Part shown: in pieces, positions 1 to 64,000 of the stretch | Position numbering within the stretch: the stretch's first letter is position 1 | Layout: every line of letters starts with the position of its first letter | Source of the DNA: Dictyobacter vulcani | GTDB taxonomy: Bacteria; Chloroflexota; Ktedonobacteria; Ktedonobacterales; Ktedonobacteraceae | Assembly (NCBI RefSeq): GCF_008974265.1 | Contig: NZ_BKZW01000001.1 | Span: forward strand, 3,596,001-3,660,000 | Reading direction: 5' to 3' | Length of the DNA: 64,000 bases | Notes under the pieces: generated by a model | The model's input: the letters and a program-made list of their open reading frames with translations, nothing else | The model's database searches: none | Told to the model about the DNA's origin: nothing | Made by a program: the position numbers and the translations under genes

Positions 1-379
1 TTGGCTGAGATGATACAATAACTTGCCCTCTACTTGCGGCATTGGTGTTTTGTCCTGCAAGATGATCAACTGCATTCCTTGAAGGAAAAGGTCCATAGAG
101 CATTTCTCGCATAACTGCTCGTTGAATTTTGTCGACTGGTGTTGTGGAGCTTTGGATATTTGGGCCTGGTTTATAAAGCGTCCAATTAATAATGATTCTG
201 CTACCTGCTTGCGCTGGAATTCCCTGAGAAGGGATGACATGATAGGATGGGATATTGCTGTCAATGGCAAGACAAGGAACTGGTGCTGGTTGGGTTTTCG
301 CAAAAGGTGATGAGCAAGCAACCACAAAAAGACAAAGGGAAATAATAATACTTATTACCTGAATAACTCGCTTAATCAT
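1..379 (-). CDS. Lipoprotein, N-terminal part (runs off window)
   Basis: This frame is open from an ATG at 379 to the left window edge with no stop (126 codons seen). It begins MIKRVIQVISIIISLCLF and continues VVACSS: a short basic n-region, a hydrophobic core and a lipobox ending in cysteine at residue 22, so an exported lipid-anchored protein is likely. GGAG-type sequence lies just upstream of the ATG. The visible mature part is polar and proline-rich near its start and matches no family I recognise. Its C-terminal half is outside the window, so function cannot be assigned. Confidence 0.7.
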   Translation of the reverse strand, partial: MIKRVIQVISIIISLCLFVVACSSPFAKTQPAPVPCLAIDSNIPSYHVIPSQGIPAQAGSRIIINWTLYKPGPNIQSSTTPVDKIQRAVMREMLYGPFPSRNAVDHLAGQNTNAASRGQVIVSSQP

Positions 380-516
380 TGCTCCACATTCTCCTCTTTT
401 ATGTGATTTAATGGTATCTTTTCGGGTTCCCTCCAAAAACGGGCAACTCCATAATGCTTTGTTATCATTGAAAGCGAATACCATAATAGCTTGGTGTTAC
501 CATAAGATTGCTCTTC

Positions 517-1668
517 TTACTTTTCTACGAGTGCGGTGTGGAGCTCTTTCATTTTGGCACTGCGCCCAAGTGGTGTCACCGAAAGTCGGTCATACATGCC
601 CTGGATGCGCGAAATATGGCGTTTGGATTGATACTGCTGAGCCATTTCCAAACCACGGATGGCGTATTTGACTCCTTCATCGGTTTCACCAGCATAGGTA
701 TAGGCTTGCGCTTTGACGATGGTATAGGAGCCCATATCACGGAGTGGTCGGAAGGGCCGGAGCGTGTCGGTGATGGCATAGATATCCAGGGCCTTCAATG
801 GTTGCCAGAGGATTGTATGTCCTTGTGCTTTTTCTTGTAATACTTCAACCAGATCAAATTGGTTGGAGAGGGTATCGAGCGTCCTCGGCGTATTCTCGAC
901 AATGTTCTGGGCTTCATCGATATTTCTCAGGAAACTCTGCTCGTCTCCATACACCGAATAGGCGCGGGCCTGCACTTTATACCATGTTCCTCGTACAAAT
1001 GGAGAGGCTTTCATGGCCCATGGTTGAGCCATCGCAAAACGCCGGAATGAGGTTTCGTAGCGGGATCTCTTGCGGAGGAGGTCGGCCTGGTGTGTCATGG
1101 CCAGGGTGATAATGTCTGGATCCTGTAATTCCTCGCCTAATTCCAACATTTCTTGAAAGTGGAGGCTGGCTTCTGGCAGGCGTAAATGATCAAAGGCAAT
1201 TTTCCCCAGCATTTCATGGGCGTATGCCTCTAATTCTTGCGCCGGGCGTACAAACTGACCTCGATATTTTGTAAAGGCATCCTCTAGTTGGAGTACAAGC
1301 TTTTCAAGATTGGTCACGATATCTGGCGTGCTATTATCCGCATTCCACACGATCCAGGATAATTTGATGGTTGCCTGTGCTGGCGACAAAATAGCGTGAA
1401 AGAGTGCGTCATCTCCATCTGCTGGCTGTATAGGTGCGGCCTTCATTTTTGGCATATGTCGCCCCGCCGCTTCTAATTTCTCCGGCGGGATCCCCAGAAT
1501 ATCAATCAAGCGTTGTAGCTGCTCATCTTGTCCCAGTTTGCGCTTTCCACGCTCAATCAGCGAAACATATTCTCGCGAGAAGCCCCATCTATCTGCGAGT
1601 TCTTGCTGGTTCCAGCCACGCTGGAGGCGATACGCTTTGACTAAATCCCCAAAAAGCTTGTTTTCCAT
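517..1668 (-). CDS. XRE-family HTH regulator with TPR-like C-terminal domain
   Basis: A 383-residue predicted cytoplasmic transcription regulator. Residues about 10-65 form a Cro/C1-type helix-turn-helix (NQQELADRWGFSREYVSLIE, then a basic loop). The rest is a long run of amphipathic helices typical of TPR-like sensor tails attached to XRE domains in Ktedonobacteria and Gram-positive Rap/PlcR-type regulators; in those families the tail often binds peptides or partner proteins, which is not shown here. The ATG at 1668 places the HTH at the usual N-terminal position. It is divergent from a pair of small genes at 1812, and the spacer holds repeated GTAACA half-sites that may be its operator. The target genes are unknown. 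Confidence 0.8.
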   Translation of the reverse strand: MENKLFGDLVKAYRLQRGWNQQELADRWGFSREYVSLIERGKRKLGQDEQLQRLIDILGIPPEKLEAAGRHMPKMKAAPIQPADGDDALFHAILSPAQATIKLSWIVWNADNSTPDIVTNLEKLVLQLEDAFTKYRGQFVRPAQELEAYAHEMLGKIAFDHLRLPEASLHFQEMLELGEELQDPDIITLAMTHQADLLRKRSRYETSFRRFAMAQPWAMKASPFVRGTWYKVQARAYSVYGDEQSFLRNIDEAQNIVENTPRTLDTLSNQFDLVEVLQEKAQGHTILWQPLKALDIYAITDTLRPFRPLRDMGSYTIVKAQAYTYAGETDEGVKYAIRGLEMAQQYQSKRHISRIQGMYDRLSVTPLGRSAKMKELHTALVEK

Positions 1669-1689
1669 CGTAGTAAACCTTTGTCTTGT

Positions 1690-1727
1690 TGTAACAGAAA
1701 TGTAACACTCTCGTGACAGGTGTTACT
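1690..1727. promoter_or_regulatory. Candidate operator with GTAACA half-sites
   Basis: Between the XRE gene and the divergent small genes there are two direct GTAACA half-sites (1691 and 1702) and an inverted copy GTGTTAC at 1720-1726. GTAACAC (1702-1708) and GTGTTAC form a 7-bp inverted repeat with an 11-bp spacer. The position between divergent genes suits autoregulation by the XRE protein. A TATGAT-like -10 for the plus-strand genes lies further downstream, near 1755. Binding is inferred. Confidence 0.45.
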
Positions 1728-1811
1728 ACTCAAGTCGTGCATTCTTCTTTATTATGATAAATGCAATGTAGATATTTGTAAATAGTCATATGAACTGGAA
1801 AGGAGAACGCG

Positions 1812-2039
1812 ATGTCAGATGTTGTCAGATTGCGTCAACGACTGCAAGATGAATACACCAGTATGCGCAATGGCATGCATGAGTTTTCTGCTGGTAATGC
1901 TCGTCATGAATTTATACGTAAGAAAATGCAACAGGCTGATCGCATTCAAGATCAATTGATGATGTTTATTGACGAGAGACAAGCGATCGAAATTGTCTGT
2001 ACGACCTACAATCAGGTGATGGATAAGGTGCAAGGATGA
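1812..2039 (+). CDS. Small hypothetical protein, first gene of coupled pair
   Basis: A 75-residue charged, helical protein starting at an ATG preceded by AAAGGAGAA, a strong ribosome site. It has no signal peptide or membrane segment and I do not recognise the family. Its stop overlaps the start of the next small gene by four bases (ATGA), so the two are probably translated together. It is divergent from the XRE/TPR regulator and is likely controlled from the shared intergenic operator. The good ribosome site and coupling support a real gene despite its length. Confidence 0.6.
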   Translation: MSDVVRLRQRLQDEYTSMRNGMHEFSAGNARHEFIRKKMQQADRIQDQLMMFIDERQAIEIVCTTYNQVMDKVQG

Positions 2040-2299
2040 AAGTAATACCAATTGTGAAAGAGTCTTCGCCAGTCACATTGCTGGCCATCAGACAGCAGTA
2101 TAATCTTACGCATCCACAGACACCGATCACTAATGATGACCTTGCATCGTTCGCACAGGTTGCCCCTGGGGTTGTCTATGCTATCTCTCTGGGTGGCTAT
2201 GCCTCGGAATCTGTGATTCAGCATGTCCTGGCAGCATACTCGGCGTTATCTGGTACACAGATAGCGCGAAAGCAGATCCAGATTAGGGAGGCTTTCTGA
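2036..2299 (+). CDS. Small HTH-like protein
   Basis: An 87-residue protein overlapping the upstream small gene by four bases. Residues about 15-75 look like a degenerate XRE-type helix-turn-helix: a segment of the form ITNDDLASFAQVAPGVVYAI followed by a helix VIQHVLAAYSALSG, the arrangement seen in small Ktedonobacteria HTH proteins. It may therefore bind DNA or act as an antagonist of the neighbouring XRE regulator; this is inference from fold resemblance. A weak hairpin terminator follows about 100 bases downstream. Confidence 0.55.
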   Translation: MKVIPIVKESSPVTLLAIRQQYNLTHPQTPITNDDLASFAQVAPGVVYAISLGGYASESVIQHVLAAYSALSGTQIARKQIQIREAF

Positions 2300-2394
2300 A
2301 TACCCAACAAGATGGCGCTGGCTTAATGGAGAGGACACAATGATAGGCACATATAAAAGTGTTTAGCCAACGAGCATTCTCTTGGATGTTTTGC

Positions 2395-2424
2395 AAAAAG
2401 GTGCTTGCGAAGAAGCCTTTTTCA
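2395..2424 (+). terminator. Imperfect hairpin terminator
   Basis: AAAAAGG..CTT pairs with AAGCCTTTTT around a six-base loop, leaving a T-rich 3' side. It lies about 100 bases after the small two-gene operon. The remaining intergenic DNA to 2595 holds a possible extended -10 (TGTGATATACT near 2500) for the next gene. Confidence 0.5.
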
Positions 2425-2595
2425 TGAAATCCGGTCATGCTTACCACTGTTACTTCATACCAAATATCTGACGAAATCTATTTATTTACCGTTTAGGCTG
2501 TGATATACTCAAAAATATTGCCTAAAATGTTCTATTCATTAATAATCGAGCAGCAAATGATATTAAATGCGTTTTTTTGAGGAGGCCAGGAGATA

Positions 2596-4863
2596 GTGTT
2601 GAAAGAGATTTCTTTGAACGAGGAACCGCATGGAATATATCCTATTAAGTGGGTGCAAGCAGGAATTTTGGACAACGTTCCATCTCCATTAGTGAGGGTA
2701 ACCACCTGCGGAAGCTTGAAAATCGAAGTATTATATATGGCGGATACTCAATCATCTTTAGGACACTATCATACTGTCTCCCTTGAACGTTCTCGTAAAG
2801 GAAGTAGTACAGGGCTTACATTACTCAAGATGCTAGCAAGCTTGCCTGGGCATTACGCATCGAAAGATTGGCTTACAGAGCATCTGTCTAGCACCAGAAA
2901 TTACGAAAGCGATGATGAAGAAGAATGGGGGAGAGGATTTGTCCGCGTTGATAATGTCGTCTATCTCTTACGCCATTTACTCTGCTCCCAGAGCATCAGT
3001 TGGCATGAAAACGTACGTAAAGTGCTTGTAAGCTATGTGCGCAACCATCGCGAAAGTGGTCCCGGCTATCAGCTTGCAGGAGAACCGCTTCTCTGGCTTG
3101 ATGTTGATAGTATTATTTCTTCTTTTAAAAAAGCAGTGTCCTTAGAAAAACAAGGAAAAGATGCATGTTCTTATTGGGAACACGTTCATGCTCTTGCATC
3201 AAAAGGGAGCTATCTGTCTGATGAACCTTATAGTGATTGGGCGAAGGACAAGCGTTTGGAAATCGAAGGGTATTTACGACATTGTGTGCATAGGATTCAT
3301 CACTTTTATCTCTCTAGTGATAGAGAGAATAGAGAAGAACAGGCGATCATGCTTTTGCGCCAATATTGGCAGACCCATCTTACCGATGAAGATATACTTA
3401 GACCCCTGATGGAATTGCTTGGTAAGAATGCGCGTGTGCAAGAAGCCCTTGATTGTTATCAACGTTTGTGTGAACGATTAGCTATGGAGGAGGAAGCGCC
3501 TGACCCTCAAACTCTCGAGATAGCCCAGAATTTGCATTCACATCGAGGTCAGGAGAAAGATGAGGCATTGACTCCCTTCTCAATTGTCAATACACAGCCT
3601 ATAATAATAAGAGCGGTCGGAAACGAAAACAGAGACGAAGCTAAACTGACCTTTATGCAGAAAAACGCCTCCGTAGAAAATGGGAAGCCTTTTTTTCTGC
3701 CTGACGGTTTGTCTCAAGCACCGTTATGGCGGCGTCTATCTCGGACCTTAGAGGACCATCACGCATCTCTCCCATTGTTATCGGCCGAGAATGATAAAGT
3801 ACTGCCTTCTATTTCTACTGCCATCTCAGAAGGTATAATGACGGCAGCTGCACATTTAGGAGGAGGCTTTGATATGGATATGCCACGGCGTCAATTACTC
3901 CAACAAATTTTTGGTATGGCAACAGCATCAATTTTTTTATCTCCCTCTTCCTTACAAAGCACTGCGAGTAATATTGAGCAGTTTATTTCACAGTGTGATG
4001 CGAATATCTCTGGTTGCTGGCAACTTATGAACGGTTGTAATATTGTCATGGTGCAGTCTGTCCTGAGTACCTGGCTTCCTTCATTAGATCGATTAGTCAA
4101 GCAACCTTCTAAATATCAAAAAAAGCTTGCTCACCTTGCTACAGAAGGATACATCCTTGCTGGTTTAATCACGATCCTGCAACAAAATTATAGTGAGGCC
4201 GAATGGTGTTGCGTCCAGGCGGTGAACTATAGTCGTTTGGCAGATGATGTGAATTTGTACGTTGCAGCCTTAAAACATCTTGCAACCAAATATCTTGATG
4301 CAAACTATCCTCTCAAGATGCTACAGACATATCAGAAAGCCTTAAATTCCATCAATGATGTTTCTCCTCTATTGCGTAGCCGTACCTACTTGGGATTGGC
4401 TCTTGCTTATGCCCGTTGTAAACAGGAAAAAGAGGCGTTTGATTACCTGGGATTAGCACAAGAAACTTTTCCCGAAAAGCCGGAGGATGATAGCAGCTTT
4501 ACGTTCGCTGATTGTGGAATTACATCATTGAATCATTATGGTGGATTGATTTATCTAGAATTTAACCAACCAGATAAAGCCTTACACATTTTTGATGAAG
4601 TGAATACCTTGCAATTGAAAGGTCTGGCCTCTGAACGGACCGTGATTGAGATTATGAATTGTCAGGCTGAAGCGGCTCTCATGCAGCAAGATTTAGAGCT
4701 ATCCTCTACGCTTTTAGCGAAAGGGATAGAGGGAGCCATGAAACTTCACAGCAAAAAAAGATTGCAAGAAAGCCAGATGATCTATCAAAAAATGTGCCAC
4801 CAATGGCCTCATGAAGCAAAGGTGCGAGCACTCGCCACTCTTTTTCCACCAGAAATGAATTAG
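2596..4863 (+). CDS. SARP-like regulator with BTAD domain
   Basis: A 755-residue AfsR/SARP-type regulator. Residues about 35-180 have the pattern of the winged-helix DNA-binding part (LLKMLASLPG, a VDNVVYLLRHLL helix, then a WLDVDSIISSF strand-helix) and about 180-310 form the bacterial transcriptional activator domain (LLRQYWQTHLTDEDILRPLMELL, repeated helices). The C-terminal 400 residues are TPR-like. The start may be GTG 2596 or TTG 2599: AGGAG at 2588-2592 is better spaced for the TTG. It parallels the gene at 10627 and the pseudogene at 26581. Members of this class activate secondary-metabolite genes by binding 11-bp-spaced heptamers; such boxes occur at three promoters in this window. 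A small membrane protein gene follows 11 bases later. Confidence 0.75.
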   Translation: MLKEISLNEEPHGIYPIKWVQAGILDNVPSPLVRVTTCGSLKIEVLYMADTQSSLGHYHTVSLERSRKGSSTGLTLLKMLASLPGHYASKDWLTEHLSSTRNYESDDEEEWGRGFVRVDNVVYLLRHLLCSQSISWHENVRKVLVSYVRNHRESGPGYQLAGEPLLWLDVDSIISSFKKAVSLEKQGKDACSYWEHVHALASKGSYLSDEPYSDWAKDKRLEIEGYLRHCVHRIHHFYLSSDRENREEQAIMLLRQYWQTHLTDEDILRPLMELLGKNARVQEALDCYQRLCERLAMEEEAPDPQTLEIAQNLHSHRGQEKDEALTPFSIVNTQPIIIRAVGNENRDEAKLTFMQKNASVENGKPFFLPDGLSQAPLWRRLSRTLEDHHASLPLLSAENDKVLPSISTAISEGIMTAAAHLGGGFDMDMPRRQLLQQIFGMATASIFLSPSSLQSTASNIEQFISQCDANISGCWQLMNGCNIVMVQSVLSTWLPSLDRLVKQPSKYQKKLAHLATEGYILAGLITILQQNYSEAEWCCVQAVNYSRLADDVNLYVAALKHLATKYLDANYPLKMLQTYQKALNSINDVSPLLRSRTYLGLALAYARCKQEKEAFDYLGLAQETFPEKPEDDSSFTFADCGITSLNHYGGLIYLEFNQPDKALHIFDEVNTLQLKGLASERTVIEIMNCQAEAALMQQDLELSSTLLAKGIEGAMKLHSKKRLQESQMIYQKMCHQWPHEAKVRALATLFPPEMN

Positions 4864-4874
4864 GGAGATTATCT

Positions 4875-5327
4875 ATGGCGGAGACACACGAATTTTTAAT
4901 GCGCGCAATGGAAGAAAATTGGTTGCTAGGGAGACAAGCAGAAGATAAAAGAATGGCAATCGCCACCAGCAACTTTTTTGTTGCCTCGGTTGCACATTGT
5001 ATATATGCTCTCACCGGGATAAAACGAAAAATCCTTCCATTGACTCTTTGGATGTTTCTTTCAGGTATCTATGGCATTATGACAAGCCTCAAACTTTATG
5101 AACGACAACAATTCCATATTCATCGTGCCAGGAAATTACGTGCTCGATTAGATATATTGCACCCAAATGAACAAGTAGAAGAATTGCTTGTCAAATCAGA
5201 AAAAGAACATAAAAAACAGTATCCATATCTCATCAATCTCCGCCTAAATGCTCTTTGGATCGGGTTGCATATAACAATAACTCTCTTAGGCTTTTTCTAT
5301 AGCATCAAAGCTTTGATAAAGAAATAG
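4875..5327 (+). CDS. Small integral membrane protein
   Basis: A 150-residue protein with three hydrophobic stretches: about 28-45, 52-70 and 125-147. Between the second and third is a basic, helical, probably cytoplasmic segment (IHRARKLRARLDILHP and a lysine-rich stretch). The N-terminus is acidic and lacks a cleavable signal. It follows the BTAD regulator by 11 bases after AGGGAG, so the two are probably cotranscribed. I do not recognise the family; the layout recalls small octameric bacterial inner-membrane proteins, but this is only a topological likeness. Confidence 0.7.
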   Translation: MAETHEFLMRAMEENWLLGRQAEDKRMAIATSNFFVASVAHCIYALTGIKRKILPLTLWMFLSGIYGIMTSLKLYERQQFHIHRARKLRARLDILHPNEQVEELLVKSEKEHKKQYPYLINLRLNALWIGLHITITLLGFFYSIKALIKK

Positions 5328-5883
5328 TTATTAGTCTATCACTTCCCATACTTTTCGTTTCTGTACAAGAAGTTAGTAGCAAATGGAGATGAAATGAGAA
5401 AGTAATTTATGTGGAAGAAGGGTTGTTCACTGCGTCCTTAGAAGAGTATATTCGCTCTTCTAAGGACGCAGTGTTATCGTGTTAGTTCGTCTGGCACGCG
5501 ATCATCGCGGGTGTTAGAGAGTGAGGAAAGTCAGCCAGGAGGGTAGGGGGCATAGAGAAGAGAACGTGGATATATGTGAGTCAATACGATCATACTAACC
5601 TTCTTTACCTCAACAATGATGCGTATCAGTATGATGTTTTTGTGTATTTTAATATCCAGAATTGATTAAATGCGTTTATTCCAGCAAAAAATGAAAAATA
5701 TGGGTGCTCTCCCTCTACAGCTTCAATCACTGATCGGAGATGCTGCAACTGATTTGGTTATTGAGTAGTTGAATGCATCTCCTGAACCGTGATCATCTTC
5801 GATAGAGCGGTACTGCTAGACACTGACAGGTGTGGTAATGTTTATAGCACAACCAAGTGTGACGATTGGTGTTTTTTATGTGT
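5328..5883. other. Intergenic stretch with one strong hairpin
   Basis: No gene with coding character was found. Apart from the perfect hairpin at 5428-5473 the DNA is AT-rich and featureless. It separates the membrane-protein gene from the convergent ribbon-helix-helix gene. Confidence 0.5.
5428..5473. terminator. Perfect 19-bp hairpin
   Basis: CACTGCGTCCTTAGAAGAG (5428-5446) is followed by an eight-base loop and its exact reverse complement (5455-5473). There is no T-run, so it is either a factor-dependent or bidirectional terminator between two convergent genes, or a small mobile-repeat remnant. Confidence 0.5.
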
Positions 5884-6636
5884 TCAATGGTTGATTATCT
5901 GTGACTGTGAATCTTTATGAGATGTGGCAGGGGTTTCTTCTCCTACTTCACGAAGTGAAACATTGTGTATCCACACTTGCCCTCTGCCTTGTAGTAACAG
6001 GCCGAAGGCGATATCAAGACTCTCTCCTGGCACATCCAAAACTACCTCATACTGTTGCCAATCTTGCGTTCCTTGAATGGGACGATCTTGCATATTGTCG
6101 TAGTCCAGAGCATTGACCTGGGCACCATCGATACGCATCCAGAGTCCTGACCATCCTTCAATATTCTCTGCTTTGACCAAGGCTGAGAACTGAACGCGTT
6201 TTCCTAAATAGGGTTCAGCATCAACTTTCATCATCAGTGTCGCAAAGCCTTCGCCTGCCTGCTCTGTAGAGCGAAGGAAGACGCTCTTTGTGAGTGGTGT
6301 GATGTTTTCAATGTTTACTCCATGGAGGTAGTGTTGTGGGTGAGATCCAACCAGAAAGAATTTGCGTTCAATTAATTCCATGGTTGGTGCTGATGTTGGT
6401 GCTGGTATGCCATCTAGAGAAGAAAAGTCCCATGAACCTCTTTGGAGTGCTTCCCTTTCCAGTTTTGCCCAACGCTCTTGTAGTGCTGGACTCTTCTCAA
6501 TTTCTTGCATCAAAGCTGTCGATAACACATTGGCCGCGTAGGATGCTGATGGGCTTCCATCAAGTGCCACACAGAGATCAAGTGCCTTACGTACTCGTGG
6601 ACTCAAGCTGAGATAAATACGGGATGGTGCATTCAT
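5884..6636 (-). CDS. Ribbon-helix-helix protein with AraC-associated jelly-roll domain
   Basis: A 250-residue protein. Residues about 5-70 resemble a CopG/MetJ-type ribbon-helix-helix region (IYLSLSPRVRKALDLCVAL). Residues about 90-235 form the all-beta domain found behind some AraC-type regulators and peptidases (GLWMRIDG, LDYDNMQDRPIQG, DWQQYEVVLDVP, GQVWIHNVSL). It may be a ligand-binding repressor. The start ATG at 6636 follows CTGGAGGA with good spacing. Directly upstream is a 54-bp perfect palindrome built from four related 11-mers, a very plausible autoregulatory operator. A fragment of a second copy of the C-terminal domain lies at 47772-47992, about 41 kb away. Ligand and targets are unknown. 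Confidence 0.7.
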   Translation of the reverse strand: MNAPSRIYLSLSPRVRKALDLCVALDGSPSASYAANVLSTALMQEIEKSPALQERWAKLEREALQRGSWDFSSLDGIPAPTSAPTMELIERKFFLVGSHPQHYLHGVNIENITPLTKSVFLRSTEQAGEGFATLMMKVDAEPYLGKRVQFSALVKAENIEGWSGLWMRIDGAQVNALDYDNMQDRPIQGTQDWQQYEVVLDVPGESLDIAFGLLLQGRGQVWIHNVSLREVGEETPATSHKDSQSQIINH

Positions 6637-6646
6637 AATTTCCTCC

Positions 6647-6700
6647 AGTAATTTGGTGCTAATTTGTTGCTTATAAGCAACAAATTAGCACCAAATTACT
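6647..6700. promoter_or_regulatory. 54-bp perfect palindrome, likely operator
   Basis: The two 27-base arms (6647-6673 and 6674-6700) are exact reverse complements with no loop. Each arm carries two 11-base units in tandem, AATTTGGTGCT and AATTTGTTGCT, so the site has four half-sites: two direct and two inverted. It lies 11 bases upstream of the ATG of the ribbon-helix-helix gene and abuts its ribosome site. RHH proteins commonly bind such tandem operators cooperatively. Confidence 0.7.
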
Positions 6701-7424
6701 CGTTTGTCAAGGCTCTGTTGGTTGAACACATTGTTTTCAGTCTGCGATGGTGTGCTATATAGGAGGAGAGTTGATAAAGGCGAGGGACAATCACCACTTG
6801 CACTTAACTGTGAAAAAAGAGGTATTTGTCTATGCATAAATATTTGTTTACGGACAGTCTCATATTTTTAGATGGCAGCATGTGGATCCCTGTGCTCTAG
6901 TTTTTATTCATGTTTTGCTTGTTCATTCCTCTTTTTTCATCGGTAGAAAAGTGGGTACTGAAAATGAGAACACAATGCCTTCACCCCAACCTCTCAACGA
7001 GCATGGCGCACGATTTGACGAAAACTGAACACGGCCGTGTACCTGTACTATTTACACTTATGCAGAGATGCCTGGTAGGAATGAATGATAAAATCCAGCC
7101 ACCCCGCAGGAGTCTGGTAGGAGTTTGACTTGCTATGATCAGAGATAGCAATGTGCTTACAAAGAGAAGTGGCGCGAGGATGACTACACAGCATTAGAGT
7201 AGATCGTAAGATATTTTCGATAGCCACAGGATTACTACATGTCAAGTGATATGTCGTGATGAATATCGTCCTTTCGTTGCCAGCATACAAGGACTAGATT
7301 GCCATGGGATGACAGCAAAAAAAGTATAAGGCCATAGATAGAGAACGCAATCTAGATGAGCTCTTTGTGCCTGAGTACATTCGGCAGGTGGTCTCACAAT
7401 AATGCATGCGGAGGATATTTTTTT
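6701..7424. other. Long leader/intergenic region before ppdK
   Basis: No convincing gene is seen. The region contains the SARP-box-like promoter at 7106-7139 and then about 285 bases of leader before the dikinase ATG. A leader of this length could carry post-transcriptional control, but I found no recognisable riboswitch. Confidence 0.5.
7106..7139 (+). promoter_or_regulatory. SARP-box-like promoter (copy 1)
   Basis: Heptamer GCAGGAG (7106-7112), a second heptamer GTAGGAG 11 bases on (7117-7123), then CTTGC and a -10 TATGAT at 7134-7139, preceded by the extended TG. The same 34-base geometry recurs at 14026-14059 and, on the minus strand, at 26320-26287; 23 of 34 positions are identical in all three. 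It drives toward ppdK. Confidence 0.65.
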
Positions 7425-10199
7425 ATGACACAACAGATTACCCATTTGCAACTCGAAGAGGCAGTTAAACGGTCCCCTCGCAAATGGGTCTACCTTTTTA
7501 GCGAAGGCAACGCGAAAATGCGTGACCTGCTCGGTGGTAAGGGAGCAGGAGTTGCTGAGATGACGAATGCAGGATTACCCGTGCCTCCAGGTTTCACTAT
7601 CACGACTGAGGCATGTAACGGATATTATGAGGCAGCCAAGCAATTTCCCGCAGGTGTCTGGGAACAGGTGCAGATGGCACTGCAAATTATTGAGCAGCAG
7701 ACAGGCAAAGGCTTTGGCAAGAAGGAAAATCCTTTGCTCGTTTCTGTGCGCTCTGGTGCCAAATTCTCGATGCCAGGTATGATGGATACGGTACTCAACC
7801 TCGGCATCAATGACGAAACAGTGCAAGGACTGGTGGAGCTTACAGGCAATGAGCGTTTCGCCTACGATGCCTATCGTCGCTTTATCCAGATGTTCAGCAA
7901 AATTGTTCTTGATACTGAACCTCGTGATTTCGAGGCTGTCCTCGATCGCTATAAAGAGCAGGTTAGGGTCTCTAGTGATGCAGAACTTTCCGCCTCGGAT
8001 CTCAAAAAAATCGTTGACGAGTTCAAGCAAATCGCAGAGCTTCAGTCTGGTGAACCCTTTCCAGTCGATGTTTTCCAGCAACTCCACAAAGCAATTGAGG
8101 CTGTCTTTTCCTCCTGGAATAATAAGCGTGCCATCGACTACCGCAACTTTAACAAGATCCCGCATGACTTGGGCACTGGCGTCAACGTGCAGATGATGGT
8201 ATTTGGCAACATGGGCGATGATAGTGGCACGGGTGTAGCCTTTACACGTAATCCCAGCACAGGAGAAAAAGTTCTGTATGGTGAATATTTACTCAATGCA
8301 CAGGGTGAAGACGTGGTGGCAGGTATCCGCACTCCATCCAAGATCAGCCGCTTGCAAGCTGATTTGCCTGCTGTGTATCAGGAGTTCCAGGAGATCGCGA
8401 ACCGCCTGGAGCAACACTACCATGATATGCAGGACCTAGAATTCACAGTCGAGAAAGGCAAGCTGTACATGTTGCAGACACGCTCAGCCAAGCGCAATGC
8501 GTCTGCAGCCGTTAAGGTTGCTGTTGACATGGTTGGGGAAGGTTTAATCTCCCAGGAAGAGGCGCTAAAACGTGTCGATCCAGTTCAGGTCTACCAACTT
8601 CTACTGCCACGCTTTAATGATGAGGAGAAGTGGAAGGCCCGTCAAACAGGTCGCTTGTTGGCAAAAGGTCTGAACGCTTCCCCTGGTGCTGCATATGGTA
8701 AGGCCATTTTCAATGCGGACCGCGCTGAGACGTTGGGGAAGGCAGGAATTCCAGTGGTGCTGGTACGACCGGAGACCAGCCCGGATGATGTGCATGGAAT
8801 GTTGGTGGCAAAGGGAGTTTTGACCGCTCGTGGTGGTGCAACGAGTCATGCGGCAGTTGTTGCGCGTGGTCTTGGCCTTCCTTGTGTTGCCGGATGTGAG
8901 GATATTCGTGTCTCCGAAGAGGAACATCTTTTCCGTGTGGTTGGTTCCAATGTTGTGATCAAAGAGGGCGATGACATTTCCATTGATGGTGCGACGGGTG
9001 AAGTCTTCGCCGGTATCATCAAAGCCGTTGATGCTGACTTTGACAAAGAGCTTGATCTGAAGACGTTACTGAGTTGGGCTGATCAGCATCGCAAGTTGGG
9101 TGTATTGGCAAATGCTGACAATCCTCGTGATGCCCAACGTTCTGTAATCTTTGGTGCTGAAGGTATCGGCCTCTGTCGTACCGAGCATATGTTCATGGAA
9201 CAGGAACGCCTGCCAGTTGTGCAGAAGATGATCCTGGCCCAGAGCAAAGAGGAGCGCCAGGCTGCGCTGGATCAACTGTTGGCATTCCAGCGCGACGACT
9301 TCTTGAACATCTTCGAGGCGATGATCAATCCCAAGACAGGTGAAGGGTATCCAGTAGTCATCCGCTTGATCGATATGCCGCTACATGAGTTCTTGCCCTC
9401 CTATGAGGAGCTACTTGTCGAGACGACACGCTTGGAGATTCAAGGTGGTCACGATGCTGAGCTCAAAGAGAAGCAGAAACTGTTGGAAACGGTTCGGGCC
9501 ATGCGTGAGGTGAATCCCATGTTGGGCCTGCGAGGTTGCCGCTTGAGTCTGCTCTTCCCAGAGATCAACCTCATGCAGACGCGTGCCATCTTTGAAGCAG
9601 CGTCACTGCTAACAGCCAGAGGAAAGAAGCTTCATCCAAAGATCATGATTCCCCTTATTGGTCATGTCAATGAACTCAAGGAAGTGCGTCGCCAACTGCA
9701 ATCGGTGGCTGACGATATTATTCCGCAGAATCGTATTGACTATCAATTCGGGACCATGATAGAGGTACCACGAGCTACGGTGATTGCCGATCAGCTAGCC
9801 AGAGAAACTGACTTCTTTAGCTTCGGCACCAATGATCTGACACAAATGACCTTTGGTTATAGCCGTGACGACGCTGAGGGCAAATTCTTGCTCAAGTATG
9901 TTGAAGGTTTGGAGATTCCTGGTTTGAAGAATAAGGTCAAGATTCTGCCAGTGAACCCGTTTCAAACGCTAGATCGGGAGGGCGTTGGCCGACTGGTGGC
10001 GATAGCAGTTGAAATGGGTCGTCGTGCGCGTCCAGATATCGAACTAGGCCTGTGTGGTGAGCACGGGGGAGATCCTGACACCATTACTTTCTGTCATGAA
10101 ATTGGACTTCACTATGTCAGTTGCTCACCATTCCGCGTCCCAATTGCGCGCTTGGCAGCAGCGCAAGCTGCCCTAAGCAACACCGAAAGAGATAAATAA
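7425..10199 (+). CDS. ppdK: Pyruvate, phosphate dikinase
   Basis: This enzyme interconverts pyruvate, ATP and phosphate with PEP, AMP and pyrophosphate in the cytoplasm. The 924-residue chain is slightly longer than the usual 870-900. The N-terminal ATP-grasp region is intact (LGGKGAGVAEM, SGAKFSMPGMMDTVLNLG), the phosphohistidine domain has GGATSHAAVV with the catalytic His at about 475, and the C-terminal PEP/pyruvate barrel has GLCRTEHMF, FGTNDLTQMT and the catalytic Cys in GLCGEHGGDP (about 877). I chose the ATG at 7425 because it follows GGAGG; the reading frame is open upstream to 7356 but that adds an unrelated leader. A strong terminator follows. Its promoter shares a box with the cyclitol operon, so it may supply PEP or pyruvate flux when that pathway is on. 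Confidence 0.97.
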   Translation: MTQQITHLQLEEAVKRSPRKWVYLFSEGNAKMRDLLGGKGAGVAEMTNAGLPVPPGFTITTEACNGYYEAAKQFPAGVWEQVQMALQIIEQQTGKGFGKKENPLLVSVRSGAKFSMPGMMDTVLNLGINDETVQGLVELTGNERFAYDAYRRFIQMFSKIVLDTEPRDFEAVLDRYKEQVRVSSDAELSASDLKKIVDEFKQIAELQSGEPFPVDVFQQLHKAIEAVFSSWNNKRAIDYRNFNKIPHDLGTGVNVQMMVFGNMGDDSGTGVAFTRNPSTGEKVLYGEYLLNAQGEDVVAGIRTPSKISRLQADLPAVYQEFQEIANRLEQHYHDMQDLEFTVEKGKLYMLQTRSAKRNASAAVKVAVDMVGEGLISQEEALKRVDPVQVYQLLLPRFNDEEKWKARQTGRLLAKGLNASPGAAYGKAIFNADRAETLGKAGIPVVLVRPETSPDDVHGMLVAKGVLTARGGATSHAAVVARGLGLPCVAGCEDIRVSEEEHLFRVVGSNVVIKEGDDISIDGATGEVFAGIIKAVDADFDKELDLKTLLSWADQHRKLGVLANADNPRDAQRSVIFGAEGIGLCRTEHMFMEQERLPVVQKMILAQSKEERQAALDQLLAFQRDDFLNIFEAMINPKTGEGYPVVIRLIDMPLHEFLPSYEELLVETTRLEIQGGHDAELKEKQKLLETVRAMREVNPMLGLRGCRLSLLFPEINLMQTRAIFEAASLLTARGKKLHPKIMIPLIGHVNELKEVRRQLQSVADDIIPQNRIDYQFGTMIEVPRATVIADQLARETDFFSFGTNDLTQMTFGYSRDDAEGKFLLKYVEGLEIPGLKNKVKILPVNPFQTLDREGVGRLVAIAVEMGRRARPDIELGLCGEHGGDPDTITFCHEIGLHYVSCSPFRVPIARLAAAQAALSNTERDK

Positions 10200-10261
10200 C
10201 AACGCACCTTTAGAAATACAAGTCAGCTTGAGCTGAGCGTTGATACCAGCAGTATCCATAG

Positions 10262-10299
10262 GAGGGACGACGCAAAGCGCGAGCGTCGTCCCTCTTTTT
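10262..10299 (+). terminator. Rho-independent terminator of ppdK
   Basis: GAGGGACGACGC (10262-10273) pairs perfectly with GCGTCGTCCCTC (10283-10294) around a nine-base loop and is followed by five T. It lies about 60 bases after the ppdK stop. Confidence 0.92.
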
Positions 10300-10626
10300 G
10301 CGCTCGTAAGTAATGAAGATTTTTATCCATAGATGAAGCTTGTTGGGTGCATTATTAGGGATGATGATACGTCGAAGGACTGACTATGTTGTCATGTTCG
10401 CATACCATTACCCAATCTCCTGGTTCGTAAAAATAGGCAGAATGCTCTTTATTCATCCAATATGATTAGAAGTGATATAATGCTTTCGTGTATGAAGGAG
10501 AGAAATAGATAGACAGACCTTTGCCATGAAACTTTATATTGACTGCTAGGGATTCTCTACTTTGCGACAAGATGAAAATATATGTGTACTCACAAAATAT
10601 GGATATGGTGTAGGGAGAAAATCATT
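10300..10626. other. Intergenic region with promoter for the second BTAD regulator
   Basis: No gene seen. A TATAAT -10 occurs at 10476-10481 in the context GTGATATAATG, similar to GTGATATACT upstream of the first BTAD gene near 2500. The leader to the ATG at 10627 is about 140 bases. Confidence 0.45.
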
Positions 10627-12711
10627 ATGCAGAATCAAGGCGATACAATGCTATCTCACTTTCCATTACTACGCGTCCATCTCTGTGGGCCGTTGCAGAT
10701 AACGTGGAATGATTCAGTCAGCGGACAGCGCCTGTCCGCTGATGATTCCTCTGGCAGTGGTCGAGATCGAGCCGCCGCCCTCTCTCTACTCGCGCTCCTG
10801 TTACGCCAGCCCAATCGGCGAGCCCACCGTGATTGGGTAATGGAACAGTTTTGGCCGGAGGGTAGCCGCAGTGTTGCCGTTCATCGTCTGGAGAACATTT
10901 TTTCCTGTCTACGCAAATTACTGCGCCCCCCTGGTGGGGATGAGAGCTTAGTGCGCTCCATCCTTGGCAAGAAGACCAGCGGTCCCACCTATTGTATCGA
11001 AGCTTACCCCAAGGTGTGGGTGGATATGGATGCCTTGACCTGTAATATCGAGCAGGCGTGCCGCATGGAGCGGTTTGGTGATGACGCGCTCCCCTTCTGG
11101 CAACAGGCTTTTCACTTGCTCAAGCGTGGCCCGTTCCTGGCTGATAGTCCTTATGAGCCCTATGCTGCCTGGGTCAATAACCAACGTGAACAACTCCATA
11201 GTAGTTACCGGCAATGTGTGCATGCCCTCTCGCGGCTCTACCTTGCCCGACATGGAAATGCAGGCAAGACTGAGGCCTTGCTCTTGCTGCGTACGTACTG
11301 GCAACACTACAAAACTGATGAGGATGCGCTACGTCCCTTACTGGAACTGTTGGGTGAGCAGGAACGCTATCAGGAAGCCGAGGAATACTATCAGCAATTG
11401 CTGCTGGCCCTGGCCGACCTTGGACCTGATGAGGAGGGACGGCCTCGCATTCCAGATCTACGCACGCAAGATATTCGTGAATATCTGAAGACGAAAAAAC
11501 TACAACCAACACAGAGAGTGCAACATCTTCTTCCCATTTCATCTGCATTGCCAGTTGATCCACAACTATCTATTCCCCCACTTGTCCTTCCTCAAGAAAA
11601 TCATGGTGGAGTTGATCTTTTTCACCTTGGGATTACGGCATTAATTTTGCATCAACAACAGTCCGGCTGGAATATTCATGAATTAGAACAACAAGTAACG
11701 CAAGCATTAGATAATATTATTCCCGAGGTACAAAAAATGCAACTTTCTCGACGTGACATTCTCCGTTTTATTGTGAGTATGCCTTTAGCATTGTATGACT
11801 TCACTGATGTTTCCCGTCAATCGTCCAAATTGGTTCCTCAGGAAATCATTCCACTGTATGCAGCAGGAATACCAGCTTGCTGGCGACTCTACTATGAAGG
11901 AGGGCAAACCCAATTGGAGCATGTTCTTCCACGCTATATTTCTCATTTGACACTACTCACGAGAAACCCCTCAAAGTTACAAAAAAACGCCGCAGGATTG
12001 CTCTCTCAAGCCTATCAACTGATGGCATTGTTAGCTCAAAGTCATGAACACTTTGATGATGCCATCGAGTATTGTCAACATGCAGCTTTTTATGGAGGAT
12101 ATGCAGAAGATGCCAATCTACAAGTAATGGCATATATCCGTCTTCAAGATACGTACTGGGAGCAGCAGGTATTTGACAAATGCTTTACAACATTGAAGCA
12201 AGCTGAACTTCTTGCCGAAAACACGACATTACTTTTAAGAGGACGCATCTTTGCACGACTTGCGAATATCTCTTCTTACCGATCAGAACTTACGTCAGCT
12301 CAACACTATATAGATCTTGCCCAACAAACCTTTCCTCAGCATCCAGAAATGGATCCAAGTTTTCTCTATAGTCATACAACCCACTTTGTCTTATATGCGA
12401 ATGAAGTTTCAGCCCGCATAAAACTCGGCCAGTTGCAAAGAGCTCGAGATGCCGTCGTAAATGCAGAGAAATTTGTCCTCGGTCCAGCGAACCCAAGAAA
12501 AATAGATGTTACCCACTATCAAATCCAAGTCGCGGTGGCATTAGAGGACCTTGAGCAGTGTGCAGTTCTTTTTGAAAAACTGATCTATTATGTGAAAAAG
12601 TATGGACAGGAATTGGATCGGAGGAACACGTATACCCTGTATCAATCACTTCATGAGCATTGGCCACATGAAGCGCGAGTAGAAAAAATGAAACAAGCTC
12701 TTCTTTCCTAA
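10627..12711 (+). CDS. SARP-like regulator with BTAD domain
   Basis: About 694 residues from the ATG at 10627, which follows AGGGAG; the reading frame extends upstream to 10582 without a ribosome site. The N-terminal winged-helix region (LRVHLCGPLQI, ALSLLALLLRQ, AVHRLENIFSCLRKLL, WVDMDAL) and BTAD helices (LLLLRTYWQHYKTDEDALRPLLELLG) are clear within residues 10-280. The C-terminal half is TPR-like (ARLANISSYRSELTSAQHYIDLAQQTF). The first 280 residues use GC-richer, more formal codons than the tail, which suggests domain recombination. It is closely related to the pseudogene at 26581. As a SARP-type protein it is the best local candidate to bind the 11-bp-spaced heptamers at 7106, 14026 and 26287. 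Confidence 0.8.
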   Translation: MQNQGDTMLSHFPLLRVHLCGPLQITWNDSVSGQRLSADDSSGSGRDRAAALSLLALLLRQPNRRAHRDWVMEQFWPEGSRSVAVHRLENIFSCLRKLLRPPGGDESLVRSILGKKTSGPTYCIEAYPKVWVDMDALTCNIEQACRMERFGDDALPFWQQAFHLLKRGPFLADSPYEPYAAWVNNQREQLHSSYRQCVHALSRLYLARHGNAGKTEALLLLRTYWQHYKTDEDALRPLLELLGEQERYQEAEEYYQQLLLALADLGPDEEGRPRIPDLRTQDIREYLKTKKLQPTQRVQHLLPISSALPVDPQLSIPPLVLPQENHGGVDLFHLGITALILHQQQSGWNIHELEQQVTQALDNIIPEVQKMQLSRRDILRFIVSMPLALYDFTDVSRQSSKLVPQEIIPLYAAGIPACWRLYYEGGQTQLEHVLPRYISHLTLLTRNPSKLQKNAAGLLSQAYQLMALLAQSHEHFDDAIEYCQHAAFYGGYAEDANLQVMAYIRLQDTYWEQQVFDKCFTTLKQAELLAENTTLLLRGRIFARLANISSYRSELTSAQHYIDLAQQTFPQHPEMDPSFLYSHTTHFVLYANEVSARIKLGQLQRARDAVVNAEKFVLGPANPRKIDVTHYQIQVAVALEDLEQCAVLFEKLIYYVKKYGQELDRRNTYTLYQSLHEHWPHEARVEKMKQALLS

Positions 12712-12720
12712 AAAGAGAAG

Positions 12721-13581
12721 TTATTGATTCAAAAGATCAGACGTGAGATCAAGCTCCTGTTGCTCACTATAGGTCGTCCAGTCTGCTTTTGTATAGGCAA
12801 GACGAAGTCCCACACGCTCCATATTGTGCTGACTGCCTGTTCCGACACCCGCTTGCCCTACAATAAGCTCACACCCCTGTTTGGCTGCCCTATCAATGCG
12901 GGTTTGGAGCAGTGCTTTATGGCACCCATAGCCCCGAAAAGAGGGAAGCGTAGCAGCAAGCGCAAGATACCCTACCTGTTCATGAAGAGAAAGGACCGCA
13001 ATAGCAACTGGTTTCTTGTCAATGAGGGCAAAGAAGCATTCGTTGCTTGATAGCGTCACAAGACCACATATACTGTCATGGACATAGTCATAATCAGGAG
13101 TCTTTGGAATGCCAAAACTTTTGAAATAAATATCGGCAAATATTTCTTTTTCTCCAGGCAAAACACCACGGATGGCAAGATGAGGGAACCTGGCTTTTTC
13201 TATAGCAGGAAGCCCATAAAGGACATTATAAAATCCTGATTGGTAAAAATCATTTTTTGCAAGATGCCAAAGGAGCGAAGGAGATGAAAGATGAGGAACA
13301 ACCTCGAAACTACAACGAGCACCATAGTTACGATACCATTGAGTAATGTCATGAACAAAATGAGTATCATCTGCACTTATATGATGCACTCGATTGAACG
13401 TCGCGCTGTTTGCCTTTTGTGTCAATGAGGCTATTGCCGTCCCAAAGGAGCGAACATGTACACCATACAGATTATTGGAGAACAATGACAATAATCTGTG
13501 CTTTTCAGTCGAAAAAAAGGTAATGCTGGTTTCTAATCTGGTAGCTAGTCGTGGCGTCACAGGGGGTATGTGTGTATCCAT
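12721..13581 (-). CDS. GNAT-family N-acetyltransferase
   Basis: About 286 residues from the preferred ATG at 13581; the frame is open to an alternative ATG at 13659 with no ribosome site. The C-terminal 150 residues have the GNAT fold: PVAIAVLSLHEQVGYLALAATLPSFRGYGCHKALLQTRIDRA, with the acetyl-CoA loop RGYGCHKAL in place of the usual R/Q-x-x-G-x-G/A. The first 130 residues resemble the degenerate N-terminal half of double-GNAT proteins. It converges on the BTAD gene with only nine bases between stops. The substrate is unknown; a small amine or antibiotic-like target is possible. Confidence 0.75.
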   Translation of the reverse strand: MDTHIPPVTPRLATRLETSITFFSTEKHRLLSLFSNNLYGVHVRSFGTAIASLTQKANSATFNRVHHISADDTHFVHDITQWYRNYGARCSFEVVPHLSSPSLLWHLAKNDFYQSGFYNVLYGLPAIEKARFPHLAIRGVLPGEKEIFADIYFKSFGIPKTPDYDYVHDSICGLVTLSSNECFFALIDKKPVAIAVLSLHEQVGYLALAATLPSFRGYGCHKALLQTRIDRAAKQGCELIVGQAGVGTGSQHNMERVGLRLAYTKADWTTYSEQQELDLTSDLLNQ

Positions 13582-13659
13582 GTGTGGAGTCTTCTTTCCA
13601 ATGAGCTTTTTCCAGGCATCACAATAGGATACACCAGCTGCACTTGACACGACGAACAT

Positions 13660-14174
13660 CGTAGCGTTCTAGCGTACCTGTCCTCCATGCAGGCCCTGTT
13701 TGTTTCCTGTAACGACATTCCTTTGAGTTACTCTGACTTTTACCTACGACTATTCCTATGTGGCAGTTGCTTAATGGCCCCTACATGGAGATGGTGTTTC
13801 CTTTGCCACTACTATAACATATAGAAACGCTCTTGAAACTCATTACATTTGGATTGAAAGATAGCTGTTCTCCAGGTAACAGTTCTTCTATATAGCTTTT
13901 ATATAGCTTTAAAAATATGATCATTTCTGTTTTTATACGGATGAGGTCATGAACAATATGTCACCTTGAAGGAGCAGGACTAGAAAGCTGCCAGGTAGGA
14001 GCAACGCACAAGATTTCTTCGTATCGCAGGAATCTCGTAGGAGTCCGGCTTGTTATAATGTCAATGGCAGCAAAAGTATATTGTAAATTATATTACGTCA
14101 GAAGCTTCTCTGGCATTTTTTCATAGAGATAAGAAAGATAGGTATCATGGTTTGTTGTAAAGGAGGCTATGTTG
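13660..14174. other. Intergenic region with SARP-box promoter
   Basis: No gene seen. AT-rich repeats (TATAGCTTTT twice near 13890) precede the shared promoter element at 14026-14059. An isolated extra GTAGGAG at 13995 lies just upstream of it. Confidence 0.45.
14026..14059 (+). promoter_or_regulatory. SARP-box-like promoter (copy 2)
   Basis: Heptamers GCAGGAA (14026) and GTAGGAG (14037) start 11 bases apart; CTTGT and a perfect TATAAT -10 (14054-14059) with extended TG follow. Geometry is identical to copies at 7106 and 26287. It lies 115 bases upstream of the FkbM methyltransferase ATG. Confidence 0.7.
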
Positions 14175-14921
14175 ATGTTTCATTTTAGACCAGGTACAAA
14201 TGATGGATTGATATACAGAGGAATTTATGAACAAAATGAGTATCATCTTCCTCCATCCTTTGCGCGGACAGATCTCATTGTAGATGTTGGGGCGCATATT
14301 GGTTTTTTTACTTCTCTTGCGGTAGAGCGTGGCGCGGGTACCGTGTATGCAGTTGAAGCAAACGCAGAAAATTATCTGATGGCAAAGCAACATCTCGAAC
14401 AATTTATACAACAAGGTCGCGTTCTGTTACAGCAAGGCGCAGTATGGAGATCGGATGAGAAAAGAGCTATGTTGCACCATAGTGGATATAAATGTGGTTT
14501 CGATCACCCTCATCCGGGCATAGAAGTGAATACTGGGGCTGGAAACGTTCTTTTTGGTCAGACAGGCGAGGAAGTACCAGTTATTCCCTTTGATGCGCTT
14601 GTTTGGGAAGCAACGCAACAGGGAACGCGTAGAGTGCGTTGCCTGAAATTGGATTGCGAAGGATCTGAATGGCCTATCCTATGTACCTCCCAAACATTGC
14701 ATCTGATAGATGAGATTAAAGGTGAGTACCATGAAATTGGAGGAGCATATGACTCTCTGAATCCGCTTCTCCTATCTCTCCCTGGCTATAAACAATTTAC
14801 TGTTGTGGAATTGGAAAAAATTTTATGTGAACATCATTTTACCTTTTCTCATACTCGCGCCACACGAAACGATGGATCGCCAGCGCCACGAGGAATGTTC
14901 TTTGCAACCAAAGTGGCATAA
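14175..14921 (+). CDS. FkbM-family S-adenosylmethionine methyltransferase
   Basis: About 248 residues. Motif I DVGAHIGFFTSLAVERG (about 38-54) and the acidic ribose contact YAVEANAENY, followed later by LKLDCEGSEWPIL, are the FkbM hallmarks. Family members O-methylate sugars, polyketides or cyclitol-type hydroxyls. AGGAGG at 14161-14166 is spaced two bases from the ATG at 14169 but eight from the ATG at 14175, so the latter is the likely start. The gene carries the same promoter element as the cyclitol operon on the other strand, which makes that pathway product its most plausible substrate; this link is inference. Confidence 0.85.
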   Translation: MFHFRPGTNDGLIYRGIYEQNEYHLPPSFARTDLIVDVGAHIGFFTSLAVERGAGTVYAVEANAENYLMAKQHLEQFIQQGRVLLQQGAVWRSDEKRAMLHHSGYKCGFDHPHPGIEVNTGAGNVLFGQTGEEVPVIPFDALVWEATQQGTRRVRCLKLDCEGSEWPILCTSQTLHLIDEIKGEYHEIGGAYDSLNPLLLSLPGYKQFTVVELEKILCEHHFTFSHTRATRNDGSPAPRGMFFATKVA

Positions 14922-15050
14922 CTATACTTCAAGGTTTTCTAACCAGGAGGTCTATCGCCTCTAGGAGGCAAACTACATCGATATATTGAAGCGTATGATA
15001 GTAATTCTTGTTGAATGAAAGGAGCAGCACAGGCATGGTACTGTTCCTTT

Positions 15051-15784
15051 TCATTGTTCCTTTGCATGTTGCTTGGTCGGAACTCGTACAGAGGGCCGAT
15101 CCCCATCTGATTTAGGCTGGGCCAAGAGCTGTTCCCATGGGATGCGTGTGGATGTGCCGATATCTTGCAAATGGAACCCATCATTATGCTTTACCAGCTG
15201 CCAATGCTCCCCTGTATTGCCCTCACTGCTCTTTTTCCAGTGTGTTATCGCTGTATTGCGTGTAGAAGAACGTGTCGGGGGAAGTTCCCATTCATCCATA
15301 TGAAAGAAGTAGAGAAACGAGCCGTCAATCACGCCACCGTGACAAACAAGAACAATAGTTTTTCCCTCATGCTCGCGCACAATTCGATCTAATGCTGTTC
15401 TCACGCGCAACATGAATTGCGCCCAACTCTCACCTGCGGGAGCTATAGGACGAAAAGGCATTGTCTCATAGTTCGGTTGGCCGAATCTCTCCCAGAAGGT
15501 TTCTATTGGCAGACCCTCAGCCTCACCAGGACGCAATTCCTGAATCTCATCGTCGAGATGCAGCGGTAACCCAAGCGCAGGAGCGATAATCTGCGCGGTC
15601 TGCAAGGCTCGGGGAATGTACTGGCTATCAAGACATCAGCCGCAATTTCTTTTGTCGCTGCCAGGCGATCACGGAGACGCTGGGCCTGTAAAATTCCTAG
15701 TGGTGATAAACCGCCGTCGCCGACAAATCTCTCGACTGCGCTCATTGCTTCCCCATGGCGGATAAGATACAAGTGAGTCATCAA
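15051..15784 (-). pseudogene. Histidine phosphatase family gene with frameshift
   Basis: A phosphoglycerate-mutase-like phosphatase split into two frames. The first frame (ATG 15784) has the catalytic LIRHGEA motif with the nucleophile His; the second has ELRPGEAEGLP and the second His in VLVCHGGVIDG. The frames join near 15611-15618, where one base appears missing after codons for DVLIAST: restoring it gives PRALQTAQII, the expected family sequence. The span is 734 bases, consistent with a single deletion from a 244-residue gene. It could also be a sequencing error. The intact protein would be a cytosolic phosphatase of unknown substrate. Confidence 0.75.
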
Positions 15785-16180
15785 TGGTATGCTCCCTCTC
15801 TCAATTAAAAAAACGCTTGAAACAATTATACCTGAATGCTAGCTGGGTACATCTAGATATGAATTGTCGTTTGTCGGGAGCATTTATGTGCACAGTTCTG
15901 TTTCTGCTTCTCTCATGCTGAAGTGTTTGCTCAGAGAAAGCTGTGGGTAGGAGATAAGGTGACCTGATATGGCGCAGCATCATGGATGTTAGCAATACGA
16001 GCATCCATGAGTGATAATTGCATCTGTGATTTTTATTCAGTGTTTTGGAATTCCTGATTGGTAGCAAATTGGCAGGTGCCTATGAGAATATACGGTGCGT
16101 GAAGCACTCTCATAGCAATACCGATGGACTGAATTGATGACTGTACAGTCTGGCGAACGTGCTCTTTGATCAATATGCAT
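15785..16180. other. Intergenic stretch
   Basis: No gene or strong signal seen. A minus-strand TATAAT (about 15822-15827) could serve the histidine phosphatase gene. A lone GTAGGAG at 15949 lacks the paired heptamer and the -10. Confidence 0.4.
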
Positions 16181-17464
16181 CTAATGTATCTTGCTTTGTG
16201 CTTCTAGAATGGCTTTTGCAATGTCAAATGGTTTGATGTGCCCGAAGTAATTTGCTTTTTTATGTATCCACCCGTACTTTCTTATGCCAGGATACATTTG
16301 TCTTTGTAGAGCGTTTCCTTCGCCAAGAATGGTTGTAAGTTTTGGATATCCCCAATATCCCGGTCTTGTACCTCCCCAAAGAGTAATAATCGCAGTGTTG
16401 TTCCTTGGTTGTATGCTACTCATATCTCTTTCTGGCGTTATCTTTTGCGTTGCCGCCAGGTGCATCAGTCCTGTATCACCTGTAATGAAAATGTCTGCTT
16501 GATCGATAAGAGCTGTGGTGTCGAGCAAGTGTTCTGGCTGCAAAGCTGTTTCTACGACATATTGAATTTGTCTGCCATACAAGGCTTCAAGTTCTTTATA
16601 CACTTGTTCATGAGCTTCGGGACATGTATACCCAGGTAGAATCCCAACAACTATGCGAGGATTGTGATGGAGCGCTCGCGCAATGCCAGAAACGAGCAAT
16701 TCTGCTGGTGGTCTGGTAACTGAAGAAGAGGTATCAGCCCCGACAAGTAATAACAGTCCATCCGGTTTCTCTGCCTGTTCCTTCAGTTGAGCGACTCTCC
16801 TCTCTGCGTTGGCCACCCGGTGACGTGCCAGAAAGAGTGGCACAGGCTCTGCTCGATCATTTCTCAATGAAGGCTGAACAGCAAAATAGTCATCAACCAA
16901 TACTCTGGTCCTTATATACTTCGGTATATCCTTTAACATGGGTAATGGTAGTAGCGAAAGTTTTTCTACGATGGCTTGTATTTCAAAATTGCGCAAACTG
17001 TTATGTGTGTAGTTTTGCCTTTTTCCAAAGAGTAACGCAAAGTTTTTTGGATCTTCAATAAAAATAGTTTCATATTCAGGTAGAAGTGCTGCGTATTCCA
17101 GCCGTATCTGGGTCATATGTTCAGATTGTTCGTAGAAATCTTTGGGAATCGGAAGAATGCGCATTTCTGTTCCATCAGAAGATGGAGTGGGTATGAATGA
17201 CCTCGGAAGTGCTATCTGATACATTCTTGGATGATCGGCCACAATCTGTATTTGTACCTCGGTACATAAAAGATCAATCGTGGCGTCTGGTTGGTATTTC
17301 CAAATTCTGTCAGCCGTTTCTAGTGCGAATATCATATCGCCAATAACCAACCATGGTTGAATAAGATATGGTCCTCTCTTTGTTGTTGTTCCAGTGGATA
17401 GTACGCGCCATCGCTGGCGCCTTACGAATGACGCCACACAAATGTGAGGGTTGAGCATGTTCAT
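16181..17464 (-). CDS. Glycosyltransferase family 9 protein
   Basis: A 427-residue heptosyltransferase-like GT-B enzyme that would transfer a sugar from a nucleotide donor. The N-terminal lobe has PWLVIGDMIFALETADRIWKYQPDATIDLLC; the C-terminal lobe has LLLVGADTSSSV and the GT9 motif ADIFITGDTGLMHLAATQ, which binds the donor. AAGGAAG lies immediately before ATG 17464 and is six bases from the ATG at 17458, so the second may be the true start. It is the last gene of the five-gene cyclitol operon, 77 bases after the kinase-like gene. In context it may glycosylate the cyclitol product or attach it to an envelope polymer; donor and acceptor are not visible from sequence. Confidence 0.82.
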   Translation of the reverse strand: MNMLNPHICVASFVRRQRWRVLSTGTTTKRGPYLIQPWLVIGDMIFALETADRIWKYQPDATIDLLCTEVQIQIVADHPRMYQIALPRSFIPTPSSDGTEMRILPIPKDFYEQSEHMTQIRLEYAALLPEYETIFIEDPKNFALLFGKRQNYTHNSLRNFEIQAIVEKLSLLPLPMLKDIPKYIRTRVLVDDYFAVQPSLRNDRAEPVPLFLARHRVANAERRVAQLKEQAEKPDGLLLLVGADTSSSVTRPPAELLVSGIARALHHNPRIVVGILPGYTCPEAHEQVYKELEALYGRQIQYVVETALQPEHLLDTTALIDQADIFITGDTGLMHLAATQKITPERDMSSIQPRNNTAIITLWGGTRPGYWGYPKLTTILGEGNALQRQMYPGIRKYGWIHKKANYFGHIKPFDIAKAILEAQSKIH

Positions 17465-17541
17465 CTTCCTTATATGTTACTATTTTGACAACTATCTTTG
17501 CGTGGGGGAAGCCTGATGTATAGCTGACCAGTCATCATGTC

Positions 17542-18852
17542 TTACGTGAGAGAAAAGCCACGTAAATATTCATTTACTATGTGCGCAATGTCCTGTAATG
17601 TATAGTTGTGAGGGTTATAGATGGAATGGAAAAGAAACTGTTGCAACAGCAGATCATATCGATTACCATTGCTGATTTGCGGGAATTCATCAAGCGCCAC
17701 AAAACAGTCGAAGCTTTGATGCATTATCGCATGTTTCACCTCTTGTCTTTTCGCAAAGTGTTTCCTATACACTAAACGATACAAGCTGCAAAGCATCGCA
17801 AAGATGTCCCTGTGTCGATAGATCGTAGAAGTGTAAGGAATGGTCGGCGAATGCCTGAAGTCAATGAGCGCCGGGGTGTATTTATCAATGAGCCAATTTT
17901 CCTCGTGAGCATCGCCATGCGAAAGTTCGAGTGTTGAGTGCAAGGCAATGAGCTTGGACAAGCACAAAGCATACATCTGTAATGTTTCAGGAAGAGTTCT
18001 CTGTTGTTGTTCCAGTTGTTCGATGTAATGTGCGAAACTATCGCCTTCAATATACTCCATTAAAATGCCATTGAGACGAGCATCATACGATAAATACTGA
18101 GGTGTTGAAATACCTGATTCTTTGATAGCTGTCAGCATAGGCTGTAGTGCACGATAATTTTCCTCCAAGGCCACTTTTCCTAACTTTAAGGCGGTGACAG
18201 CACCACTTATTTGGTTGTGCACTTTAAGAACCACACTTTCAAATCCTTCCCCAAGAACCTCCGTAATTTGAAAGCATTCTGTGGAGAAAGACAAGGGGAT
18301 ATGATTTTCTATATGTGGCAACAGCGTTTCCAGAGACAAACTGGTGCATGCTTCCGTTTTCTCTCCAGGTCTATTTCCTTCGCAAATGAGTGCCAGCACC
18401 TTCTTACCCTCAATACAAAGGAAAGACGCGTCATTCTGGAATTGCCTTGCGATGGCCAGACTCAAGATATTTCCAGTTATCTCGTCCCTTAAGAAATGGT
18501 GATGCCATCCTCTGTATTCCATGCTGTATAAATAGGTGTAGTTTTGTTGAAAATCCCGACCGTTCTCTTCTCTACATGACGCTTTATACTCCACAATGGC
18601 ACGGGCCACATGTAGAGATAATTGATGAGATTGTGCAAAAAGGTGTGTGTGTCGTTTGAGATAGCCTTGCAAGTTCCACACGTTTATAAGTGAGCCACTC
18701 TGGTCGCTCATAGCGTTTTTATTGCCAGAATTGTTACTCCAGGCCATAGGATCAAAGAGACATAAATTACAAGGCAAGCCTATCACCTCAAATCTGCTGT
18801 CTGTTGGCTTAAAAAATGCTCCATCATATGGATGCATCCCTGCTTTTTTCAT
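17542..18852 (-). CDS. Protein-kinase-like (Kdo/RIO/APH-type) protein
   Basis: A 436-residue protein. Residues about 195-340 form a eukaryotic-like kinase core: glycine loop VLGEGFESVV (199-208), candidate ATP lysine in ALKLGK (K223), catalytic loop SHGDAHEENW (HGD 312-314, N319) and metal-binding DFR (D331). The HGDxxxxN form is typical of Kdo kinases, aminoglycoside phosphotransferases and RIO-like enzymes acting on small molecules or lipid sugars. The N-terminal 190 residues are unrecognised and cysteine-containing. The gene starts five bases after the dehydrogenase-HD stop, so it is translationally linked. It may phosphorylate the cyclitol or its glycoside, as a biosynthetic step or for self-protection; the substrate is unproven. 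Confidence 0.75.
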   Translation of the reverse strand: MKKAGMHPYDGAFFKPTDSRFEVIGLPCNLCLFDPMAWSNNSGNKNAMSDQSGSLINVWNLQGYLKRHTHLFAQSHQLSLHVARAIVEYKASCREENGRDFQQNYTYLYSMEYRGWHHHFLRDEITGNILSLAIARQFQNDASFLCIEGKKVLALICEGNRPGEKTEACTSLSLETLLPHIENHIPLSFSTECFQITEVLGEGFESVVLKVHNQISGAVTALKLGKVALEENYRALQPMLTAIKESGISTPQYLSYDARLNGILMEYIEGDSFAHYIEQLEQQQRTLPETLQMYALCLSKLIALHSTLELSHGDAHEENWLIDKYTPALIDFRHSPTIPYTSTIYRHRDIFAMLCSLYRLVYRKHFAKRQEVKHAIMHQSFDCFVALDEFPQISNGNRYDLLLQQFLFHSIYNPHNYTLQDIAHIVNEYLRGFSLT

Positions 18853-18857
18853 CTTTT

Positions 18858-20972
18858 TTACACTCTCACGTTTTCATAGAGGGCCACAACATCGTACGCA
18901 TCCTTTTGTAACACCTGGGGGAGAGCATATGTACAGCGACACTTTGCGATATACGCTTTGAACATGACAATCTCTTCTTGGCTACGTTGGGGTATTTTCG
19001 ATGGTGGAAGCTCGCTGACCCACGCATAATTTGTATAGTTATCTAATACCTTTAAGATGGGACTGAGAGGGTGTTTGGGAGTAGAAATTAATCGGGTATA
19101 CTGCTCATTTTTGATTGCCAGGTTGATGAGGGCATTCCTCCGACCTTGCTCCCTTTCATCATATCCTATCTGCCGAAGAAAAGGCACGAAAGCATTCCCA
19201 TGCAGATAATCTATCACGTGTGCCAGAGGCATTGTTTCAAACGTTCTGTCCTGGGCCAGGTCTATGGCAATAGATGCGACTGTCCTCCCAAACTGTTCTT
19301 GAAGATAGTATGCGTCAAGTGTTGTATACTCCATGACGTCATGGAGTAGTAGAGCTGCGATAACCTGGGGATCAACAATTGATAAGTGTGTTATCGCATA
19401 CTCAGCCATGTCTAAAGGATGAAAAATAAAGCGTGTGCCATCAGGCCGAAAACGTCGTTCTTTTTGCATCCCCTGATACGCATTATTGGCCACCAGAAAG
19501 GCCTTTTCAAGAAGCTTCCTCTCTTTGGCACACAATTCTTTATTCTTTATGGTTTGATAGCGCCCTTCTAAGGTTTCCACAATGGTATCCATGGAGGCTC
19601 TAATGGAGGCAAAGGTATTTTTTTTGTGTATACTTTTGGAATTGTATTGTGCTATTGCACGCATCCCTTTTCCTGTCAAGAATTCCCTGCTTTTTTGCGG
19701 AAACATTGAGGTGTACTCATCAAGGGTATAGATGCCCTTCCCCAGTAACCGGAAGTCAACAAGAATCTTGCCGATGTGAGTATGATGGATTGTGTTTCCT
19801 TTGGTTGCCAGCGCAAATACATGCGGTAATGCATTGAGGGAAACCACATGTGTTATCTGATCTAAAGGATTTATTCCGTATTTTTCAAATTCACCTCGGA
19901 CGAGATAGGACAAAACCTGGTGAAATAATGGCTGAGTAGTGCCATGCACTCCCATAAGTTTAAGTGGCTTGCCATGCACGACAATATCCTTTTCAAGATC
20001 ATCATGTCGTATGGAATAGAGATTCACGATATCTGAATCTGTTTGAAGGACTTCCTCTTTTCCGATACCTGCCACAAGCAGAATAGTTCCTTGTGGGTTG
20101 AGGTACTCGATGGCTTTTTTTACAGCACTCCCATGCGAAGCCACTAGCACATAATCTACACCGCCTATCGTTCGAAAATGCTGGAGAATCTTCGTGCTCA
20201 CATCGTCGTCATCAGGAAAATAATAATCTGGTTTTGCTACTCTCACAGCATGGGCTAATCTGATTTGATCTCTGTTCACAAGCGTAATGGACTTTGCCTG
20301 ATTGATCCTGGCCATGCAGGCTGCGAAGACAGCAATGCTTCCCGCTCCGGTAATGACGATATTTTTGCCCTGTAACAAATTCACTTCATCATCAGGCATT
20401 GAATCTGCTGTTGTGAGGTAGTGATCGTAGAACTCTCTTGGTTTGGGACCTCCTTTTCGCAGATAATCGAGTGCATGGAGTGCTACTGTCATAGGTTCCA
20501 CTAAGGCCGCAGTTGCAGGGGCAATGCATTGAGTAGAGAGGTAGGCATCGATTGGGATAATTCTGCGCTGTGGCTCACACATCACAAAATCAGCAGGCAC
20601 GCGATAGAATCTCCCCAAAACTCCGTCTAAATGCAAATCTCTTTTTTGAGCATCTGGATGGTTGCAATCGACCACCACAAACATACCTCTTCTGTAGCCT
20701 TTTTCTTTCGCTTTTTTTCCGACGTCAATAATGATCGCAAACGCTTCATGTCCAATTCTTCCGGCCGGAACTGGACGTTCCCCGGTATAGACCCGTAGAT
20801 CAGTACCACAAATACCGGCGGCACACATCATCAATGTCATCTCTTCCTCGCCACATGGCTCGGGCAACTCCAGGTCCACCCACATTTGATAGGGTTTATC
20901 CCTTTGAATGACCTCATAAGGTGCCTCATAATGGCAGTACATCTTTTCCCATGCATCTAATGGATGAACCAT
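18858..20972 (-). CDS. Zn-type dehydrogenase fused to RSH-like HD domain
   Basis: About 704 residues from the ATG at 20972, which follows CGGAGG; the frame is open to 21110 but would overlap the upstream gene. Residues 1-400 are a medium-chain dehydrogenase: catalytic zinc ligands in GICGTD (C55), GHE (H75, E76) and VEP (E159), and a NAD(P) Rossmann motif GAGSIA (209-214). The structural-zinc four-cysteine loop is absent. Residues about 485-625 match the HD domain of RelA/SpoT/Mesh1 hydrolases: RFIFHPLDMAEY (H518), ALLLHDVMEYT (H544, D545) and EQFGRTVASI. I know no standard family with this fusion. The dehydrogenase part resembles cyclitol dehydrogenases of the AcbL type. It starts 34 bases after the kinase-cyclase gene. 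Confidence 0.82.
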   Translation of the reverse strand: MVHPLDAWEKMYCHYEAPYEVIQRDKPYQMWVDLELPEPCGEEEMTLMMCAAGICGTDLRVYTGERPVPAGRIGHEAFAIIIDVGKKAKEKGYRRGMFVVVDCNHPDAQKRDLHLDGVLGRFYRVPADFVMCEPQRRIIPIDAYLSTQCIAPATAALVEPMTVALHALDYLRKGGPKPREFYDHYLTTADSMPDDEVNLLQGKNIVITGAGSIAVFAACMARINQAKSITLVNRDQIRLAHAVRVAKPDYYFPDDDDVSTKILQHFRTIGGVDYVLVASHGSAVKKAIEYLNPQGTILLVAGIGKEEVLQTDSDIVNLYSIRHDDLEKDIVVHGKPLKLMGVHGTTQPLFHQVLSYLVRGEFEKYGINPLDQITHVVSLNALPHVFALATKGNTIHHTHIGKILVDFRLLGKGIYTLDEYTSMFPQKSREFLTGKGMRAIAQYNSKSIHKKNTFASIRASMDTIVETLEGRYQTIKNKELCAKERKLLEKAFLVANNAYQGMQKERRFRPDGTRFIFHPLDMAEYAITHLSIVDPQVIAALLLHDVMEYTTLDAYYLQEQFGRTVASIAIDLAQDRTFETMPLAHVIDYLHGNAFVPFLRQIGYDEREQGRRNALINLAIKNEQYTRLISTPKHPLSPILKVLDNYTNYAWVSELPPSKIPQRSQEEIVMFKAYIAKCRCTYALPQVLQKDAYDVVALYENVRV

Positions 20973-21006
20973 AAAGCCTCCGTTTCTTGCTATTCCCTTG
21001 CTACTT

Positions 21007-24000
21007 TCACACGAGCACACAGTGATGAGCAATGTCATACTGTTGCCCTGTTGTTTGTATATCCGACTTAAATTTCTTGTTGTTGAGATCGGTAGACTTG
21101 AGATATTCAAGTGTTTTCTTCAGGACGTCAAAAGAAATATGTTCAATGAAGACCATTTTCCCTACTCGTGCAGGAATAGGCAGATGCAAATTGTTGCCTC
21201 GGGCAAGGCGAATGTCTGTGATCGATTTAAAGAGACTTTCCGCATCACATGCTTCATCGAAAATGGGCAACCCTACTGCCATCAAGACGTGAATGATTCG
21301 ATTGCGCGTTTCCTCTGTACAATATCCTTGAAGGAAAGCAAGTTGCGCACAGATGGCCATATCAATAGCGACTGCTTCACCATGGAGAATTCGATGACCG
21401 CTGTTCATTTCCAGGCATGGGCTGAACGTGTGTCCAAAGTCGACTAATCGCTTGAGTGTTTTATCCTCATGTAAATTTGTGTGGAGTTCTTTCAACATCC
21501 AATATGTAGCAAGCTCAAGTAATGCGCTTGCGTATCTTCCTGTCTGTAATCGCTCGGGCATCAGTCTGTTGTGATAGTCCTCAATAATTTTGACAATTTT
21601 GGGTTCTCGAACAATTCCCATCTTGAGGACTTCTGCTAAACCTGCCCGCATATTACGCGGAGAGACGGTTTGTAAGAATGTAACGTCATTGAGACAGACA
21701 AGAGGAGCATAAAAGTCACCTAAGAAGTTTTTTGTTCCCTGGTAATTACATCCCACTTTGACCCCTATTCCAGCATCGATTACACCCAGGAGCGTGGTGG
21801 GAATTCTGATATATGGTTTTTCTGTGAGCGCAGCGGCAAATCCAGCGAGGTCCATAGTAACTCCACCACCGATACAGATGAGCATCTCCTTGGGATCGTA
21901 ACCCATGAGGATTTGTCGCACAAGTGCTAAGACCTGGGTAAAATATTTGTTGTTTTCGCCGCCAGCATACACATAGTATCGATAATATATCTTATTTACG
22001 TTCAGATACCTCTTTATCTTTTCACCGTAGATGATATCTGCTGCTTCACTTATCACAACAAATGCCGCATTCCCTGGCACATAGGAGGACAAGGTGGTAT
22101 TGTCCAGATCGAAAAGATGGTGTGCAAACACAACTCTATAGTGGTCTTTTAGGAGTGTTGTCTTGATTGTTGGCAGTATCTGAGGCGAATAGCGCTGAAC
22201 CAGCGTTTCATCGAGCACGATAAAGCTAGGTAGATGATAGTTTGAGACAGAGGCTTTTGTTTCCTGGGCATCCATATCCACTGTGTTGCGTGATGTGGCC
22301 AGATCTTCGAGTCTATCATCGAGTGGTATGAAGATATGAGGAATTCCTCTCCGATAGATGGCAGCTGCTAATCCGCCACAGTGGAGAGTTGCCCTGCTTC
22401 CTATTGTTAGAAAATAATCTTTACGTCCTAATTTGAACGTTTTAGCCGCGAGAAGAAGCGCTTCAACATCCCTCATACTTATATCAGCAGTGCACGCTAT
22501 TTTGTAGTGAGAAAATGAGAGAGCGCTTGTTTGGAAATAACCCCGCATCTTCTCCTCTAGTCTGAATGAAAGATGACTATCTGTGACCACCATCACCTTA
22601 GGAGTACCTTCGCTTCTCCTAGTCAATATGTTCTGCAGCGTTATATTTGATGGTTCGAAAACATTGCATGTTCGAATGTAGGAGGTATATTTTTCAGTAC
22701 ATGCCTGCATCTCAAAGACGGTTGAGCCACGGGTATCTATTGAGCGTGTTACTTCTCCCTGCAACTTTTTATCAAATTGTTGTTTTGCACAGACTGAACC
22801 AATCACTCCATCTAGATCATCACCGAGGGCCCATTCGACGTTCTTTTGAAGATATGTTTGTGCCTGTTTATCCTCTGATCCTTTACTTATATGCGTTATG
22901 AGCATTTCTAGAAACACTTTTTGGATAGATAAGACAAATCCACCCATAATGACAATTTTTTTTGGGCCTCGATTGAGTATCTCCTGAAATTGTGGAGAAA
23001 ACTTCTCCATCATTTCATTGATATAATCCATCACAAATGCGTCTTTGTTATTAATCGCTATAGCTATCTCTCTGTTCGTTATCATTGTTGCCAGCAGAAA
23101 TAGCTCATTTTTATTTTTCTGTAAATCTTGGATGGATAGGGATGTTTTTTGCAAAAATGTGGTCATTTCTCTATCAGAGAGATCGGCGTTTTTATGTATT
23201 AATGAGACACTAGCCGCAGATTGTAACTGTTCTTTTTTCTCTTCCAAAGACATGCTTGAAAAGCGTTCTCTGAGTACACCGCAGAGAGACGAATGGGCAA
23301 ATTTGTGCAGATCATGGGAGGCACGCTCACGTACTCTGGTTTCTACAGCTTTTCCAGAAAAATAAGCGGTCAGGTGCCCTTTGCCTCCACAGTCACAATC
23401 AAGGGCCTCACTTGAAAGATCTACAGTTCTATGGCCGAGAGAAACAAGATCTTTTTCTCCAAAAGCGGATGCTGATCTGTTGAAGAGAGCATACCCCACT
23501 CCTGTACTAATGGTTACCAGTGCCAGGGTTTGAACCTGTGGATACAGTCGGGCATAACGAAAGGCCGCAGCAATGACATCATTAACAATAAACCATGTCA
23601 TTTCTGGCTTCTTATTTTCTAATTGTTGTTTCAGGAAGAAAGAGTCTGAAATATCAGTCTCACCCCATCTGCCCCACGTAAAATACAAATCCGCTGCTTT
23701 TGTGATGACTGCATTGTCTTTGACAAGCCCTGCAAATGATACGACGCCGGAGCTGATTACCACCGAAGGGTTGTCTTTTTGTAACTGTTTAACTGCCTGA
23801 ATGATGTATTCAACCAGGATGTGTTGTAATGTCTCGACGGAATAGGAGGGATAGCGTTTCAACGTTGGCGTGGGAAAGACAATGAGACCATGGTTTTTTG
23901 TCGCAATAGTTCTGACTTCACACGCGGTAAAATGTAGTTGTGTCTGGCACTGCTGATAACCCACCAGGTTCGAGTTACTATCAACAAGGCCAACTCGTGT

Positions 24001-24039
24001 TTGTGTGCCCCCAACATCTACACCTATGGAATAATGCAT
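21007..24039 (-). CDS. ROK-family kinase fused to sugar phosphate cyclase
   Basis: A 1010-residue fusion. Residues 1-420 are a ROK kinase: VDVGGTQTR phosphate loop (8-16), STGVGYALF, and the zinc signature CDCGGKGH (215-222). Residues about 600-985 are a sugar phosphate cyclase of the dehydroquinate-synthase fold: GGGVTMDLAGFAAAL (724-738), PTTLLGVIDAGIGVKVG (747-763) and metal ligands E803 (GLAEVLK), H870 (FGHTF) and H886 (LHGEA). The DAGIGVK form is closer to 2-epi-5-epi-valiolone synthases than to dehydroquinate synthases. Residues 480-600 look like a decayed second cyclase N-lobe (TIGSRATLHCGGLAAAIYRR). In acarbose and validamycin pathways separate EEVS and ROK C7-cyclitol kinases do these steps. 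It follows the HAD gene by about ten bases. Confidence 0.85.
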   Translation of the reverse strand: MHYSIGVDVGGTQTRVGLVDSNSNLVGYQQCQTQLHFTACEVRTIATKNHGLIVFPTPTLKRYPSYSVETLQHILVEYIIQAVKQLQKDNPSVVISSGVVSFAGLVKDNAVITKAADLYFTWGRWGETDISDSFFLKQQLENKKPEMTWFIVNDVIAAAFRYARLYPQVQTLALVTISTGVGYALFNRSASAFGEKDLVSLGHRTVDLSSEALDCDCGGKGHLTAYFSGKAVETRVRERASHDLHKFAHSSLCGVLRERFSSMSLEEKKEQLQSAASVSLIHKNADLSDREMTTFLQKTSLSIQDLQKNKNELFLLATMITNREIAIAINNKDAFVMDYINEMMEKFSPQFQEILNRGPKKIVIMGGFVLSIQKVFLEMLITHISKGSEDKQAQTYLQKNVEWALGDDLDGVIGSVCAKQQFDKKLQGEVTRSIDTRGSTVFEMQACTEKYTSYIRTCNVFEPSNITLQNILTRRSEGTPKVMVVTDSHLSFRLEEKMRGYFQTSALSFSHYKIACTADISMRDVEALLLAAKTFKLGRKDYFLTIGSRATLHCGGLAAAIYRRGIPHIFIPLDDRLEDLATSRNTVDMDAQETKASVSNYHLPSFIVLDETLVQRYSPQILPTIKTTLLKDHYRVVFAHHLFDLDNTTLSSYVPGNAAFVVISEAADIIYGEKIKRYLNVNKIYYRYYVYAGGENNKYFTQVLALVRQILMGYDPKEMLICIGGGVTMDLAGFAAALTEKPYIRIPTTLLGVIDAGIGVKVGCNYQGTKNFLGDFYAPLVCLNDVTFLQTVSPRNMRAGLAEVLKMGIVREPKIVKIIEDYHNRLMPERLQTGRYASALLELATYWMLKELHTNLHEDKTLKRLVDFGHTFSPCLEMNSGHRILHGEAVAIDMAICAQLAFLQGYCTEETRNRIIHVLMAVGLPIFDEACDAESLFKSITDIRLARGNNLHLPIPARVGKMVFIEHISFDVLKKTLEYLKSTDLNNKKFKSDIQTTGQQYDIAHHCVLV

Positions 24040-24232
24040 ACAAGACCTCCTAGAAAAAAAAGACTTTTTCTATTTCTTCCAATTTTTCTGGCCATTGCTT
24101 TATGATTCTGTCTGGTTTACAGTCCAAGAGCATCAAGTAGTCTGTTGGCCCTGTCGCGATCGCTACGGTTTTTACGCCCACCTTTTGACCGGCTGCAATA
24201 TCTCCAACAGCATCACCAATAGTGATGACTTG

Positions 24233-25560
24233 GAGGGTGTACAATACTTTGTGTAAGTGATCCTACAATAAGGAGTGAATGATGAAGAAGAAGATGGAAG
24301 ACGGAGGCAAGCATATGAGCATTCGACCTGAATTGATTGACGAATTACTCAAAGAATGTACCGATCCTACCCAATTGTTGGCCGAAGGCGGTTTCCTCAA
24401 GCAGCTGACAGGCGCCCTCGTGGAACGGTGTTTGCAAGCGGAGATGGACGTGCACCTGGGCTATCCCAAACATGGGAAACGTGATGAAACGACTGGCAAT
24501 GTCCGCAATGGCAGCAGCCGCAAGACGCTCAAGGGCTCACAGGGAGAGATTGATATCGTCGTCCCCCGCGATCGGCATGCCAGCTTCGAACCACTCTTGA
24601 TCCCCAAGCACGAAACACGACTGGAAGGCTTTGACGAGAAGATCCTGGCCTTGTATGCTCGTGGCATGACCACACGCGACATTCAAGCGCAGATCCAGGA
24701 ACTCTATGGGGTTGAGGTCTCACCCACGTTCATTTCCAATGTGACGGAAGCCGTCCTGGACGAGGTTCGTCAATGGCAGCATCGACCCTTAGAGACCCTC
24801 TATCCCATTATCTATGTGGATTGCCTGGTCGTCAAAGTGCGCGAAAATCAGCGGATCATCAATCGAGCCCTCTACCTGGCTTTGGGCGTGGATATGCACG
24901 GACAAAAAGAGTTACTGGGAATGTGGCTGGGTCACAATGAAGGAGCCAAATTCTGGTTGTCAGTCTTCACCGAACTGCAGAACCGGGGACTTAAAGACAT
25001 TTTCATCGCCTGTGTCGATGGTTTGACCGGCTTACCCGAAGCGATTGAAACACTCTATCCTCACGCACGAGTCCAGCTCTGCATGGTTCATATGGTGCGT
25101 AATTCACTCAAATATGTGTCCTACAAACATCGCAAGGAGGTCGCGGCAGACTTGAAATTGATCTACTCAGCTGCCACGGAAAGTGAAGCGCAGGTCTACC
25201 TGGATCTCTTTGCCGAGAAATGGGATCGGCAGTACGCAAGCATCAGCAAAATGTGGAGAACCAACTGGAGTCATGTCGTCCCGCTGTTTGCCTTTCCCGA
25301 GGACATTCGCAAGGTGATCTACACCACCAATGCGATCGAGTCAGTGAACATGTCGTTACGCAAAGTCACGCGCAATCACCGCATTTTTCCCTCAGATGAG
25401 GCCGTCTACAAAGTGGTCTATCTAGCTATGCACAACATTGCCAAGAAGTGGACCATGCCGATCCGTAATTGGATACCTGCATTAAATTGTTTTGCGATTG
25501 AATTTGGGGAGAGATTTCCTCACTAAATGAAATGACATACACAAAGTACTTGACAGACTC
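24233..25560 (+). mobile_element. IS256-family insertion sequence
   Basis: The 1328-bp element has imperfect terminal inverted repeats of about 29 bp, both beginning GAG and sharing TACTTTGTGTA (left end at 24233; right end reading inward from 25560). Its insertion duplicated ATGACTTG (24225-24232 and 25561-25568). It encodes one transposase and lies within the HAD phosphatase gene, in opposite orientation. The intact duplication suggests recent insertion. Confidence 0.95.
24279..25526 (+). CDS. IS256-family transposase
   Basis: A 415-residue Mutator-type DDE transposase. The catalytic acids are visible as IIYVDCLVV (D181), ACVDGLTG (D247) and TTNAIESVN (E354), with the CMVHMVRNSL motif between the last two, as usual for the family. 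AAGGAG lies before the ATG at 24279. The frame is complete and appears active. It is the only gene of the element that splits the HAD phosphatase. Confidence 0.95.
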   Translation: MMKKKMEDGGKHMSIRPELIDELLKECTDPTQLLAEGGFLKQLTGALVERCLQAEMDVHLGYPKHGKRDETTGNVRNGSSRKTLKGSQGEIDIVVPRDRHASFEPLLIPKHETRLEGFDEKILALYARGMTTRDIQAQIQELYGVEVSPTFISNVTEAVLDEVRQWQHRPLETLYPIIYVDCLVVKVRENQRIINRALYLALGVDMHGQKELLGMWLGHNEGAKFWLSVFTELQNRGLKDIFIACVDGLTGLPEAIETLYPHARVQLCMVHMVRNSLKYVSYKHRKEVAADLKLIYSAATESEAQVYLDLFAEKWDRQYASISKMWRTNWSHVVPLFAFPEDIRKVIYTTNAIESVNMSLRKVTRNHRIFPSDEAVYKVVYLAMHNIAKKWTMPIRNWIPALNCFAIEFGERFPH

Positions 25561-26286
25561 ATGACTTGTTGGCTGTTGGCATGATTCTCCTGCAGGATCT
25601 TTTGCAAGGTCTCCTCTTTCATAAGAGATGTTTCATTCCACATGACGCCAAAAACATCATCAAAGATATCTGCGATTGCCAGCATCTTGAGTATGTTTTC
25701 GGAAATATGTTGTAAATTTAAGGACACGGCATATATCTTTAGCCCTCTCTTCGCTTTTTGTTGTCTTAAAAAAGAAAGACTCCCATTGATGCCCGGAACA
25801 AGAGATACCCTTCTGCCATATTCGTAGAGCTGATTCGCAATGTAGAAATGCTCTGGATGATGAACTAACTCCCAATATCTGTTCTCTATCCATTCCACAC
25901 ACATCTGTCTAACATTTTCTCTTTCCTTCTCATATTTAAATTGTAGAAAGCCATCTTGTATCAAAAGATCGAAAAACAGGTCTAACTGTTGCGGAGCTGT
26001 TAAATGAAGGCTGGTTGTATATGCGTTCCAGCCCACTAAAAATTGCTCGAATGGAAAATGTATAGATGCATTTAAAGCAAACGTATTTTTAAATCTGTAC
26101 AAAAGTTCGCTAAAAAGATATCCGTAGCGTTGATAGTTTCCATACCATACGGTGTTATCCAAATCTAACACAACTATAGTAGGCGTATTTTGCGTACATA
26201 TGCTTTTCATCATTCAATTCAATCTCATAATAGTGATTTTCTGCTAAAAGCAAACAATCATTTCAACAAGAGCAGTGTTATTTCTA

Positions 26287-26320
26287 ATCATAGCAAGAAG
26301 ATCTCCTACCAGCTTCCTAC
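26287..26320 (-). promoter_or_regulatory. SARP-box-like promoter (copy 3)
   Basis: Read on the minus strand: heptamer GTAGGAA (from 26320), GTAGGAG 11 bases later, CTTGC and -10 TATGAT (26292-26287) with extended TG. Geometry is the same as at 7106 and 14026. It lies about 74 bases upstream of the HAD gene, and so of the cyclitol operon. Confidence 0.7.
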
Positions 26321-26524
26321 TATATGGGAAATCCTCCCCTTTTTCTCCTACAGGATTTTCTGTCAAGCCATATGAGTCCTGACGATGAACACCACGTTCT
26401 GTTCTTGTGGGAGAGTAAGGCAAGGAGTACATTTAATTTTTTTCTGGTTTGATAGGAATGTTAGCAGAAAAGAGAATGGGAGTATTTCTGTGTGAGATGT
26501 GTCCCTGCAGAGATCTCAAACTGC

Positions 26525-26530
26525 TATAAT
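26525..26530 (+). promoter_or_regulatory. Extended -10 promoter of the BTAD pseudogene
   Basis: CTGCTATAATG carries a consensus TATAAT with extended TG. It lies about 50 bases upstream of the ATG at 26581, where GGGAG provides a ribosome site. The dead gene thus keeps its start signals. Confidence 0.5.
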
Positions 26531-26580
26531 GCGAGAGAAAATTTTTAGCATGTAATATATGTTTCTGGGAGATAATGGTT

Positions 26581-27215
26581 ATGGATGAAGTGAGAGACAT
26601 GAGCGTAACGAGCCATGCTCTCCAATTGCTCGTATCTAGTTATGTGGAGATTTTATATTCGAATGGATTGATCCCGTAACAAGTCCAGCTCTTTCGATAC
26701 TGGACAGGTTTGGTGGTGGAAGAGATTATGGGCCTGCCCTCTCGTTGCTCAAATTATTACTGCGCCAACTACAACGACGCGCTCATCAAGACTGGATTAT
26801 GGAGCAATTCTAGCCTGGGCATGGACTACATACAGCAGTCCATCGGCTAGAAAATATATTTTCTGTGCTACGCAAGCTGGTGTGTCATCCGACGACTGGC
26901 GAAAGTTTGTTGCGTTCTTTCCGTACGGGAAAAAAAGAATGGCATGATCTATCAACTGGTCTCTTTGCCTCTGTTGTGGTTGGATGTGGATGCTTAGGTG
27001 GGGAATGTGGAGCAGGCTGCTCGTATGGAACGGTTTGGAGATGATGCCAGCCATTTTGGGAACGTGCCTATGCGCTCGACAAGCGTGGTTCATTTCTGCC
27101 TGATGATTGGTATGTTGATTGGGGAGTACAGCGACGAAATGAGGTTGAGGGCTACTATTGCCAGACCATCCATGTTTTGGCTCATCTCTACCTGTTGTTT
27201 GCGATACCTTATCAT
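26581..27215 (+). pseudogene. Decayed SARP/BTAD regulator
   Basis: A remnant clearly homologous to the gene at 10627. Successive frames read LLRQLQRRAHQDWIMEQF, then a stop (26811), TAVHRLENIFSVLRKLV, a frameshift, LLWLDVDA then a stop (26995), VEQAARMERFGDDA, and another frameshift into WERAYALDKRGSFLPDD and YYCQTIHVLAHLYLLF. The matching live segments are QRRAHRDWVMEQFWPEG-like and ACRMERFGDDA. At least three stops and two frameshifts make it non-functional, and nothing of the TPR tail remains. It lies next to, and divergent from, the cyclitol operon, where a pathway-specific regulator would be expected. Confidence 0.85.
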
Positions 27216-27366
27216 TCCAGTAGGAAATATGCAGTAAAACTGAATGTTATGGTTATTGATGGGCATCTATTGGTGATGATGTTACAACATCATACAGGTG
27301 AAATTGATCAAACCTGGAAAGGTGTATGTTTCAACACTATCATAACTAATCGGTATCGAGCAACAA

Positions 27367-27402
27367 AAAAATCGATCTGGACCAGAATCCAGATCGATTT
27401 TT
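27367..27402. terminator. Bidirectional terminator
   Basis: AAAAATCGATCTGGA (27367-27381) pairs perfectly with its reverse complement (27388-27402) around a six-base loop, with A and T runs on either side. It separates the plus-strand BTAD pseudogene from the convergent res gene. Confidence 0.85.
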
Positions 27403-27503
27403 GGCAATGGGAAAATCGCTGTCCACGAGAGTGAAAACCTTTCCTTAATCAGAAAGAAAATTTTGGGATTTCATTGCCGACAGTTAGTCCGCAAGGTTTT
27501 TGC

Positions 27504-29843
27504 TTATACGTCGGGTTTCAAACAACGTGAGACTGCGGCATCTACTGAATCATAGTAGGCGAAGTCCCTATTACCGTTTGGCTTGAATGACCAAACGGTT
27601 AACCCAGTCGAATCCCTCTGTGGTCCTCCTTCAGTAACGAGTCCCGGTGAGACAAATCTCACATACACTCGTGGTGATGTTGGGCTGGCTGGTCGGATCT
27701 GAACGAGCTTCCTCATAGCGTCAGAATGCAAATGGGGGCCTTTTGTGTCGATTGCGTATACATCATTATCTGACCAAATAAGGAAATCTGGATAGAAGTT
27801 TTCTGTTTTTCCAGGCTCAACGAGCGGAATACCATATCCCGTCCGAGGAGGGTTTCTGCACCATACCAAGTTCGTCCGATCTAGCGCTTGAGCAAAAATT
27901 ATCTCGTCAGCGTTGAGATTTTCATAGCCATCATGAAGAGCATGTTGGAATAGGGCAACGTCTTCAGATTGCTGAAGGAGTGGACCAACGACGTAAGGAT
28001 TGGGTTTTCGGAGCTTAAGATAGACGTTCTCTACAAAAGCTTGGGCTACCTCTTTGGCGACGTTTGTGACATGTACTGAAGCATTGCTACCTAAACCGAT
28101 CCAGGCATCGAACTTTGTCGGTGTGCCAGTACCACTCGATGTCATTGCAATACCAAGTGCTCCAGGATACACGCGGCGCACTTCACGAGTGAACAGCCAT
28201 CGAGCTAGCACCATTGCAGAGTGTCCTACTTCCTCCCAAATGAATGATTCGTTGCCTGGTTGCCCCACAATTTTCTGAACGCGGGTAGTACGGCCGATAC
28301 CCAATATGTTTGCACCACTATCATCTCGGTAGTCTGTCATCGTCGTGATACATCGATTAATTGGCTCTTCTGCGCTGTCTGTAATAATGGCACTAACTGG
28401 TACAGTTTTGACTGACTTAGGTTTGTATTCTTCTCTATTCTTTTTGCCAGGTGGACTTTTAATGAGTTTGATGCTCATGTTCTCATTCTGGATTTTCTTC
28501 TGGACCAATGAGACTACCTCATCGAACACACCCATTGACTCTACTCGGACATGAATCTGTGCCATATTGAGACGATCTGCCGGGTAGTGACGCCTTTCCG
28601 GTTGGCGTAAGAGGCGACCAACAACTTGCTCTGCTTGTACCTTTGAGCCCATACTCTTATCAATGTACGCGAAATAGATAAGAGGATCGTCCCAACCCTC
28701 TTGAAGACTCTGATTAAAGATGATATGTCGAAAATTCCCTTTTATGAAATCATCATAGTCGTTATCTCCACCATTGAATAGTATGAATTCATTTGGCAGT
28801 GGGAAATTCTTGTCCACTCGTAGGTCGGAATAAACAGCTATTTCGGCTGGGTCAACGCCAAGTGTCTCGGTGAGATGCTTCCAAATCCGGATAGGTGGAG
28901 CTTGGCGGTGAGCAAACGGCTGCTTGTGGTTATCACGTTCATCAGATCCTTCTACCACATTAGTTTTACAAATATAGACAGCTTTTGGCCGACCCTGAAG
29001 GCCAAAAGCTTTACCGTCTTGCTCAGTCTGTTTCAGTTCGTGAAGCATTAACTCGATGACCTGTTCCATGGGTGCTTGATGACCTACCAACTCAATAGTT
29101 GTCTTGATTAGACCAGAGTCTGCCACTGCCTTAGCATCAACTGTGGTCATAAGATCATCATCAGTTTTATTCCCTATCTTATAGAGAATATCTATGATTT
29201 CCTCGTTAAATCGTTTTGGAAGCCGTTGCGTAGCTGTTGCAAGGAGAAATGCATCAGGCTCTAACTCCATAAGCAAGTCCGTTTGTTGGTCGCTCAGGTT
29301 CTGTGCTTCGTCGTACACCACTATAAGTGGCCGACGATTGCCATCTGGATCAGGCCGCAACTGAAGTGCATTCCATGTTGACTGGGAAGTGTCATCAATC
29401 CCACTTTGGAAGACTTTGCGGCTCCCGTGTTCCTTGTCTTTCTGATTAAAAGTACCAACTGTGGCGAAAAATAGGAAGGGGTTACGCTCATGGGCTACCT
29501 CGGTTGAGTCGTATTCAGCAAGGGATCGAACGCCAAAGTCACTAATGAGGCTGTGTAGCCCTCCTCCTGTATCTAGATTGGCATACGTTTGTTCGACGAC
29601 AACTGTCGCTTTCGATAACCAAAGAATGATAGGTTTAATGGAGATTCCATGAGATATAGATGCCACGGTATCGGCAAGAATAATAGTTTTGCCTGAGGCA
29701 GTAATAGATGAAAGTAATTGAATAAAAGGTATACGTTTAGTTGTTCGTCCTTTTGCAAATTCTAGTGGCTCATTATAGTACGCGATAACACGATCAGCAA
29801 TCTGATCCGCGGCATGTGCTTGGAATTCGTATAAATCGATCAT
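27504..29843 (-). CDS. res: Type III restriction enzyme, Res subunit
   Basis: A 779-residue translocase-endonuclease that cuts unmodified DNA together with Mod. Helicase motifs: Walker A TASGKT (48-53), DEAQ box (178-181), motif III-like LLATATQRLP, and motif VI QVVGRLLRQPERR. The C-terminal nuclease is of PD-(D/E)xK type: PDFLIW then AIDTKG (D686, D699, K701). Its start overlaps the mod stop by four bases (29840-29843), so the pair is translationally coupled. Length is somewhat shorter than the 900-1000 residues of EcoP1I-type Res. It appears intact. Confidence 0.9.
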   Translation of the reverse strand: MIDLYEFQAHAADQIADRVIAYYNEPLEFAKGRTTKRIPFIQLLSSITASGKTIILADTVASISHGISIKPIILWLSKATVVVEQTYANLDTGGGLHSLISDFGVRSLAEYDSTEVAHERNPFLFFATVGTFNQKDKEHGSRKVFQSGIDDTSQSTWNALQLRPDPDGNRRPLIVVYDEAQNLSDQQTDLLMELEPDAFLLATATQRLPKRFNEEIIDILYKIGNKTDDDLMTTVDAKAVADSGLIKTTIELVGHQAPMEQVIELMLHELKQTEQDGKAFGLQGRPKAVYICKTNVVEGSDERDNHKQPFAHRQAPPIRIWKHLTETLGVDPAEIAVYSDLRVDKNFPLPNEFILFNGGDNDYDDFIKGNFRHIIFNQSLQEGWDDPLIYFAYIDKSMGSKVQAEQVVGRLLRQPERRHYPADRLNMAQIHVRVESMGVFDEVVSLVQKKIQNENMSIKLIKSPPGKKNREEYKPKSVKTVPVSAIITDSAEEPINRCITTMTDYRDDSGANILGIGRTTRVQKIVGQPGNESFIWEEVGHSAMVLARWLFTREVRRVYPGALGIAMTSSGTGTPTKFDAWIGLGSNASVHVTNVAKEVAQAFVENVYLKLRKPNPYVVGPLLQQSEDVALFQHALHDGYENLNADEIIFAQALDRTNLVWCRNPPRTGYGIPLVEPGKTENFYPDFLIWSDNDVYAIDTKGPHLHSDAMRKLVQIRPASPTSPRVYVRFVSPGLVTEGGPQRDSTGLTVWSFKPNGNRDFAYYDSVDAAVSRCLKPDV

Positions 29844-31846
29844 TCGTCGGCTTCCTCCTCGATGAAAGGTTCGCTACGCATATCGAGACCGAAATCGGCT
29901 AGAATGCGATCTGGAATTTGATAGAAGCGAATTCCATCGGTCTGATATCGATACAATCTTGCGTAAACATGATACGGAGCAGATTTCAGCCCTGCAAGTT
30001 CTGCTTCTTCTGCACAGGCCTCATAAACCAATTCTGTGAAATCTGTGTTGGAGTCTGGACCATCCCAAACAAGGAAGAAACCCTCATGCTCAGTATTTTG
30101 TGCGATGAGATACCTATAAGGTGTCTTGCCATTATCAACCCGTATGAGGTGATCTCCTCGACGGCTTCGGGTATCGAAGTGAGAAGCAATAACAGTATCA
30201 AGCATCTCGTCGCGTTCCATTCGTAGGAGGGCACCAGCATCAACCTTCTTGCCAAGTTTGAGAAACGAAAATCCTCCACCCAACTTTATACCTTTTCCAT
30301 TTACCCAATCGCCACTGGCCGCTTTTTTGAGACGCTCTGCAGTAAGCGTCTGTGCGTAAGAGTCACCTCTCTGAGGACTTCCCTGTTCAATGAGGACGAA
30401 TCTACGGTTGCTACCTGTAAGATAGTTCAACCCGAGAACAGCATGGCCCGTTGTACCAGATCCTCCAAAAGGATCAAGAACAAAACCATCGGGAGGGCAC
30501 CATAATTGGATGATCTTTTCGAAAAGTCTCAATGGTTTCACAGTAGCGAAACCATGGTTGGGACCAACGATCGCGTCCAGCTCCTTGATTCCTGTTTGTG
30601 AGTGACCCGATTCCTGATGTTCCCATGAGACAGCACCCAGTTCCTCTGGTAGCTCGTAATCATCATTGGCCCAGTAAGTCATGGGTACAACACCCTTCTT
30701 AACTCGTTCGAGTGAACGTTTAGTTGTCGGGCGGCCCTGACCGTTAGGACCAAAGTAAATCTTAGGCCATGCGCCAGCAGCAAGGCGAGCCTCTGCCTTA
30801 CATCGAGCTTCGTCTAATGGTTCAGCCAAAACAACTGCTTTAGCTGGCTTTAGTTGTGTGACATCAATGCTAAGCAACTCTGCCCGGACTTTATCATCTC
30901 CTAACGCACGAAGTTCAAATTCCACATTCCACTGGCGGAGAGTCTCAAGAAGCGTTTTTTGTGCCATTCTCCAGCAACCCATTGGCGGCGGATAGTGCAG
31001 TTCTCCCGTGAAAGGAGACTGGATGGCATACACCATTCCTTGATTTTGTCGACCTTTTCCTGCTGAAGCATCACCTGGACGCCAAGGCCCGAGAGGATCG
31101 CCGTCGGGGTTGGAATACTTAGCGTTCATCGACGCTGTTCGATTTAGAAGCCCTGTTCGAGCTTTGAAAGTGTCTTTAGCGTACACTAGTACATACTCGG
31201 TCGCTGTAGAGAGATGCTTGTTGTCGTTACGAGGTGCATATGACTTTTGCCAGTTGATAACACCTAGACGATTATCCTCATCAAAGAGTTCATCGAGCAT
31301 CTGGCCAAGTCGGAACAACTCGCGGTGGTCAATACAGATGGCAAGAATTCCTCCTGGCTTTAGCATGGATTTCATCATTTGCAGACGTGGCCACATAAAA
31401 CGCATCCATTTGGTATGCCGTGCGCCATCATCAAGAGAGACAAATTCACCTAGGCCAGGATCATTTGGATCTTCATCCCATCGGTCGTTGTAACGAAAAT
31501 CATTGCCAGTGTTATAAGGAGGATCGGTAAGTATAAGATCAACATGGCCGTGTTCTTTGTAAAGAGTAACCATCGACTGAAGATTGTCACCCTCAACTAA
31601 GATGTTTCTTGCCTGTTCCGTTGGTGATCCATACCCAAGTGAAGGAACATTACGTGTAATGCGAGGTCGTACCAGGCGAGCAAGGCGGCGTGCACTAGAC
31701 TTGCCCGCAAAGTTAATTCGTATGCCACCTCCGCTATTTACTTCGAGAATCTCGAGTAACTGGTCACGAGAAAGATCTTCCAATCGCAGTTGAGCGAACT
31801 TGGATGGAAGAAAAAGATCAGAAATCGCTGGGACTGTGTCTTTCAT
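29840..31846 (-). CDS. mod: Type III DNA-methyltransferase (adenine-N6), Mod subunit
   Basis: A 668-residue methyltransferase that both modifies the host site and gives specificity to the restriction complex. The order of motifs is beta-class: catalytic LTDPPYNTGNDF first (DPPY 108-111), SAM-binding LDPFGGSGTTGHA later (458-). The segment between them contains the probable target-recognition region (about 180-400). The C-terminus (500-668) is probably the Res-binding part. The ATG overlaps the stop of a small upstream ORF (ATGA at 31843-31846). The recognition sequence cannot be read from the protein. Confidence 0.93.
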   Translation of the reverse strand: MKDTVPAISDLFLPSKFAQLRLEDLSRDQLLEILEVNSGGGIRINFAGKSSARRLARLVRPRITRNVPSLGYGSPTEQARNILVEGDNLQSMVTLYKEHGHVDLILTDPPYNTGNDFRYNDRWDEDPNDPGLGEFVSLDDGARHTKWMRFMWPRLQMMKSMLKPGGILAICIDHRELFRLGQMLDELFDEDNRLGVINWQKSYAPRNDNKHLSTATEYVLVYAKDTFKARTGLLNRTASMNAKYSNPDGDPLGPWRPGDASAGKGRQNQGMVYAIQSPFTGELHYPPPMGCWRMAQKTLLETLRQWNVEFELRALGDDKVRAELLSIDVTQLKPAKAVVLAEPLDEARCKAEARLAAGAWPKIYFGPNGQGRPTTKRSLERVKKGVVPMTYWANDDYELPEELGAVSWEHQESGHSQTGIKELDAIVGPNHGFATVKPLRLFEKIIQLWCPPDGFVLDPFGGSGTTGHAVLGLNYLTGSNRRFVLIEQGSPQRGDSYAQTLTAERLKKAASGDWVNGKGIKLGGGFSFLKLGKKVDAGALLRMERDEMLDTVIASHFDTRSRRGDHLIRVDNGKTPYRYLIAQNTEHEGFFLVWDGPDSNTDFTELVYEACAEEAELAGLKSAPYHVYARLYRYQTDGIRFYQIPDRILADFGLDMRSEPFIEEEADE

Positions 31847-32031
31847 CGATTGGTTCCCATCTTTGGAACACTATATACATGTTTTACGGCTATTGCTGTT
31901 TTGTCGGACAGATTCAATTCTCGTAGAGAAGATAGGCGATTTTCTTGTGCGGTACGGCTGGGCGTGAGGTGAGAATACAGAGAATGATATGAATCGGGAT
32001 CTAAATTCCACAAGAGTCCAATGATCTTCAA
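31843..32031 (-). CDS. Small ORF coupled to mod
   Basis: A 62-residue ORF with start codon TTG at 32031 preceded by AAGGAGG at six-base spacing, a near-perfect ribosome site. Its stop overlaps the mod ATG by four bases. No domain is recognisable; the sequence is polar with a basic end. It may be a translational-coupling leader that sets the amount of Mod, or a small control protein of the restriction system. The strong ribosome site on a weak start codon argues that it is translated. Confidence 0.6.
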   Translation of the reverse strand: MKIIGLLWNLDPDSYHSLYSHLTPSRTAQENRLSSLRELNLSDKTAIAVKHVYSVPKMGTNR

Positions 32032-32083
32032 ATGATACCTCCTTGTATGTTTCTGCTATATATAAATATAAAGAATAAATAAT

Positions 32084-32101
32084 TGAGGTAAATATACCTC
32101 A
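32084..32101. promoter_or_regulatory. Inverted repeat upstream of the restriction operon
   Basis: TGAGGTA and TACCTCA (7-bp arms, AATA spacer) lie about 50 bases upstream of the small leader ORF in very AT-rich DNA. This could be an operator controlling the restriction-modification operon. Confidence 0.4.
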
Positions 32102-33236
32102 GTACGATCATATTATATTATGAACTAATAAATTATAATTAGTCAAGTTTTTCCCATTTAATTAATATAAGTTGCTACTAAGTAAGATGCACCATACTGG
32201 TATTTGTCAGAATTTATACCCTTGTTTGTCGAGATTACTGGACTTGAGGTAGCGCTTAGTGTAGATGGTTGATGAGTTATCCCTATAGAATATTGTCCTA
32301 TTGCTATGATCAAATCGTGATTAGTAACTACAGAAGTGATTTATAATCCTCTATGCTGTTTATGTATATAAATTAATTTGTAGTAATACTACCATTATTA
32401 TTCTCGTTTAGACTAAAATAAGCTCACACAATCCCTTCTTGCAGAAATTGCTTGGTGGCGTAATGTTTCAACAAACCAAAAAACACATTGGATTGTTGAC
32501 GGGTAATTGTTTTGCCGCTACGGTCAATTACTCAACAGCAAAAAGGCTGTTTTTTTTGCTTTCACAATGGCGTAATATTTTCAAACCGTGCAAGTACTCT
32601 GACGTCAAGGCAGAAGCGGAGTGACCTTGATATCAGAACGCTGCATGGTATACTCCATCTCGCCATTGAGAGGCCTATTATTCCTGAGTCAATAATGCGC
32701 CACAGACGGCAAAAATAAACGTTCGTTAACAGTGCTGCTTTTTAGTATTTTTATTGAATGTTCATGGCTTGTATCTTATTGCATAAACGAGTTTACATGT
32801 TTATTAACTATCTTTGTCTACTGCTGCCTGCTGGTGATACATGGCATAGACAACTCCTTTTCATAACATATATACTTTCAATGTTGTTATACCTGGGTTC
32901 TCAAAATGAACCATGGTGGTAGTGTTCATCACATTTGGCGTGAGCGCTATCATGTTTCGCATTCTTTGGGTGTCAAAGGATGGTGGGCTGGTCTCCACGG
33001 CTGTGAGTTGCTCCAGTAATTGACTAGTGGCATTTGTTTTTGTAGGTATCTTTCCTCTCTCAATAGTGAGCGACATGACTGTTTTTTTTCTCATATTGTG
33101 GGGATATAAACAGCAATGACAAGAAAATGAGTGTCTCGGAGTGCCTCATCACTTGTGGAAGTAGTGAAAGCTTCGCAACGTAAGTCTGAACATGAACATT
33201 ATTTTGTAGTGCTTAAAACAGCTGAGAGGGAATGAT
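32102..33236. other. Gene-poor stretch between restriction operon and recombinase
   Basis: About 1.1 kb of AT-rich DNA without a convincing gene. It holds a small terminator at 32534 and a weak minus-strand ORF (32861-33094, 77 codons) lacking a ribosome site. Such DNA is common at the edge of an integrated element; I could not identify attachment-site repeats. Confidence 0.45.
32534..32557 (+). terminator. Short hairpin with T-run
   Basis: AACAGC and GCTGTT pair around a six-base loop and the 3' arm runs into eight T. No confident gene precedes it, so it may terminate an unrecognised small transcript or be a remnant. Confidence 0.55.
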
Positions 33237-33750
33237 ATGGGCAATCGACGGGGGATTATCTATGAGGCGATTGCTCGTCTGGATCAGCGTATGGTTCCTG
33301 GTCAGAGTCGTTTTGCAGCTAAAGCGTCTGCCCGCCAGGCGGGGGAGCACTTCTGGACATTTTCGACGCAGACGATTCATTCACACCGTACACGTCAGGC
33401 CTATCAACAGCATGTGCTCCACTTTATCAATTGGACACGTGAGATCTATGGGATCAATCGCCTGTCCAATGTGGATGCTCAGGCCGAGGAATTGGCTACG
33501 GCCTACCTGACACAGCGAGTTATCGATCAGAAAAGTGCGTATACTGTGCAGGCTGAGCGTGCCGCCTTGCGACTCTTCTTCCAGCAGCAGGATCTTGCTG
33601 ATACGGTCGCTATACCTCCTCGTAAGCGCGAGCAGATCCATCGATCACGTGGTGTGACCAAACAGGATCGACATTTTCAACCAGACCATTGGCAGAGTAC
33701 GATTGCTTTTTTGCGCGCTTGTGGGCTGCGGCGTGAGGAGGCTGGAGCCC

Positions 33751-35266
33751 CATAGGTGCGAACGTAAGCAGTACTTGAACAATTGAATCAACGAAAAAGA
33801 CCTCAAGCCGATGCCAGATAGAGCGTCTGGGCTAGTTGCGTGACCACTTCAGATTCCTGATGCACACGGTTTTGCGGATGATACCGCACGACCGGCTGCA
33901 TCTGGGAGAGTGACGCTTGGATGTGCGACCAGGTCCAGGTACCCAGGATCATCGTGTGCAGGCTTTGAGCAAAGACGGCACACAGCGCCCAGGTACTCAT
34001 CGGCCCCGCCACGCGCCCTCTCGCTTGCTCATGCAACTCGCGGCGTGCCTGGCTCACCTGCCGCTCCAAGAGGATCCAGCCGACCAGCATGGCTGCAAGT
34101 ACCGCTTGATTACTTTGCAAATCATCACTGCGTAAGCGGTGTAAACGCACCAATTGCTTGATGCGCTTGAAGAGCAGTTCGATCTGCCAACGCGCCCGAT
34201 AGAGCAACAGGATTTGCTCGGCTGACCAATGATCCGCTGACAGCGAGGTAAGTACCACCAACCAATCGGCGATCTGAATCGTCAATGCCTGGTTGGTGCG
34301 CCCATTCTTGCGGGCCTTCTCCTTTCGCTTGCTGTGCGCTCGCTTGGCTGCTTCTGGACTCAGATGAACGGCCACTAGACGCATCGGCTGCTGACGGCCA
34401 CGCACCTGGAACACGACGTTGGCTTCTCCCTTGCCCGTTGGCTCCACGTGGGTCAACCAGCCAGAGAGATCAAACGGCGTCTGAGCATCGGCCTCAAGTA
34501 AGGGCATCGAGGACCAATGCAATCGGGTCACGACCTCAACGCCCTCATCGAGTTGATCGAGGATTGCTTGTCGACGACAGTAGGCACAATCCCCGACCAC
34601 GATGTCTCCGCGTTGTCCATGAAAGTGCTTGAGCCCTTCGCCCACATGGTGATCCGTCAGCACGACCTGGTCGAGCCGTTTGCTCAGCAGTTCATAACTG
34701 CAGTGCAATCGGCGACTTTCGCCCGAGCGCTTCCAGGTGCGCAGATGGGTAGCATCCACCAGACGGATGCATCCGGTGAAGCCCGCAGGCAGATCCAGAG
34801 CCTTTTCTGGCTCGCTCGATCCCACCAGGGTTTGTACGATCGAGAGCAACCAATCTGAGGACTGATGCGTCCGTTTGGCCCACGAGCGGTCTCCATTGGT
34901 GCTCAGTCTCGTGCTCACAGCCCAGGCAGCGAGCTCGCGGAACGAGCGGAAGCAAAAGACGTAGGCAAAGATGCCACGCAGCAAATCGGTTGGGCAACGC
35001 AACCCATTGGAGCGTGTAAAGGCTTGATGGGTAAAGGCTTGTTCATTGACATCTGGTGGTAAGAGCGCAAGGATTTCTTGCCATCCAGCATCATTGATCT
35101 GGCCCAGGGCTTGCTCTGTGAGACATTTTTGCGTATGATGAGGTCGGCTTGACATGGTGTTTCTCCTTCGTCACGTTTTGGTTTTTTGTAACGATACCAG
35201 AGAAAGACCGTGTTTGGCCTCTTTTTTCGTTGTTCAAGTACTATTGTGCTTACGTTCGCACCTATG
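33751..35266 (-). mobile_element. IS4-family insertion sequence
   Basis: The 1516-bp element has perfect 20-bp terminal inverted repeats beginning CATAGGTGCG, followed by a shared GTACTTGAACAA offset by a few bases at the right end. It is flanked by the 12-bp direct repeat AGGCTGGAGCCC (33739-33750 and 35267-35278). A 12-bp duplication fits the IS4 group. It carries one transposase on the minus strand. Confidence 0.95.
33803..35155 (-). CDS. IS4-family transposase
   Basis: A 450-residue DDE transposase. Catalytic acids are seen in CIRLVDATHL, VVGDCAY and the C-terminal YREK-type motif YRARWQIELLFKRIK, which defines the IS4 family. The N-terminal part (LRCPTDLLRGIFAYVFCFRSFRELAAW) is the usual DNA-binding region. 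The frame is complete, consistent with a recent and perhaps still active element. Confidence 0.95.
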   Translation of the reverse strand: MSSRPHHTQKCLTEQALGQINDAGWQEILALLPPDVNEQAFTHQAFTRSNGLRCPTDLLRGIFAYVFCFRSFRELAAWAVSTRLSTNGDRSWAKRTHQSSDWLLSIVQTLVGSSEPEKALDLPAGFTGCIRLVDATHLRTWKRSGESRRLHCSYELLSKRLDQVVLTDHHVGEGLKHFHGQRGDIVVGDCAYCRRQAILDQLDEGVEVVTRLHWSSMPLLEADAQTPFDLSGWLTHVEPTGKGEANVVFQVRGRQQPMRLVAVHLSPEAAKRAHSKRKEKARKNGRTNQALTIQIADWLVVLTSLSADHWSAEQILLLYRARWQIELLFKRIKQLVRLHRLRSDDLQSNQAVLAAMLVGWILLERQVSQARRELHEQARGRVAGPMSTWALCAVFAQSLHTMILGTWTWSHIQASLSQMQPVVRYHPQNRVHQESEVVTQLAQTLYLASA

Positions 35267-35643
35267 AGGCTGGAGCCCTCTTTGTGCGTGAGGTCTATTG
35301 GCAAAGTCGTGAACGCTTAGTTGTGTATGTCCGTAATGGCAAAGGCGGGCAAGCGCGTGAGGTCCTTGTCCTTCCAGGCCATGAACAGGCTGTCTGGTCT
35401 CGGGTAGAAGGGCGAAATGCCGATGAGCATGTCTTTGAACACCTTCCCAAAAACATGGATATCCACAGTTATCGGCGTGAATATGCCCAGGCCCTCTATC
35501 TCTGGCGAGCTTCCGGCCGCACGCTTCCTTCACCTCTCGGGCGACTCAAATCAAGTGACTATGATCGACAGGCTGCCCTCTTTGTCTCGGAACAGTTAGG
35601 TCATCACCGCCTGGATGTCATGCTCCGCCACTATTTACGATGA

Positions 35644-36259
35644 CTGCTGTCCTTTTCGTATATCACAATGATTTTATGAATTTTTTCGCGGATATTTTTG
35701 ATCTTCTGAATCTAGATGATATCTATTATCGTGGGGCATTTGATTTTCGTGGTACGCCGACGCCCGCTTCCACCCCTGATTTCGTCGTTGTTTTGTCTTC
35801 GGTTTTTATCTACAGTTCTTCTAGATAGATGATGTATGACACTCCTCCTATCGATAAAAGCAAACGAACACTGTCTTGCACTTTGTTGGTTTTGGTGATA
35901 TACCACAAGTAATTACACTTTCTTGTTCACTGCAGCATATGCTTTCAATGATACGCATGTCTGTTACAGAACAGTAGGATGGTCTCTACGTCAGTGAGTT
36001 TCTCCTGGAATCGACCGAGCCGAATCTGCTTCCTTTGTCTTGCTTCTGATGGAGAAGATGAAAGGTATGATAAAGGATCACCCACTTTGCCTGTGAGTTC
36101 CTCCAGGAACGGGTTGATAGACGAGAAATGTTGAAGTATTTACAGATTGAAATGTTGAAATAACGGAATGAAAGAAAGGAGGGTAATATTCCAGTGAAGA
36201 GCCTGTAGGGTTTCTTTGGCCTTTCTCTTGTTGCGTTTATAAAAGAAAGGTCTGACCCC
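35644..36259. other. Intergenic stretch after recombinase
   Basis: About 600 bases in which I see no convincing gene; open frames here are short, lack ribosome sites and have low-complexity content. The segment just before 36260 is the leader of the coiled-coil gene with AAAGAAAGG about ten bases ahead of its ATG. Confidence 0.4.
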
Positions 36260-36889
36260 ATGGCACTTAAAACACTCTTCACGACGCACGATTATACTGA
36301 ACGTACCGCTTCCCTGAAGCGACATATTGTCTCATTGGAACGACGACGGGATGATGTGCTGCACCAAATTGAGGTCTGTAAGAAGCCAATCAATATGGTG
36401 TTGACGCTGTTTATTCCGCTCTATCGTCGTAGCTTGATTCTGGAAGTCAGAAGGCTTCGTCAGGAAGTTAGTTCTCTTGATGGCAAGATCCTTGATGTTC
36501 AGGCAGAGTATGACGCATTGTGTGCTGAGCAACAACAGCGTGCCCAGGTTCTCGAAGAGAACGAGCGCCTTGCTGAGCAAGAAGCACAGGTGCAGCGGGA
36601 ATATCGTTGGATGATGCTCCAGGAGAATCAGCGCAAGCTCAAACGCCAGAAAGCAGCCCTTGAAAAGGCACAGGAGCACGATCGACTTCAAGAAGAAGCG
36701 GTTGCTCTTCAACGGCAGCACAAAGAATTGCAACAGCAACTCAGTGTGCTGCAGAAGCAATTAGGTGACAATCGTGACAAGCGCAAGCATCTGGATGATC
36801 GGATACCCAATCATATCCTGATTGATGCCGATAGCCATGATGTGCATTGTGATGAAGCCGTTGCTGTGGTTTCAGAAATCTTCAACTAG
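36260..36889 (+). CDS. Coiled-coil protein of unknown function
   Basis: A 209-residue protein rich in Glu, Gln, Lys and Arg, predicted almost wholly helical. Residues about 15-45 and 60-185 have heptad-like coiled-coil character (LRQEVSSLDGKILDVQAEY, LQRQHKELQQQLSVLQKQL); a short hydrophobic patch about 44-58 lies between them. The C-terminal 25 residues are acidic. No family is recognised. It heads the plus-strand series of the putative mobile element and is followed by a clear terminator. A structural or DNA-associated role is possible. Confidence 0.6.
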   Translation: MALKTLFTTHDYTERTASLKRHIVSLERRRDDVLHQIEVCKKPINMVLTLFIPLYRRSLILEVRRLRQEVSSLDGKILDVQAEYDALCAEQQQRAQVLEENERLAEQEAQVQREYRWMMLQENQRKLKRQKAALEKAQEHDRLQEEAVALQRQHKELQQQLSVLQKQLGDNRDKRKHLDDRIPNHILIDADSHDVHCDEAVAVVSEIFN

Positions 36890-36902
36890 CATAGATCTTT
36901 TT

Positions 36903-36936
36903 AAAGAGGTGGTTCCCATCGGGAGCCGCCTCTTTT
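36903..36936 (+). terminator. Rho-independent terminator
   Basis: AAAGAGGTGGTTCCC pairs with GGGAGCCGCCTCTTT (two G-T pairs) around a three-base loop, ending in T. It lies about 15 bases after the coiled-coil gene stop. Confidence 0.8.
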
Positions 36937-37321
36937 GTATTGCCTGGCGTTCCCGCCAGCACTGGCTCCCAATCCCGGGATTGATCCTGTTGGAGGTTTG
37001 ATGTTTTCTTCCTCTCCGCGGGGACCACCGCCTGTGGCTCCCATGTTCTCACCTGATTCCGATTCCCTGACAAGATTGTGAGTGGTTCATCGGCACTGAT
37101 TTCCGATGTTCCCTCTGTCTTCCCCATTTTTTGCACAAAAAGAAAGCCGCCTCAAGTTTTCCGACCGAGCGGCTTCTGTGGAAAGGAATCTTTCCTTATG
37201 GCTCCCAGCGTATCACATTCCGTTGTCTTTGTCGAATGGTTGTGTGGTGGCAGTGCCGTAAGCGATGGTTCCCGTTCTTGTTTTTCGCGTGCTGGGAACT
37301 CTCTCAGCTAGAAAAGGTTCT
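36937..37321. other. Leader region of the annealing-protein gene
   Basis: No gene with coding character; the short frames here lack ribosome sites. It contains several GGCTCCC/GGGAACC-like words and a hairpin at 37145-37179 (AAGCCGC with GCGGCTT) about 140 bases before the next ATG, which could be an attenuator. Confidence 0.4.
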
Positions 37322-38128
37322 ATGATGACTGCATTGACACTGGCCTCGATTGAACAGGCTTTAGCGCAACCTTTCGCTCCAGTGGATATCAAGTACCTGC
37401 CGAAATCTCCTCGACAAAAGAAATCCGGCGAATGGGTCTGTCTGGCGTTACCCTATGCTGATAAACGCGCCTATGAGGACCGTTTAAATGATCTGGCCTT
37501 TGGCTATTGGAGCACACCACATAATCCTCCCTATGCCATTGGGAATAAGTTGATTATTCCCGTGACGGTGACGCTCTTTGATATTGAGCATACTGATTAC
37601 GGAGAAGCTTTTGCGAGTAGTCTCTCTCGTAAAGGTGAACTGCGTGAAGAGGAAAATAGCGCCACGGTGGCCTATTCTCAAGGATTTCGCCGTGCCTGTG
37701 CTCAGTTCCGCCTGGGACGCTATTTATACCTGCTTCCCAGTGTCTGGGTTCCCTATGATGCTACGACCAGAGCATTCGCATGGACCGAGGAGCAACGCCT
37801 TCAACACACCCTTCGCTTGTATAAAAAAGCGAACGTGCTACTACCGGAACCTCGCCAGGTCCAGGGATGGCGTTCCCGTGATGTATCTGAGGAACCAGCA
37901 GATAAGGGATGTGGCTTCCCGGAGACAGCCCCACTTCCAAAGCAGACAGCGGTATCGTTGGTTCCTGGTTCCGGAACATCATCCTCCACATCTGGCTCCC
38001 CCGCTTCGGTTCCGCCGGAATCAGTGGCTCCCATCCATCAAGAGGCGACCCCGAAGAGTCCAGTGACGGGGCGGTTCCGCAGATGGATCCGAGTGAACAG
38101 AAACGGCAGTGGCTTGAGCGTGAGTTGA
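37322..38128 (+). CDS. Rad52/DdrA-like single-strand annealing protein
   Basis: About 268 residues from the paired ATGs at 37322/37325, which follow AAAAGG; the frame is open upstream to 37265 without a ribosome site. Residues about 15-160 resemble the Rad52/Rad22/DdrA annealing fold: YADKRAYEDRLNDLAFGYWS, then a beta strand LIIPVTVTLFDI, and the diagnostic VAYSQGFRRACAQFRLGRYLYLLP. The C-terminal 90 residues are proline- and serine-rich and probably disordered. Such proteins anneal complementary strands and are common in phages and conjugative elements for recombination. It heads a group of mobile-element genes. Confidence 0.75.
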   Translation: MMTALTLASIEQALAQPFAPVDIKYLPKSPRQKKSGEWVCLALPYADKRAYEDRLNDLAFGYWSTPHNPPYAIGNKLIIPVTVTLFDIEHTDYGEAFASSLSRKGELREEENSATVAYSQGFRRACAQFRLGRYLYLLPSVWVPYDATTRAFAWTEEQRLQHTLRLYKKANVLLPEPRQVQGWRSRDVSEEPADKGCGFPETAPLPKQTAVSLVPGSGTSSSTSGSPASVPPESVAPIHQEATPKSPVTGRFRRWIRVNRNGSGLSVS

Positions 38129-38325
38129 AATATAATCGCGAGCGTATTGAACGGATCTGTGAACAGTATCAGGTTCGTACCCTGGATCAACTCTCCGAAG
38201 CCCAATTTGTCCATCTCGCGAATCGTATCTATGTGGCACAGCAACGGGCCCAACAGAAAAAGAACGGGAGCACTGCTCCTCGCCGCGTCGTTGCTGCATC
38301 TGCGCCAGCCACTGTGCAGCAGTAG
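38083..38325 (+). CDS. Small hypothetical protein
   Basis: An 80-residue protein, frame-shifted relative to and overlapping the end of the annealing-protein gene by 46 bases if it starts at the ATG at 38083. The sequence DPSEQKRQWLERELKYNRER and a following helical part look coiled-coil; the tail is Ala/Gln-rich and basic. The frame is open upstream to 37909, but that part is the shadow of the annealing protein. No family recognised and no strong ribosome site; translation may depend on coupling. Confidence 0.5.
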   Translation: MDPSEQKRQWLERELKYNRERIERICEQYQVRTLDQLSEAQFVHLANRIYVAQQRAQQKKNGSTAPRRVVAASAPATVQQ

Positions 38326-38346
38326 TGTGAAGGAAAGGAATGTACT

Positions 38347-39096
38347 ATGTTTGCTCCATCCATATCTCTCCGTTCTGATGTCGTCCTGACGCCACTGCTC
38401 ACAGGAACGATCCCGGTTCGTCCCATCAATCCTGACGGATTTGTGGGAACGATTGAACAAGATGGGCAGGTGGTCAATGTGGCGGCCATCGCCTTTGATG
38501 CAGGACAGGTTGTGCTTATGAGTCTGGTCGGACGTGATACCAGCGTCAGCGCGGTTCTGGCTCAGATCTGGAAAAAGAAAGAGGCGGTGTTCCGCCATGC
38601 CGAGACGGTTCCCTGGCCACAAGAGGAGCAGTCATTTACACGGTTGGAGACGGAACGCTATAAAGAAATTGCGACCAGACTCCCTGGCTTAAAACTGGTT
38701 CATGCGCTCACCATCCCGTTGAGCGCCCATATCGCTCAGGGTATTCTCCAGGCTCCTCCAATGGACAAGCATCCTCAGCGTCAGAAGCAGTCGATCCCGG
38801 TGGTGACGCCGCGCTATGTGCTGGGGAATTTACAGGAAGAGACGCCTCATGCCTTGAGTTTTCTCGGACATTTACGGGCGATGCGGGTGGTATTACTCTA
38901 TCGAGATGATACCCATCCCGAACGGATCCAGCTTTGGGCCAGTGCCTTATGGCATCGCGGACTCAAGCATCAGCTGATAGAAGCCATACCTGCATTGGGC
39001 GTACGTGGCTGGAAGATCCATCCGGATGTCCACCAATGGAATACGTTGATTGCCCAGGGGATCCACGAAGGCTGGCTCCCCTGGTCCCGTGACTGA
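38347..39096 (+). CDS. Hypothetical protein of the mobile element
   Basis: A 249-residue soluble protein with no signal peptide or membrane helix. AAGGAAAGGAA precedes the ATG. It alternates predicted strands and helices (VVNVAAIAFDAGQVVLMSLVGRD; AMRVVLLYRDDTHPERIQLWASALWHRG), but I recognise no domain. A terminator follows within about 70 bases, so it ends a short operon with the annealing protein and the small ORF; a role in element replication or recombination is a guess from context. Confidence 0.6.
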   Translation: MFAPSISLRSDVVLTPLLTGTIPVRPINPDGFVGTIEQDGQVVNVAAIAFDAGQVVLMSLVGRDTSVSAVLAQIWKKKEAVFRHAETVPWPQEEQSFTRLETERYKEIATRLPGLKLVHALTIPLSAHIAQGILQAPPMDKHPQRQKQSIPVVTPRYVLGNLQEETPHALSFLGHLRAMRVVLLYRDDTHPERIQLWASALWHRGLKHQLIEAIPALGVRGWKIHPDVHQWNTLIAQGIHEGWLPWSRD

Positions 39097-39129
39097 TCCT
39101 TTGCTACATGTAATGTCACTCTTTATCCA

Positions 39130-39165
39130 CCCCGCTTGCTCACAAAGCAAGCGGGGTTTTCTTTT
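39130..39165 (+). terminator. Rho-independent terminator
   Basis: CCCCGCTTGCT (39130-39140) pairs perfectly with AGCAAGCGGGG (39146-39156) around a five-base loop and is followed by TTTTCTTTT. It separates the annealing-protein operon from the large fusion gene, which begins only 15 bases later. Confidence 0.9.
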
Positions 39166-39179
39166 GGCGCACGAGCGTC

Positions 39180-42100
39180 TTGGAGATCTCTACTATGGCT
39201 CATGGAACCCTGGAAAACCTGTCGCATTCTTCATTTGTACGCACACCCACGAGTATCAGCGAACGTATCTATCGTTATCTTTTATCCTTCCCCTCTCATC
39301 CATCGGGAGCCACCCCTGCTGGTCCCCTGGTGACCGTGCTGGATCCGGCAGCTGGTGAAGGCGATCTTTTATTACCGTTGTTGGATCTGGATCTGACTTG
39401 TCGTATTGCCTGTACGGGCATCGAGATTAGTGCTGACCGTGCTGCGACGGCTCGTACCCGCCTGGCTCCTCTCTTCCCAACGGTGCTTCCCAGTGCCATT
39501 GAGGGGGTGAAGCTTCCAGACAAGAGTATCAGTCTGGCGGTCCTGAATCCTCCGTACTTTTTCGTGAACGGACGCCGTGCCGAGTATCGCTTTGTGACTC
39601 GAACGACTGAGGCGCTTGTGGATAATGGTATTCTGGTCGCTCTTTTACCGGCACGCTCCGCCTGGGATCACAAGATGGTGACGTATTGGAGCCGCTGGTT
39701 TGATGCGGTACGCGTCTGGAAGGTGCCATCGCTGGAGGAAGGCGAAACAGAGAGTCCTTTTGAGAAATATACCCAGATTGTGGTGGTTGGTCGGAAACGG
39801 GTAGCTCCGCGTGACCTGGATGATGCACGTATTCAGGAGTTGCTCGCCTATCGCTGGCGCAAAGATCCCAAACATAACGATGAAGAATATTGGGCAGGTC
39901 AGGTGGCTCCGCCAACTCTTCCTGCGATCCCGATCGATGATCCCTATGTGGTTCCCGCTGTTTTGTCGGCTCCCTATTTTGAAATCCAGAATGCTGATGA
40001 GGCGCTGATCCTGGAAACATTGTTGGGAACCACCGAGCAGCCCGGATCCGGAGCCCATCTCTCGGCAGAATGGGCCCAGGCTACTACCTGGCAAGAGGAG
40101 ACATTGTTGGAGCGTCCGGCGATGCCGTATACCGGGGTCGCCCATGTCGCTGCCGAGATTATGACCGGGATGCTGGGAGGCGAGGTTATTGATCTGAATG
40201 GCACTCCGTATCTCTTAACGGCATTTGTGGGATCCGAATGGTCAAAGATGACTCTGGATGCGGATACCAGGGAGAATTTACGCACTAAAGGTGTCATCAA
40301 AGCGTCGGCCCGGCAGTTGCAGGATTATCCAGTGTTGGGTGTCCTGGATCTCTCAAAAGGGCAGACGCGCTATTATGAGGGCAACGCCGTCTTTGATTTC
40401 CTCTCACCCTGGATTTCCACGCTGGCATCGTATGCCCAACAGAAGCGGCCACCTCTGTATCAATTGGATCCCGAAGAGTGGGAACTGCGCGTGTTGACCC
40501 AGTTCGGGATCGATAAACAACTTCCCCAGGCTCCCTTTCCTGGACTGGCTCCTGCCCAGATGCATCGTGTCTGTGCCATGGGTCGAACCCTTGATGAGCG
40601 TGGACTCGTAGCCATTCAAGGTGAACCTGGCACCGGCAAGACCAGACTGTCGGCCGCGACAGCGGCCAGACAGGCGTATGCGTGGCAGCAGCATCGGACC
40701 ATGAATGGTTATACACAGCCGCAATGGATGCGCCAGCTTCGCCGCGCCTGGCTCAAGAATCCCCGGACCCGCGCCATGTTACATCTGGAGCCAGTCTATG
40801 GCGAACGCTTGCCACAGAATGCTCACGGGGAAGCGCAGATTCGTGAGGAGAAGAGCACCAGGCAGATTGTGGCGTATCGCCGGATTGATTCAGGCGAACT
40901 GATCCTTCCAGAACAGGCGGGTCCACGCTCGCTGCCTGTGCTGGTGACGACGCCAAAAAAAGTGACGAAGGAATTTGCCCGCGAGATCAACGCAGCCTGG
41001 CCGCAGGCAGAGACCATCATGGTGCAACGCTATGATGATATCACGCACTGGTTCCAGCGTTGCGCGGTCAGTGAGGCTCCCGCCGTCATCGCCATCTGCT
41101 CCCACTCGCAATCCCAGCCACGTGGATCCGGCCGGAGTTGGGAGCCAGCTATGTTGGAAATGCACAGTACGGAACATTCTCTAGTGACGGAGCCAGCGGC
41201 CGAACTTTTACCTGGCCTGGAGGAAATCCTGGATCCACATGGCCAGCTGATTGGGTACCGCTCACGTGCCACCGGGGAGCCATTGGTGGAAGCGCGCACA
41301 AAAACGCACTATCGATGTCCGGACTGCTTTGGCCTGATCCTTGGGATTCCCGATCGTCTGCAACCAGCAAAAACGGATCATCGTGATGATGGTTCTGAGC
41401 TGTTACAGCAGGAAGATGAAGAGGAGAATGAGAGTCTGAAGAGCGTGGTGACGAGTCGAGGCTGGTTTGAGAAAAAGCCTCGATGGTGTACCTGTGCCCA
41501 TACACGGAATGCGGAACGAACGCGCCAGCATCAAAAAAGTCTGCGCACACCCCTCTGGACCCAGGCGCGTGTGCAGACAACGCAGCAGAAATATCCCGCA
41601 CTCTCCTATCAGGAATGGACACAGGTTATCGATACCGTGATCCAGCCACCCCTGCGCGAACGCGTGGCTGTGGATCATGTGGAAACTGCGCAAAAAGATC
41701 CTTGTCAGGTTATGTCCGCTCGGCAAGCCAGTCGTCTCACCCGCACCTCGGAAGGTATGGCAACCATCCAGGTGCATCATGCTGCCGATCCATTGTCTGT
41801 CGATTACTATGATCAGATTGCACCACCGCCAGACAGCTTTGGGGTCTATGAATATCTGAACCGTTTCTTCAAGGGATGTGTGGCCTTATCTATTGTCGAT
41901 GAGAGCCATAATGGCCGTGCGCAAAACTCGGATATCGCTCGGGCCTTACATCGGGCGATGCGTGCCGCGCAATCGCACATGCTTACCAGTGGAACGCATT
42001 ATGGCGGGGATGTGGCCAGTTTCTACTTTTACTGGTATCGCTTCAATCCCCGCTTTTGGAAACGTCTGGGCCTGACCTGGAAACAGGCGTCGGAAGCGCT

Positions 42101-44336
42101 CCATCGCTATGGCGTTATCCAGATGTGGGTCAAGGAATATGAGTCGGACGCCAGGCGTGGCAGTGGCAAATCCAATGTCCAGGTCTCTACGGTCCCTGCT
42201 CCAGGCCTTTCCGCCAAGTTACTCCCCTCTTTACTGGAAGATCTCTGTTTTCTGACCGTGCTGGATGTCGGAGCATTTATGCCCGCGAAAGTAGAGATAC
42301 CAGAGATTGTCTCGATGCAAGATCCGCAGGTGGATGAAAAGGCGCGGCAAGCAGAAGAGATCCTGGTAGCGCCGCGCAAGGCGTTGGCGGCTCTCCAGCA
42401 AGAAAAACAGCGCCTCTTCGATGCCGTACGTGATGGCGTGACCGATCGTGAGGTTTTGCAAGAGTGGAGTCGACAAGAGGAGCAGGCCCAACTGGCCCTG
42501 ATCCAGGCACAGGAGGAGAGTGCCCAACTGAAAGCCTGGGTACACGAGCATGACTTGCTTGGAGCCTATCTGGGCGTGGTGAAGTCGCTGGCCGATCGAG
42601 CCCAAAAAGGCAATCCCGCAGCCCGTATGGCTCAGGGGACGATTCCGCGCTGGTTTGCGGTCTTACCCTGCGAGAAACCGTATGAACTCTGGCAAACGAA
42701 ACGCTCTATCTGGGGGGATGCCCAGGAAAAACAATGCCTGCTCAAAACGCCCCAATTAGCCTGGGATTATGTCTATCCTCTGGAAAAGCGCCTGCTTGAA
42801 GTCGTCCAGAAGGAAAGTGCGGAGGGCCGTCGATTGATGTTATATATTGATCAGAACCAGGAACGCTCCACCGCTCGTCGCCTGGAATGGGTATTGCAGC
42901 AAGCCGGCGTCAAAAGTTGGACCTTACCCAACACCGTTAAACCGGAGGATCGACAACAGCGTATCATCGAGTCCATGAGTATAGCTCCTGAAGGTGGTGC
43001 ACCCGTGAGTGTGGCCATTGTTCCATATTCTCGGGTTAACGAAGGCATCAACCTCCAGAGTGTGGTTGATACCATCATCTGGGTGGAAATGGCCTTGAAC
43101 CTGTTCATGCTTGAGCAGGCATCCAGGAGAGCCTGGCGATTAGGCAAACGCGAAGAAGTGCGTATCTACTATCTGGCCTATGCTGGCACCGTCGGACATC
43201 AAAAGATGCGTAAACTCGGAGCCCAAAGCGGGGCCGCCGCTGCATTCGCTGGTGAACCAGCCCGAGGAGCACTTATCGAAGAAGCTGGCGCTGACGAGAC
43301 CACGCTTGCCCGCTTTTCCGCAACCGTTGAGGCAGAACTCCTCATTGACGAGGATGTATCATCCTCATCGCTTCTCTCGCTCCTCAGTAACGATGATACC
43401 AGCGAACTGACCCAGGCCTTTGAGCGTCGCGCCAACGAAGAATCCCAGGCACTCAAGCAAGGCCGCACCTGGTTTGGAGCCAGCGATACGCTCCCTGACC
43501 GCTTACCTGTTTTCTATAGTTCAATTCATCCAGATGTCTGGGCTCATACCCCAACCAAAACACCGGTCCAGCGTATCGAGGGTATCTCCACATTGCCACC
43601 ACGCACAGATACCAGACTCAGTACCTCGGAGCCATCTCAAGAGTTACCATATCTATCAGAGGTGATCCTGCCTTCCAGCGAGTTACCTGCTCACGATGAT
43701 CACACCCACCAGTCTGAAACATTCTCAGAAGAGATCGATTTACCCATGGCATTCACACCTGTAGCTTTAGATAAAGCACCCGTGGTGAACTCGACAGCGC
43801 CTACCCTGCTCTTCGGTAATGTTGATCACATCGCGTTGGCGCGTCAACGCGCTACCAGCAAAAAGAAAAAAGGTACCATCCGGAATCCGAAAAGTAACAC
43901 CCAGGTTCACGTTCGCGATATTCCCATCATCACGCCATCAGAGGAGGTCCAGCAAACCATGAAGACACCTCATCGTAGTGCATCCCAGAAAAAGAGCAAA
44001 CAGGTTTCAACCGCGCAATCACTCTGGGATTTTGTCGATACGCAGATCACAGAGCATGTGTCAGACCAATACAACCCTGAACAATCAACTCCTGTATCTT
44101 CAAAACCCACCATACGCTATGCCATTTGGCAAATAGATCTATTAGGAACCCTGGCCATACGCTACTTTGTCGACGACCACACTCCCGTCGAGAAACGCCA
44201 CACCGGCTTCCATCGACAAGAAGAAGCCTTGGCCTTCCTCCAGCAAGCCAGACCAGACCGAAACTATCAGGCCATCACCTTCCAACTATTCAGCCATGAA
44301 CTGGCCGAACGAGCAAAGAACGAGTGCCTGATTTAA
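39180..44336 (+). CDS. Giant methyltransferase-helicase fusion protein
   Basis: 1718 residues. The N-terminal ~230 residues are a SAM-dependent methyltransferase: LDPAAGEGD (motif I, D55) and NPPY (123-126), the N6-adenine type. A helicase follows: Walker A GEPGTGKT (481-488), a zinc-ribbon-like insertion with C713, C716, C770 and C772, a DESH box (907-910) with a TSGTHYGG segment after it, and a C-terminal lobe ending in EQASRRAWRLGKR (about 1312-1324). The last 350 residues are low-complexity with a small terminal domain. The architecture recalls phage P1 DarB-type and ICE-borne methylase-helicase proteins that protect transferred DNA from restriction. GGAG precedes ATG 39180. Confidence 0.8.
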   Translation: MEISTMAHGTLENLSHSSFVRTPTSISERIYRYLLSFPSHPSGATPAGPLVTVLDPAAGEGDLLLPLLDLDLTCRIACTGIEISADRAATARTRLAPLFPTVLPSAIEGVKLPDKSISLAVLNPPYFFVNGRRAEYRFVTRTTEALVDNGILVALLPARSAWDHKMVTYWSRWFDAVRVWKVPSLEEGETESPFEKYTQIVVVGRKRVAPRDLDDARIQELLAYRWRKDPKHNDEEYWAGQVAPPTLPAIPIDDPYVVPAVLSAPYFEIQNADEALILETLLGTTEQPGSGAHLSAEWAQATTWQEETLLERPAMPYTGVAHVAAEIMTGMLGGEVIDLNGTPYLLTAFVGSEWSKMTLDADTRENLRTKGVIKASARQLQDYPVLGVLDLSKGQTRYYEGNAVFDFLSPWISTLASYAQQKRPPLYQLDPEEWELRVLTQFGIDKQLPQAPFPGLAPAQMHRVCAMGRTLDERGLVAIQGEPGTGKTRLSAATAARQAYAWQQHRTMNGYTQPQWMRQLRRAWLKNPRTRAMLHLEPVYGERLPQNAHGEAQIREEKSTRQIVAYRRIDSGELILPEQAGPRSLPVLVTTPKKVTKEFAREINAAWPQAETIMVQRYDDITHWFQRCAVSEAPAVIAICSHSQSQPRGSGRSWEPAMLEMHSTEHSLVTEPAAELLPGLEEILDPHGQLIGYRSRATGEPLVEARTKTHYRCPDCFGLILGIPDRLQPAKTDHRDDGSELLQQEDEEENESLKSVVTSRGWFEKKPRWCTCAHTRNAERTRQHQKSLRTPLWTQARVQTTQQKYPALSYQEWTQVIDTVIQPPLRERVAVDHVETAQKDPCQVMSARQASRLTRTSEGMATIQVHHAADPLSVDYYDQIAPPPDSFGVYEYLNRFFKGCVALSIVDESHNGRAQNSDIARALHRAMRAAQSHMLTSGTHYGGDVASFYFYWYRFNPRFWKRLGLTWKQASEALHRYGVIQMWVKEYESDARRGSGKSNVQVSTVPAPGLSAKLLPSLLEDLCFLTVLDVGAFMPAKVEIPEIVSMQDPQVDEKARQAEEILVAPRKALAALQQEKQRLFDAVRDGVTDREVLQEWSRQEEQAQLALIQAQEESAQLKAWVHEHDLLGAYLGVVKSLADRAQKGNPAARMAQGTIPRWFAVLPCEKPYELWQTKRSIWGDAQEKQCLLKTPQLAWDYVYPLEKRLLEVVQKESAEGRRLMLYIDQNQERSTARRLEWVLQQAGVKSWTLPNTVKPEDRQQRIIESMSIAPEGGAPVSVAIVPYSRVNEGINLQSVVDTIIWVEMALNLFMLEQASRRAWRLGKREEVRIYYLAYAGTVGHQKMRKLGAQSGAAAAFAGEPARGALIEEAGADETTLARFSATVEAELLIDEDVSSSSLLSLLSNDDTSELTQAFERRANEESQALKQGRTWFGASDTLPDRLPVFYSSIHPDVWAHTPTKTPVQRIEGISTLPPRTDTRLSTSEPSQELPYLSEVILPSSELPAHDDHTHQSETFSEEIDLPMAFTPVALDKAPVVNSTAPTLLFGNVDHIALARQRATSKKKKGTIRNPKSNTQVHVRDIPIITPSEEVQQTMKTPHRSASQKKSKQVSTAQSLWDFVDTQITEHVSDQYNPEQSTPVSSKPTIRYAIWQIDLLGTLAIRYFVDDHTPVEKRHTGFHRQEEALAFLQQARPDRNYQAITFQLFSHELAERAKNECLI

Positions 44337-44349
44337 GATTGTAGAAGAA

Positions 44350-44391
44350 GAGCAACAAGCAATCCTTTAAAAGAAGGTCCGCTTGTTGCTC
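44350..44391 (+). terminator. Hairpin after the fusion gene
   Basis: GAGCAACAAGC (44350-44360) pairs perfectly with GCTTGTTGCTC (44381-44391) with a 20-base loop, 13 bases after the stop. No T-run follows, so it may stabilise the 3' end or act as a weak terminator. Confidence 0.5.
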
Positions 44392-45354
44392 GATATCTGT
44401 GATTTTGAACAACCCGTGCTTCCTTTTTGAGTAGCTATCACAAATACCGTAGTTTTTTAGCTTGTTCTTCCCTCGGGTGGTAAAAACTTTACTTTGAAGA
44501 GTTAGAAAACCGTATTTCGGATATTCATCAGGCTCTCCCTTGGAACAAAGAGTACCAAACCCTGAATCGATTGTGCGAGGGTTAAATCGATAGACATGAT
44601 AGTATCTGATGAAAAAGACTGCACTCTACTTACTCAACACACTCCAAAAGCTTTTGCGTTAATTTATTTTGTTTGCGCGTTAATTTTTTTCTTTACCTGT
44701 GGAACTTAGGCGATAGAAATGAACACATCAGGGTCATCAGCTAATTCTGGGTTGCTTCAGTGCGGCGATTTGCACTCAGGGATGGCGGGTAGTAGCCTCT
44801 TAAAATGTACCGCTGCCTTGAAATATTTGCATTTTTTTGCGCAAAAGAGCAATTTAACCATCTTCTTTAAAGTAATCGGGGTCTGTTTCGAGTAATTCAG
44901 GGTATTTTTCAGCAAGAGATTTTTTCGAATCGTTTAAGGTGTAGATATCCTCTCTAAAAGGTATATACATAGTACAGTGTTCATCCATCTTAGAAAAAAG
45001 TCAGTGCAGTATGCGAAAAATAGCGGCAGCAAACTTACAGCATTATCTTGAACAGACAGGCAAAAAAGATACGAAGGAGCTATTGCAGATAGAAGATTAA
45101 GAGCCCTCACGGGGCTTGTTTAACTTTCCCTTTTTTTAGAGAGTACGGGCCTAAACCGTACTCTTTTTATAGTTTAATAAGCAGGGTGCCCTGCTAAATA
45201 TTATTCTTTCGTCAAGCTACAGATTTACCATAAATTGTGCATAAGCAGCCCTCTAGCAGTTTGACCAACACGTCCAGGATCTTTTTCACCACAACATTCC
45301 CCGACGATTAGCTCCATCTGTTTGCCAAATTCTCCACAGAGATATTTTATCCCC
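44392..45354. other. Gene-poor stretch of the mobile region
   Basis: About 1 kb without a confident gene. A 29-codon ORF (45011-45100) starts with an ATG and reads MRKIAAANLQHYLEQTGKK; it could be a small peptide or the tail of a lost gene. A terminator follows at 45140. Confidence 0.4.
45140..45169 (+). terminator. Rho-independent terminator
   Basis: AGAGTACGG (45140-45148) pairs with CCGTACTCT (45156-45164) around a seven-base loop and is followed by TTTTT. Confidence 0.8.
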
Positions 45355-46919
45355 TCATGTGCCCTCTTCTCCATCGGAGAAAACCGCTTGTGATTCTGGT
45401 GCAGAAACCTCTGGTGAAGACAACACGACTCCTGCAATGGTTGCCAAAACGTCTAAAATCGCGAGTTGTTTCGCTCGCTCTTTTTTTTCGGCGGTATATA
45501 GTGCGGAGGTATAAGTCTGTTCCAAATAGTCAAGAGAGACACGCGCCTGATAATATCCAGGAGAGGTAAAAGGCTGTTCGTATCTCCGCATAAACCACTT
45601 CCCTTGCTGTTGCCCAGTATTAAAAACCATTGATGCATAGGCCGGTTTTTTCTGAAGGATGGAAAATACTGCTTGCTTGATCTGTTGCCATTCTTGTGCA
45701 CTATTAGGGAAGCGGAAAATGAGTGTGTATAAGTCATTCTCTTTCAGAAGCTGCTGTTTCAGTCTCCTGAGAATTTCTTGCTCAATTTCAGGGGTGAGGC
45801 TTTGCTCTTCCGCGGCTTTGCGTATCACCGTATGGAAGTGTTTTTGGTCAAGAGAGACAAGGGGTACTTTTTCTAATGCTGTCTGTAATATACCGTCATA
45901 TTCACCGCGAAAATGCCATCTCTTCTCTGCCTTGATACCCCTTTCTTTTGCGTTGAAAGTGAGGGCCAGGTCTTCTAATTCGCTTGTTGTATAAGGAGAA
46001 GGTTCTCCTCGTAATTGGGCAAGGAGGATACGCTGGTTAACCAGATCTGGATAACTGCGAAGGGGAAAGAGCGCATGAATATAGGCCGATACATTCAGAC
46101 CTCCATGACCCGAAATATTTGGACTATAGGTCGCTTTTCTTTGAGGATCAACTACTACATGATTTCTATAGAGGGCGGGAAGAGCTCTTACGGCGAGAGT
46201 GGAAGCGATGACCTGATTTGCCAGTATGATAAACTCTTGTTCCATGAGGTATGTTACAAAACGTTTTTCAGCATCAAGAAGAATACGCACACCATCCTCG
46301 GTTGTTACCCACCCATTTTCCAGGTCGTAAGAGGTTATGGCTCCATGTTCAAGTCGTATAGACCACAAATTCACTGCTGCGAGATAGGCGTCTTGAAACT
46401 GCGAAGAGAATGGCGCGGTTGGATCATCGCTTTCTTTTTGCGCTTCCTCGTAAGTAAACCTTTTGCGACTGCAGACAACAGTCTTCTCAAAGGATGGCTC
46501 TCCAACGTGATAAGAGCTATCAAGGGAAGAGTAAGGGTAAGTGTAGGACAAGGATGTGTTTCCAGCAGGCTCAGACTTCCTTCTGCAAGGGAGTCAGGAA
46601 ATAGAGGCACAAAAACTTTTTCAGGGGTGTAATGCGCAAAAATTCTGCGTCTGGCTTCGTGGTCAAGCGCAGGGGTAGTGAGACTGTTTATAAACGAGGC
46701 GACATCTACCATGCTGATGAAAAGAGTCAGTCCTCCTTCAGCCGTTCTTTCTGACCAAAAAGCAATATCACAGATGCTGGTAGAAGGACTATTGATCGTG
46801 ATCCCTTTGACTTCAGGACGTTCAAGAATCATGGTGGCAATGTGATCTTGTACAAGGTGACTCTCTCTAATGGCATCCTCTGAAAATGGCTGTGAGACTC
46901 TTTCTTCTTGGTCTGGCAT
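45355..46919 (-). pseudogene. RNB-domain (RNase II/R-like) gene, frameshifted and catalytically degraded
   Basis: The first frame (ATG 46919) holds the start of an RNB domain; the second frame continues from about 46540 with SFEKTVVCSRKRFTYEEAQ, as in RNase II/R, to a stop at 45355. The span of 1565 bases is one short of a multiple of three, and the frames join near 46515-46540. In the active-site loop the usual four aspartates (pattern IDDPST.DIDDAFW) read INSPSTSICDIAFW, so only one remains. Either the gene was already an inactive paralogue, or it decayed after the shift. It was probably an RNA exonuclease or non-catalytic relative. Confidence 0.75.
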
Positions 46920-47058
46920 ATACCCGACTCCCGTTCTCTCTCTGATACCAACAATACACGCCTAAATCCTCTTTTCTAGCCAGGGTATCGGTTTTTTCTA
47001 GAAAATACAAGGAATAAAGGCTTTCAAACGTGTTCATTTTCTTCGAATGCTGATTGCC

Positions 47059-47604
47059 CTAAATAGTGATTATTCGAGGTTCTTCCATTCCTTTTTTTGT
47101 TTCTAGGTCGTCTTGATGAGTGTTTTCAGACAATGCTATTGATTGCTCTGTTACCTTTTGTGCTGCTGTAGGTAGGCTTTTTAAGCCGCTCATTAAAAAT
47201 GAGGGGTAGAGAATGCGTGGTAAATCTTCTATATGGAACCATTTGAAAATTATAGGAATTGACCCTTCGTAAGCGGTTATTTGTCTATCCAATAAAGGTA
47301 GAGGCTCTACAGGTACTACCAGGTAGATCAACGCTAGTTCGTGATGTTTTCTTTGCTTGTTGTCTGCAAAAAATTGTTCGACTATCCAGAGAAGCCGATG
47401 AATACGGATCTCGATTGATAGCTCTTCCCGCATCTCTCTTTGCAAAGCCGTTTCGCTTGGTTCTAAAAGCTCTACTCCTCCTCCTGGTAACGTCCAGTAG
47501 TCACCATTGGGTTCTCCCTGTAGCAGAACATGCTCCAGAAGGAGTATAACTGCCGCAACACGGCAGCCAAAGCGAATGTTGTTTTCTGATATAAATCTTG
47601 TCAT
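47059..47604 (-). CDS. Nudix hydrolase
   Basis: A 181-residue cytosolic nucleoside-diphosphate-linked hydrolase. The Nudix box is GGGVELLEPSETALQREMREEL, here given in two parts: GGGVELLE and PSETALQREMREEL, matching Gx5Ex7REUxEE, with Ser in place of the last Gly. A preceding beta strand VAAVILLLEHVLLQGE is typical. GGAGG lies upstream but about 13 bases away, so translation may be modest. Substrate is not predictable: Nudix proteins cleave nucleotide sugars, damaged nucleotides, caps and CoA derivatives. It lies among decayed genes of the mobile region. Confidence 0.85.
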   Translation of the reverse strand: MTRFISENNIRFGCRVAAVILLLEHVLLQGEPNGDYWTLPGGGVELLEPSETALQREMREELSIEIRIHRLLWIVEQFFADNKQRKHHELALIYLVVPVEPLPLLDRQITAYEGSIPIIFKWFHIEDLPRILYPSFLMSGLKSLPTAAQKVTEQSIALSENTHQDDLETKKGMEEPRIITI

Positions 47605-47771
47605 TGTTTGTGGTCTACCCTCCTCATCGAGGAAAATGTTACGGGTTACAGATTATTTTAGAAGAAATCATGAGTAAGAATAATGTAAATGAGTATCTAT
47701 GTCAATACTGGCATGCTTCAGTCCAATCGCAGTTAGATTCCTGTGTTACCCATTTACTTTCCTTGATTATA

Positions 47772-47992
47772 CTCTTGATTACGACAATATGCAGAATCGT
47801 CCAATTCAAGGGACGGCTGATTGGCAACGATATCAGGTGGTTTTGGATGTACCAGGAGAAAGTCTAGACATTGCATTTGGTCTCTTACTGCAAGGCAAGG
47901 GACAGGTGTGGCTACAAGATGCTTCGATCATTGAAGTAGGAAATGAGATAGACGTGACATCTCTTAAAGAAACTAATAACTTCGAATCGTAA
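47772..47992 (+). pseudogene. Fragment of the RHH/jelly-roll gene
   Basis: A 73-codon piece nearly identical to the C-terminal domain of the protein at 5884: LDYDNMQNRPIQGTADW and GESLDIAFGLLLQGKGQVW match LDYDNMQDRPIQGTQDW and GESLDIAFGLLLQGRGQVW. The DNA is also clearly alike. The ribbon-helix-helix part and the palindromic operator are missing, and upstream in-frame sequence (from 47699) is unrelated. It is a truncated duplicate, probably left by recombination. Confidence 0.85.
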
Positions 47993-48048
47993 CTACTCAT
48001 GTCCTGATAGCAGGTAGTACATACGCGTCATGATAATGCCCAACCTCT

Positions 48049-48918
48049 CTAGTGCAAAGGATCTTGTTCGCTGGTGCTCAATCGGTCTAAATATTCCTCT
48101 ACAGTCGTTGTCTTATTGACAGCCATCTTTTCTAAGATGTATCCATGGTATTTGACCGCAGCCTCTTTAGAGCCTAGTCCAGGATTGTGTATGTTCCATG
48201 TCTTTTCGATCCGACCAAAGATATTCCGTTGGATCTGTACACCGCCTTGATCATCATGAAAGCGGAACGTATACATACTGATGCGCTCTACTCCTTCTGG
48301 TGACTCACTTGCCAGACCATGGCTCATCTTGTAACAGGTAAAGATGTTGGTGTTTACCCAATTGCCACCAGAGTTCATAAGAGCACGCTTTCTTTGCACA
48401 ATTCAATCGTAAAGTCACTCAACAGATAATGAGTGTGTGCGATCTGGTTAAAAGCATCTACAAGCTTTAGAGCTATTGGTTCAGGGATGGCTATCCCAAC
48501 AAAGAGGCAGTCAATAAAGCCAGGATTAATCAGTGTCTTAAAATACAAATCTTGCTTTGTTATATTCATGGCGACACACATTGAATAGAATCTCAACTTG
48601 CTTGGCTTGCCAACGTTTGTGCTCATATAATGCTACCTTTGTTATCCATGATGTCCAACGGAACCAACTGAATGTCTTAGAGAACCTGGCTCCGTATATG
48701 CTATGCCGCCGAACGTCACCAGGAAGAGCGCTATGCAGAATGAACTTGACTATCACCTTCATAAGATGGCAAAATTGTAGATGAGGATTATTGTTCAATT
48801 CAGCGTTCATATACAAGATAGCATGGTGATGATAAATAAAAACGTCAAATAATGGATAGATATTATAAAGTGGTCGTTTTTTATCAAACCTAATCCCAAA
48901 GTCTGCACAAGGTAGCAA
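48049..48918 (-). pseudogene. Possible decayed gene in three frames
   Basis: Three overlapping minus-strand frames (48918-48538, 48626-48375, 48399-48049) follow each other in order, and the whole span is a multiple of three (870 bases). This fits one ~290-residue gene broken by two compensating shifts. None of the frames has a good ribosome site, and none shows a domain I recognise. The last frame (MNSGGNWVNTNIF, TYTFRFHDDQGG-like polar sequence) is the most protein-like and could be a small gene by itself. Confidence 0.35.
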
Positions 48919-48947
48919 AATATTGTATAAAGAGAGATACGTGAGGA

Positions 48948-50252
48948 GTGGTGCAATTGCTTAAGCTATCCAATGAAACAAAGCAATTTATGCTCGATGA
49001 TGGGACAGTGGACTATGGATCGTTAATGCGCTATTGGCGTAAGCATGTGATGCAATGGAAAAGTGCTCAAATTCTTGCAGATGTGTATAATGAAATACTG
49101 ATTGATGAAGAACCTCTGACAGTAAGAGCAATACAAAGAATGGAGCAGCATAATAGAGTGCCTATGGACGAAAAAAGACGTAGATTGCTTGCAACAATAC
49201 TTAATATTCCTCCTGCCTATTTTGGTTTAACGCATCTCACTCCATACTCTTTGCCGATAAGCGAAATAAGCCTCTCGACTTTGCTGAACGCACCGATAGA
49301 CATCAATGAGTACACAGCAAGGCTACAAGACCTTTGGATACATTGGACTGATTATGTAGTGGCAGATGTTTTAGTTGATGTATTAACCCGGATTCATTCT
49401 TTGCAAGAAACGCTGATCTATGGTACCTCAAGGCAAAGGAATTTCATTGCATTGCTCCTTTGTCAGTACCTCATCTTATATGGAAATATGAGAAGGGATC
49501 AGGGTTATTCCGATTCTGCAATTACCTTTTTAGACAAAGCCATAAAGTTAGCGAATGAGAGAGAATATCAAGAACTAGGGGCAAAAGCATTTTATTTGAA
49601 GGGATATGCTCATTTCGATAAATGGGGTATACAGGATGACAAGCTCAAAGATCGCAAACAACTTCAGCTTGCTACCAATTCGTTTCAATCTGCTTTAATG
49701 TTAGCCAGAAAGAGTCAGAAAAAAGAGGCGTTCAACGGGCCATTAAATAGCGCTATTGTGGCGGAATTAGGACTTGTTGGGGCGTATAGCGCGCAATCTG
49801 AAAAAGATAAGACGAAAGCCCTGAATACGATTGACGAAGCCAGCACTATTATTCAACAACCTAATTTTCATCGTGATAAGCAGTTTATGTATATCAATGA
49901 TGAGTGGTATCATATCGATAAAGCAGAGGCTTACGTAGCACTTCAATGGGGGTATGAAGCGATACACCAATTGGACAACGTTGAACGAAGTAATCCCCAG
50001 ACAAGGCGACGATATGTATACACCGATATCGTAGAGGCTGATGCATACCTCACGAAAGGACAGATAGAAATGTCTGTTGCTTCCGCAGAAAATGCGTTGG
50101 ATTTTCTAGAAGATATTCAATCGTTTCTTTTTGTTACGCGCGTATCTAACATCTACAATACGCTTCGACAAGATAAAACATATGCTACTAGCCCTGATGT
50201 TGCTCGCTTAGGTGGAAAACTTCTCAAAGTTCAGCATGCTTATTTGTTTTAA
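48948..50252 (+). CDS. XRE-like regulator with TPR-like C-terminal domain
   Basis: About 434 residues. The N-terminal 90 residues look like a helix-turn-helix of the Ktedonobacteria XRE/TPR class (SLMRYWRKHVMQWKSAQILADVYNE and a following RAIQRMEQHNRVPMDEKRRRLLATIL); the rest is TPR-like helices (YSDSAITFLDKAIKLANEREYQELGAKAFYLKGYAHFDKWG). GTG 48948/48951 overlap the GAGGAG ribosome site, so TTG 48957 (eight-base spacing) is probably the true start. A TATAAA -10 lies near 48926. It parallels the regulator at 517. Targets are unknown; it may control nearby transfer genes. Confidence 0.7.
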   Translation: MVQLLKLSNETKQFMLDDGTVDYGSLMRYWRKHVMQWKSAQILADVYNEILIDEEPLTVRAIQRMEQHNRVPMDEKRRRLLATILNIPPAYFGLTHLTPYSLPISEISLSTLLNAPIDINEYTARLQDLWIHWTDYVVADVLVDVLTRIHSLQETLIYGTSRQRNFIALLLCQYLILYGNMRRDQGYSDSAITFLDKAIKLANEREYQELGAKAFYLKGYAHFDKWGIQDDKLKDRKQLQLATNSFQSALMLARKSQKKEAFNGPLNSAIVAELGLVGAYSAQSEKDKTKALNTIDEASTIIQQPNFHRDKQFMYINDEWYHIDKAEAYVALQWGYEAIHQLDNVERSNPQTRRRYVYTDIVEADAYLTKGQIEMSVASAENALDFLEDIQSFLFVTRVSNIYNTLRQDKTYATSPDVARLGGKLLKVQHAYLF

Positions 50253-50315
50253 AACAATGAAATATCTCTCAAGGTTGCCTTCCAATCTTTCTAAAGGGAA
50301 TAGGAGGCTTTTATT

Positions 50316-50663
50316 ATGAATGAAGAGGAACGAATCATGGATAGAGAGTGTATCGAGGTTCACACAACCATAGACACAAGAGAGGGTGAACAAAAGATTG
50401 CTGAGTCGCTTGTTGGAAGCCACCTGGCTGCATGTGTGCAGGTATCAGGCCCCATTACTAGCACGTATTGGTGGAAAGGCCAGATAGAAACAGCGCAAGA
50501 GTGGACATGTACAGCAAAGACAAGAAAAGATTTGTATAGCGCTGTTGAACAGGCTATTCGTGTCGCCCATAGTTATGAAGAACCTGAAATTGTTGCACAC
50601 CTTATTGTGGCAGGAAGCAAAGGCTACCTTGATTGGATTGTAAAAGAAACGACAGCAGAATAA
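50316..50663 (+). CDS. cutA: CutA1-family divalent-ion tolerance protein
   Basis: A 115-residue member of the CutA1 family, a trimeric ferredoxin-like cytosolic protein linked to divalent metal tolerance. Typical features: IAESLVGSHLAACVQV, ITSTYWWKGQIETAQEW and YEEPEIVAHLI near the end. AGGAGG lies eight bases before the ATG. It is a housekeeping-type gene lying between mobile-element genes, which suggests either cargo or an element boundary inside this stretch. The frame remains open after its stop, see the next entry. Confidence 0.9.
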   Translation: MNEEERIMDRECIEVHTTIDTREGEQKIAESLVGSHLAACVQVSGPITSTYWWKGQIETAQEWTCTAKTRKDLYSAVEQAIRVAHSYEEPEIVAHLIVAGSKGYLDWIVKETTAE

Positions 50664-50666
50664 ACG

Positions 50667-50888
50667 TGGCAACCTGTATCTCCTCCCGTTTATAAAGCCA
50701 TCCTTGGTGCGCTCTCCGCACGTGATGAGACCGCTGATATCTGTCGTGACAAAAAAAGAAGCTCCAAAGCAGATCCAGATTTGAGGGATACTGAGAATGT
50801 TCCCCAGCCAGAAAGTGGGATGGAGGGAACACGCGAATATGCCTTTGACGGCTACTCTATGAAACTCGGCAAAAGTATTATTGAGTAG
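50667..50888 (+). pseudogene. Possible C-terminal gene fragment after cutA
   Basis: After the cutA stop the same frame stays open for 74 codons (WQPVSPPVYKAILGALSAR, then a charged part ending in GYSMKLGKSIIE and TAG). There is no start codon with a ribosome site near its beginning, and the amino-acid composition looks coding. It may be the tail of a lost transfer-region gene. The rest of the region to 51006 is the leader of the TrbL-like gene. Confidence 0.35.
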
Positions 50889-51006
50889 CCTTCACAACGA
50901 TGCCCATTGAACTTCATCGCAATGCCCATTTCTTCAGGGCTATTTAGACTATTCTTTTTATAAAGCTGTTGTGTGTTTGCAACATGTGAGAAAGGATAGT
51001 GCTAGT

Positions 51007-52374
51007 GTGATTTATTTTCACCCTCCCCAGAAAACATCGTATGGTGTCACCTTGAAAGATGGATCTGCTGATACGTCCAGGCGACATACGTTCTTATTTG
51101 GTGTTTTCAAGCGAGCATTACGATTATGTGGATGGTGGATGGGCTCTCTTTTATGTCTGTGTGGCTTGCTTTTGGGTATATGGATCCTGCCACATATCGG
51201 TGAACTGCATGATTCAGTTGCCATCCCTGGACGTGGCCGTGCAGGTGTGGTAGAGAGCAATACTCCCCTGCTTAATCAGAAAATCTGTGGTCATCCAACT
51301 GTCGTATTTCAGCAACTTGGGTTTTCGAGCAAGGATGTCCCAACCACGGCGCTTCTTGCGCAACTGCCACTCCCACAGACGCATGCTGTTCAACAGGCTG
51401 GGGATATGAGTTATGATCCCCAAACGGATACTTTCTGTACGATTGGTTGGCGAGGTATTTATACCCGGTATATACAGCAATCTTCATTGCCTCCCGGCTC
51501 AGTTGAGACCGGAAATGGGACGGTGCCAGCTTCAACCAGTACGAGTTGGGTGCAGGATATTCTCAATGGATTATTCTCCTCGTTTGCCCATTCGTTTGCA
51601 GATTTTCTTCAAGGACTTCTGAGCTGGGCAAAGACTTTTGGCTTTATGTTTATTACGCCGGATGGGCTGACATATACTCAGCCTGTGGTCATCCATCTTC
51701 ATGCCTGGATGGTTGGGGTGATGGATAGCCTCCTTGTGCTCGCGCTGATCCTTGGTGGCTATAAAGTGATGCTTGGTCAGCATGATGTCTTACGTGAGTT
51801 TGCTCCAGGTTTCCTCTTTGCTGCGATTAGCGGAACATTTAGCTTATTTTTCATCACGCAGGCTATTCAACTGCAAAATGCGCTGTGTGTCAGTTTACTT
51901 GGGGTTCTTGCCAGTGCGGGGGTCGGTGACCTTTCCTTACCATTAGGTGTTATCAACTGGGCGACTGCGCCTGCGTATGAAGTACTGACCTATCTGATTG
52001 ATCTCTTGATGTGTGTGTGTTTGAGCATTCAGATGCTGGTCCGTATCGGTTTACTTGATTTCCTGATCGTGTTGGCGCCTCTCGGTCTATTGTGTTTTCG
52101 GCGTCTATGGATACATGCGTTTCTCTCTACCTTGTTGTTGCAATTCTTTCAGACGGTGTGTATTGGGTTGGGAAGTACACTCATTGCCAGCTTTGGACAT
52201 GCTAGCTACAGCGTAATTTCGATGCTGGTTGGTATTGCGACCTTATATATTGCGTTCAAATTGCCGGGGATGATGTTGTCCAATGTCGTGCGTCACAGTG
52301 TTGGTGAAGTCCATCGTGATGCTGGACGAGCCATACAGACCGTTGCAGAGTTTGCAGTCTTCAAGGCGGCTTAG
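51007..52374 (+). CDS. TrbL/VirB6-like conjugal transfer membrane protein
   Basis: About 455 residues from the GTG at 51007, preceded by AAAGGA; the frame is open to 50971 upstream. One N-terminal transmembrane segment (about 35-55) is followed by an external, Cys- and Pro-containing region, then five or six membrane helices between about 215 and 430 (VMDSLLVLALILGGYKVML, FAAISGTFSLFFI, LLDFLIVLAPLGLLCF). This topology is that of the VirB6/TrbL channel component of type IV secretion. It is the first gene of the transfer block and is 14 bases ahead of the CHAP hydrolase gene. Confidence 0.75.
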   Translation: MIYFHPPQKTSYGVTLKDGSADTSRRHTFLFGVFKRALRLCGWWMGSLLCLCGLLLGIWILPHIGELHDSVAIPGRGRAGVVESNTPLLNQKICGHPTVVFQQLGFSSKDVPTTALLAQLPLPQTHAVQQAGDMSYDPQTDTFCTIGWRGIYTRYIQQSSLPPGSVETGNGTVPASTSTSWVQDILNGLFSSFAHSFADFLQGLLSWAKTFGFMFITPDGLTYTQPVVIHLHAWMVGVMDSLLVLALILGGYKVMLGQHDVLREFAPGFLFAAISGTFSLFFITQAIQLQNALCVSLLGVLASAGVGDLSLPLGVINWATAPAYEVLTYLIDLLMCVCLSIQMLVRIGLLDFLIVLAPLGLLCFRRLWIHAFLSTLLLQFFQTVCIGLGSTLIASFGHASYSVISMLVGIATLYIAFKLPGMMLSNVVRHSVGEVHRDAGRAIQTVAEFAVFKAA

Positions 52375-52388
52375 AAAAGGAAACGTAC

Positions 52389-53117
52389 ATGTTCCGGCTG
52401 GTAGGTCTGGTACTGACCAGTCTCCTTGGCGTCATGAGCCTGCTTGTCCTTGTTGTGGTTATTCTTCTCGCACCATTTGGGGCTGTGTTAACGAATCCTG
52501 TTGTAGGGTTTGGTGGCGGGAACCTGCCGTATGTATCCAGGTCTGGGGTTAGCGGAACGGAGATTGCGGCAGGCGCACAATTGCTTGCCGATCATGTCTA
52601 TGGTCCCTGGGCCAATGAGTATGATACCGTCAATGACCCCTTCATGCGCTCGGTCGCGCAATTTTGGATTGACTCGTGTGGCTCCAATGGGGTGATCTGT
52701 TCGGTCGCTCAGAGTGGAAATCTCCAATGTGTCGAGTTTGTGACGGGAGCTCTGTTCTTGAGTGGTGTGCGTTTACCCTATGTTGATGATGCGATCAAAT
52801 TCTGGCCGGCTTACGCCTCCCAATCTGGTTGGAAGCGTGTGTCTGTCGCGCAAAGTTATCCGCAGCCAGGAGATATGGTGATCTGGCAAGGTGGGGAGTT
52901 CGGTCATATCGCCATTGTTATCAATGTGAGTCTGCCAAGCAGACAACATGATGGGCTGGTGACCGTGGCACAAGGCAATGGGATGGGCAATCGCTGGGAT
53001 GCTTCCCATCAAAGCAGTCCAGGTAACTGGTATAGCATGCCGTTGCATGCGAATGGAACGCTCGATACCTGGAATGGATATCGCGTATTAGGCTACATTC
53101 GACAAGACTCTAAATAA
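52389..53117 (+). CDS. Membrane-anchored CHAP peptidoglycan hydrolase
   Basis: A 242-residue protein with one N-terminal membrane helix (about 5-30, VGLVLTSLLGVMSLLVLVVV) and an external CHAP domain. The catalytic Cys is in NLQCVEFVTGAL and the His in FGHIAIVI, with a later Asn/Asp region after VTVAQGNGMG. Such amidases/endopeptidases open the cell wall locally so that the type IV channel can assemble, like VirB1/Orf169-type proteins. AAAAGGAAA lies before the ATG. It sits between the TrbL-like and pilin-like genes. Confidence 0.85.
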   Translation: MFRLVGLVLTSLLGVMSLLVLVVVILLAPFGAVLTNPVVGFGGGNLPYVSRSGVSGTEIAAGAQLLADHVYGPWANEYDTVNDPFMRSVAQFWIDSCGSNGVICSVAQSGNLQCVEFVTGALFLSGVRLPYVDDAIKFWPAYASQSGWKRVSVAQSYPQPGDMVIWQGGEFGHIAIVINVSLPSRQHDGLVTVAQGNGMGNRWDASHQSSPGNWYSMPLHANGTLDTWNGYRVLGYIRQDSK

Positions 53118-53158
53118 ACCCCGAATTTTTTGTGGCTCTTTTTTGAAAGGATAAGATT

Positions 53159-53452
53159 ATGATTTCTCTCGTTCCCTTTGCGTCTCTCTCAATGTTTGTC
53201 TTTTTGTCTGTCTTCCCTTTGGCCGATATTGGAACGGCAATTAGTGGTGTTGCTAATCTATTGGCTGGCTATCTGGGTGATGTGCTCATATTTGTGTTCG
53301 TGATCGCAGGCTATTTGTATATGACTTCGATTGGTGATGCCCAAAATGGGGTGCATGCCAAACGAGCCATTGGGGCAGCTGTTGCCGGTGGAATCCTGGT
53401 CGCTATCGCCGTCAAATTTGGTCCTACGTTGGCGGGTTTGTTTAAAAACTAA
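53159..53452 (+). CDS. VirB2/TrbC-like small membrane protein
   Basis: A 97-residue protein with an N-terminal hydrophobic segment (FASLSMFVFLSVFPLA), possibly a signal peptide, and two further membrane helices (VLIFVFVIAGYLYMTSIG and AVAGGILVAIAVKFGPTLAGL) joined by a short basic loop (NGVHAKRA). This is the standard layout of VirB2/TrbC pilin or pilin-like subunits. GAAAGGA precedes the ATG. The position before PrgI-like and VirB4 genes fits the VirB2-VirB3-VirB4 order. Confidence 0.75.
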   Translation: MISLVPFASLSMFVFLSVFPLADIGTAISGVANLLAGYLGDVLIFVFVIAGYLYMTSIGDAQNGVHAKRAIGAAVAGGILVAIAVKFGPTLAGLFKN

Positions 53453-53467
53453 TGAAAGGATGTGTTG

Positions 53468-53911
53468 ATGGCAATCCCACCATCGGATGCACGCGACCCT
53501 GCACGATATCAAATCCCGACGCATCTCAATGTGCCAGATAGAATTGCGATCCCGCTACTTGGGATCACCTTTCATGTCACTGTCCGCCAGGGGCTGATCT
53601 TTTTAGTTGGATGGAGCACGGCTTTTCAGCTTTGGGGACATCTAGAAGGGCTGAGCAGTGCCGGGAGCGCTGGATATGTCACCCGCTTGTTCGTTGTTGC
53701 GTTTCTGGTGCTGGCAACCTTTGTTGTTGCCACACTTCAAGTCGGGGGACGGTACCTGGAAGTCTGGACAGTATTACTGTTGCGCTATCATCGGCATCCG
53801 AGAGTCTCGCTGTGGCAACCTGTGGCGCTGGAAAACAGCATTCAGAGCTCCTATTTTGACAAGAAACATCAGACGCAATATCACGAAGAGGAAGGAAGCG
53901 CATGGTTTTAA
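53468..53911 (+). CDS. PrgI/VirB3-like transfer protein
   Basis: About 147 residues from the ATG at 53468, seven bases after AAAGGA; GTG 53462 is an alternative. The N-terminus IPTHLNVPDRIAIPLLGITF followed by two membrane helices (QGLIFLVGWSTAFQLWG and TRLFVVAFLVLATFVVATL) is the PrgI-family pattern, the Gram-positive counterpart of VirB3, which anchors VirB4 to the membrane. Its end overlaps the virB4 start by ten bases, indicating coupled translation. Confidence 0.75.
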   Translation: MAIPPSDARDPARYQIPTHLNVPDRIAIPLLGITFHVTVRQGLIFLVGWSTAFQLWGHLEGLSSAGSAGYVTRLFVVAFLVLATFVVATLQVGGRYLEVWTVLLLRYHRHPRVSLWQPVALENSIQSSYFDKKHQTQYHEEEGSAWF

Positions 53912-56760
53912 AGAATACCGTGGCGGCGCGGGCTGCTCGTCACGAAAAGGCATTGATACATACGCCAAAAAAAGGGAGTGTACAGGAGCGGTTTGTGGAT
54001 GTGCGTACAATTCACGACCATATCCTCTGTCTGAGAACAAAAACTCCTGGATGTTTCGAGTATGCAACCATGTTGCAAATAGAAGGCATCAGTTACGATT
54101 TGAAAAGTGAAGAGGAACAACGGCAGATTAATGCATTATATCAAGGGTTTCTCTGTGCTTTGCCGTATCCTGTTCAGATCCTTTGGCGCGTATTACCGCT
54201 GAACCTGTCTGCTTATCTCGACCGATTCTCGTCGAAGGAGGGAGGACTTCAACAGGGCATTTGGGAACCTTTGCAGGAGTCGCATCGAAGGTTCCTGCAA
54301 TACCTTGCTTCGCAGCGAACCTTATTAGATCGCAAGATCTATCTGATTATTCGGGTCAACCAAGCGGAGGATCAACCATCGCATGGATTGTTGTCGGGGA
54401 AGAAACGACAACACAGGCATGATGCAGCACTCTCTCTGGAACGAGCACGTCAGGAACTGGATCTGCGGGTAAGTGAGCTTATTCGTGTCTTTTCCAATAT
54501 GCATGTGAGTGTACGCCAGCTCTCTGGAGAGCAAGAAGTTGCTCCCGTGTATTATTCCTGTCTCACTCCTCAACGAGCCGCCCTCTATCCTTTGTCCCAG
54601 GAACTGATCGAGGGCATTGATCGTCCAGTGCTGGCTCGATTGCCTCAAGAGAAAGTAATAAGCCAGAGGCAGAAGAACACAGAAGTACAGGAAAGGCAAC
54701 AAGAAGTCTGCTCGACAGGTCCTCATGTGTCAGGCTTTGCACAACTTGCGGATCTGCTTGCTCCTGCTGCTGTCGTTGTCTCTCCTGATCTGATCAAGAT
54801 TGAGGATGAATATGCCCGAACTATTGTGGTCTCGCATCTACCTCGCCTGGTTGCTCCTGGGTGGCTTAAGCCCCTGGCGGAACTAGATGAGCCGATGGAG
54901 GTGAGCTTTCATCTCCAGCCGCTCAATTCGGCCGTGGTGTTGCAACAGTTTCGACGACGACAAATGGAATATCAATCCTCGCGTTTGATGGCGCATAGGA
55001 AAGGTAATGAGGTGGATCCTAATCTCAAAGTTGCCGAGTCTGATGTCGATGTACTCATTGACCGGTTAGCCAGCGGTGAGGAACGGATGCTCGATCTTTC
55101 AATGCTGGTTGTGCTACGTGGGGCGAGTCGTCAGGAGTTGAACGAACGTACTGAGCGGATCCGCTCAGTCTTGCAGAATATGCTCTTGAAGGTACGGACG
55201 GCCCTCTTTGAGCAAGAACAAGGATTTCGTTCCTGCTTGCCCACTGCTCATAATGAGCTTGGGAAAGGAATATTGTTAGATAGCCGCAGCGCCTCAACTA
55301 TGTTCCCATTTCTTTCCAATTCTCTCTTCCATCCTGATGGTATTCTTGAAGGCATCACACCTCAGGGGGATCCTGTGGTCCTGGATGCCTGGAGTCAGGA
55401 GATGGCTAATGCCAATCGAATCATTCTGGGACCTCCTGGCTGGGGTAAATCTCATCATGTCAAAACATCAATTGTGCGTATGGCTCTCAAATATGCACAT
55501 GTTCAGCAGTACCATAAGGATGAGCAGGAGCCTCCTGTACAAAGATTTCAAGTGATTGTGATTGATCCTGAGCGCGAGTACGGTCGGCTTACGGCTGCGC
55601 TGGGTGGTCAGGTTATTCGTCTGGCTCCCGGGGCCAGACATCATATCAATCCTTTTGATCTTCCATATGTGAAAAGAGAGCAAGAACATCCAGGAGGAAA
55701 TGAGCATGGAGATCGATTGGCTGATCATGTTCAGCGATTACATTCGCTGCTTGAGATCATGCTCGCCGATCGCACTCCTGATCATGTTGGAAAATTGACA
55801 GCCAATGAAAAAGGACTCCTCGATCGGGCCCTTTATGAGTGTTATCGCAAAGTTGGTATTACGACCGATAGCAAGACACATGAGCGGCCTGCACCCTTGA
55901 TGCGGGATCTCTATGAAGTGTTGGATAGTGGGATCTGTGGTCCTGATCCTACCGCATTGACTGCACGTCTACGTCGCTATGTGCATGGTTCTCTGGCTGG
56001 TTTGTTTTCTGGCCCCTCCGATATTGCGCTGGAAAATGCGGTGATTGTCTTTGACATTCATGACATGGAGACAGAATTACGCCCGGTTGGTCTGTTTCTG
56101 GTCTCCAATTTTGTGTGGACGCAATCCTTTCAATCCAGTATTCCACGCCAGTTGATCGTCGATGAAGCCGCAACACTGTACCAATTTGAGAGTGGAGCAC
56201 GCTTCCTGGAAGATCTCGTACGACGAGCGAGAAAACACTATCTTGGGGTGACAATCATCTCACAGCATCCAGCCATGTTTCGTGATAGCGCTATCCCAGC
56301 CAACTGTGCGACGCATGTATTGATGCGTCAGGACGCAACCTCTCTGGACCTGATCAGCACCATGTTTAAGTTATCCGATCGTGAGGTGCAATTACTCCGG
56401 CGCTTAGGAATTGGTGAGGCCTTATTGACGACCAGTGAGAAGCGGCTCCATGTGCGTTTTGAGACCAGTGAACTTGAACACATTCTGGCGACCACGAATC
56501 CTCAGGAAATTGCCAGTTGGAAGCATGATTCCCGCTATGCAGATGTGCAGCAGATTGTCCAGGGATTGCTGGCCTTTGATGGGGTGATAGATGCTCAAAA
56601 GAAGGATGAGAAGCTACACTCACGAGAGCATGATCATGAAAGGATGATCCCGTTACGCGTTTCTCGTCAGCCTAAGGACAAGTTACTGGAACCATCACCC
56701 TCTATGGCTTTGCCCACTGAGCACAAAGATAGTCCTCAGCAAGAAGAGGCATCGTTATGA
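53902..56760 (+). CDS. virB4: VirB4-family conjugation ATPase
   Basis: A 952-residue ATPase that energises assembly of the type IV channel at the inner face of the membrane. The N-terminal ~480 residues are the CagE/TrbE-VirB4 region. Walker A is GPPGWGKS (510-517), Walker B is QLIVDEAATLY (D754, E755), and an RHD-like hexamer segment HVLMRQDATSLDLIS follows. GAGGAAGG precedes the ATG at 53902. Its stop overlaps the next gene start by four bases, so VirB4 and the coupling-protein-like ATPase are translated together. Confidence 0.92.
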   Translation: MVLKNTVAARAARHEKALIHTPKKGSVQERFVDVRTIHDHILCLRTKTPGCFEYATMLQIEGISYDLKSEEEQRQINALYQGFLCALPYPVQILWRVLPLNLSAYLDRFSSKEGGLQQGIWEPLQESHRRFLQYLASQRTLLDRKIYLIIRVNQAEDQPSHGLLSGKKRQHRHDAALSLERARQELDLRVSELIRVFSNMHVSVRQLSGEQEVAPVYYSCLTPQRAALYPLSQELIEGIDRPVLARLPQEKVISQRQKNTEVQERQQEVCSTGPHVSGFAQLADLLAPAAVVVSPDLIKIEDEYARTIVVSHLPRLVAPGWLKPLAELDEPMEVSFHLQPLNSAVVLQQFRRRQMEYQSSRLMAHRKGNEVDPNLKVAESDVDVLIDRLASGEERMLDLSMLVVLRGASRQELNERTERIRSVLQNMLLKVRTALFEQEQGFRSCLPTAHNELGKGILLDSRSASTMFPFLSNSLFHPDGILEGITPQGDPVVLDAWSQEMANANRIILGPPGWGKSHHVKTSIVRMALKYAHVQQYHKDEQEPPVQRFQVIVIDPEREYGRLTAALGGQVIRLAPGARHHINPFDLPYVKREQEHPGGNEHGDRLADHVQRLHSLLEIMLADRTPDHVGKLTANEKGLLDRALYECYRKVGITTDSKTHERPAPLMRDLYEVLDSGICGPDPTALTARLRRYVHGSLAGLFSGPSDIALENAVIVFDIHDMETELRPVGLFLVSNFVWTQSFQSSIPRQLIVDEAATLYQFESGARFLEDLVRRARKHYLGVTIISQHPAMFRDSAIPANCATHVLMRQDATSLDLISTMFKLSDREVQLLRRLGIGEALLTTSEKRLHVRFETSELEHILATTNPQEIASWKHDSRYADVQQIVQGLLAFDGVIDAQKKDEKLHSREHDHERMIPLRVSRQPKDKLLEPSPSMALPTEHKDSPQQEEASL

Positions 56761-59693
56761 ACAATGCGATGCACATCTCCCCAGAGCAGACGTCGTCTGC
56801 TCTGGGGGTGACTGAGAGGCATGGCTATTCCATGTGCGTCATTCCACCCAGCCGTGGGCATGGGCAGGAGGTGGTGCAACTGACGGCTGCTATGCATAGC
56901 CTGGTTCTCAATGACCGACATCCGATTGCCCTGGAACTCGTAGGTACAGCAGAGCAGCGTCGTTTTGTGATTCGGGCTACCAGTCAGGAGGGCCTGGATC
57001 ACGCCATCACGCAACTGCGTGCACGCTATCCTCTCGCATATTTTCGCAGCCTCCTGGCAGATGATGATCCTTTTGTTCTGCGTGCCGGTGAGACTATCTC
57101 GGCGATTGAACTCAAAGCAGGAGCAGCTGCCTATTTGCCTTTGCGATCCTGGACGGAGGATGAGCAGAGTTCTGATCATGCAATGGATCCTCTCCTCGGG
57201 GTCCTAGGTGCGCTGGATACATTACCCCCAGGAGTCCGTGTTATCTCGCAATTGGCCCTGGCTCCCGCTCCCATGAACTGGTCGCGGCGTCATCAACGCA
57301 AAGCGATCGAGCATGCATTAGAACCAGCGCGAGAAAAAGAACGGCATGTCCTCAGGGAGCAGCATCGGCCGATGGGAGAACGAGGACCCAGTCTCCCAAT
57401 TTTGATGCTGGGTGCTCTGTTGCTTGTGGGAGTCATGACGTATAGCACCTGGAAAAACATGATGCCCATTTCATGGCAACAGGCCATAGCGGGTCTATTG
57501 CATGACATCATCACTCCACATCCTGGTGCCTCTAGTTTACCTGTGTCACTCTCGCTACCAGCGTTGATTGTCGCCAGTATTTTGGTTGCCCTCTTTATCG
57601 GCATTGATCAGCTCAGGAGGAGATATCAACGGCCACCTATTTATGATCAGGCACTTGTTGGACAGAAGACATCCCAAATGGCCTACCGAGTGCGCTTCCG
57701 TCTCTATGTTATTAGTGCGGATGACAGTTCGATTTCTTCTAGAAAAGAGAGGGATATTCAACAGAGCATCGAGCCGTTAAAAGAAGATAGAAGTAATCGT
57801 GCTGTATCTCAAGTGGGGCGTAGAATTCATATAGACATAATAAAGATTACGCATCTCTGCAAAATGTGCATGCAGCGCAATCGCCGCCACCATGTCCTGC
57901 TCGCTCGAATGGTCGCAGCCTATCGGCAATACCATCTGGCAGCCGGCAACTATTTTGTCCCCAGGCGTTTGTGGGGATTGCAGGCCAAAGGGTGTGTACA
58001 AGGACATCACGACCTCTTTCTGAGAGAATCAGGATGGTGGCGTGGTCTGAGATCCTCGCGGCACTTGATGAGTGTGGATACGCTCGCTTCACTTTGGCAC
58101 TTACCTGCTCCTGAAACGTTATCTGAGCTTGCCAGCATGGAACAGACGGCGGTACGTACACTGCCATTACCTGTTGCACTCATTCATCAGCAGCAACAGG
58201 GCATTCCCATTGGACTCGCAGAACATGCTGGACATTGCCATGCAGTCACCATTCCGCAAGAAGTACTCAACAGCCATCTCTTTATTGGTGGCAAGTCTGG
58301 AGAAGGGAAAAGTACCTGTTTGGAATACCTGGCTCGTGAAGCCATGGAACAAGGTGGTCTGGTCGTTATTGATCCGCATGGTGACCTAGTAGATCATATC
58401 CTGGCTCTCGTGCCAGAACATCGGAGCCAGGATGTTGTGCTTGTGGATCTGTCCAACGATGACCATGTGATCGGTTTGAATCCGCTGGATGCCGCTCTGG
58501 GGCGGGGTCGTGATAAGGCCGTCTCTGATCTACTAAAGACCCTGGCGCATATCTGGGCCGCTTCCTGGGGATCTCGTATGGAAACAGCCTTTGCCTATGC
58601 TCTACGTACCCTCTTTGAGGTCAATCGTATCCATGTGGCCCAGGGGGAGCCACAGCGACAGTACACGTTGTTGGATGTTATGCTGGTCCTTACTGATGAG
58701 TCATTTTGTCATGCTTTGCTTGATCAGATAGAGGATCCGTTTATTTTACGCTGGTGGCATCTCTACTACGATCCGTTGAATGCACAGATGCAGCGTGATC
58801 GGAGTGATCCTGTCCTCTCCAAGGTCGCGAAATTTGAGAGCCTGATCGCACGCCGTATTGTGGGACAGGCCATCTCTACCATTAATTTTACCGAGTGTAT
58901 TGAACAAGAAAAGATTGTACTCGTCAAACTGGCTAAAGGCGTGGTTGGTGAAGACGTGGCACGTTTACTCGGAGCAACGTTGCTGGGCCTTTTGCAGATT
59001 ACTCTGGAGGAGCAAGGCAATCGTGTAGAGACACAGCGCAAGCGCCTTCGTATCATCATTGATGAATTCCAGACTCTCCAAGGTGTCGATTGGGGCGCAC
59101 TGGCAGAACTACGCAAATATGGAGCAGCGTTTTATCTGGCCACACAATCTCTGGAATATCTGTCTGATATGGATGCCTCTCTTTTGCATGTTGTCCTGGC
59201 AAATGTCAAACAATATATTGTCTTTCATATGTCAGCTCAGGATGCGCTGACGATTCATAGCGAGCTGGGAGTAGAAGCTGAGGATATTGTGAATCTTGAT
59301 CGCTATATGTGTTATGTCAAGCTTCTGTATCAGCAACATCGACAACCAACTTTTTCTATGAGACTTTTACCTCCTTCAGCTGGGGAAATACAACAGGCTG
59401 ATTTGATCCGTTTAGCAAGTCAGAAGCACTATACGGTTCCAGCATATGTTGTGGACGCGCAATTACGAGAAGCTTTAGCTGCCGCACTTATGTTGATGCC
59501 AGCGTGGAATGAAGATGGTGAGCGAGCTGTCTCTATGGGAAAGATGGATACAAAACAATCAGATTCACTTGCCAGACAAGACAGAAAATATCGTGGGCGC
59601 AAGAGTGAGGATATGCGAGAAAAGGCCACCAGTCAACGAGGTAACCTTTCATCATCATCTTCTAAAGGAAAGCATATTAAAGATGAACCTTGA
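56757..59693 (+). CDS. VirD4/TraD-like conjugative ATPase
   Basis: 978 residues. The first ~200 residues are soluble and unrecognised; two membrane helices follow (about 213-233 and 262-285), then a large ATPase domain with Walker A GGKSGEGKS (511-519), IDPHGDL, and Walker B RIIIDEFQTL (D769, E770). The placement of TM helices ahead of a DUF87/TraG-AAD-like ATPase fits a type IV coupling protein or DNA translocase of conjugation. The basic, Ser-rich tail may contact DNA or a relaxase. It is the last gene of the transfer block; no relaxase follows within the window. Confidence 0.87.
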   Translation: MNNAMHISPEQTSSALGVTERHGYSMCVIPPSRGHGQEVVQLTAAMHSLVLNDRHPIALELVGTAEQRRFVIRATSQEGLDHAITQLRARYPLAYFRSLLADDDPFVLRAGETISAIELKAGAAAYLPLRSWTEDEQSSDHAMDPLLGVLGALDTLPPGVRVISQLALAPAPMNWSRRHQRKAIEHALEPAREKERHVLREQHRPMGERGPSLPILMLGALLLVGVMTYSTWKNMMPISWQQAIAGLLHDIITPHPGASSLPVSLSLPALIVASILVALFIGIDQLRRRYQRPPIYDQALVGQKTSQMAYRVRFRLYVISADDSSISSRKERDIQQSIEPLKEDRSNRAVSQVGRRIHIDIIKITHLCKMCMQRNRRHHVLLARMVAAYRQYHLAAGNYFVPRRLWGLQAKGCVQGHHDLFLRESGWWRGLRSSRHLMSVDTLASLWHLPAPETLSELASMEQTAVRTLPLPVALIHQQQQGIPIGLAEHAGHCHAVTIPQEVLNSHLFIGGKSGEGKSTCLEYLAREAMEQGGLVVIDPHGDLVDHILALVPEHRSQDVVLVDLSNDDHVIGLNPLDAALGRGRDKAVSDLLKTLAHIWAASWGSRMETAFAYALRTLFEVNRIHVAQGEPQRQYTLLDVMLVLTDESFCHALLDQIEDPFILRWWHLYYDPLNAQMQRDRSDPVLSKVAKFESLIARRIVGQAISTINFTECIEQEKIVLVKLAKGVVGEDVARLLGATLLGLLQITLEEQGNRVETQRKRLRIIIDEFQTLQGVDWGALAELRKYGAAFYLATQSLEYLSDMDASLLHVVLANVKQYIVFHMSAQDALTIHSELGVEAEDIVNLDRYMCYVKLLYQQHRQPTFSMRLLPPSAGEIQQADLIRLASQKHYTVPAYVVDAQLREALAAALMLMPAWNEDGERAVSMGKMDTKQSDSLARQDRKYRGRKSEDMREKATSQRGNLSSSSSKGKHIKDEP

Positions 59694-59827
59694 AGGCTAG
59701 TTGTCTGGATGCCACTCAACTTTCGTTGATTTGAGGCAGCGTGGTAGCTTATGAGAATATAATGAATGTGCTAGTAATAATACTCTCAGTTAGTGCATTG
59801 GGAGCAGCAATCTTTCTGTGGTACTGA

Positions 59828-60925
59828 TTACTCTAATTCCTTTCTGTAAAATTGGACTGCATCTTCATATTCTTGTTCTTGGTCAGCAGGTGGCTCGCAC
59901 TTCCGCAGGTATTTTTCCATGCGTAGTTTCTCCAGTACATTTTCACAAAAATAGCAGTAGAGTGAGTAGTTTGCCTTTATCCTTGCAGGTATCTCTTTCT
60001 GATGATGTTGAGCATTAGCGACCATTTTTTCTAAATGATCCTTTTCTTGAGGTCTTTTTTCTATTTGGCTTTGGAAGAACTTGGCAGCATGAGCCATACT
60101 AGTTACGTTATCATCAATCTTAGTAGTATCACCAAGACCAAAAAGCTCATTTAGCGTAAATGTAATAATCAAATACGTGAGTAAAAGGCCACTCATCATC
60201 CCTGTTTGTATTATTTGATGGCAACGTTGTTTAAATGCTGCATAGTCAACTCTGTCAATCTCAAGTTCAGCCATTGTTTCCTTGCCAGTGACTGCTTTTC
60301 GGTATCGTGGTTGGATCAGAAAGAGGTACGCCGTCCCAAACATTGCATCTCGCTTTTCTGGAGGTAGTTCATCTAAACAATCCAGAAAATATTTTAGCGT
60401 ATTTATTGGCATGTCTTGAAGACACGCGATATGACTTGGATGTAGGAGCGCAAGGAAAGGGTAGTCACCTGAAAGTCGATATTTTTTTAGCAGGAGAGAG
60501 TGAGTAGCCGTCAATTTTTCTAGTTTGGGACGCTCCCAGATGACAATTTTGTAGGTGGGTTTGTTGTTTGCATTATATTTATCTATGTAGTCTTTGGTTG
60601 AATTGGAAAGAAAGTTAGATGCAATGATGAGAAGAGTATCGGGTCTTTCTGATGATGCCCATGCTAGTGCTCCTGTAAGTGCATCAACAGGCACGCCTTT
60701 TTGATAATGCTTACATTCAACAAACCATCTTTCGACATAAGGCTCGTCATCAATTCTGCGTTGGATTAACTGACATTCTAAATCTCGACCACTATCTGCT
60801 GGACTTGTTGCTAGACCTGTTCCTTTTCTCCAGTTAACAGAGCTAAATCCTAGAGCTACGAGCAAATCGTAACCAAACTGTTCAAATTCTGTGTCGTTTA
60901 AATGATTAAATGAGAATTGGTCCAT
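59828..60925 (-). CDS. Mrr-like restriction endonuclease
   Basis: About 365 residues from the ATG at 60925, six bases after GGAGAG; the frame is open to 60976. Residues about 8-130 form an Mrr_cat-type PD-(D/E)xK domain: LNDTEFEQFGYDLLVALGF, then the acid in DSGRDLECQ and the core RWFVECKHYQKG, followed by ALTGALAWASSERPDTLLIIASNF. The C-terminal 230 residues include one hydrophobic stretch (MMSGLLLTYLIITFTLNELF) and a helical tail; they are unrecognised. Such enzymes attack modified or foreign DNA. It lies just outside the transfer block. Confidence 0.8.
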   Translation of the reverse strand: MDQFSFNHLNDTEFEQFGYDLLVALGFSSVNWRKGTGLATSPADSGRDLECQLIQRRIDDEPYVERWFVECKHYQKGVPVDALTGALAWASSERPDTLLIIASNFLSNSTKDYIDKYNANNKPTYKIVIWERPKLEKLTATHSLLLKKYRLSGDYPFLALLHPSHIACLQDMPINTLKYFLDCLDELPPEKRDAMFGTAYLFLIQPRYRKAVTGKETMAELEIDRVDYAAFKQRCHQIIQTGMMSGLLLTYLIITFTLNELFGLGDTTKIDDNVTSMAHAAKFFQSQIEKRPQEKDHLEKMVANAQHHQKEIPARIKANYSLYCYFCENVLEKLRMEKYLRKCEPPADQEQEYEDAVQFYRKELE

Positions 60926-61050
60926 GTGCACTCTCCAAAAGACTAGTATATAAATAACCTTTCCGAATACGAACAATTACAGGTAATAATTGCTAGATGA
61001 TATTTTAAGGAGAAATCGTATTTGTTCACGAGGCCCCTGTCAAACTGTTC

Positions 61051-61077
61051 TTCTCAAAAAAGATAAATTTTTGAGAA
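61051..61077. terminator. Inverted repeat between minus-strand genes
   Basis: TTCTCAAAAA and TTTTTGAGAA (10-bp arms, seven-base loop) lie between the 329-residue gene and the Mrr-like gene. It could be a terminator for the former or a protein-binding site. Confidence 0.4.
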
Positions 61078-61198
61078 GGAACGATGTTGATTTGATATTT
61101 CCTCATATGTGATTTTGAGCCATTTAGTAGTATTTAGTCAAACTTGTCTTTATTTAACAAGAATGATGGAGCAATTCGATATATCTGCTTTGTATGGT

Positions 61199-62188
61199 TT
61201 ATATCCCAAAGTACGGTAATTTCCAAGATCTTGTTACATTATCTCCCGAAAATTGAATCTGAATTCTCCAATTCAGAAATGCATCAGCTTTCAGGGGACT
61301 TATACGCGTTAACAGAATTTTCGTGCTTTGGTTCGAACCATTCACAATAACTGATGGGGTTAGCTTATTTAGCTCATCTGGATAAAATATAAATGGCAAA
61401 TCATGAATACTTTGTGCAATGTTTGCAATGGGTTCCCAAGGGGCTTCAATGCGGGGATTAGCAGGCAAACTTACATGATAATCTTGGGAAATAGCTTGTA
61501 TTATTGCGTCTGCTAAATATTCGCCAATCATAAATAGATGTACAAAATGGTAGCGAAGATCTCGGTGAAATGAGATAGCATATTTGCCGCTGTGAATTTT
61601 CTGGTCAGGACCAACAGTACCTTGTTTATCAACACCTTCTAGGAAATAGCCAGCAATCCTTCTTTGCTTGTCGTGTTCATTTAGTGCATCATGCATCACA
61701 ACAATTTGGAGTCGGCCATGTTCATGTTTTATTTTATTTACAATCGGAGCAAACGAGTCTCTATAAGTTTTGATGCCGTGCTTATAATTTCTAACTGTAG
61801 GATGCTTGACTGTTTCAAGCCATTTATCAGCAAATTGTATCTGTTTAGTTGTTTTAGATATAGAACATAGTGCTTTTAATATTTGATAGCCATCGTCTAT
61901 GTGTGCCATACTTGCATCAAGTAGCTCTTTTTCTGCGCTTAAAAGCGGCCCAACATTAAAATCAGCATTATTGTTGGTAGTCCAGTCTACAGAGTATATC
62001 TTTGCATTTTCACGTAAAATATTTTCGAAAGCTTGTAAAACTCTATTTATTGAAATACTATAAATAGCTAATGGATGACGCAAATTGTGTTCAGTATGAT
62101 GAAGCACTTTATCTGGAAGCACACATAGATAATTATAAACTCGTGGAAACAAATTACCGGCTTGGGATACGCTGTATGAAAATGCCAT
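61199..62188 (-). CDS. Unrecognised protein near Mrr-like gene
   Basis: A 329-residue soluble protein, mostly helical in its first 220 residues, with a polar C-terminal part that may be beta (LLTRISPLKADAFLNWRIQIQF). It contains several His residues (HTEHNLRHP, SFHRDLRYHFVHLF), not in an HD-like spacing that I recognise. Codon use is AT-rich, as in the two upstream genes, and unlike the transfer block. It is separated from the next gene by 163 bases. No function is assigned; placement suggests membership of a defence-type cluster. Confidence 0.55.
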   Translation of the reverse strand: MAFSYSVSQAGNLFPRVYNYLCVLPDKVLHHTEHNLRHPLAIYSISINRVLQAFENILRENAKIYSVDWTTNNNADFNVGPLLSAEKELLDASMAHIDDGYQILKALCSISKTTKQIQFADKWLETVKHPTVRNYKHGIKTYRDSFAPIVNKIKHEHGRLQIVVMHDALNEHDKQRRIAGYFLEGVDKQGTVGPDQKIHSGKYAISFHRDLRYHFVHLFMIGEYLADAIIQAISQDYHVSLPANPRIEAPWEPIANIAQSIHDLPFIFYPDELNKLTPSVIVNGSNQSTKILLTRISPLKADAFLNWRIQIQFSGDNVTRSWKLPYFGI

Positions 62189-62351
62189 ATTAAAAAATCT
62201 CCAGCTGCAAATATATACAAACCAATTTGTAACTGCGCAAATAAAATCTAACCCGGAGGGGCTCTAACTTCTGGAGCCTACTAATGATATTTTATTACCT
62301 GTATTGTTTAATGAACCTTTGTCTGATTTACATTATTTGAAAATAATTTAT

Positions 62352-63608
62352 CTAGAAATCATACGTTTCATTATTTTCAAATGATTGACTGCCTATTTCT
62401 TTTTCGTCGAAAACACTTATTAGGAAAATTCCTTCATCTACGATAACAGCCACAAGATTTTGAAATCTTTTAGAACGTGGAAAAGTGCGAATTAGAACAA
62501 TATCCCCTTGTAGGAGTTCTACCATCTGCTTACCAACATTTGGAACTAATGCAACAGTATCTATTGTCTCAACGATTTGACCAGGCTTGCAAGGATAAGT
62601 TGCGATAATTCCTCTGTTTAAGTGCCATATACGTCCATCTTTTCCTAGTGAGAGTTGTTTTTTGTTGTGGCCCTTTTTATCTTCTTTTTCTATTTCTATT
62701 TCTTCTTCAGCTTTAAGCGAGAGAGAAAGAAAAAGGCCAGAAAGGGTTGCAATAAAGAGACGATGGGTGGAATTGTGTACGAAGCGTACCCTATCATTCT
62801 CATCAATTTTATGTTTAGTAAAAGCTTGAGCTAATAAATATTCTAAGTCAGTAGCTTGGGGATCAACTCCTGTAACTACTTTGCGTTCTCTTTCTAGTCC
62901 TAATGTATTACTGTCTCCAGTTTGGCTGTGAAACAGATAAGGGTGATCGTAGCTGGGATAATTGATAATATTCTCATTCATCCATGAGGTTGTAAGGGAC
63001 TTTTCCGCTACCTTTTGATCGTTTTTCTTTGATCCATGGTCCCATAACCTGAATTCATCAATTAAGGAAATCAGCCCTTCATCATCACATGAAGCGTTTA
63101 CTGTACCATTGCGAGCTGATAGATTCATGCAACGTGCATCATGCCTTTTTTGTAATGATTTTGTCTCTACTTGTCCATTGGATTTCCAATCAATATCCAT
63201 ATTATAAAGGCCGCCTGTGGCTCCTAAAAACATACGGCCATTGTAAATAAGTAGATCTAAAATCATAGGATCAAGCAAATTTATTTCTTTTTGCTCTACT
63301 AAAAACTTCTCGGGGACAATTTCGATGATACCTTTGGAGAGAACATCGACTGCATTTAAAAATGTTAAATTCATTTCCCAGTTTTTCATAAGCATTTTGA
63401 ATTGTTCGCTTGCTAACCAATCGTTGCGGGTGAAAAGTAATGTTGGTGCTGGTATGGTATCAGGGTGATGCTGTACTTCAATTTGTTCTATCATTTTCTC
63501 TAGATTGTAGATTTGAAGCCTACGATCCACTGTTAGTCCAATTAGGCGTCCCATATAGATGTAGACATCATCATACTCACCAGGTAAAAACAGTTTGACT
63601 ATTTTCAT
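62352..63608 (-). CDS. Unrecognised beta-rich protein
   Basis: A 418-residue protein. Repeated strand-turn motifs of the kind LLIYNGRMFLGATGGLYNMDI, NASCDDEGLISLIDEF, TLSGLFLSLSL and LGKDGRIWHLNRGII suggest a beta-propeller or similar repeat fold; an acidic-basic linker (EEEIEIEKEDKKGHNKK) lies near residue 310. There is no signal peptide. Its start overlaps the stop of the upstream gene by four bases, so they form one operon. Beta-propeller-like partners occur in some bacterial conflict systems, but I cannot name a family. Confidence 0.6.
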   Translation of the reverse strand: MKIVKLFLPGEYDDVYIYMGRLIGLTVDRRLQIYNLEKMIEQIEVQHHPDTIPAPTLLFTRNDWLASEQFKMLMKNWEMNLTFLNAVDVLSKGIIEIVPEKFLVEQKEINLLDPMILDLLIYNGRMFLGATGGLYNMDIDWKSNGQVETKSLQKRHDARCMNLSARNGTVNASCDDEGLISLIDEFRLWDHGSKKNDQKVAEKSLTTSWMNENIINYPSYDHPYLFHSQTGDSNTLGLERERKVVTGVDPQATDLEYLLAQAFTKHKIDENDRVRFVHNSTHRLFIATLSGLFLSLSLKAEEEIEIEKEDKKGHNKKQLSLGKDGRIWHLNRGIIATYPCKPGQIVETIDTVALVPNVGKQMVELLQGDIVLIRTFPRSKRFQNLVAVIVDEGIFLISVFDEKEIGSQSFENNETYDF

Positions 63609-64000
63609 ATCAACCCCTTCACAATCTTTTTTGCCATTCCCCGAGAGATCTCATTTGTATCTGCCCAGAACTTCCTTACAAAATCATCTGATGGCCGAGC
63701 GCTGTATGTATGAAGAGGGTAACCATGCCAGGGGTCTTGTTGATTTGTAGGATGAGGGAACTTACAAATGATTTCGTTCTCAGTACCAAGGGATGTTTTA
63801 GCTTGATTATGTATTCCCCAGTAGTCGCCTTTATTATCTTGCCAATTTTTTTTGTCTGCTGTACAGAAGATATTATACTCTGTATCCCGTGAGATATTGG
63901 GATCCCATAAACTTTTTTTCCCTCCGGTTGAGGTACGGCTACGATGATAATTTAGAGAGAGGTAGTGTTTACCTGATAAAGTTGGGCCGAACAACTGTCC
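63605..64000 (-). CDS. C-terminal part of unrecognised gene (runs off window)
   Basis: The frame is open from the right window edge to a stop at 63605, overlapping the next gene by four bases. About 131 codons are visible, with no clear start; the TTG at 63994 has no visible ribosome site and the frame continues beyond. The sequence is polar, Trp- and Asn-rich (ADKKNWQDNKGDYWG, FPHPTNQQDPWHGYPLH), ending in a helical EISRGMAKKIVKGLI. No family recognised. It is the first visible gene of the AT-rich minus-strand group. Confidence 0.6.
   Translation of the reverse strand, partial: GQLFGPTLSGKHYLSLNYHRSRTSTGGKKSLWDPNISRDTEYNIFCTADKKNWQDNKGDYWGIHNQAKTSLGTENEIICKFPHPTNQQDPWHGYPLHTYSARPSDDFVRKFWADTNEISRGMAKKIVKGLI

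Follow-up and report, generated by a model that had tools for sequence, protein, structure and literature searches.

A zinc-type dehydrogenase fused to an altered RelA/SpoT-family HD domain in a putative C7-cyclitol operon

What does a RelA/SpoT-type HD domain do at the end of a dehydrogenase whose gene lies beside that of a sedoheptulose-7-phosphate cyclase? The question is raised by a gene of a Ktedonobacteria-like soil bacterium, found in the 64,000-nucleotide stretch of DNA that was analysed here as a whole (the window). A first-pass annotation had described the product as a dehydrogenase joined to an RSH/Mesh1-family HD domain, had placed it in a cyclitol locus and had called the architecture unusual. 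The joining is borne out by a continuous open reading frame (ORF) and by Pfam, NCBIfam and PDB matches, the cyclitol setting by a kinase-cyclase neighbour and the grouping of the dehydrogenase, and the rarity by the absence of a second fusion from the genomes sampled. The dehydrogenase-HD fusion is genuine: two known families are joined in a domain architecture that is new and, as far as sampled, unique.

One gene, two domains

The fusion gene lies at 18858..20972 on the minus strand, stop codon included, and encodes 704 amino acids; all positions given below for parts of it are on the same strand. The ORF runs for 704 codons without interruption from an ATG at 20972, with a GGAGG ribosome site 5' of it, to the stop codon at 18858-18860. 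Scored by codon usage, this frame was the best in 11 of 11 blocks of 64 codons, including those on both flanks of the domain junction, and the linker block (385-448) scored lowest. ADH_N, ADH_zinc_N and HD_4 are all detected by Pfam within the one protein. The linker itself (residues 413-475, 19548..19736) has mostly low confidence in the full-length model, in which the HD half is poor because the alignment had no HD rows there. An in-frame ATG within the gene (M437, 19662-19664), behind AGGAAAAGGG, is a candidate internal start that could give a separate HD-only product.

The N-terminal part is a zinc-type medium-chain dehydrogenase domain (residues ~25-412, 19737..20900), as seen from Pfam, alignment, a phylogenetic tree and the predicted fold. 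It contains the GroES-like and Rossmann domains and the catalytic zinc ligands of this family: ADH_N matches residues 42-130 above the Pfam cut-off (1.9e-7) and ADH_zinc_N residues 215-314 slightly under it (1.2e-6), while C55, D58, H75, E76 and the Rossmann glycines (GxG at 209-211) are invariant, and E159/P160 near-invariant, in an alignment with 27 dehydrogenases of C7-cyclase loci. The structural-zinc Cys cluster is absent from the domain. Its predicted fold matches zinc alcohol dehydrogenases (2d8a, Foldseek E 1e-18), and the residues VNRD that follow the second Rossmann strand may point to a preference for NADP.

The C-terminal part (residues ~476-704, 18861..19547) is an HD domain of the RSH/Mesh1 type. 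Pfam places HD_4 at residues 497-573 (6.3e-6 in the full protein), and the HD part scanned alone scores 28.6 bits against a cut-off of 27.2. NCBIfam gives weak RelA/SpoT matches far below the full-length cut-offs, as expected for one domain, a PDB sequence search with the HD part returns MESH1 and RelA/SpoT, and residues 496-580 align with human MESH1 at an E-value of 2e-7 (phmmer). A separate model of residues 440-704, built from 31 sequences, reaches pLDDT values above 90 in its core, with low confidence at an insertion. Foldseek and VIA-align place it with SpoT, Rel, MESH1 and small alarmone hydrolases (SAHs), at Z scores of 15-20 for most and of 17-20 in VIA for SpoT/Rel/MESH1, whereas other HD folds (phosphodiesterases, HD hydrolases) reach only ~10; the top structural match is SpoT (Z 19.9, 2.8 A over 182 residues). 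All 31 sequences were RSH/SAH relatives, and such alignment rows may favour an RSH fold; the sequence matches, however, do not depend on the model. A MIOX-like di-iron oxygenase, considered given the cyclitol setting, appears unlikely: the fold clearly matches RSH, and MIOX is not among the matches listed.

No second fusion was found in more than 1,300 genomes of five phyla, in plasmids, in phages or in one whole-collection peptide scan. For the phylum of the host, 400 genomes and 60 relatives were searched as overlapping sets; for four other phyla the sets held 346, 239, 194 and 148 genomes (927 in total) and were searched without a positive control. Plasmids and phages were searched by tblastn, and genome contigs and viral contigs with short peptides, which detect close relatives only. 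These searches returned unfused dehydrogenases, RSHs or nothing; every genome set sampled a larger group, and the fusion can be called a single copy only within the limits of this sampling. A literature search likewise found, among the papers available, neither a known dehydrogenase-RSH fusion nor an HD domain in a valienol pathway.

Operon and C7-cyclitol setting

Upstream of the fusion gene, across a gap of 34 bases, lies a gene for a protein of 1010 amino acids (21007..24039, minus strand). Pfam/NCBIfam, a PDB match and part-by-part BLAST divide it into a ROK kinase (residues ~1-420), an extra cyclase N-terminal half (~455-630) and a full sedoheptulose-7-phosphate cyclase (~632-990). The presence of the extra half is unusual. 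Two further genes, assigned by Pfam, follow on the same strand: a RIO/APH/protein-kinase-fold kinase (17542..18852), which starts 5 bases after the fusion gene, and a GT9-like glycosyltransferase of the heptosyltransferase family (16181..17464). From the gene order and the short gaps, the kinase-cyclase, fusion, RIO/APH-like kinase and GT9-like genes probably form one operon.

The closest PDB sequence to the cyclase is 4p53 ('Cyclase', E 3.2e-58), which we take to be ValA, a 2-epi-5-epi-valiolone synthase. Of 80 genome loci that carry the nearest cyclases, a dehydrogenase is present in 62 and a ROK gene in 50, with 41 loci having both. On an Agrobacterium vitis plasmid, a Streptomyces clavuligerus plasmid and a Candidatus Saccharibacteria contig, cyclase, ROK and dehydrogenase occur together as separate genes. 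The early steps of acarbose synthesis use the cyclase AcbC, the ROK kinase AcbM and the dehydrogenase AcbL; AcbM and AcbL act on cyclitol phosphates, and a phosphate is later removed by a separate phosphatase, AcbJ, which is needed (PMC9200736). Because the gene set matches both the cyclase loci and AcbC/AcbM/AcbL, we interpret the operon as encoding a C7-cyclitol pathway.

The dehydrogenase domain fits this setting. In a maximum-likelihood tree it adjoins a clade of C7-cyclase-locus dehydrogenases that includes the one from the Actinoplanes utahensis locus (support 93/87), within a larger group of cyclase-locus dehydrogenases (96/95) and apart from the dehydrogenases of Ktedonobacteria-like genomes, although its long branch (1.88) makes the exact place unsure. 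With the AcbL-type C7-cyclitol dehydrogenases of the acarbose pathway and C7-cyclase loci it shares the zinc-type fold, the Cys/His-Glu/Glu catalytic pattern and the neighbouring ROK kinase and sedoheptulose-7-phosphate cyclase. It differs from them in sequence, with an identity of at most 25%, and in its C-terminal HD domain, which none of the others has.

A link to (p)ppGpp was not found in the locus, which holds no synthetase domain. The same genome encodes two long RSHs and one small HD_4 protein, all with HD_4 scores far better than that of the fusion, so alarmone hydrolysis need not depend on the fusion HD domain. Only distant homology suggests a starvation link.

The locus has also been disturbed. 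An insertion element of the IS256/Mutator family (24233-25560), with the 8-base target repeat ATGACTTG on either side (24225 and 25561), has interrupted a HAD-family gene that lies directly upstream of the kinase-cyclase gene and in the same direction, leaving fragments at ~24050-24232 and 25561-26213. Six further near-identical copies of the element are present in the genome. With the HAD gene split, the cyclitol pathway may currently be impaired, and the element and the split gene upstream may have silenced the operon. The interrupted gene may encode a phosphatase of the pathway, in which case there is less need for the HD domain as the only one.

Two observations from the comparison loci stand apart from the fusion. 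A Candidatus Saccharibacteria contig (L048, 2384-14041) carries an apparent C7-cyclitol cluster with a DHQS-like enzyme, a ThDP enzyme, APH, ROK, cyclase, two dehydrogenases and an epimerase; it adjoins VirB4/VirB6-like genes and is unexpected in a small-genome lineage. An Omnitrophota ORF of 1401 codons (L073, 3-4205) has a family 2 glycosyltransferase region fused with a sedoheptulose-7-phosphate cyclase.

A kept metal site in an altered pocket

Residues of the HD domain were compared in an alignment with 95 RSH/SAH HD domains. The first metal ligand, H518 of the HP motif (19419..19421), and the HD dyad H544-D545 (19338..19343) are kept and occur in 95 of 95 relatives, and the last ligand, D644, and N648 (19029..19043) are kept as well, being Asp in 98% and Asn in 99% of ungapped relatives. 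Hence all four metal ligands are intact, and the ligand loss that the first-pass annotation had named as its refutation does not occur. E548, the counterpart of MESH1 E65 (Glu in 95 of 95), is also kept, as is K641, in a column more than 90% conserved.

The annotation had listed the motifs HPLDMA, LLLHDVMEYT and EQFGRTVASI, all of which are present, and had concluded that the hydrolase pattern was full except for ED changed to EY. That conclusion was overstated: of the 25 columns that are at least 90% identical, 15 are kept in the fusion and 10 are changed. Y549 replaces the Asp of HDxxED (MESH1 D66; Asp in 93 of 95) at 19326..19331, where E548 precedes it and the MESH1 alignment is ungapped. 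H499, the His of the AHxG motif in 95 of 95 relatives, is Tyr, and R504, Arg in 98% of relatives, is Lys in the multiple alignment. The base-contact Arg (Rel R44, MESH1 R24) is ambiguous, being K504 in the multiple alignment, while R507 stands opposite MESH1 R24 in the ungapped pairwise alignment. An insertion of ~35 residues (576-613, 19134..19247), mostly of low confidence in the model, separates the QFG motif from the last metal ligand.

The domain has the RSH-type fold and the H/HD/D ligands of active alarmone hydrolases but neither HDxxED nor AHxG. Like MESH1/HDDC3 and bacterial SAHs, it combines the HD fold (Z ~15-17) with four metal ligands, the catalytic Glu and the Asn after the last ligand; it differs from them in being joined to a dehydrogenase, in HDxxEY in place of HDxxED, in AYxG in place of AHxG, in the changed or shifted base-contact Arg and in the insertion. 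Compared with the long RSHs (SpoT, Rel), it comes without synthetase, TGS and ACT domains and its catalytic motif is altered. Judged from the alignment, the metal site looks kept by selection and the alarmone-specific pocket altered, given that the domain retains only 16 of 77 mid-conserved columns yet still has the ligands, E548 and N648.

What the HD domain may do

Mutants of the family bear directly on these changes. MESH1 D66K is catalytically inactive and served to trap NADPH, with which it was crystallised (PMC9894426); D549Y is at the same position. MESH1 E65A is inactive too (PMC13221220), and the counterpart of E65 is kept. Rel R44Q is hydrolase-defective (PMC9765508). As to substrates, MESH1 reportedly strips ribose phosphates from NADPH and CoA (PMC9894426, PMC13221220). 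The first-pass statement that Mesh1-type domains act on NADPH has support but is disputed: MESH1 and XccSAH reportedly hydrolyse both alarmones and NADPH (PMC9894426, PMC9765508), but one group saw no NADPH hydrolysis by Mesh1 (PMC7644958). A precedent for recruitment is PenF of the pentostatin/vidarabine cluster, an HD phosphatase drawn into an antibiotic cluster from a family that acts on monophosphates (PMC11592144). We liken it to the fusion on the literature alone, as an HD phosphohydrolase in a natural-product cluster; PenF, like YfbR, is an HD-superfamily 5'-nucleotidase and differs in HD family, in standing alone and in having a nucleotide substrate.

We tentatively favour the reading that a C7-cyclitol dehydrogenase has here been joined to a metal-dependent phosphohydrolase domain that was repurposed and acts on a changed substrate. 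Both domains of the enzyme would serve a C7-cyclitol pathway of the valienol type, in which the AcbL-like N-terminal part would use zinc and NAD(P) for the oxidoreduction of a cyclitol phosphate from the adjacent kinase-cyclase fusion. The C-terminal part, with one divalent-metal site (H518, H544, D545, D644) and a catalytic Glu but with residues typical of alarmone hydrolysis lost, would most likely be a metal-dependent phosphohydrolase; it would probably act on some phosphorylated small molecule from that pathway, and the fusion would keep it close to the dehydrogenase. The RSH-type fold, the kept metal site, the grouping of the dehydrogenase, the make-up of the locus, the 4p53 match, the need for AcbJ in acarbose synthesis and the PenF precedent all count in its favour. 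Against it count the loss of the D66 equivalent, the changes at H499 and R504, the long dehydrogenase branch and an HD model built from RSH/SAH sequences only; moreover, the operon once held a HAD-family gene, so a second phosphatase is not obviously needed, and no relative with the same fusion, which could show conservation of the HD site, was found in the genomes sampled. A more specific form, in which the RelA/SpoT-fold domain was recruited from alarmone metabolism to act as a cyclitol-phosphate phosphohydrolase or redox-cofactor phosphatase in cis with a cyclitol dehydrogenase, would be a new RSH-fold activity in natural-product biosynthesis, and we consider it rather unlikely.

Nearly as likely as a phosphohydrolase with a changed substrate is that the HD domain is catalytically dead and serves as a structural, oligomerising or ligand-sensing module (for example for ppGpp or NADP(H)), as with the inactive HD domain that RelA retains (PMC3153485). 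D549Y, at the very position whose Lys mutant in MESH1 is inactive, the changes at H499 and R504 and the long insertion all agree with this, but decay would not favour the survival of four ligands, E548 and N648 when only about one-fifth of the mid-conserved positions are kept. An active domain with a changed substrate is preferred because of the MESH1 and Rel mutant data, the removal of ribose phosphates by MESH1 and the recruitment of PenF. Less likely than either, and improbable in our judgement, is that the HD domain hydrolyses (p)ppGpp or NADPH in the ordinary way and thereby couples cyclitol synthesis to starvation or tunes the cofactor pool. Its clear membership of the RSH/Mesh1 fold and the reported dual activity of MESH1 and XccSAH speak for such a role, but the domain departs from alarmone hydrolases at three near-invariant positions, its base-contact Arg is either replaced by Lys or shifted, the locus offers no synthetase partner, normal RSHs are encoded elsewhere in the genome, and the NADPH activity is itself disputed. 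From its residues, the HD domain is probably not an ordinary starvation-signal hydrolase. That the two domains are functionally unconnected, having been joined by accident through loss of an intervening stop codon or by misassembly, is very improbable: the fusion is the single known example and its locus is disturbed by an insertion element, but the frame across the junction is continuous and well scored and the ribosome site is good. Furthermore, beside the 80 nearest cyclases there was no HD gene save one ordinary RSH ~9 kb from the cyclase of a Nocardiopsis locus, so there is no obvious adjacent gene that was simply joined.

If the HD domain is active, an alarmone-hydrolase fold would have been reused for small-molecule chemistry in biosynthesis, which would suggest that some RSH/SAH annotations made from motifs only are wrong. 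An inert domain would be a natural counterpart to the MESH1 D66 mutants. The doubly fused C7-cyclitol locus (kinase-cyclase and dehydrogenase-HD) is unusual and a possible source of acarbose- or valienamine-like compounds.

Elsewhere in the window, a histidine-phosphatase gene is split over two frames (15051-15784), which suggests a frameshift or sequencing error. A methylase/helicase-like pair at 27504-31846 resembles a type III restriction-modification system, and an Mrr-type endonuclease is encoded at 59828-60976. Between them, at 50971-59693, lie genes that by eye resemble conjugation or type IV secretion genes (VirB6/VirB4/TraG-like), which points to a mobile element in part of the window.

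Follow-up and report, generated by a model that had tools for sequence, protein, structure and literature searches.

A ROK kinase-sugar phosphate cyclase fusion with an additional, degenerate cyclase N-domain in Dictyobacter vulcani

Described cyclases and kinases and the Dictyobacter fusion

Sugar phosphate cyclases (SPCs) are homodimers in which the arginine at the end of the helix that follows the GGG motif reaches into the active site of the partner subunit and holds the substrate phosphate. In the DHQS of Aspergillus nidulans (AnDHQS), R130 of the neighbouring subunit reportedly binds the substrate phosphonate, and its exchange is said to impair the enzyme more than 100-fold (R130K) or to render it dead (R130A). 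DHQS forms dimers (PMC9074039). The pentafunctional AROM protein and the bifunctional shikimate kinase-DHQS contain an SPC-superfamily domain fused to enzymes of the same pathway, with one complete cyclase domain per chain and dimerisation between chains. The ROK-like kinases AcbM (cyclitol 7-kinase) and ValC (valienone kinase) act after the cyclases AcbC and ValA (PMC9200736).

In a stretch of 64,000 nucleotides from the Dictyobacter vulcani genome (hereafter the window), we identified a gene encoding a ROK kinase, an extra SPC N-domain (lobe 1) and a complete SPC (the catalytic copy) in a single chain (Table 1). In joining a cyclase to an enzyme presumed to serve the same pathway it resembles AROM and shikimate kinase-DHQS, which differ in having no pseudo-N-domain. 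Like ValA (EEVS, PDB 4p53) and Ava_3858 (DDGS, PDB 5tpr), the protein has a full catalytic domain, with the metal-site residues of EEVS and with D867, which we take from ValA numbering to be the EEVS fingerprint aspartate. Unlike these enzymes, it has its cyclase fused to a kinase and an extra N-domain, has no arginine loop in the catalytic copy and carries A946 at a position occupied by histidine in 78 of 84 SPCs and in ValA (the EEVS fingerprint histidine) and by threonine in DDGS. Because A946 replaces the EEVS histidine, the catalytic domain was filed only as an EEVS-like SPC. With AcbM and ValC (PMC9200736) the kinase shares the ROK fold family and its association with an SPC, adjoining there and fused here; a motif comparison made with ROK proteins from SPC loci, standing in for the AcbM and ValC sequences, showed that it differs in a serine in place of the GExGH glutamate and in insertions near residues 41-56 and 265-315. 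Two Eremiobacterota SPCs (L054:9044-11065 and L057:8795-10783) likewise have an N-terminal domain on the SPC and an adjoining ROK gene, but their extension of about 300 amino acids contains no SPC lobe and their arginine loop is intact. The genes of these SPCs lie directly before the ROK gene, and the extension is perhaps a degenerate ASKHA/Hsp70-like domain.

Table 1. Features of the fusion gene and its neighbours (positions in the window; residue numbers of the fusion protein)
Feature	Position	Strand	Basis
Whole gene, ROK kinase - SPC pseudo-N-domain - SPC	21007..24039	-	1010 aa; Pfam and SPC profile
ROK kinase domain, residues 1-~425	22765..24039	-	Pfam ROK 7e-16; aligned to 21 SPC-locus ROK proteins
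N153-D154, putative catalytic Asp of kinase	23578..23583	-	Invariant in 22-row ROK alignment
CDCGGKGH, residues 215-222, variant Zn motif (usual last Cys replaced by His)	23374..23397	-	ROK alignment
Extra SPC N-domain (lobe 1), residues 456-615	22195..22674	-	Profile score, AlphaFold, Foldseek
R539 of lobe 1, near-invariant Arg (P716 in catalytic copy)	22423..22425	-	SPC alignment
GSRATLH, residues 547-553, degraded lobe 1 version of the GGGxxxD NAD-binding motif	22381..22401	-	SPC alignment
Y562-R563-R564-G565, retained arginine loop of lobe 1 (R564 at AnDHQS R130 position)	22345..22356	-	
Complete SPC, residues 633-981	21097..22143	-	SPC profile 366 bits; PDB 4p53; AlphaFold
GGGVTMD, residues 724-730, intact NAD-binding motif of catalytic copy	21850..21870	-	SPC alignment
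T739-E740-K741 then two-residue deletion, arginine loop lost from catalytic copy	21817..21825	-	
VDFGH, residues 866-870 (D867 as in EEVS; H870 metal ligand)	21430..21444	-	SPC alignment
LHGE, residues 885-888 (H886 metal ligand)	21376..21387	-	SPC alignment
A946, EEVS fingerprint His position	21202..21204	-	SPC alignment
Zinc-type alcohol dehydrogenase joined to RelA/SpoT-like HD domain (start codon uncertain)	18858..21110	-	Next gene downstream
RIO/APH-like kinase	17542..18852	-	Pfam; downstream of fusion gene
GT9-like glycosyltransferase	16181..17464	-	Pfam; downstream of fusion gene
3' piece of HAD phosphatase gene, upstream of fusion gene	24050..24232	-	Reads VITIGDAVGDIAAG to stop
Mutator-family (IS256-like) insertion splitting HAD gene	24233..25560	+	8-bp target duplication ATGACTTG on both sides
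5' piece of HAD phosphatase gene	25561..26213	-	Pfam Hydrolase 8.5e-5

Domain layout and distribution of the fusion gene

The gene is a single open reading frame without internal stops and occurs once in the 7.4-Mb genome. Pfam identified a ROK domain at residues 67-245, DHQ_synthase in two separate stretches and DHQS_C at 800-940, and a profile built from 84 SPCs together with ValA and DDGS matched the protein twice, at residues 456-614 (profile positions 17-175) and 633-981 (profile positions 12-370). The initial annotation had read the protein as a kinase, a partial inactive cyclase N-lobe and a full cyclase, a layout that the reading frame, Pfam and the SPC profile support.

The best match of the catalytic domain in the PDB was ValA (4p53, 3e-58), and in an AlphaFold model of residues 436-1010 this part was predicted with a pLDDT of ~95 and a TM-score of 0.94 (of target) to the same structure. 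Residues 633-981 comprise the parts by which the SPC superfamily is recognised, a Rossmann N-domain with GGGxxxD and a helical C-domain with a Glu/His/His metal site. The copy keeps 28 of 31 conserved C-domain columns (including E803, K806, H870 and H886) and is under purifying selection. In a tree it grouped with 16 sequences, mostly of the shorter-loop type from Bacillota and Vulcanimicrobiota (support 99), on a very long branch of 2.4 changes per column.

Lobe 1 scored 45.5 bits against the SPC profile inside the full protein and 50.8 bits alone (E 6e-15), compared with 3.8 bits for the best of 1000 shuffles of its residues. BLASTP aligned residues 440-650 with the protein's own cyclase (E 2e-5) and the lobe 1 region with a Streptomyces clavuligerus cyclase (31% identity over 124 aa, E 1e-10). 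The correspondence of residues 543-575 with 724-747, noted initially, was confirmed by BLASTP and by alignment; the lobe described there as partial and inactive is indeed without its motifs, but the homology takes in the complete Rossmann N-domain (~456-615), well beyond that segment. Modelled alone (residues 441-632), lobe 1 gave a succession of strands and helices of the Rossmann type (pLDDT 83.8, pTM 0.84), in a run that was given N-domain rows, so that the model is consistent with the sequence homology and not independent of it; in the model of 436-1010, where no aligned row covered it, lobe 1 was of low confidence. Foldseek returned DDGS, DOIS, DHQS, GldA and ValA as the best solved matches of the lobe 1 model, and the suggestion that residues 480-600 might be an unrelated linker was not borne out.

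The glycine-rich nucleotide-binding part and the metal site had been reported as lost, and so they are: GGGxxxD of the catalytic copy reads GSRxxxH at 547-553 in lobe 1, and the helical metal-binding C-domain is wholly missing. In catalytic-copy numbering, lobe 1 has lost E695, K698, the second and third glycines of GGG and D730, as well as T748, T749, D755, K761 and N771. With these residues gone, lobe 1 cannot engage NAD or substrate as an SPC normally does.

No full-length relative was found among 60 relatives, in 400 genomes of the phylum searched with lobe 1 or in the 28 other genomes of the family searched with the kinase, and a single-sequence search of genome contigs yielded no relatives. 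Among the best 80 of 322 SPC loci from a profile search of genome contigs, the three-part layout was not seen elsewhere; rarer occurrences beyond these 80 are possible. A second N-lobe was confined to the fusion gene among 187 SPC-matching reading frames scanned. The initial statement that no member with this layout was known agrees with its absence from every other SPC gene examined. Two candidates for a second lobe were rejected: a 361-aa hypothetical protein following the S. clavuligerus cyclase, which is dehydrogenase-like, and the large N-terminal extension of the Eremiobacterota SPCs, which gave no SPC match.

SPCs are also encoded by 61 IMG/VR viral contigs (L128-L188), some longer than 100 kb. 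Each of the 61 cyclases carries the Asp and the His of the EEVS fingerprint, with arginine replacing lysine at position 770. An SDR gene follows the cyclase in L138 and L136, and a choline-kinase-like gene precedes it in L136; these two loci are possible virus-borne cyclitol clusters.

Conserved residues of the two cyclase copies

Twenty-five N-domain columns are conserved at 95% or more in the 84 SPCs. Of these, 22 are intact in the catalytic copy, 7 in lobe 1 and 24 in the two copies combined. Two arginines have been lost from the catalytic copy, one replaced by proline at 716 and the other by lysine at 741 together with a two-residue deletion, and both are present in lobe 1, as R539 and as R564 within the retained Y562-R563-R564-G565. 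From its spacing to the GGGxxxD aspartate (D119 + 11), we take the position-741 arginine to be R130 of AnDHQS. It was found in 84/84 EEVS-like, 61/61 viral and 40/40 DHQS-type sequences (185/185). The catalytic domain has no arginine there, and the same chain carries R564 in lobe 1. Sequencing error is an unlikely cause of the missing loop, the change being in frame and two codons short with intact flanks.

Lobe 1 keeps 6/10 and 4/6 consensus positions at 732-747 and 1/18 at 748-765, and its decay is selective, not uniform. Three invariants are missing from the catalytic copy, and the chance that lobe 1 would retain two or more of them was ~0.18 (hypergeometric), which is not significant, so the argument rests on the identity and contiguity of the residues and not on their count. 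Lobe 1 could instead be a passive leftover of a partial duplication, a linker beside an ordinary cyclase homodimer in which K741 replaces the arginine. This we consider unlikely: the small number of conserved positions in lobe 1 and the non-significant overlap would agree with it, as would the conservative nature of lysine for arginine (K741 might be a partial stand-in), but lobe 1 is still predicted to be a foldable domain, it retains exactly the arginine loop with nearly everything after it lost, lysine never occupies this position in the 185 sequences and the catalytic loop is shortened as well.

We favour, with somewhat more belief than doubt, a bifunctional C7-cyclitol enzyme in which lobe 1 is a pseudo-subunit that makes the homodimer single-chain, R564 completing the catalytic site. 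From a single sequence, we infer that lobe 1 would pack on the catalytic copy and donate this arginine to its active site. Having dropped NAD and substrate binding and the C-domain, lobe 1 would have retained its Y-R-R-G loop and the Rossmann fold used for dimerising; the catalytic copy would have kept the chemistry and, with no partner site to serve, lost its own arginine loop. That an obligate homodimer of the DHQS superfamily has become functionally monomeric, a pseudo-N-domain of the same chain donating the arginine and the next pathway enzyme being fused on, seems to us evenly poised.

The loop before the GGG strand is one residue shorter in both copies than in most actinobacterial SPCs, a feature also of the Bacillota and Vulcanimicrobiota relatives. 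Its occurrence in both copies would fit intragenic duplication, and an SPC gene may first have been fused to a ROK kinase gene and then partly duplicated.

Kinase domain, gene neighbourhood and pathway

The kinase carries the ROK motifs DxGGT, NDxxAA and GH and the zinc motif CxCGxxG. C215, C217, G218 and H222 are invariant in the 22-row ROK alignment, the CxCGxxGH form being common to this domain and the ROK proteins at SPC loci; a solved ROK has GC at this place. The GExGH glutamate, which in ROK kinases contacts the sugar and is nearly invariant in the aligned sequences, has been lost (VSLGH).

ROK genes adjoin SPC genes in Rhizobium, Agrobacterium, Streptomyces, Paenibacillus, other Bacillota and Vulcanimicrobiota, an adjacency spanning Actinomycetota, Bacillota, Vulcanimicrobiota and proteobacteria; in plasmid records the two genes are neighbouring and not fused. 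SPC and ROK gene pairs were also seen on metagenome-assembled contigs of a Saccharibacteria member (L049, where dehydrogenases and another SPC are also encoded) and a Thermoplasmata archaeon (L114). By analogy, ROK kinase and cyclase would fit the first two steps of C7-cyclitol biosynthesis. We infer that sedoheptulose 7-phosphate is probably the substrate of the C-terminal SPC, which would turn it into a valiolone-type C7-cyclitol by ring closure with NAD and a metal, and that the N-terminal ROK domain would phosphorylate a C7-cyclitol in an AcbM/ValC-type reaction.

Dimer-like contact and channelling between kinase and cyclase had both been proposed initially as roles of the extra lobe; the arginine-loop evidence favours the former, and the latter found no support. 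A scaffold guiding the cyclitol from cyclase to kinase would suit the position of lobe 1, which is flanked by enzymes of plausibly consecutive reactions, but it is highly improbable, as it explains neither the residues kept nor the loss of the arginine loop from the catalytic copy.

The downstream genes for the dehydrogenase-HD protein, the RIO/APH-like kinase and the GT9-like glycosyltransferase are consistent with a pseudo-sugar cluster. The joining of a zinc-type alcohol dehydrogenase to an HD domain is itself an unusual pairing. Further away (window 27504-31846, minus strand), a DNA methylase (N6_N4_Mtase) gene lies beside one for a 779-aa helicase/nuclease-subunit-like protein with no Pfam match; the two may form a restriction-modification pair resembling type III.

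A drifting pathway would also fit the long branch, A946, the lost kinase glutamate and the HAD gene split by an insertion element. In a stronger form, the whole gene would be decaying and the enzyme inactive or nearly so in a broken cluster, as the branch length, the catalytic copy without its arginine loop, the kinase glutamate, the intact target duplication around the insertion and the lack of a relative in the 28 family genomes might suggest. This is rather improbable given that the 1010-aa frame is open, that the catalytic copy keeps 50 of 56 near-invariant SPC columns, that the kinase retains its NDxxAA, GGT and zinc motifs and that the insertion sits in the upstream gene and not in the fusion.

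If the pseudo-subunit reading is true, labour would be divided between two copies of one active site within one chain, one keeping the chemistry and the other only the trans-acting arginine. The protein would then be a natural test of the need for the cross-subunit arginine in DHQS-like enzymes and would illustrate a route by which pseudoenzyme domains become fixed. It would also combine cyclase and kinase in one chain for the opening two steps of pseudo-sugar biosynthesis of the acarbose/validamycin type.
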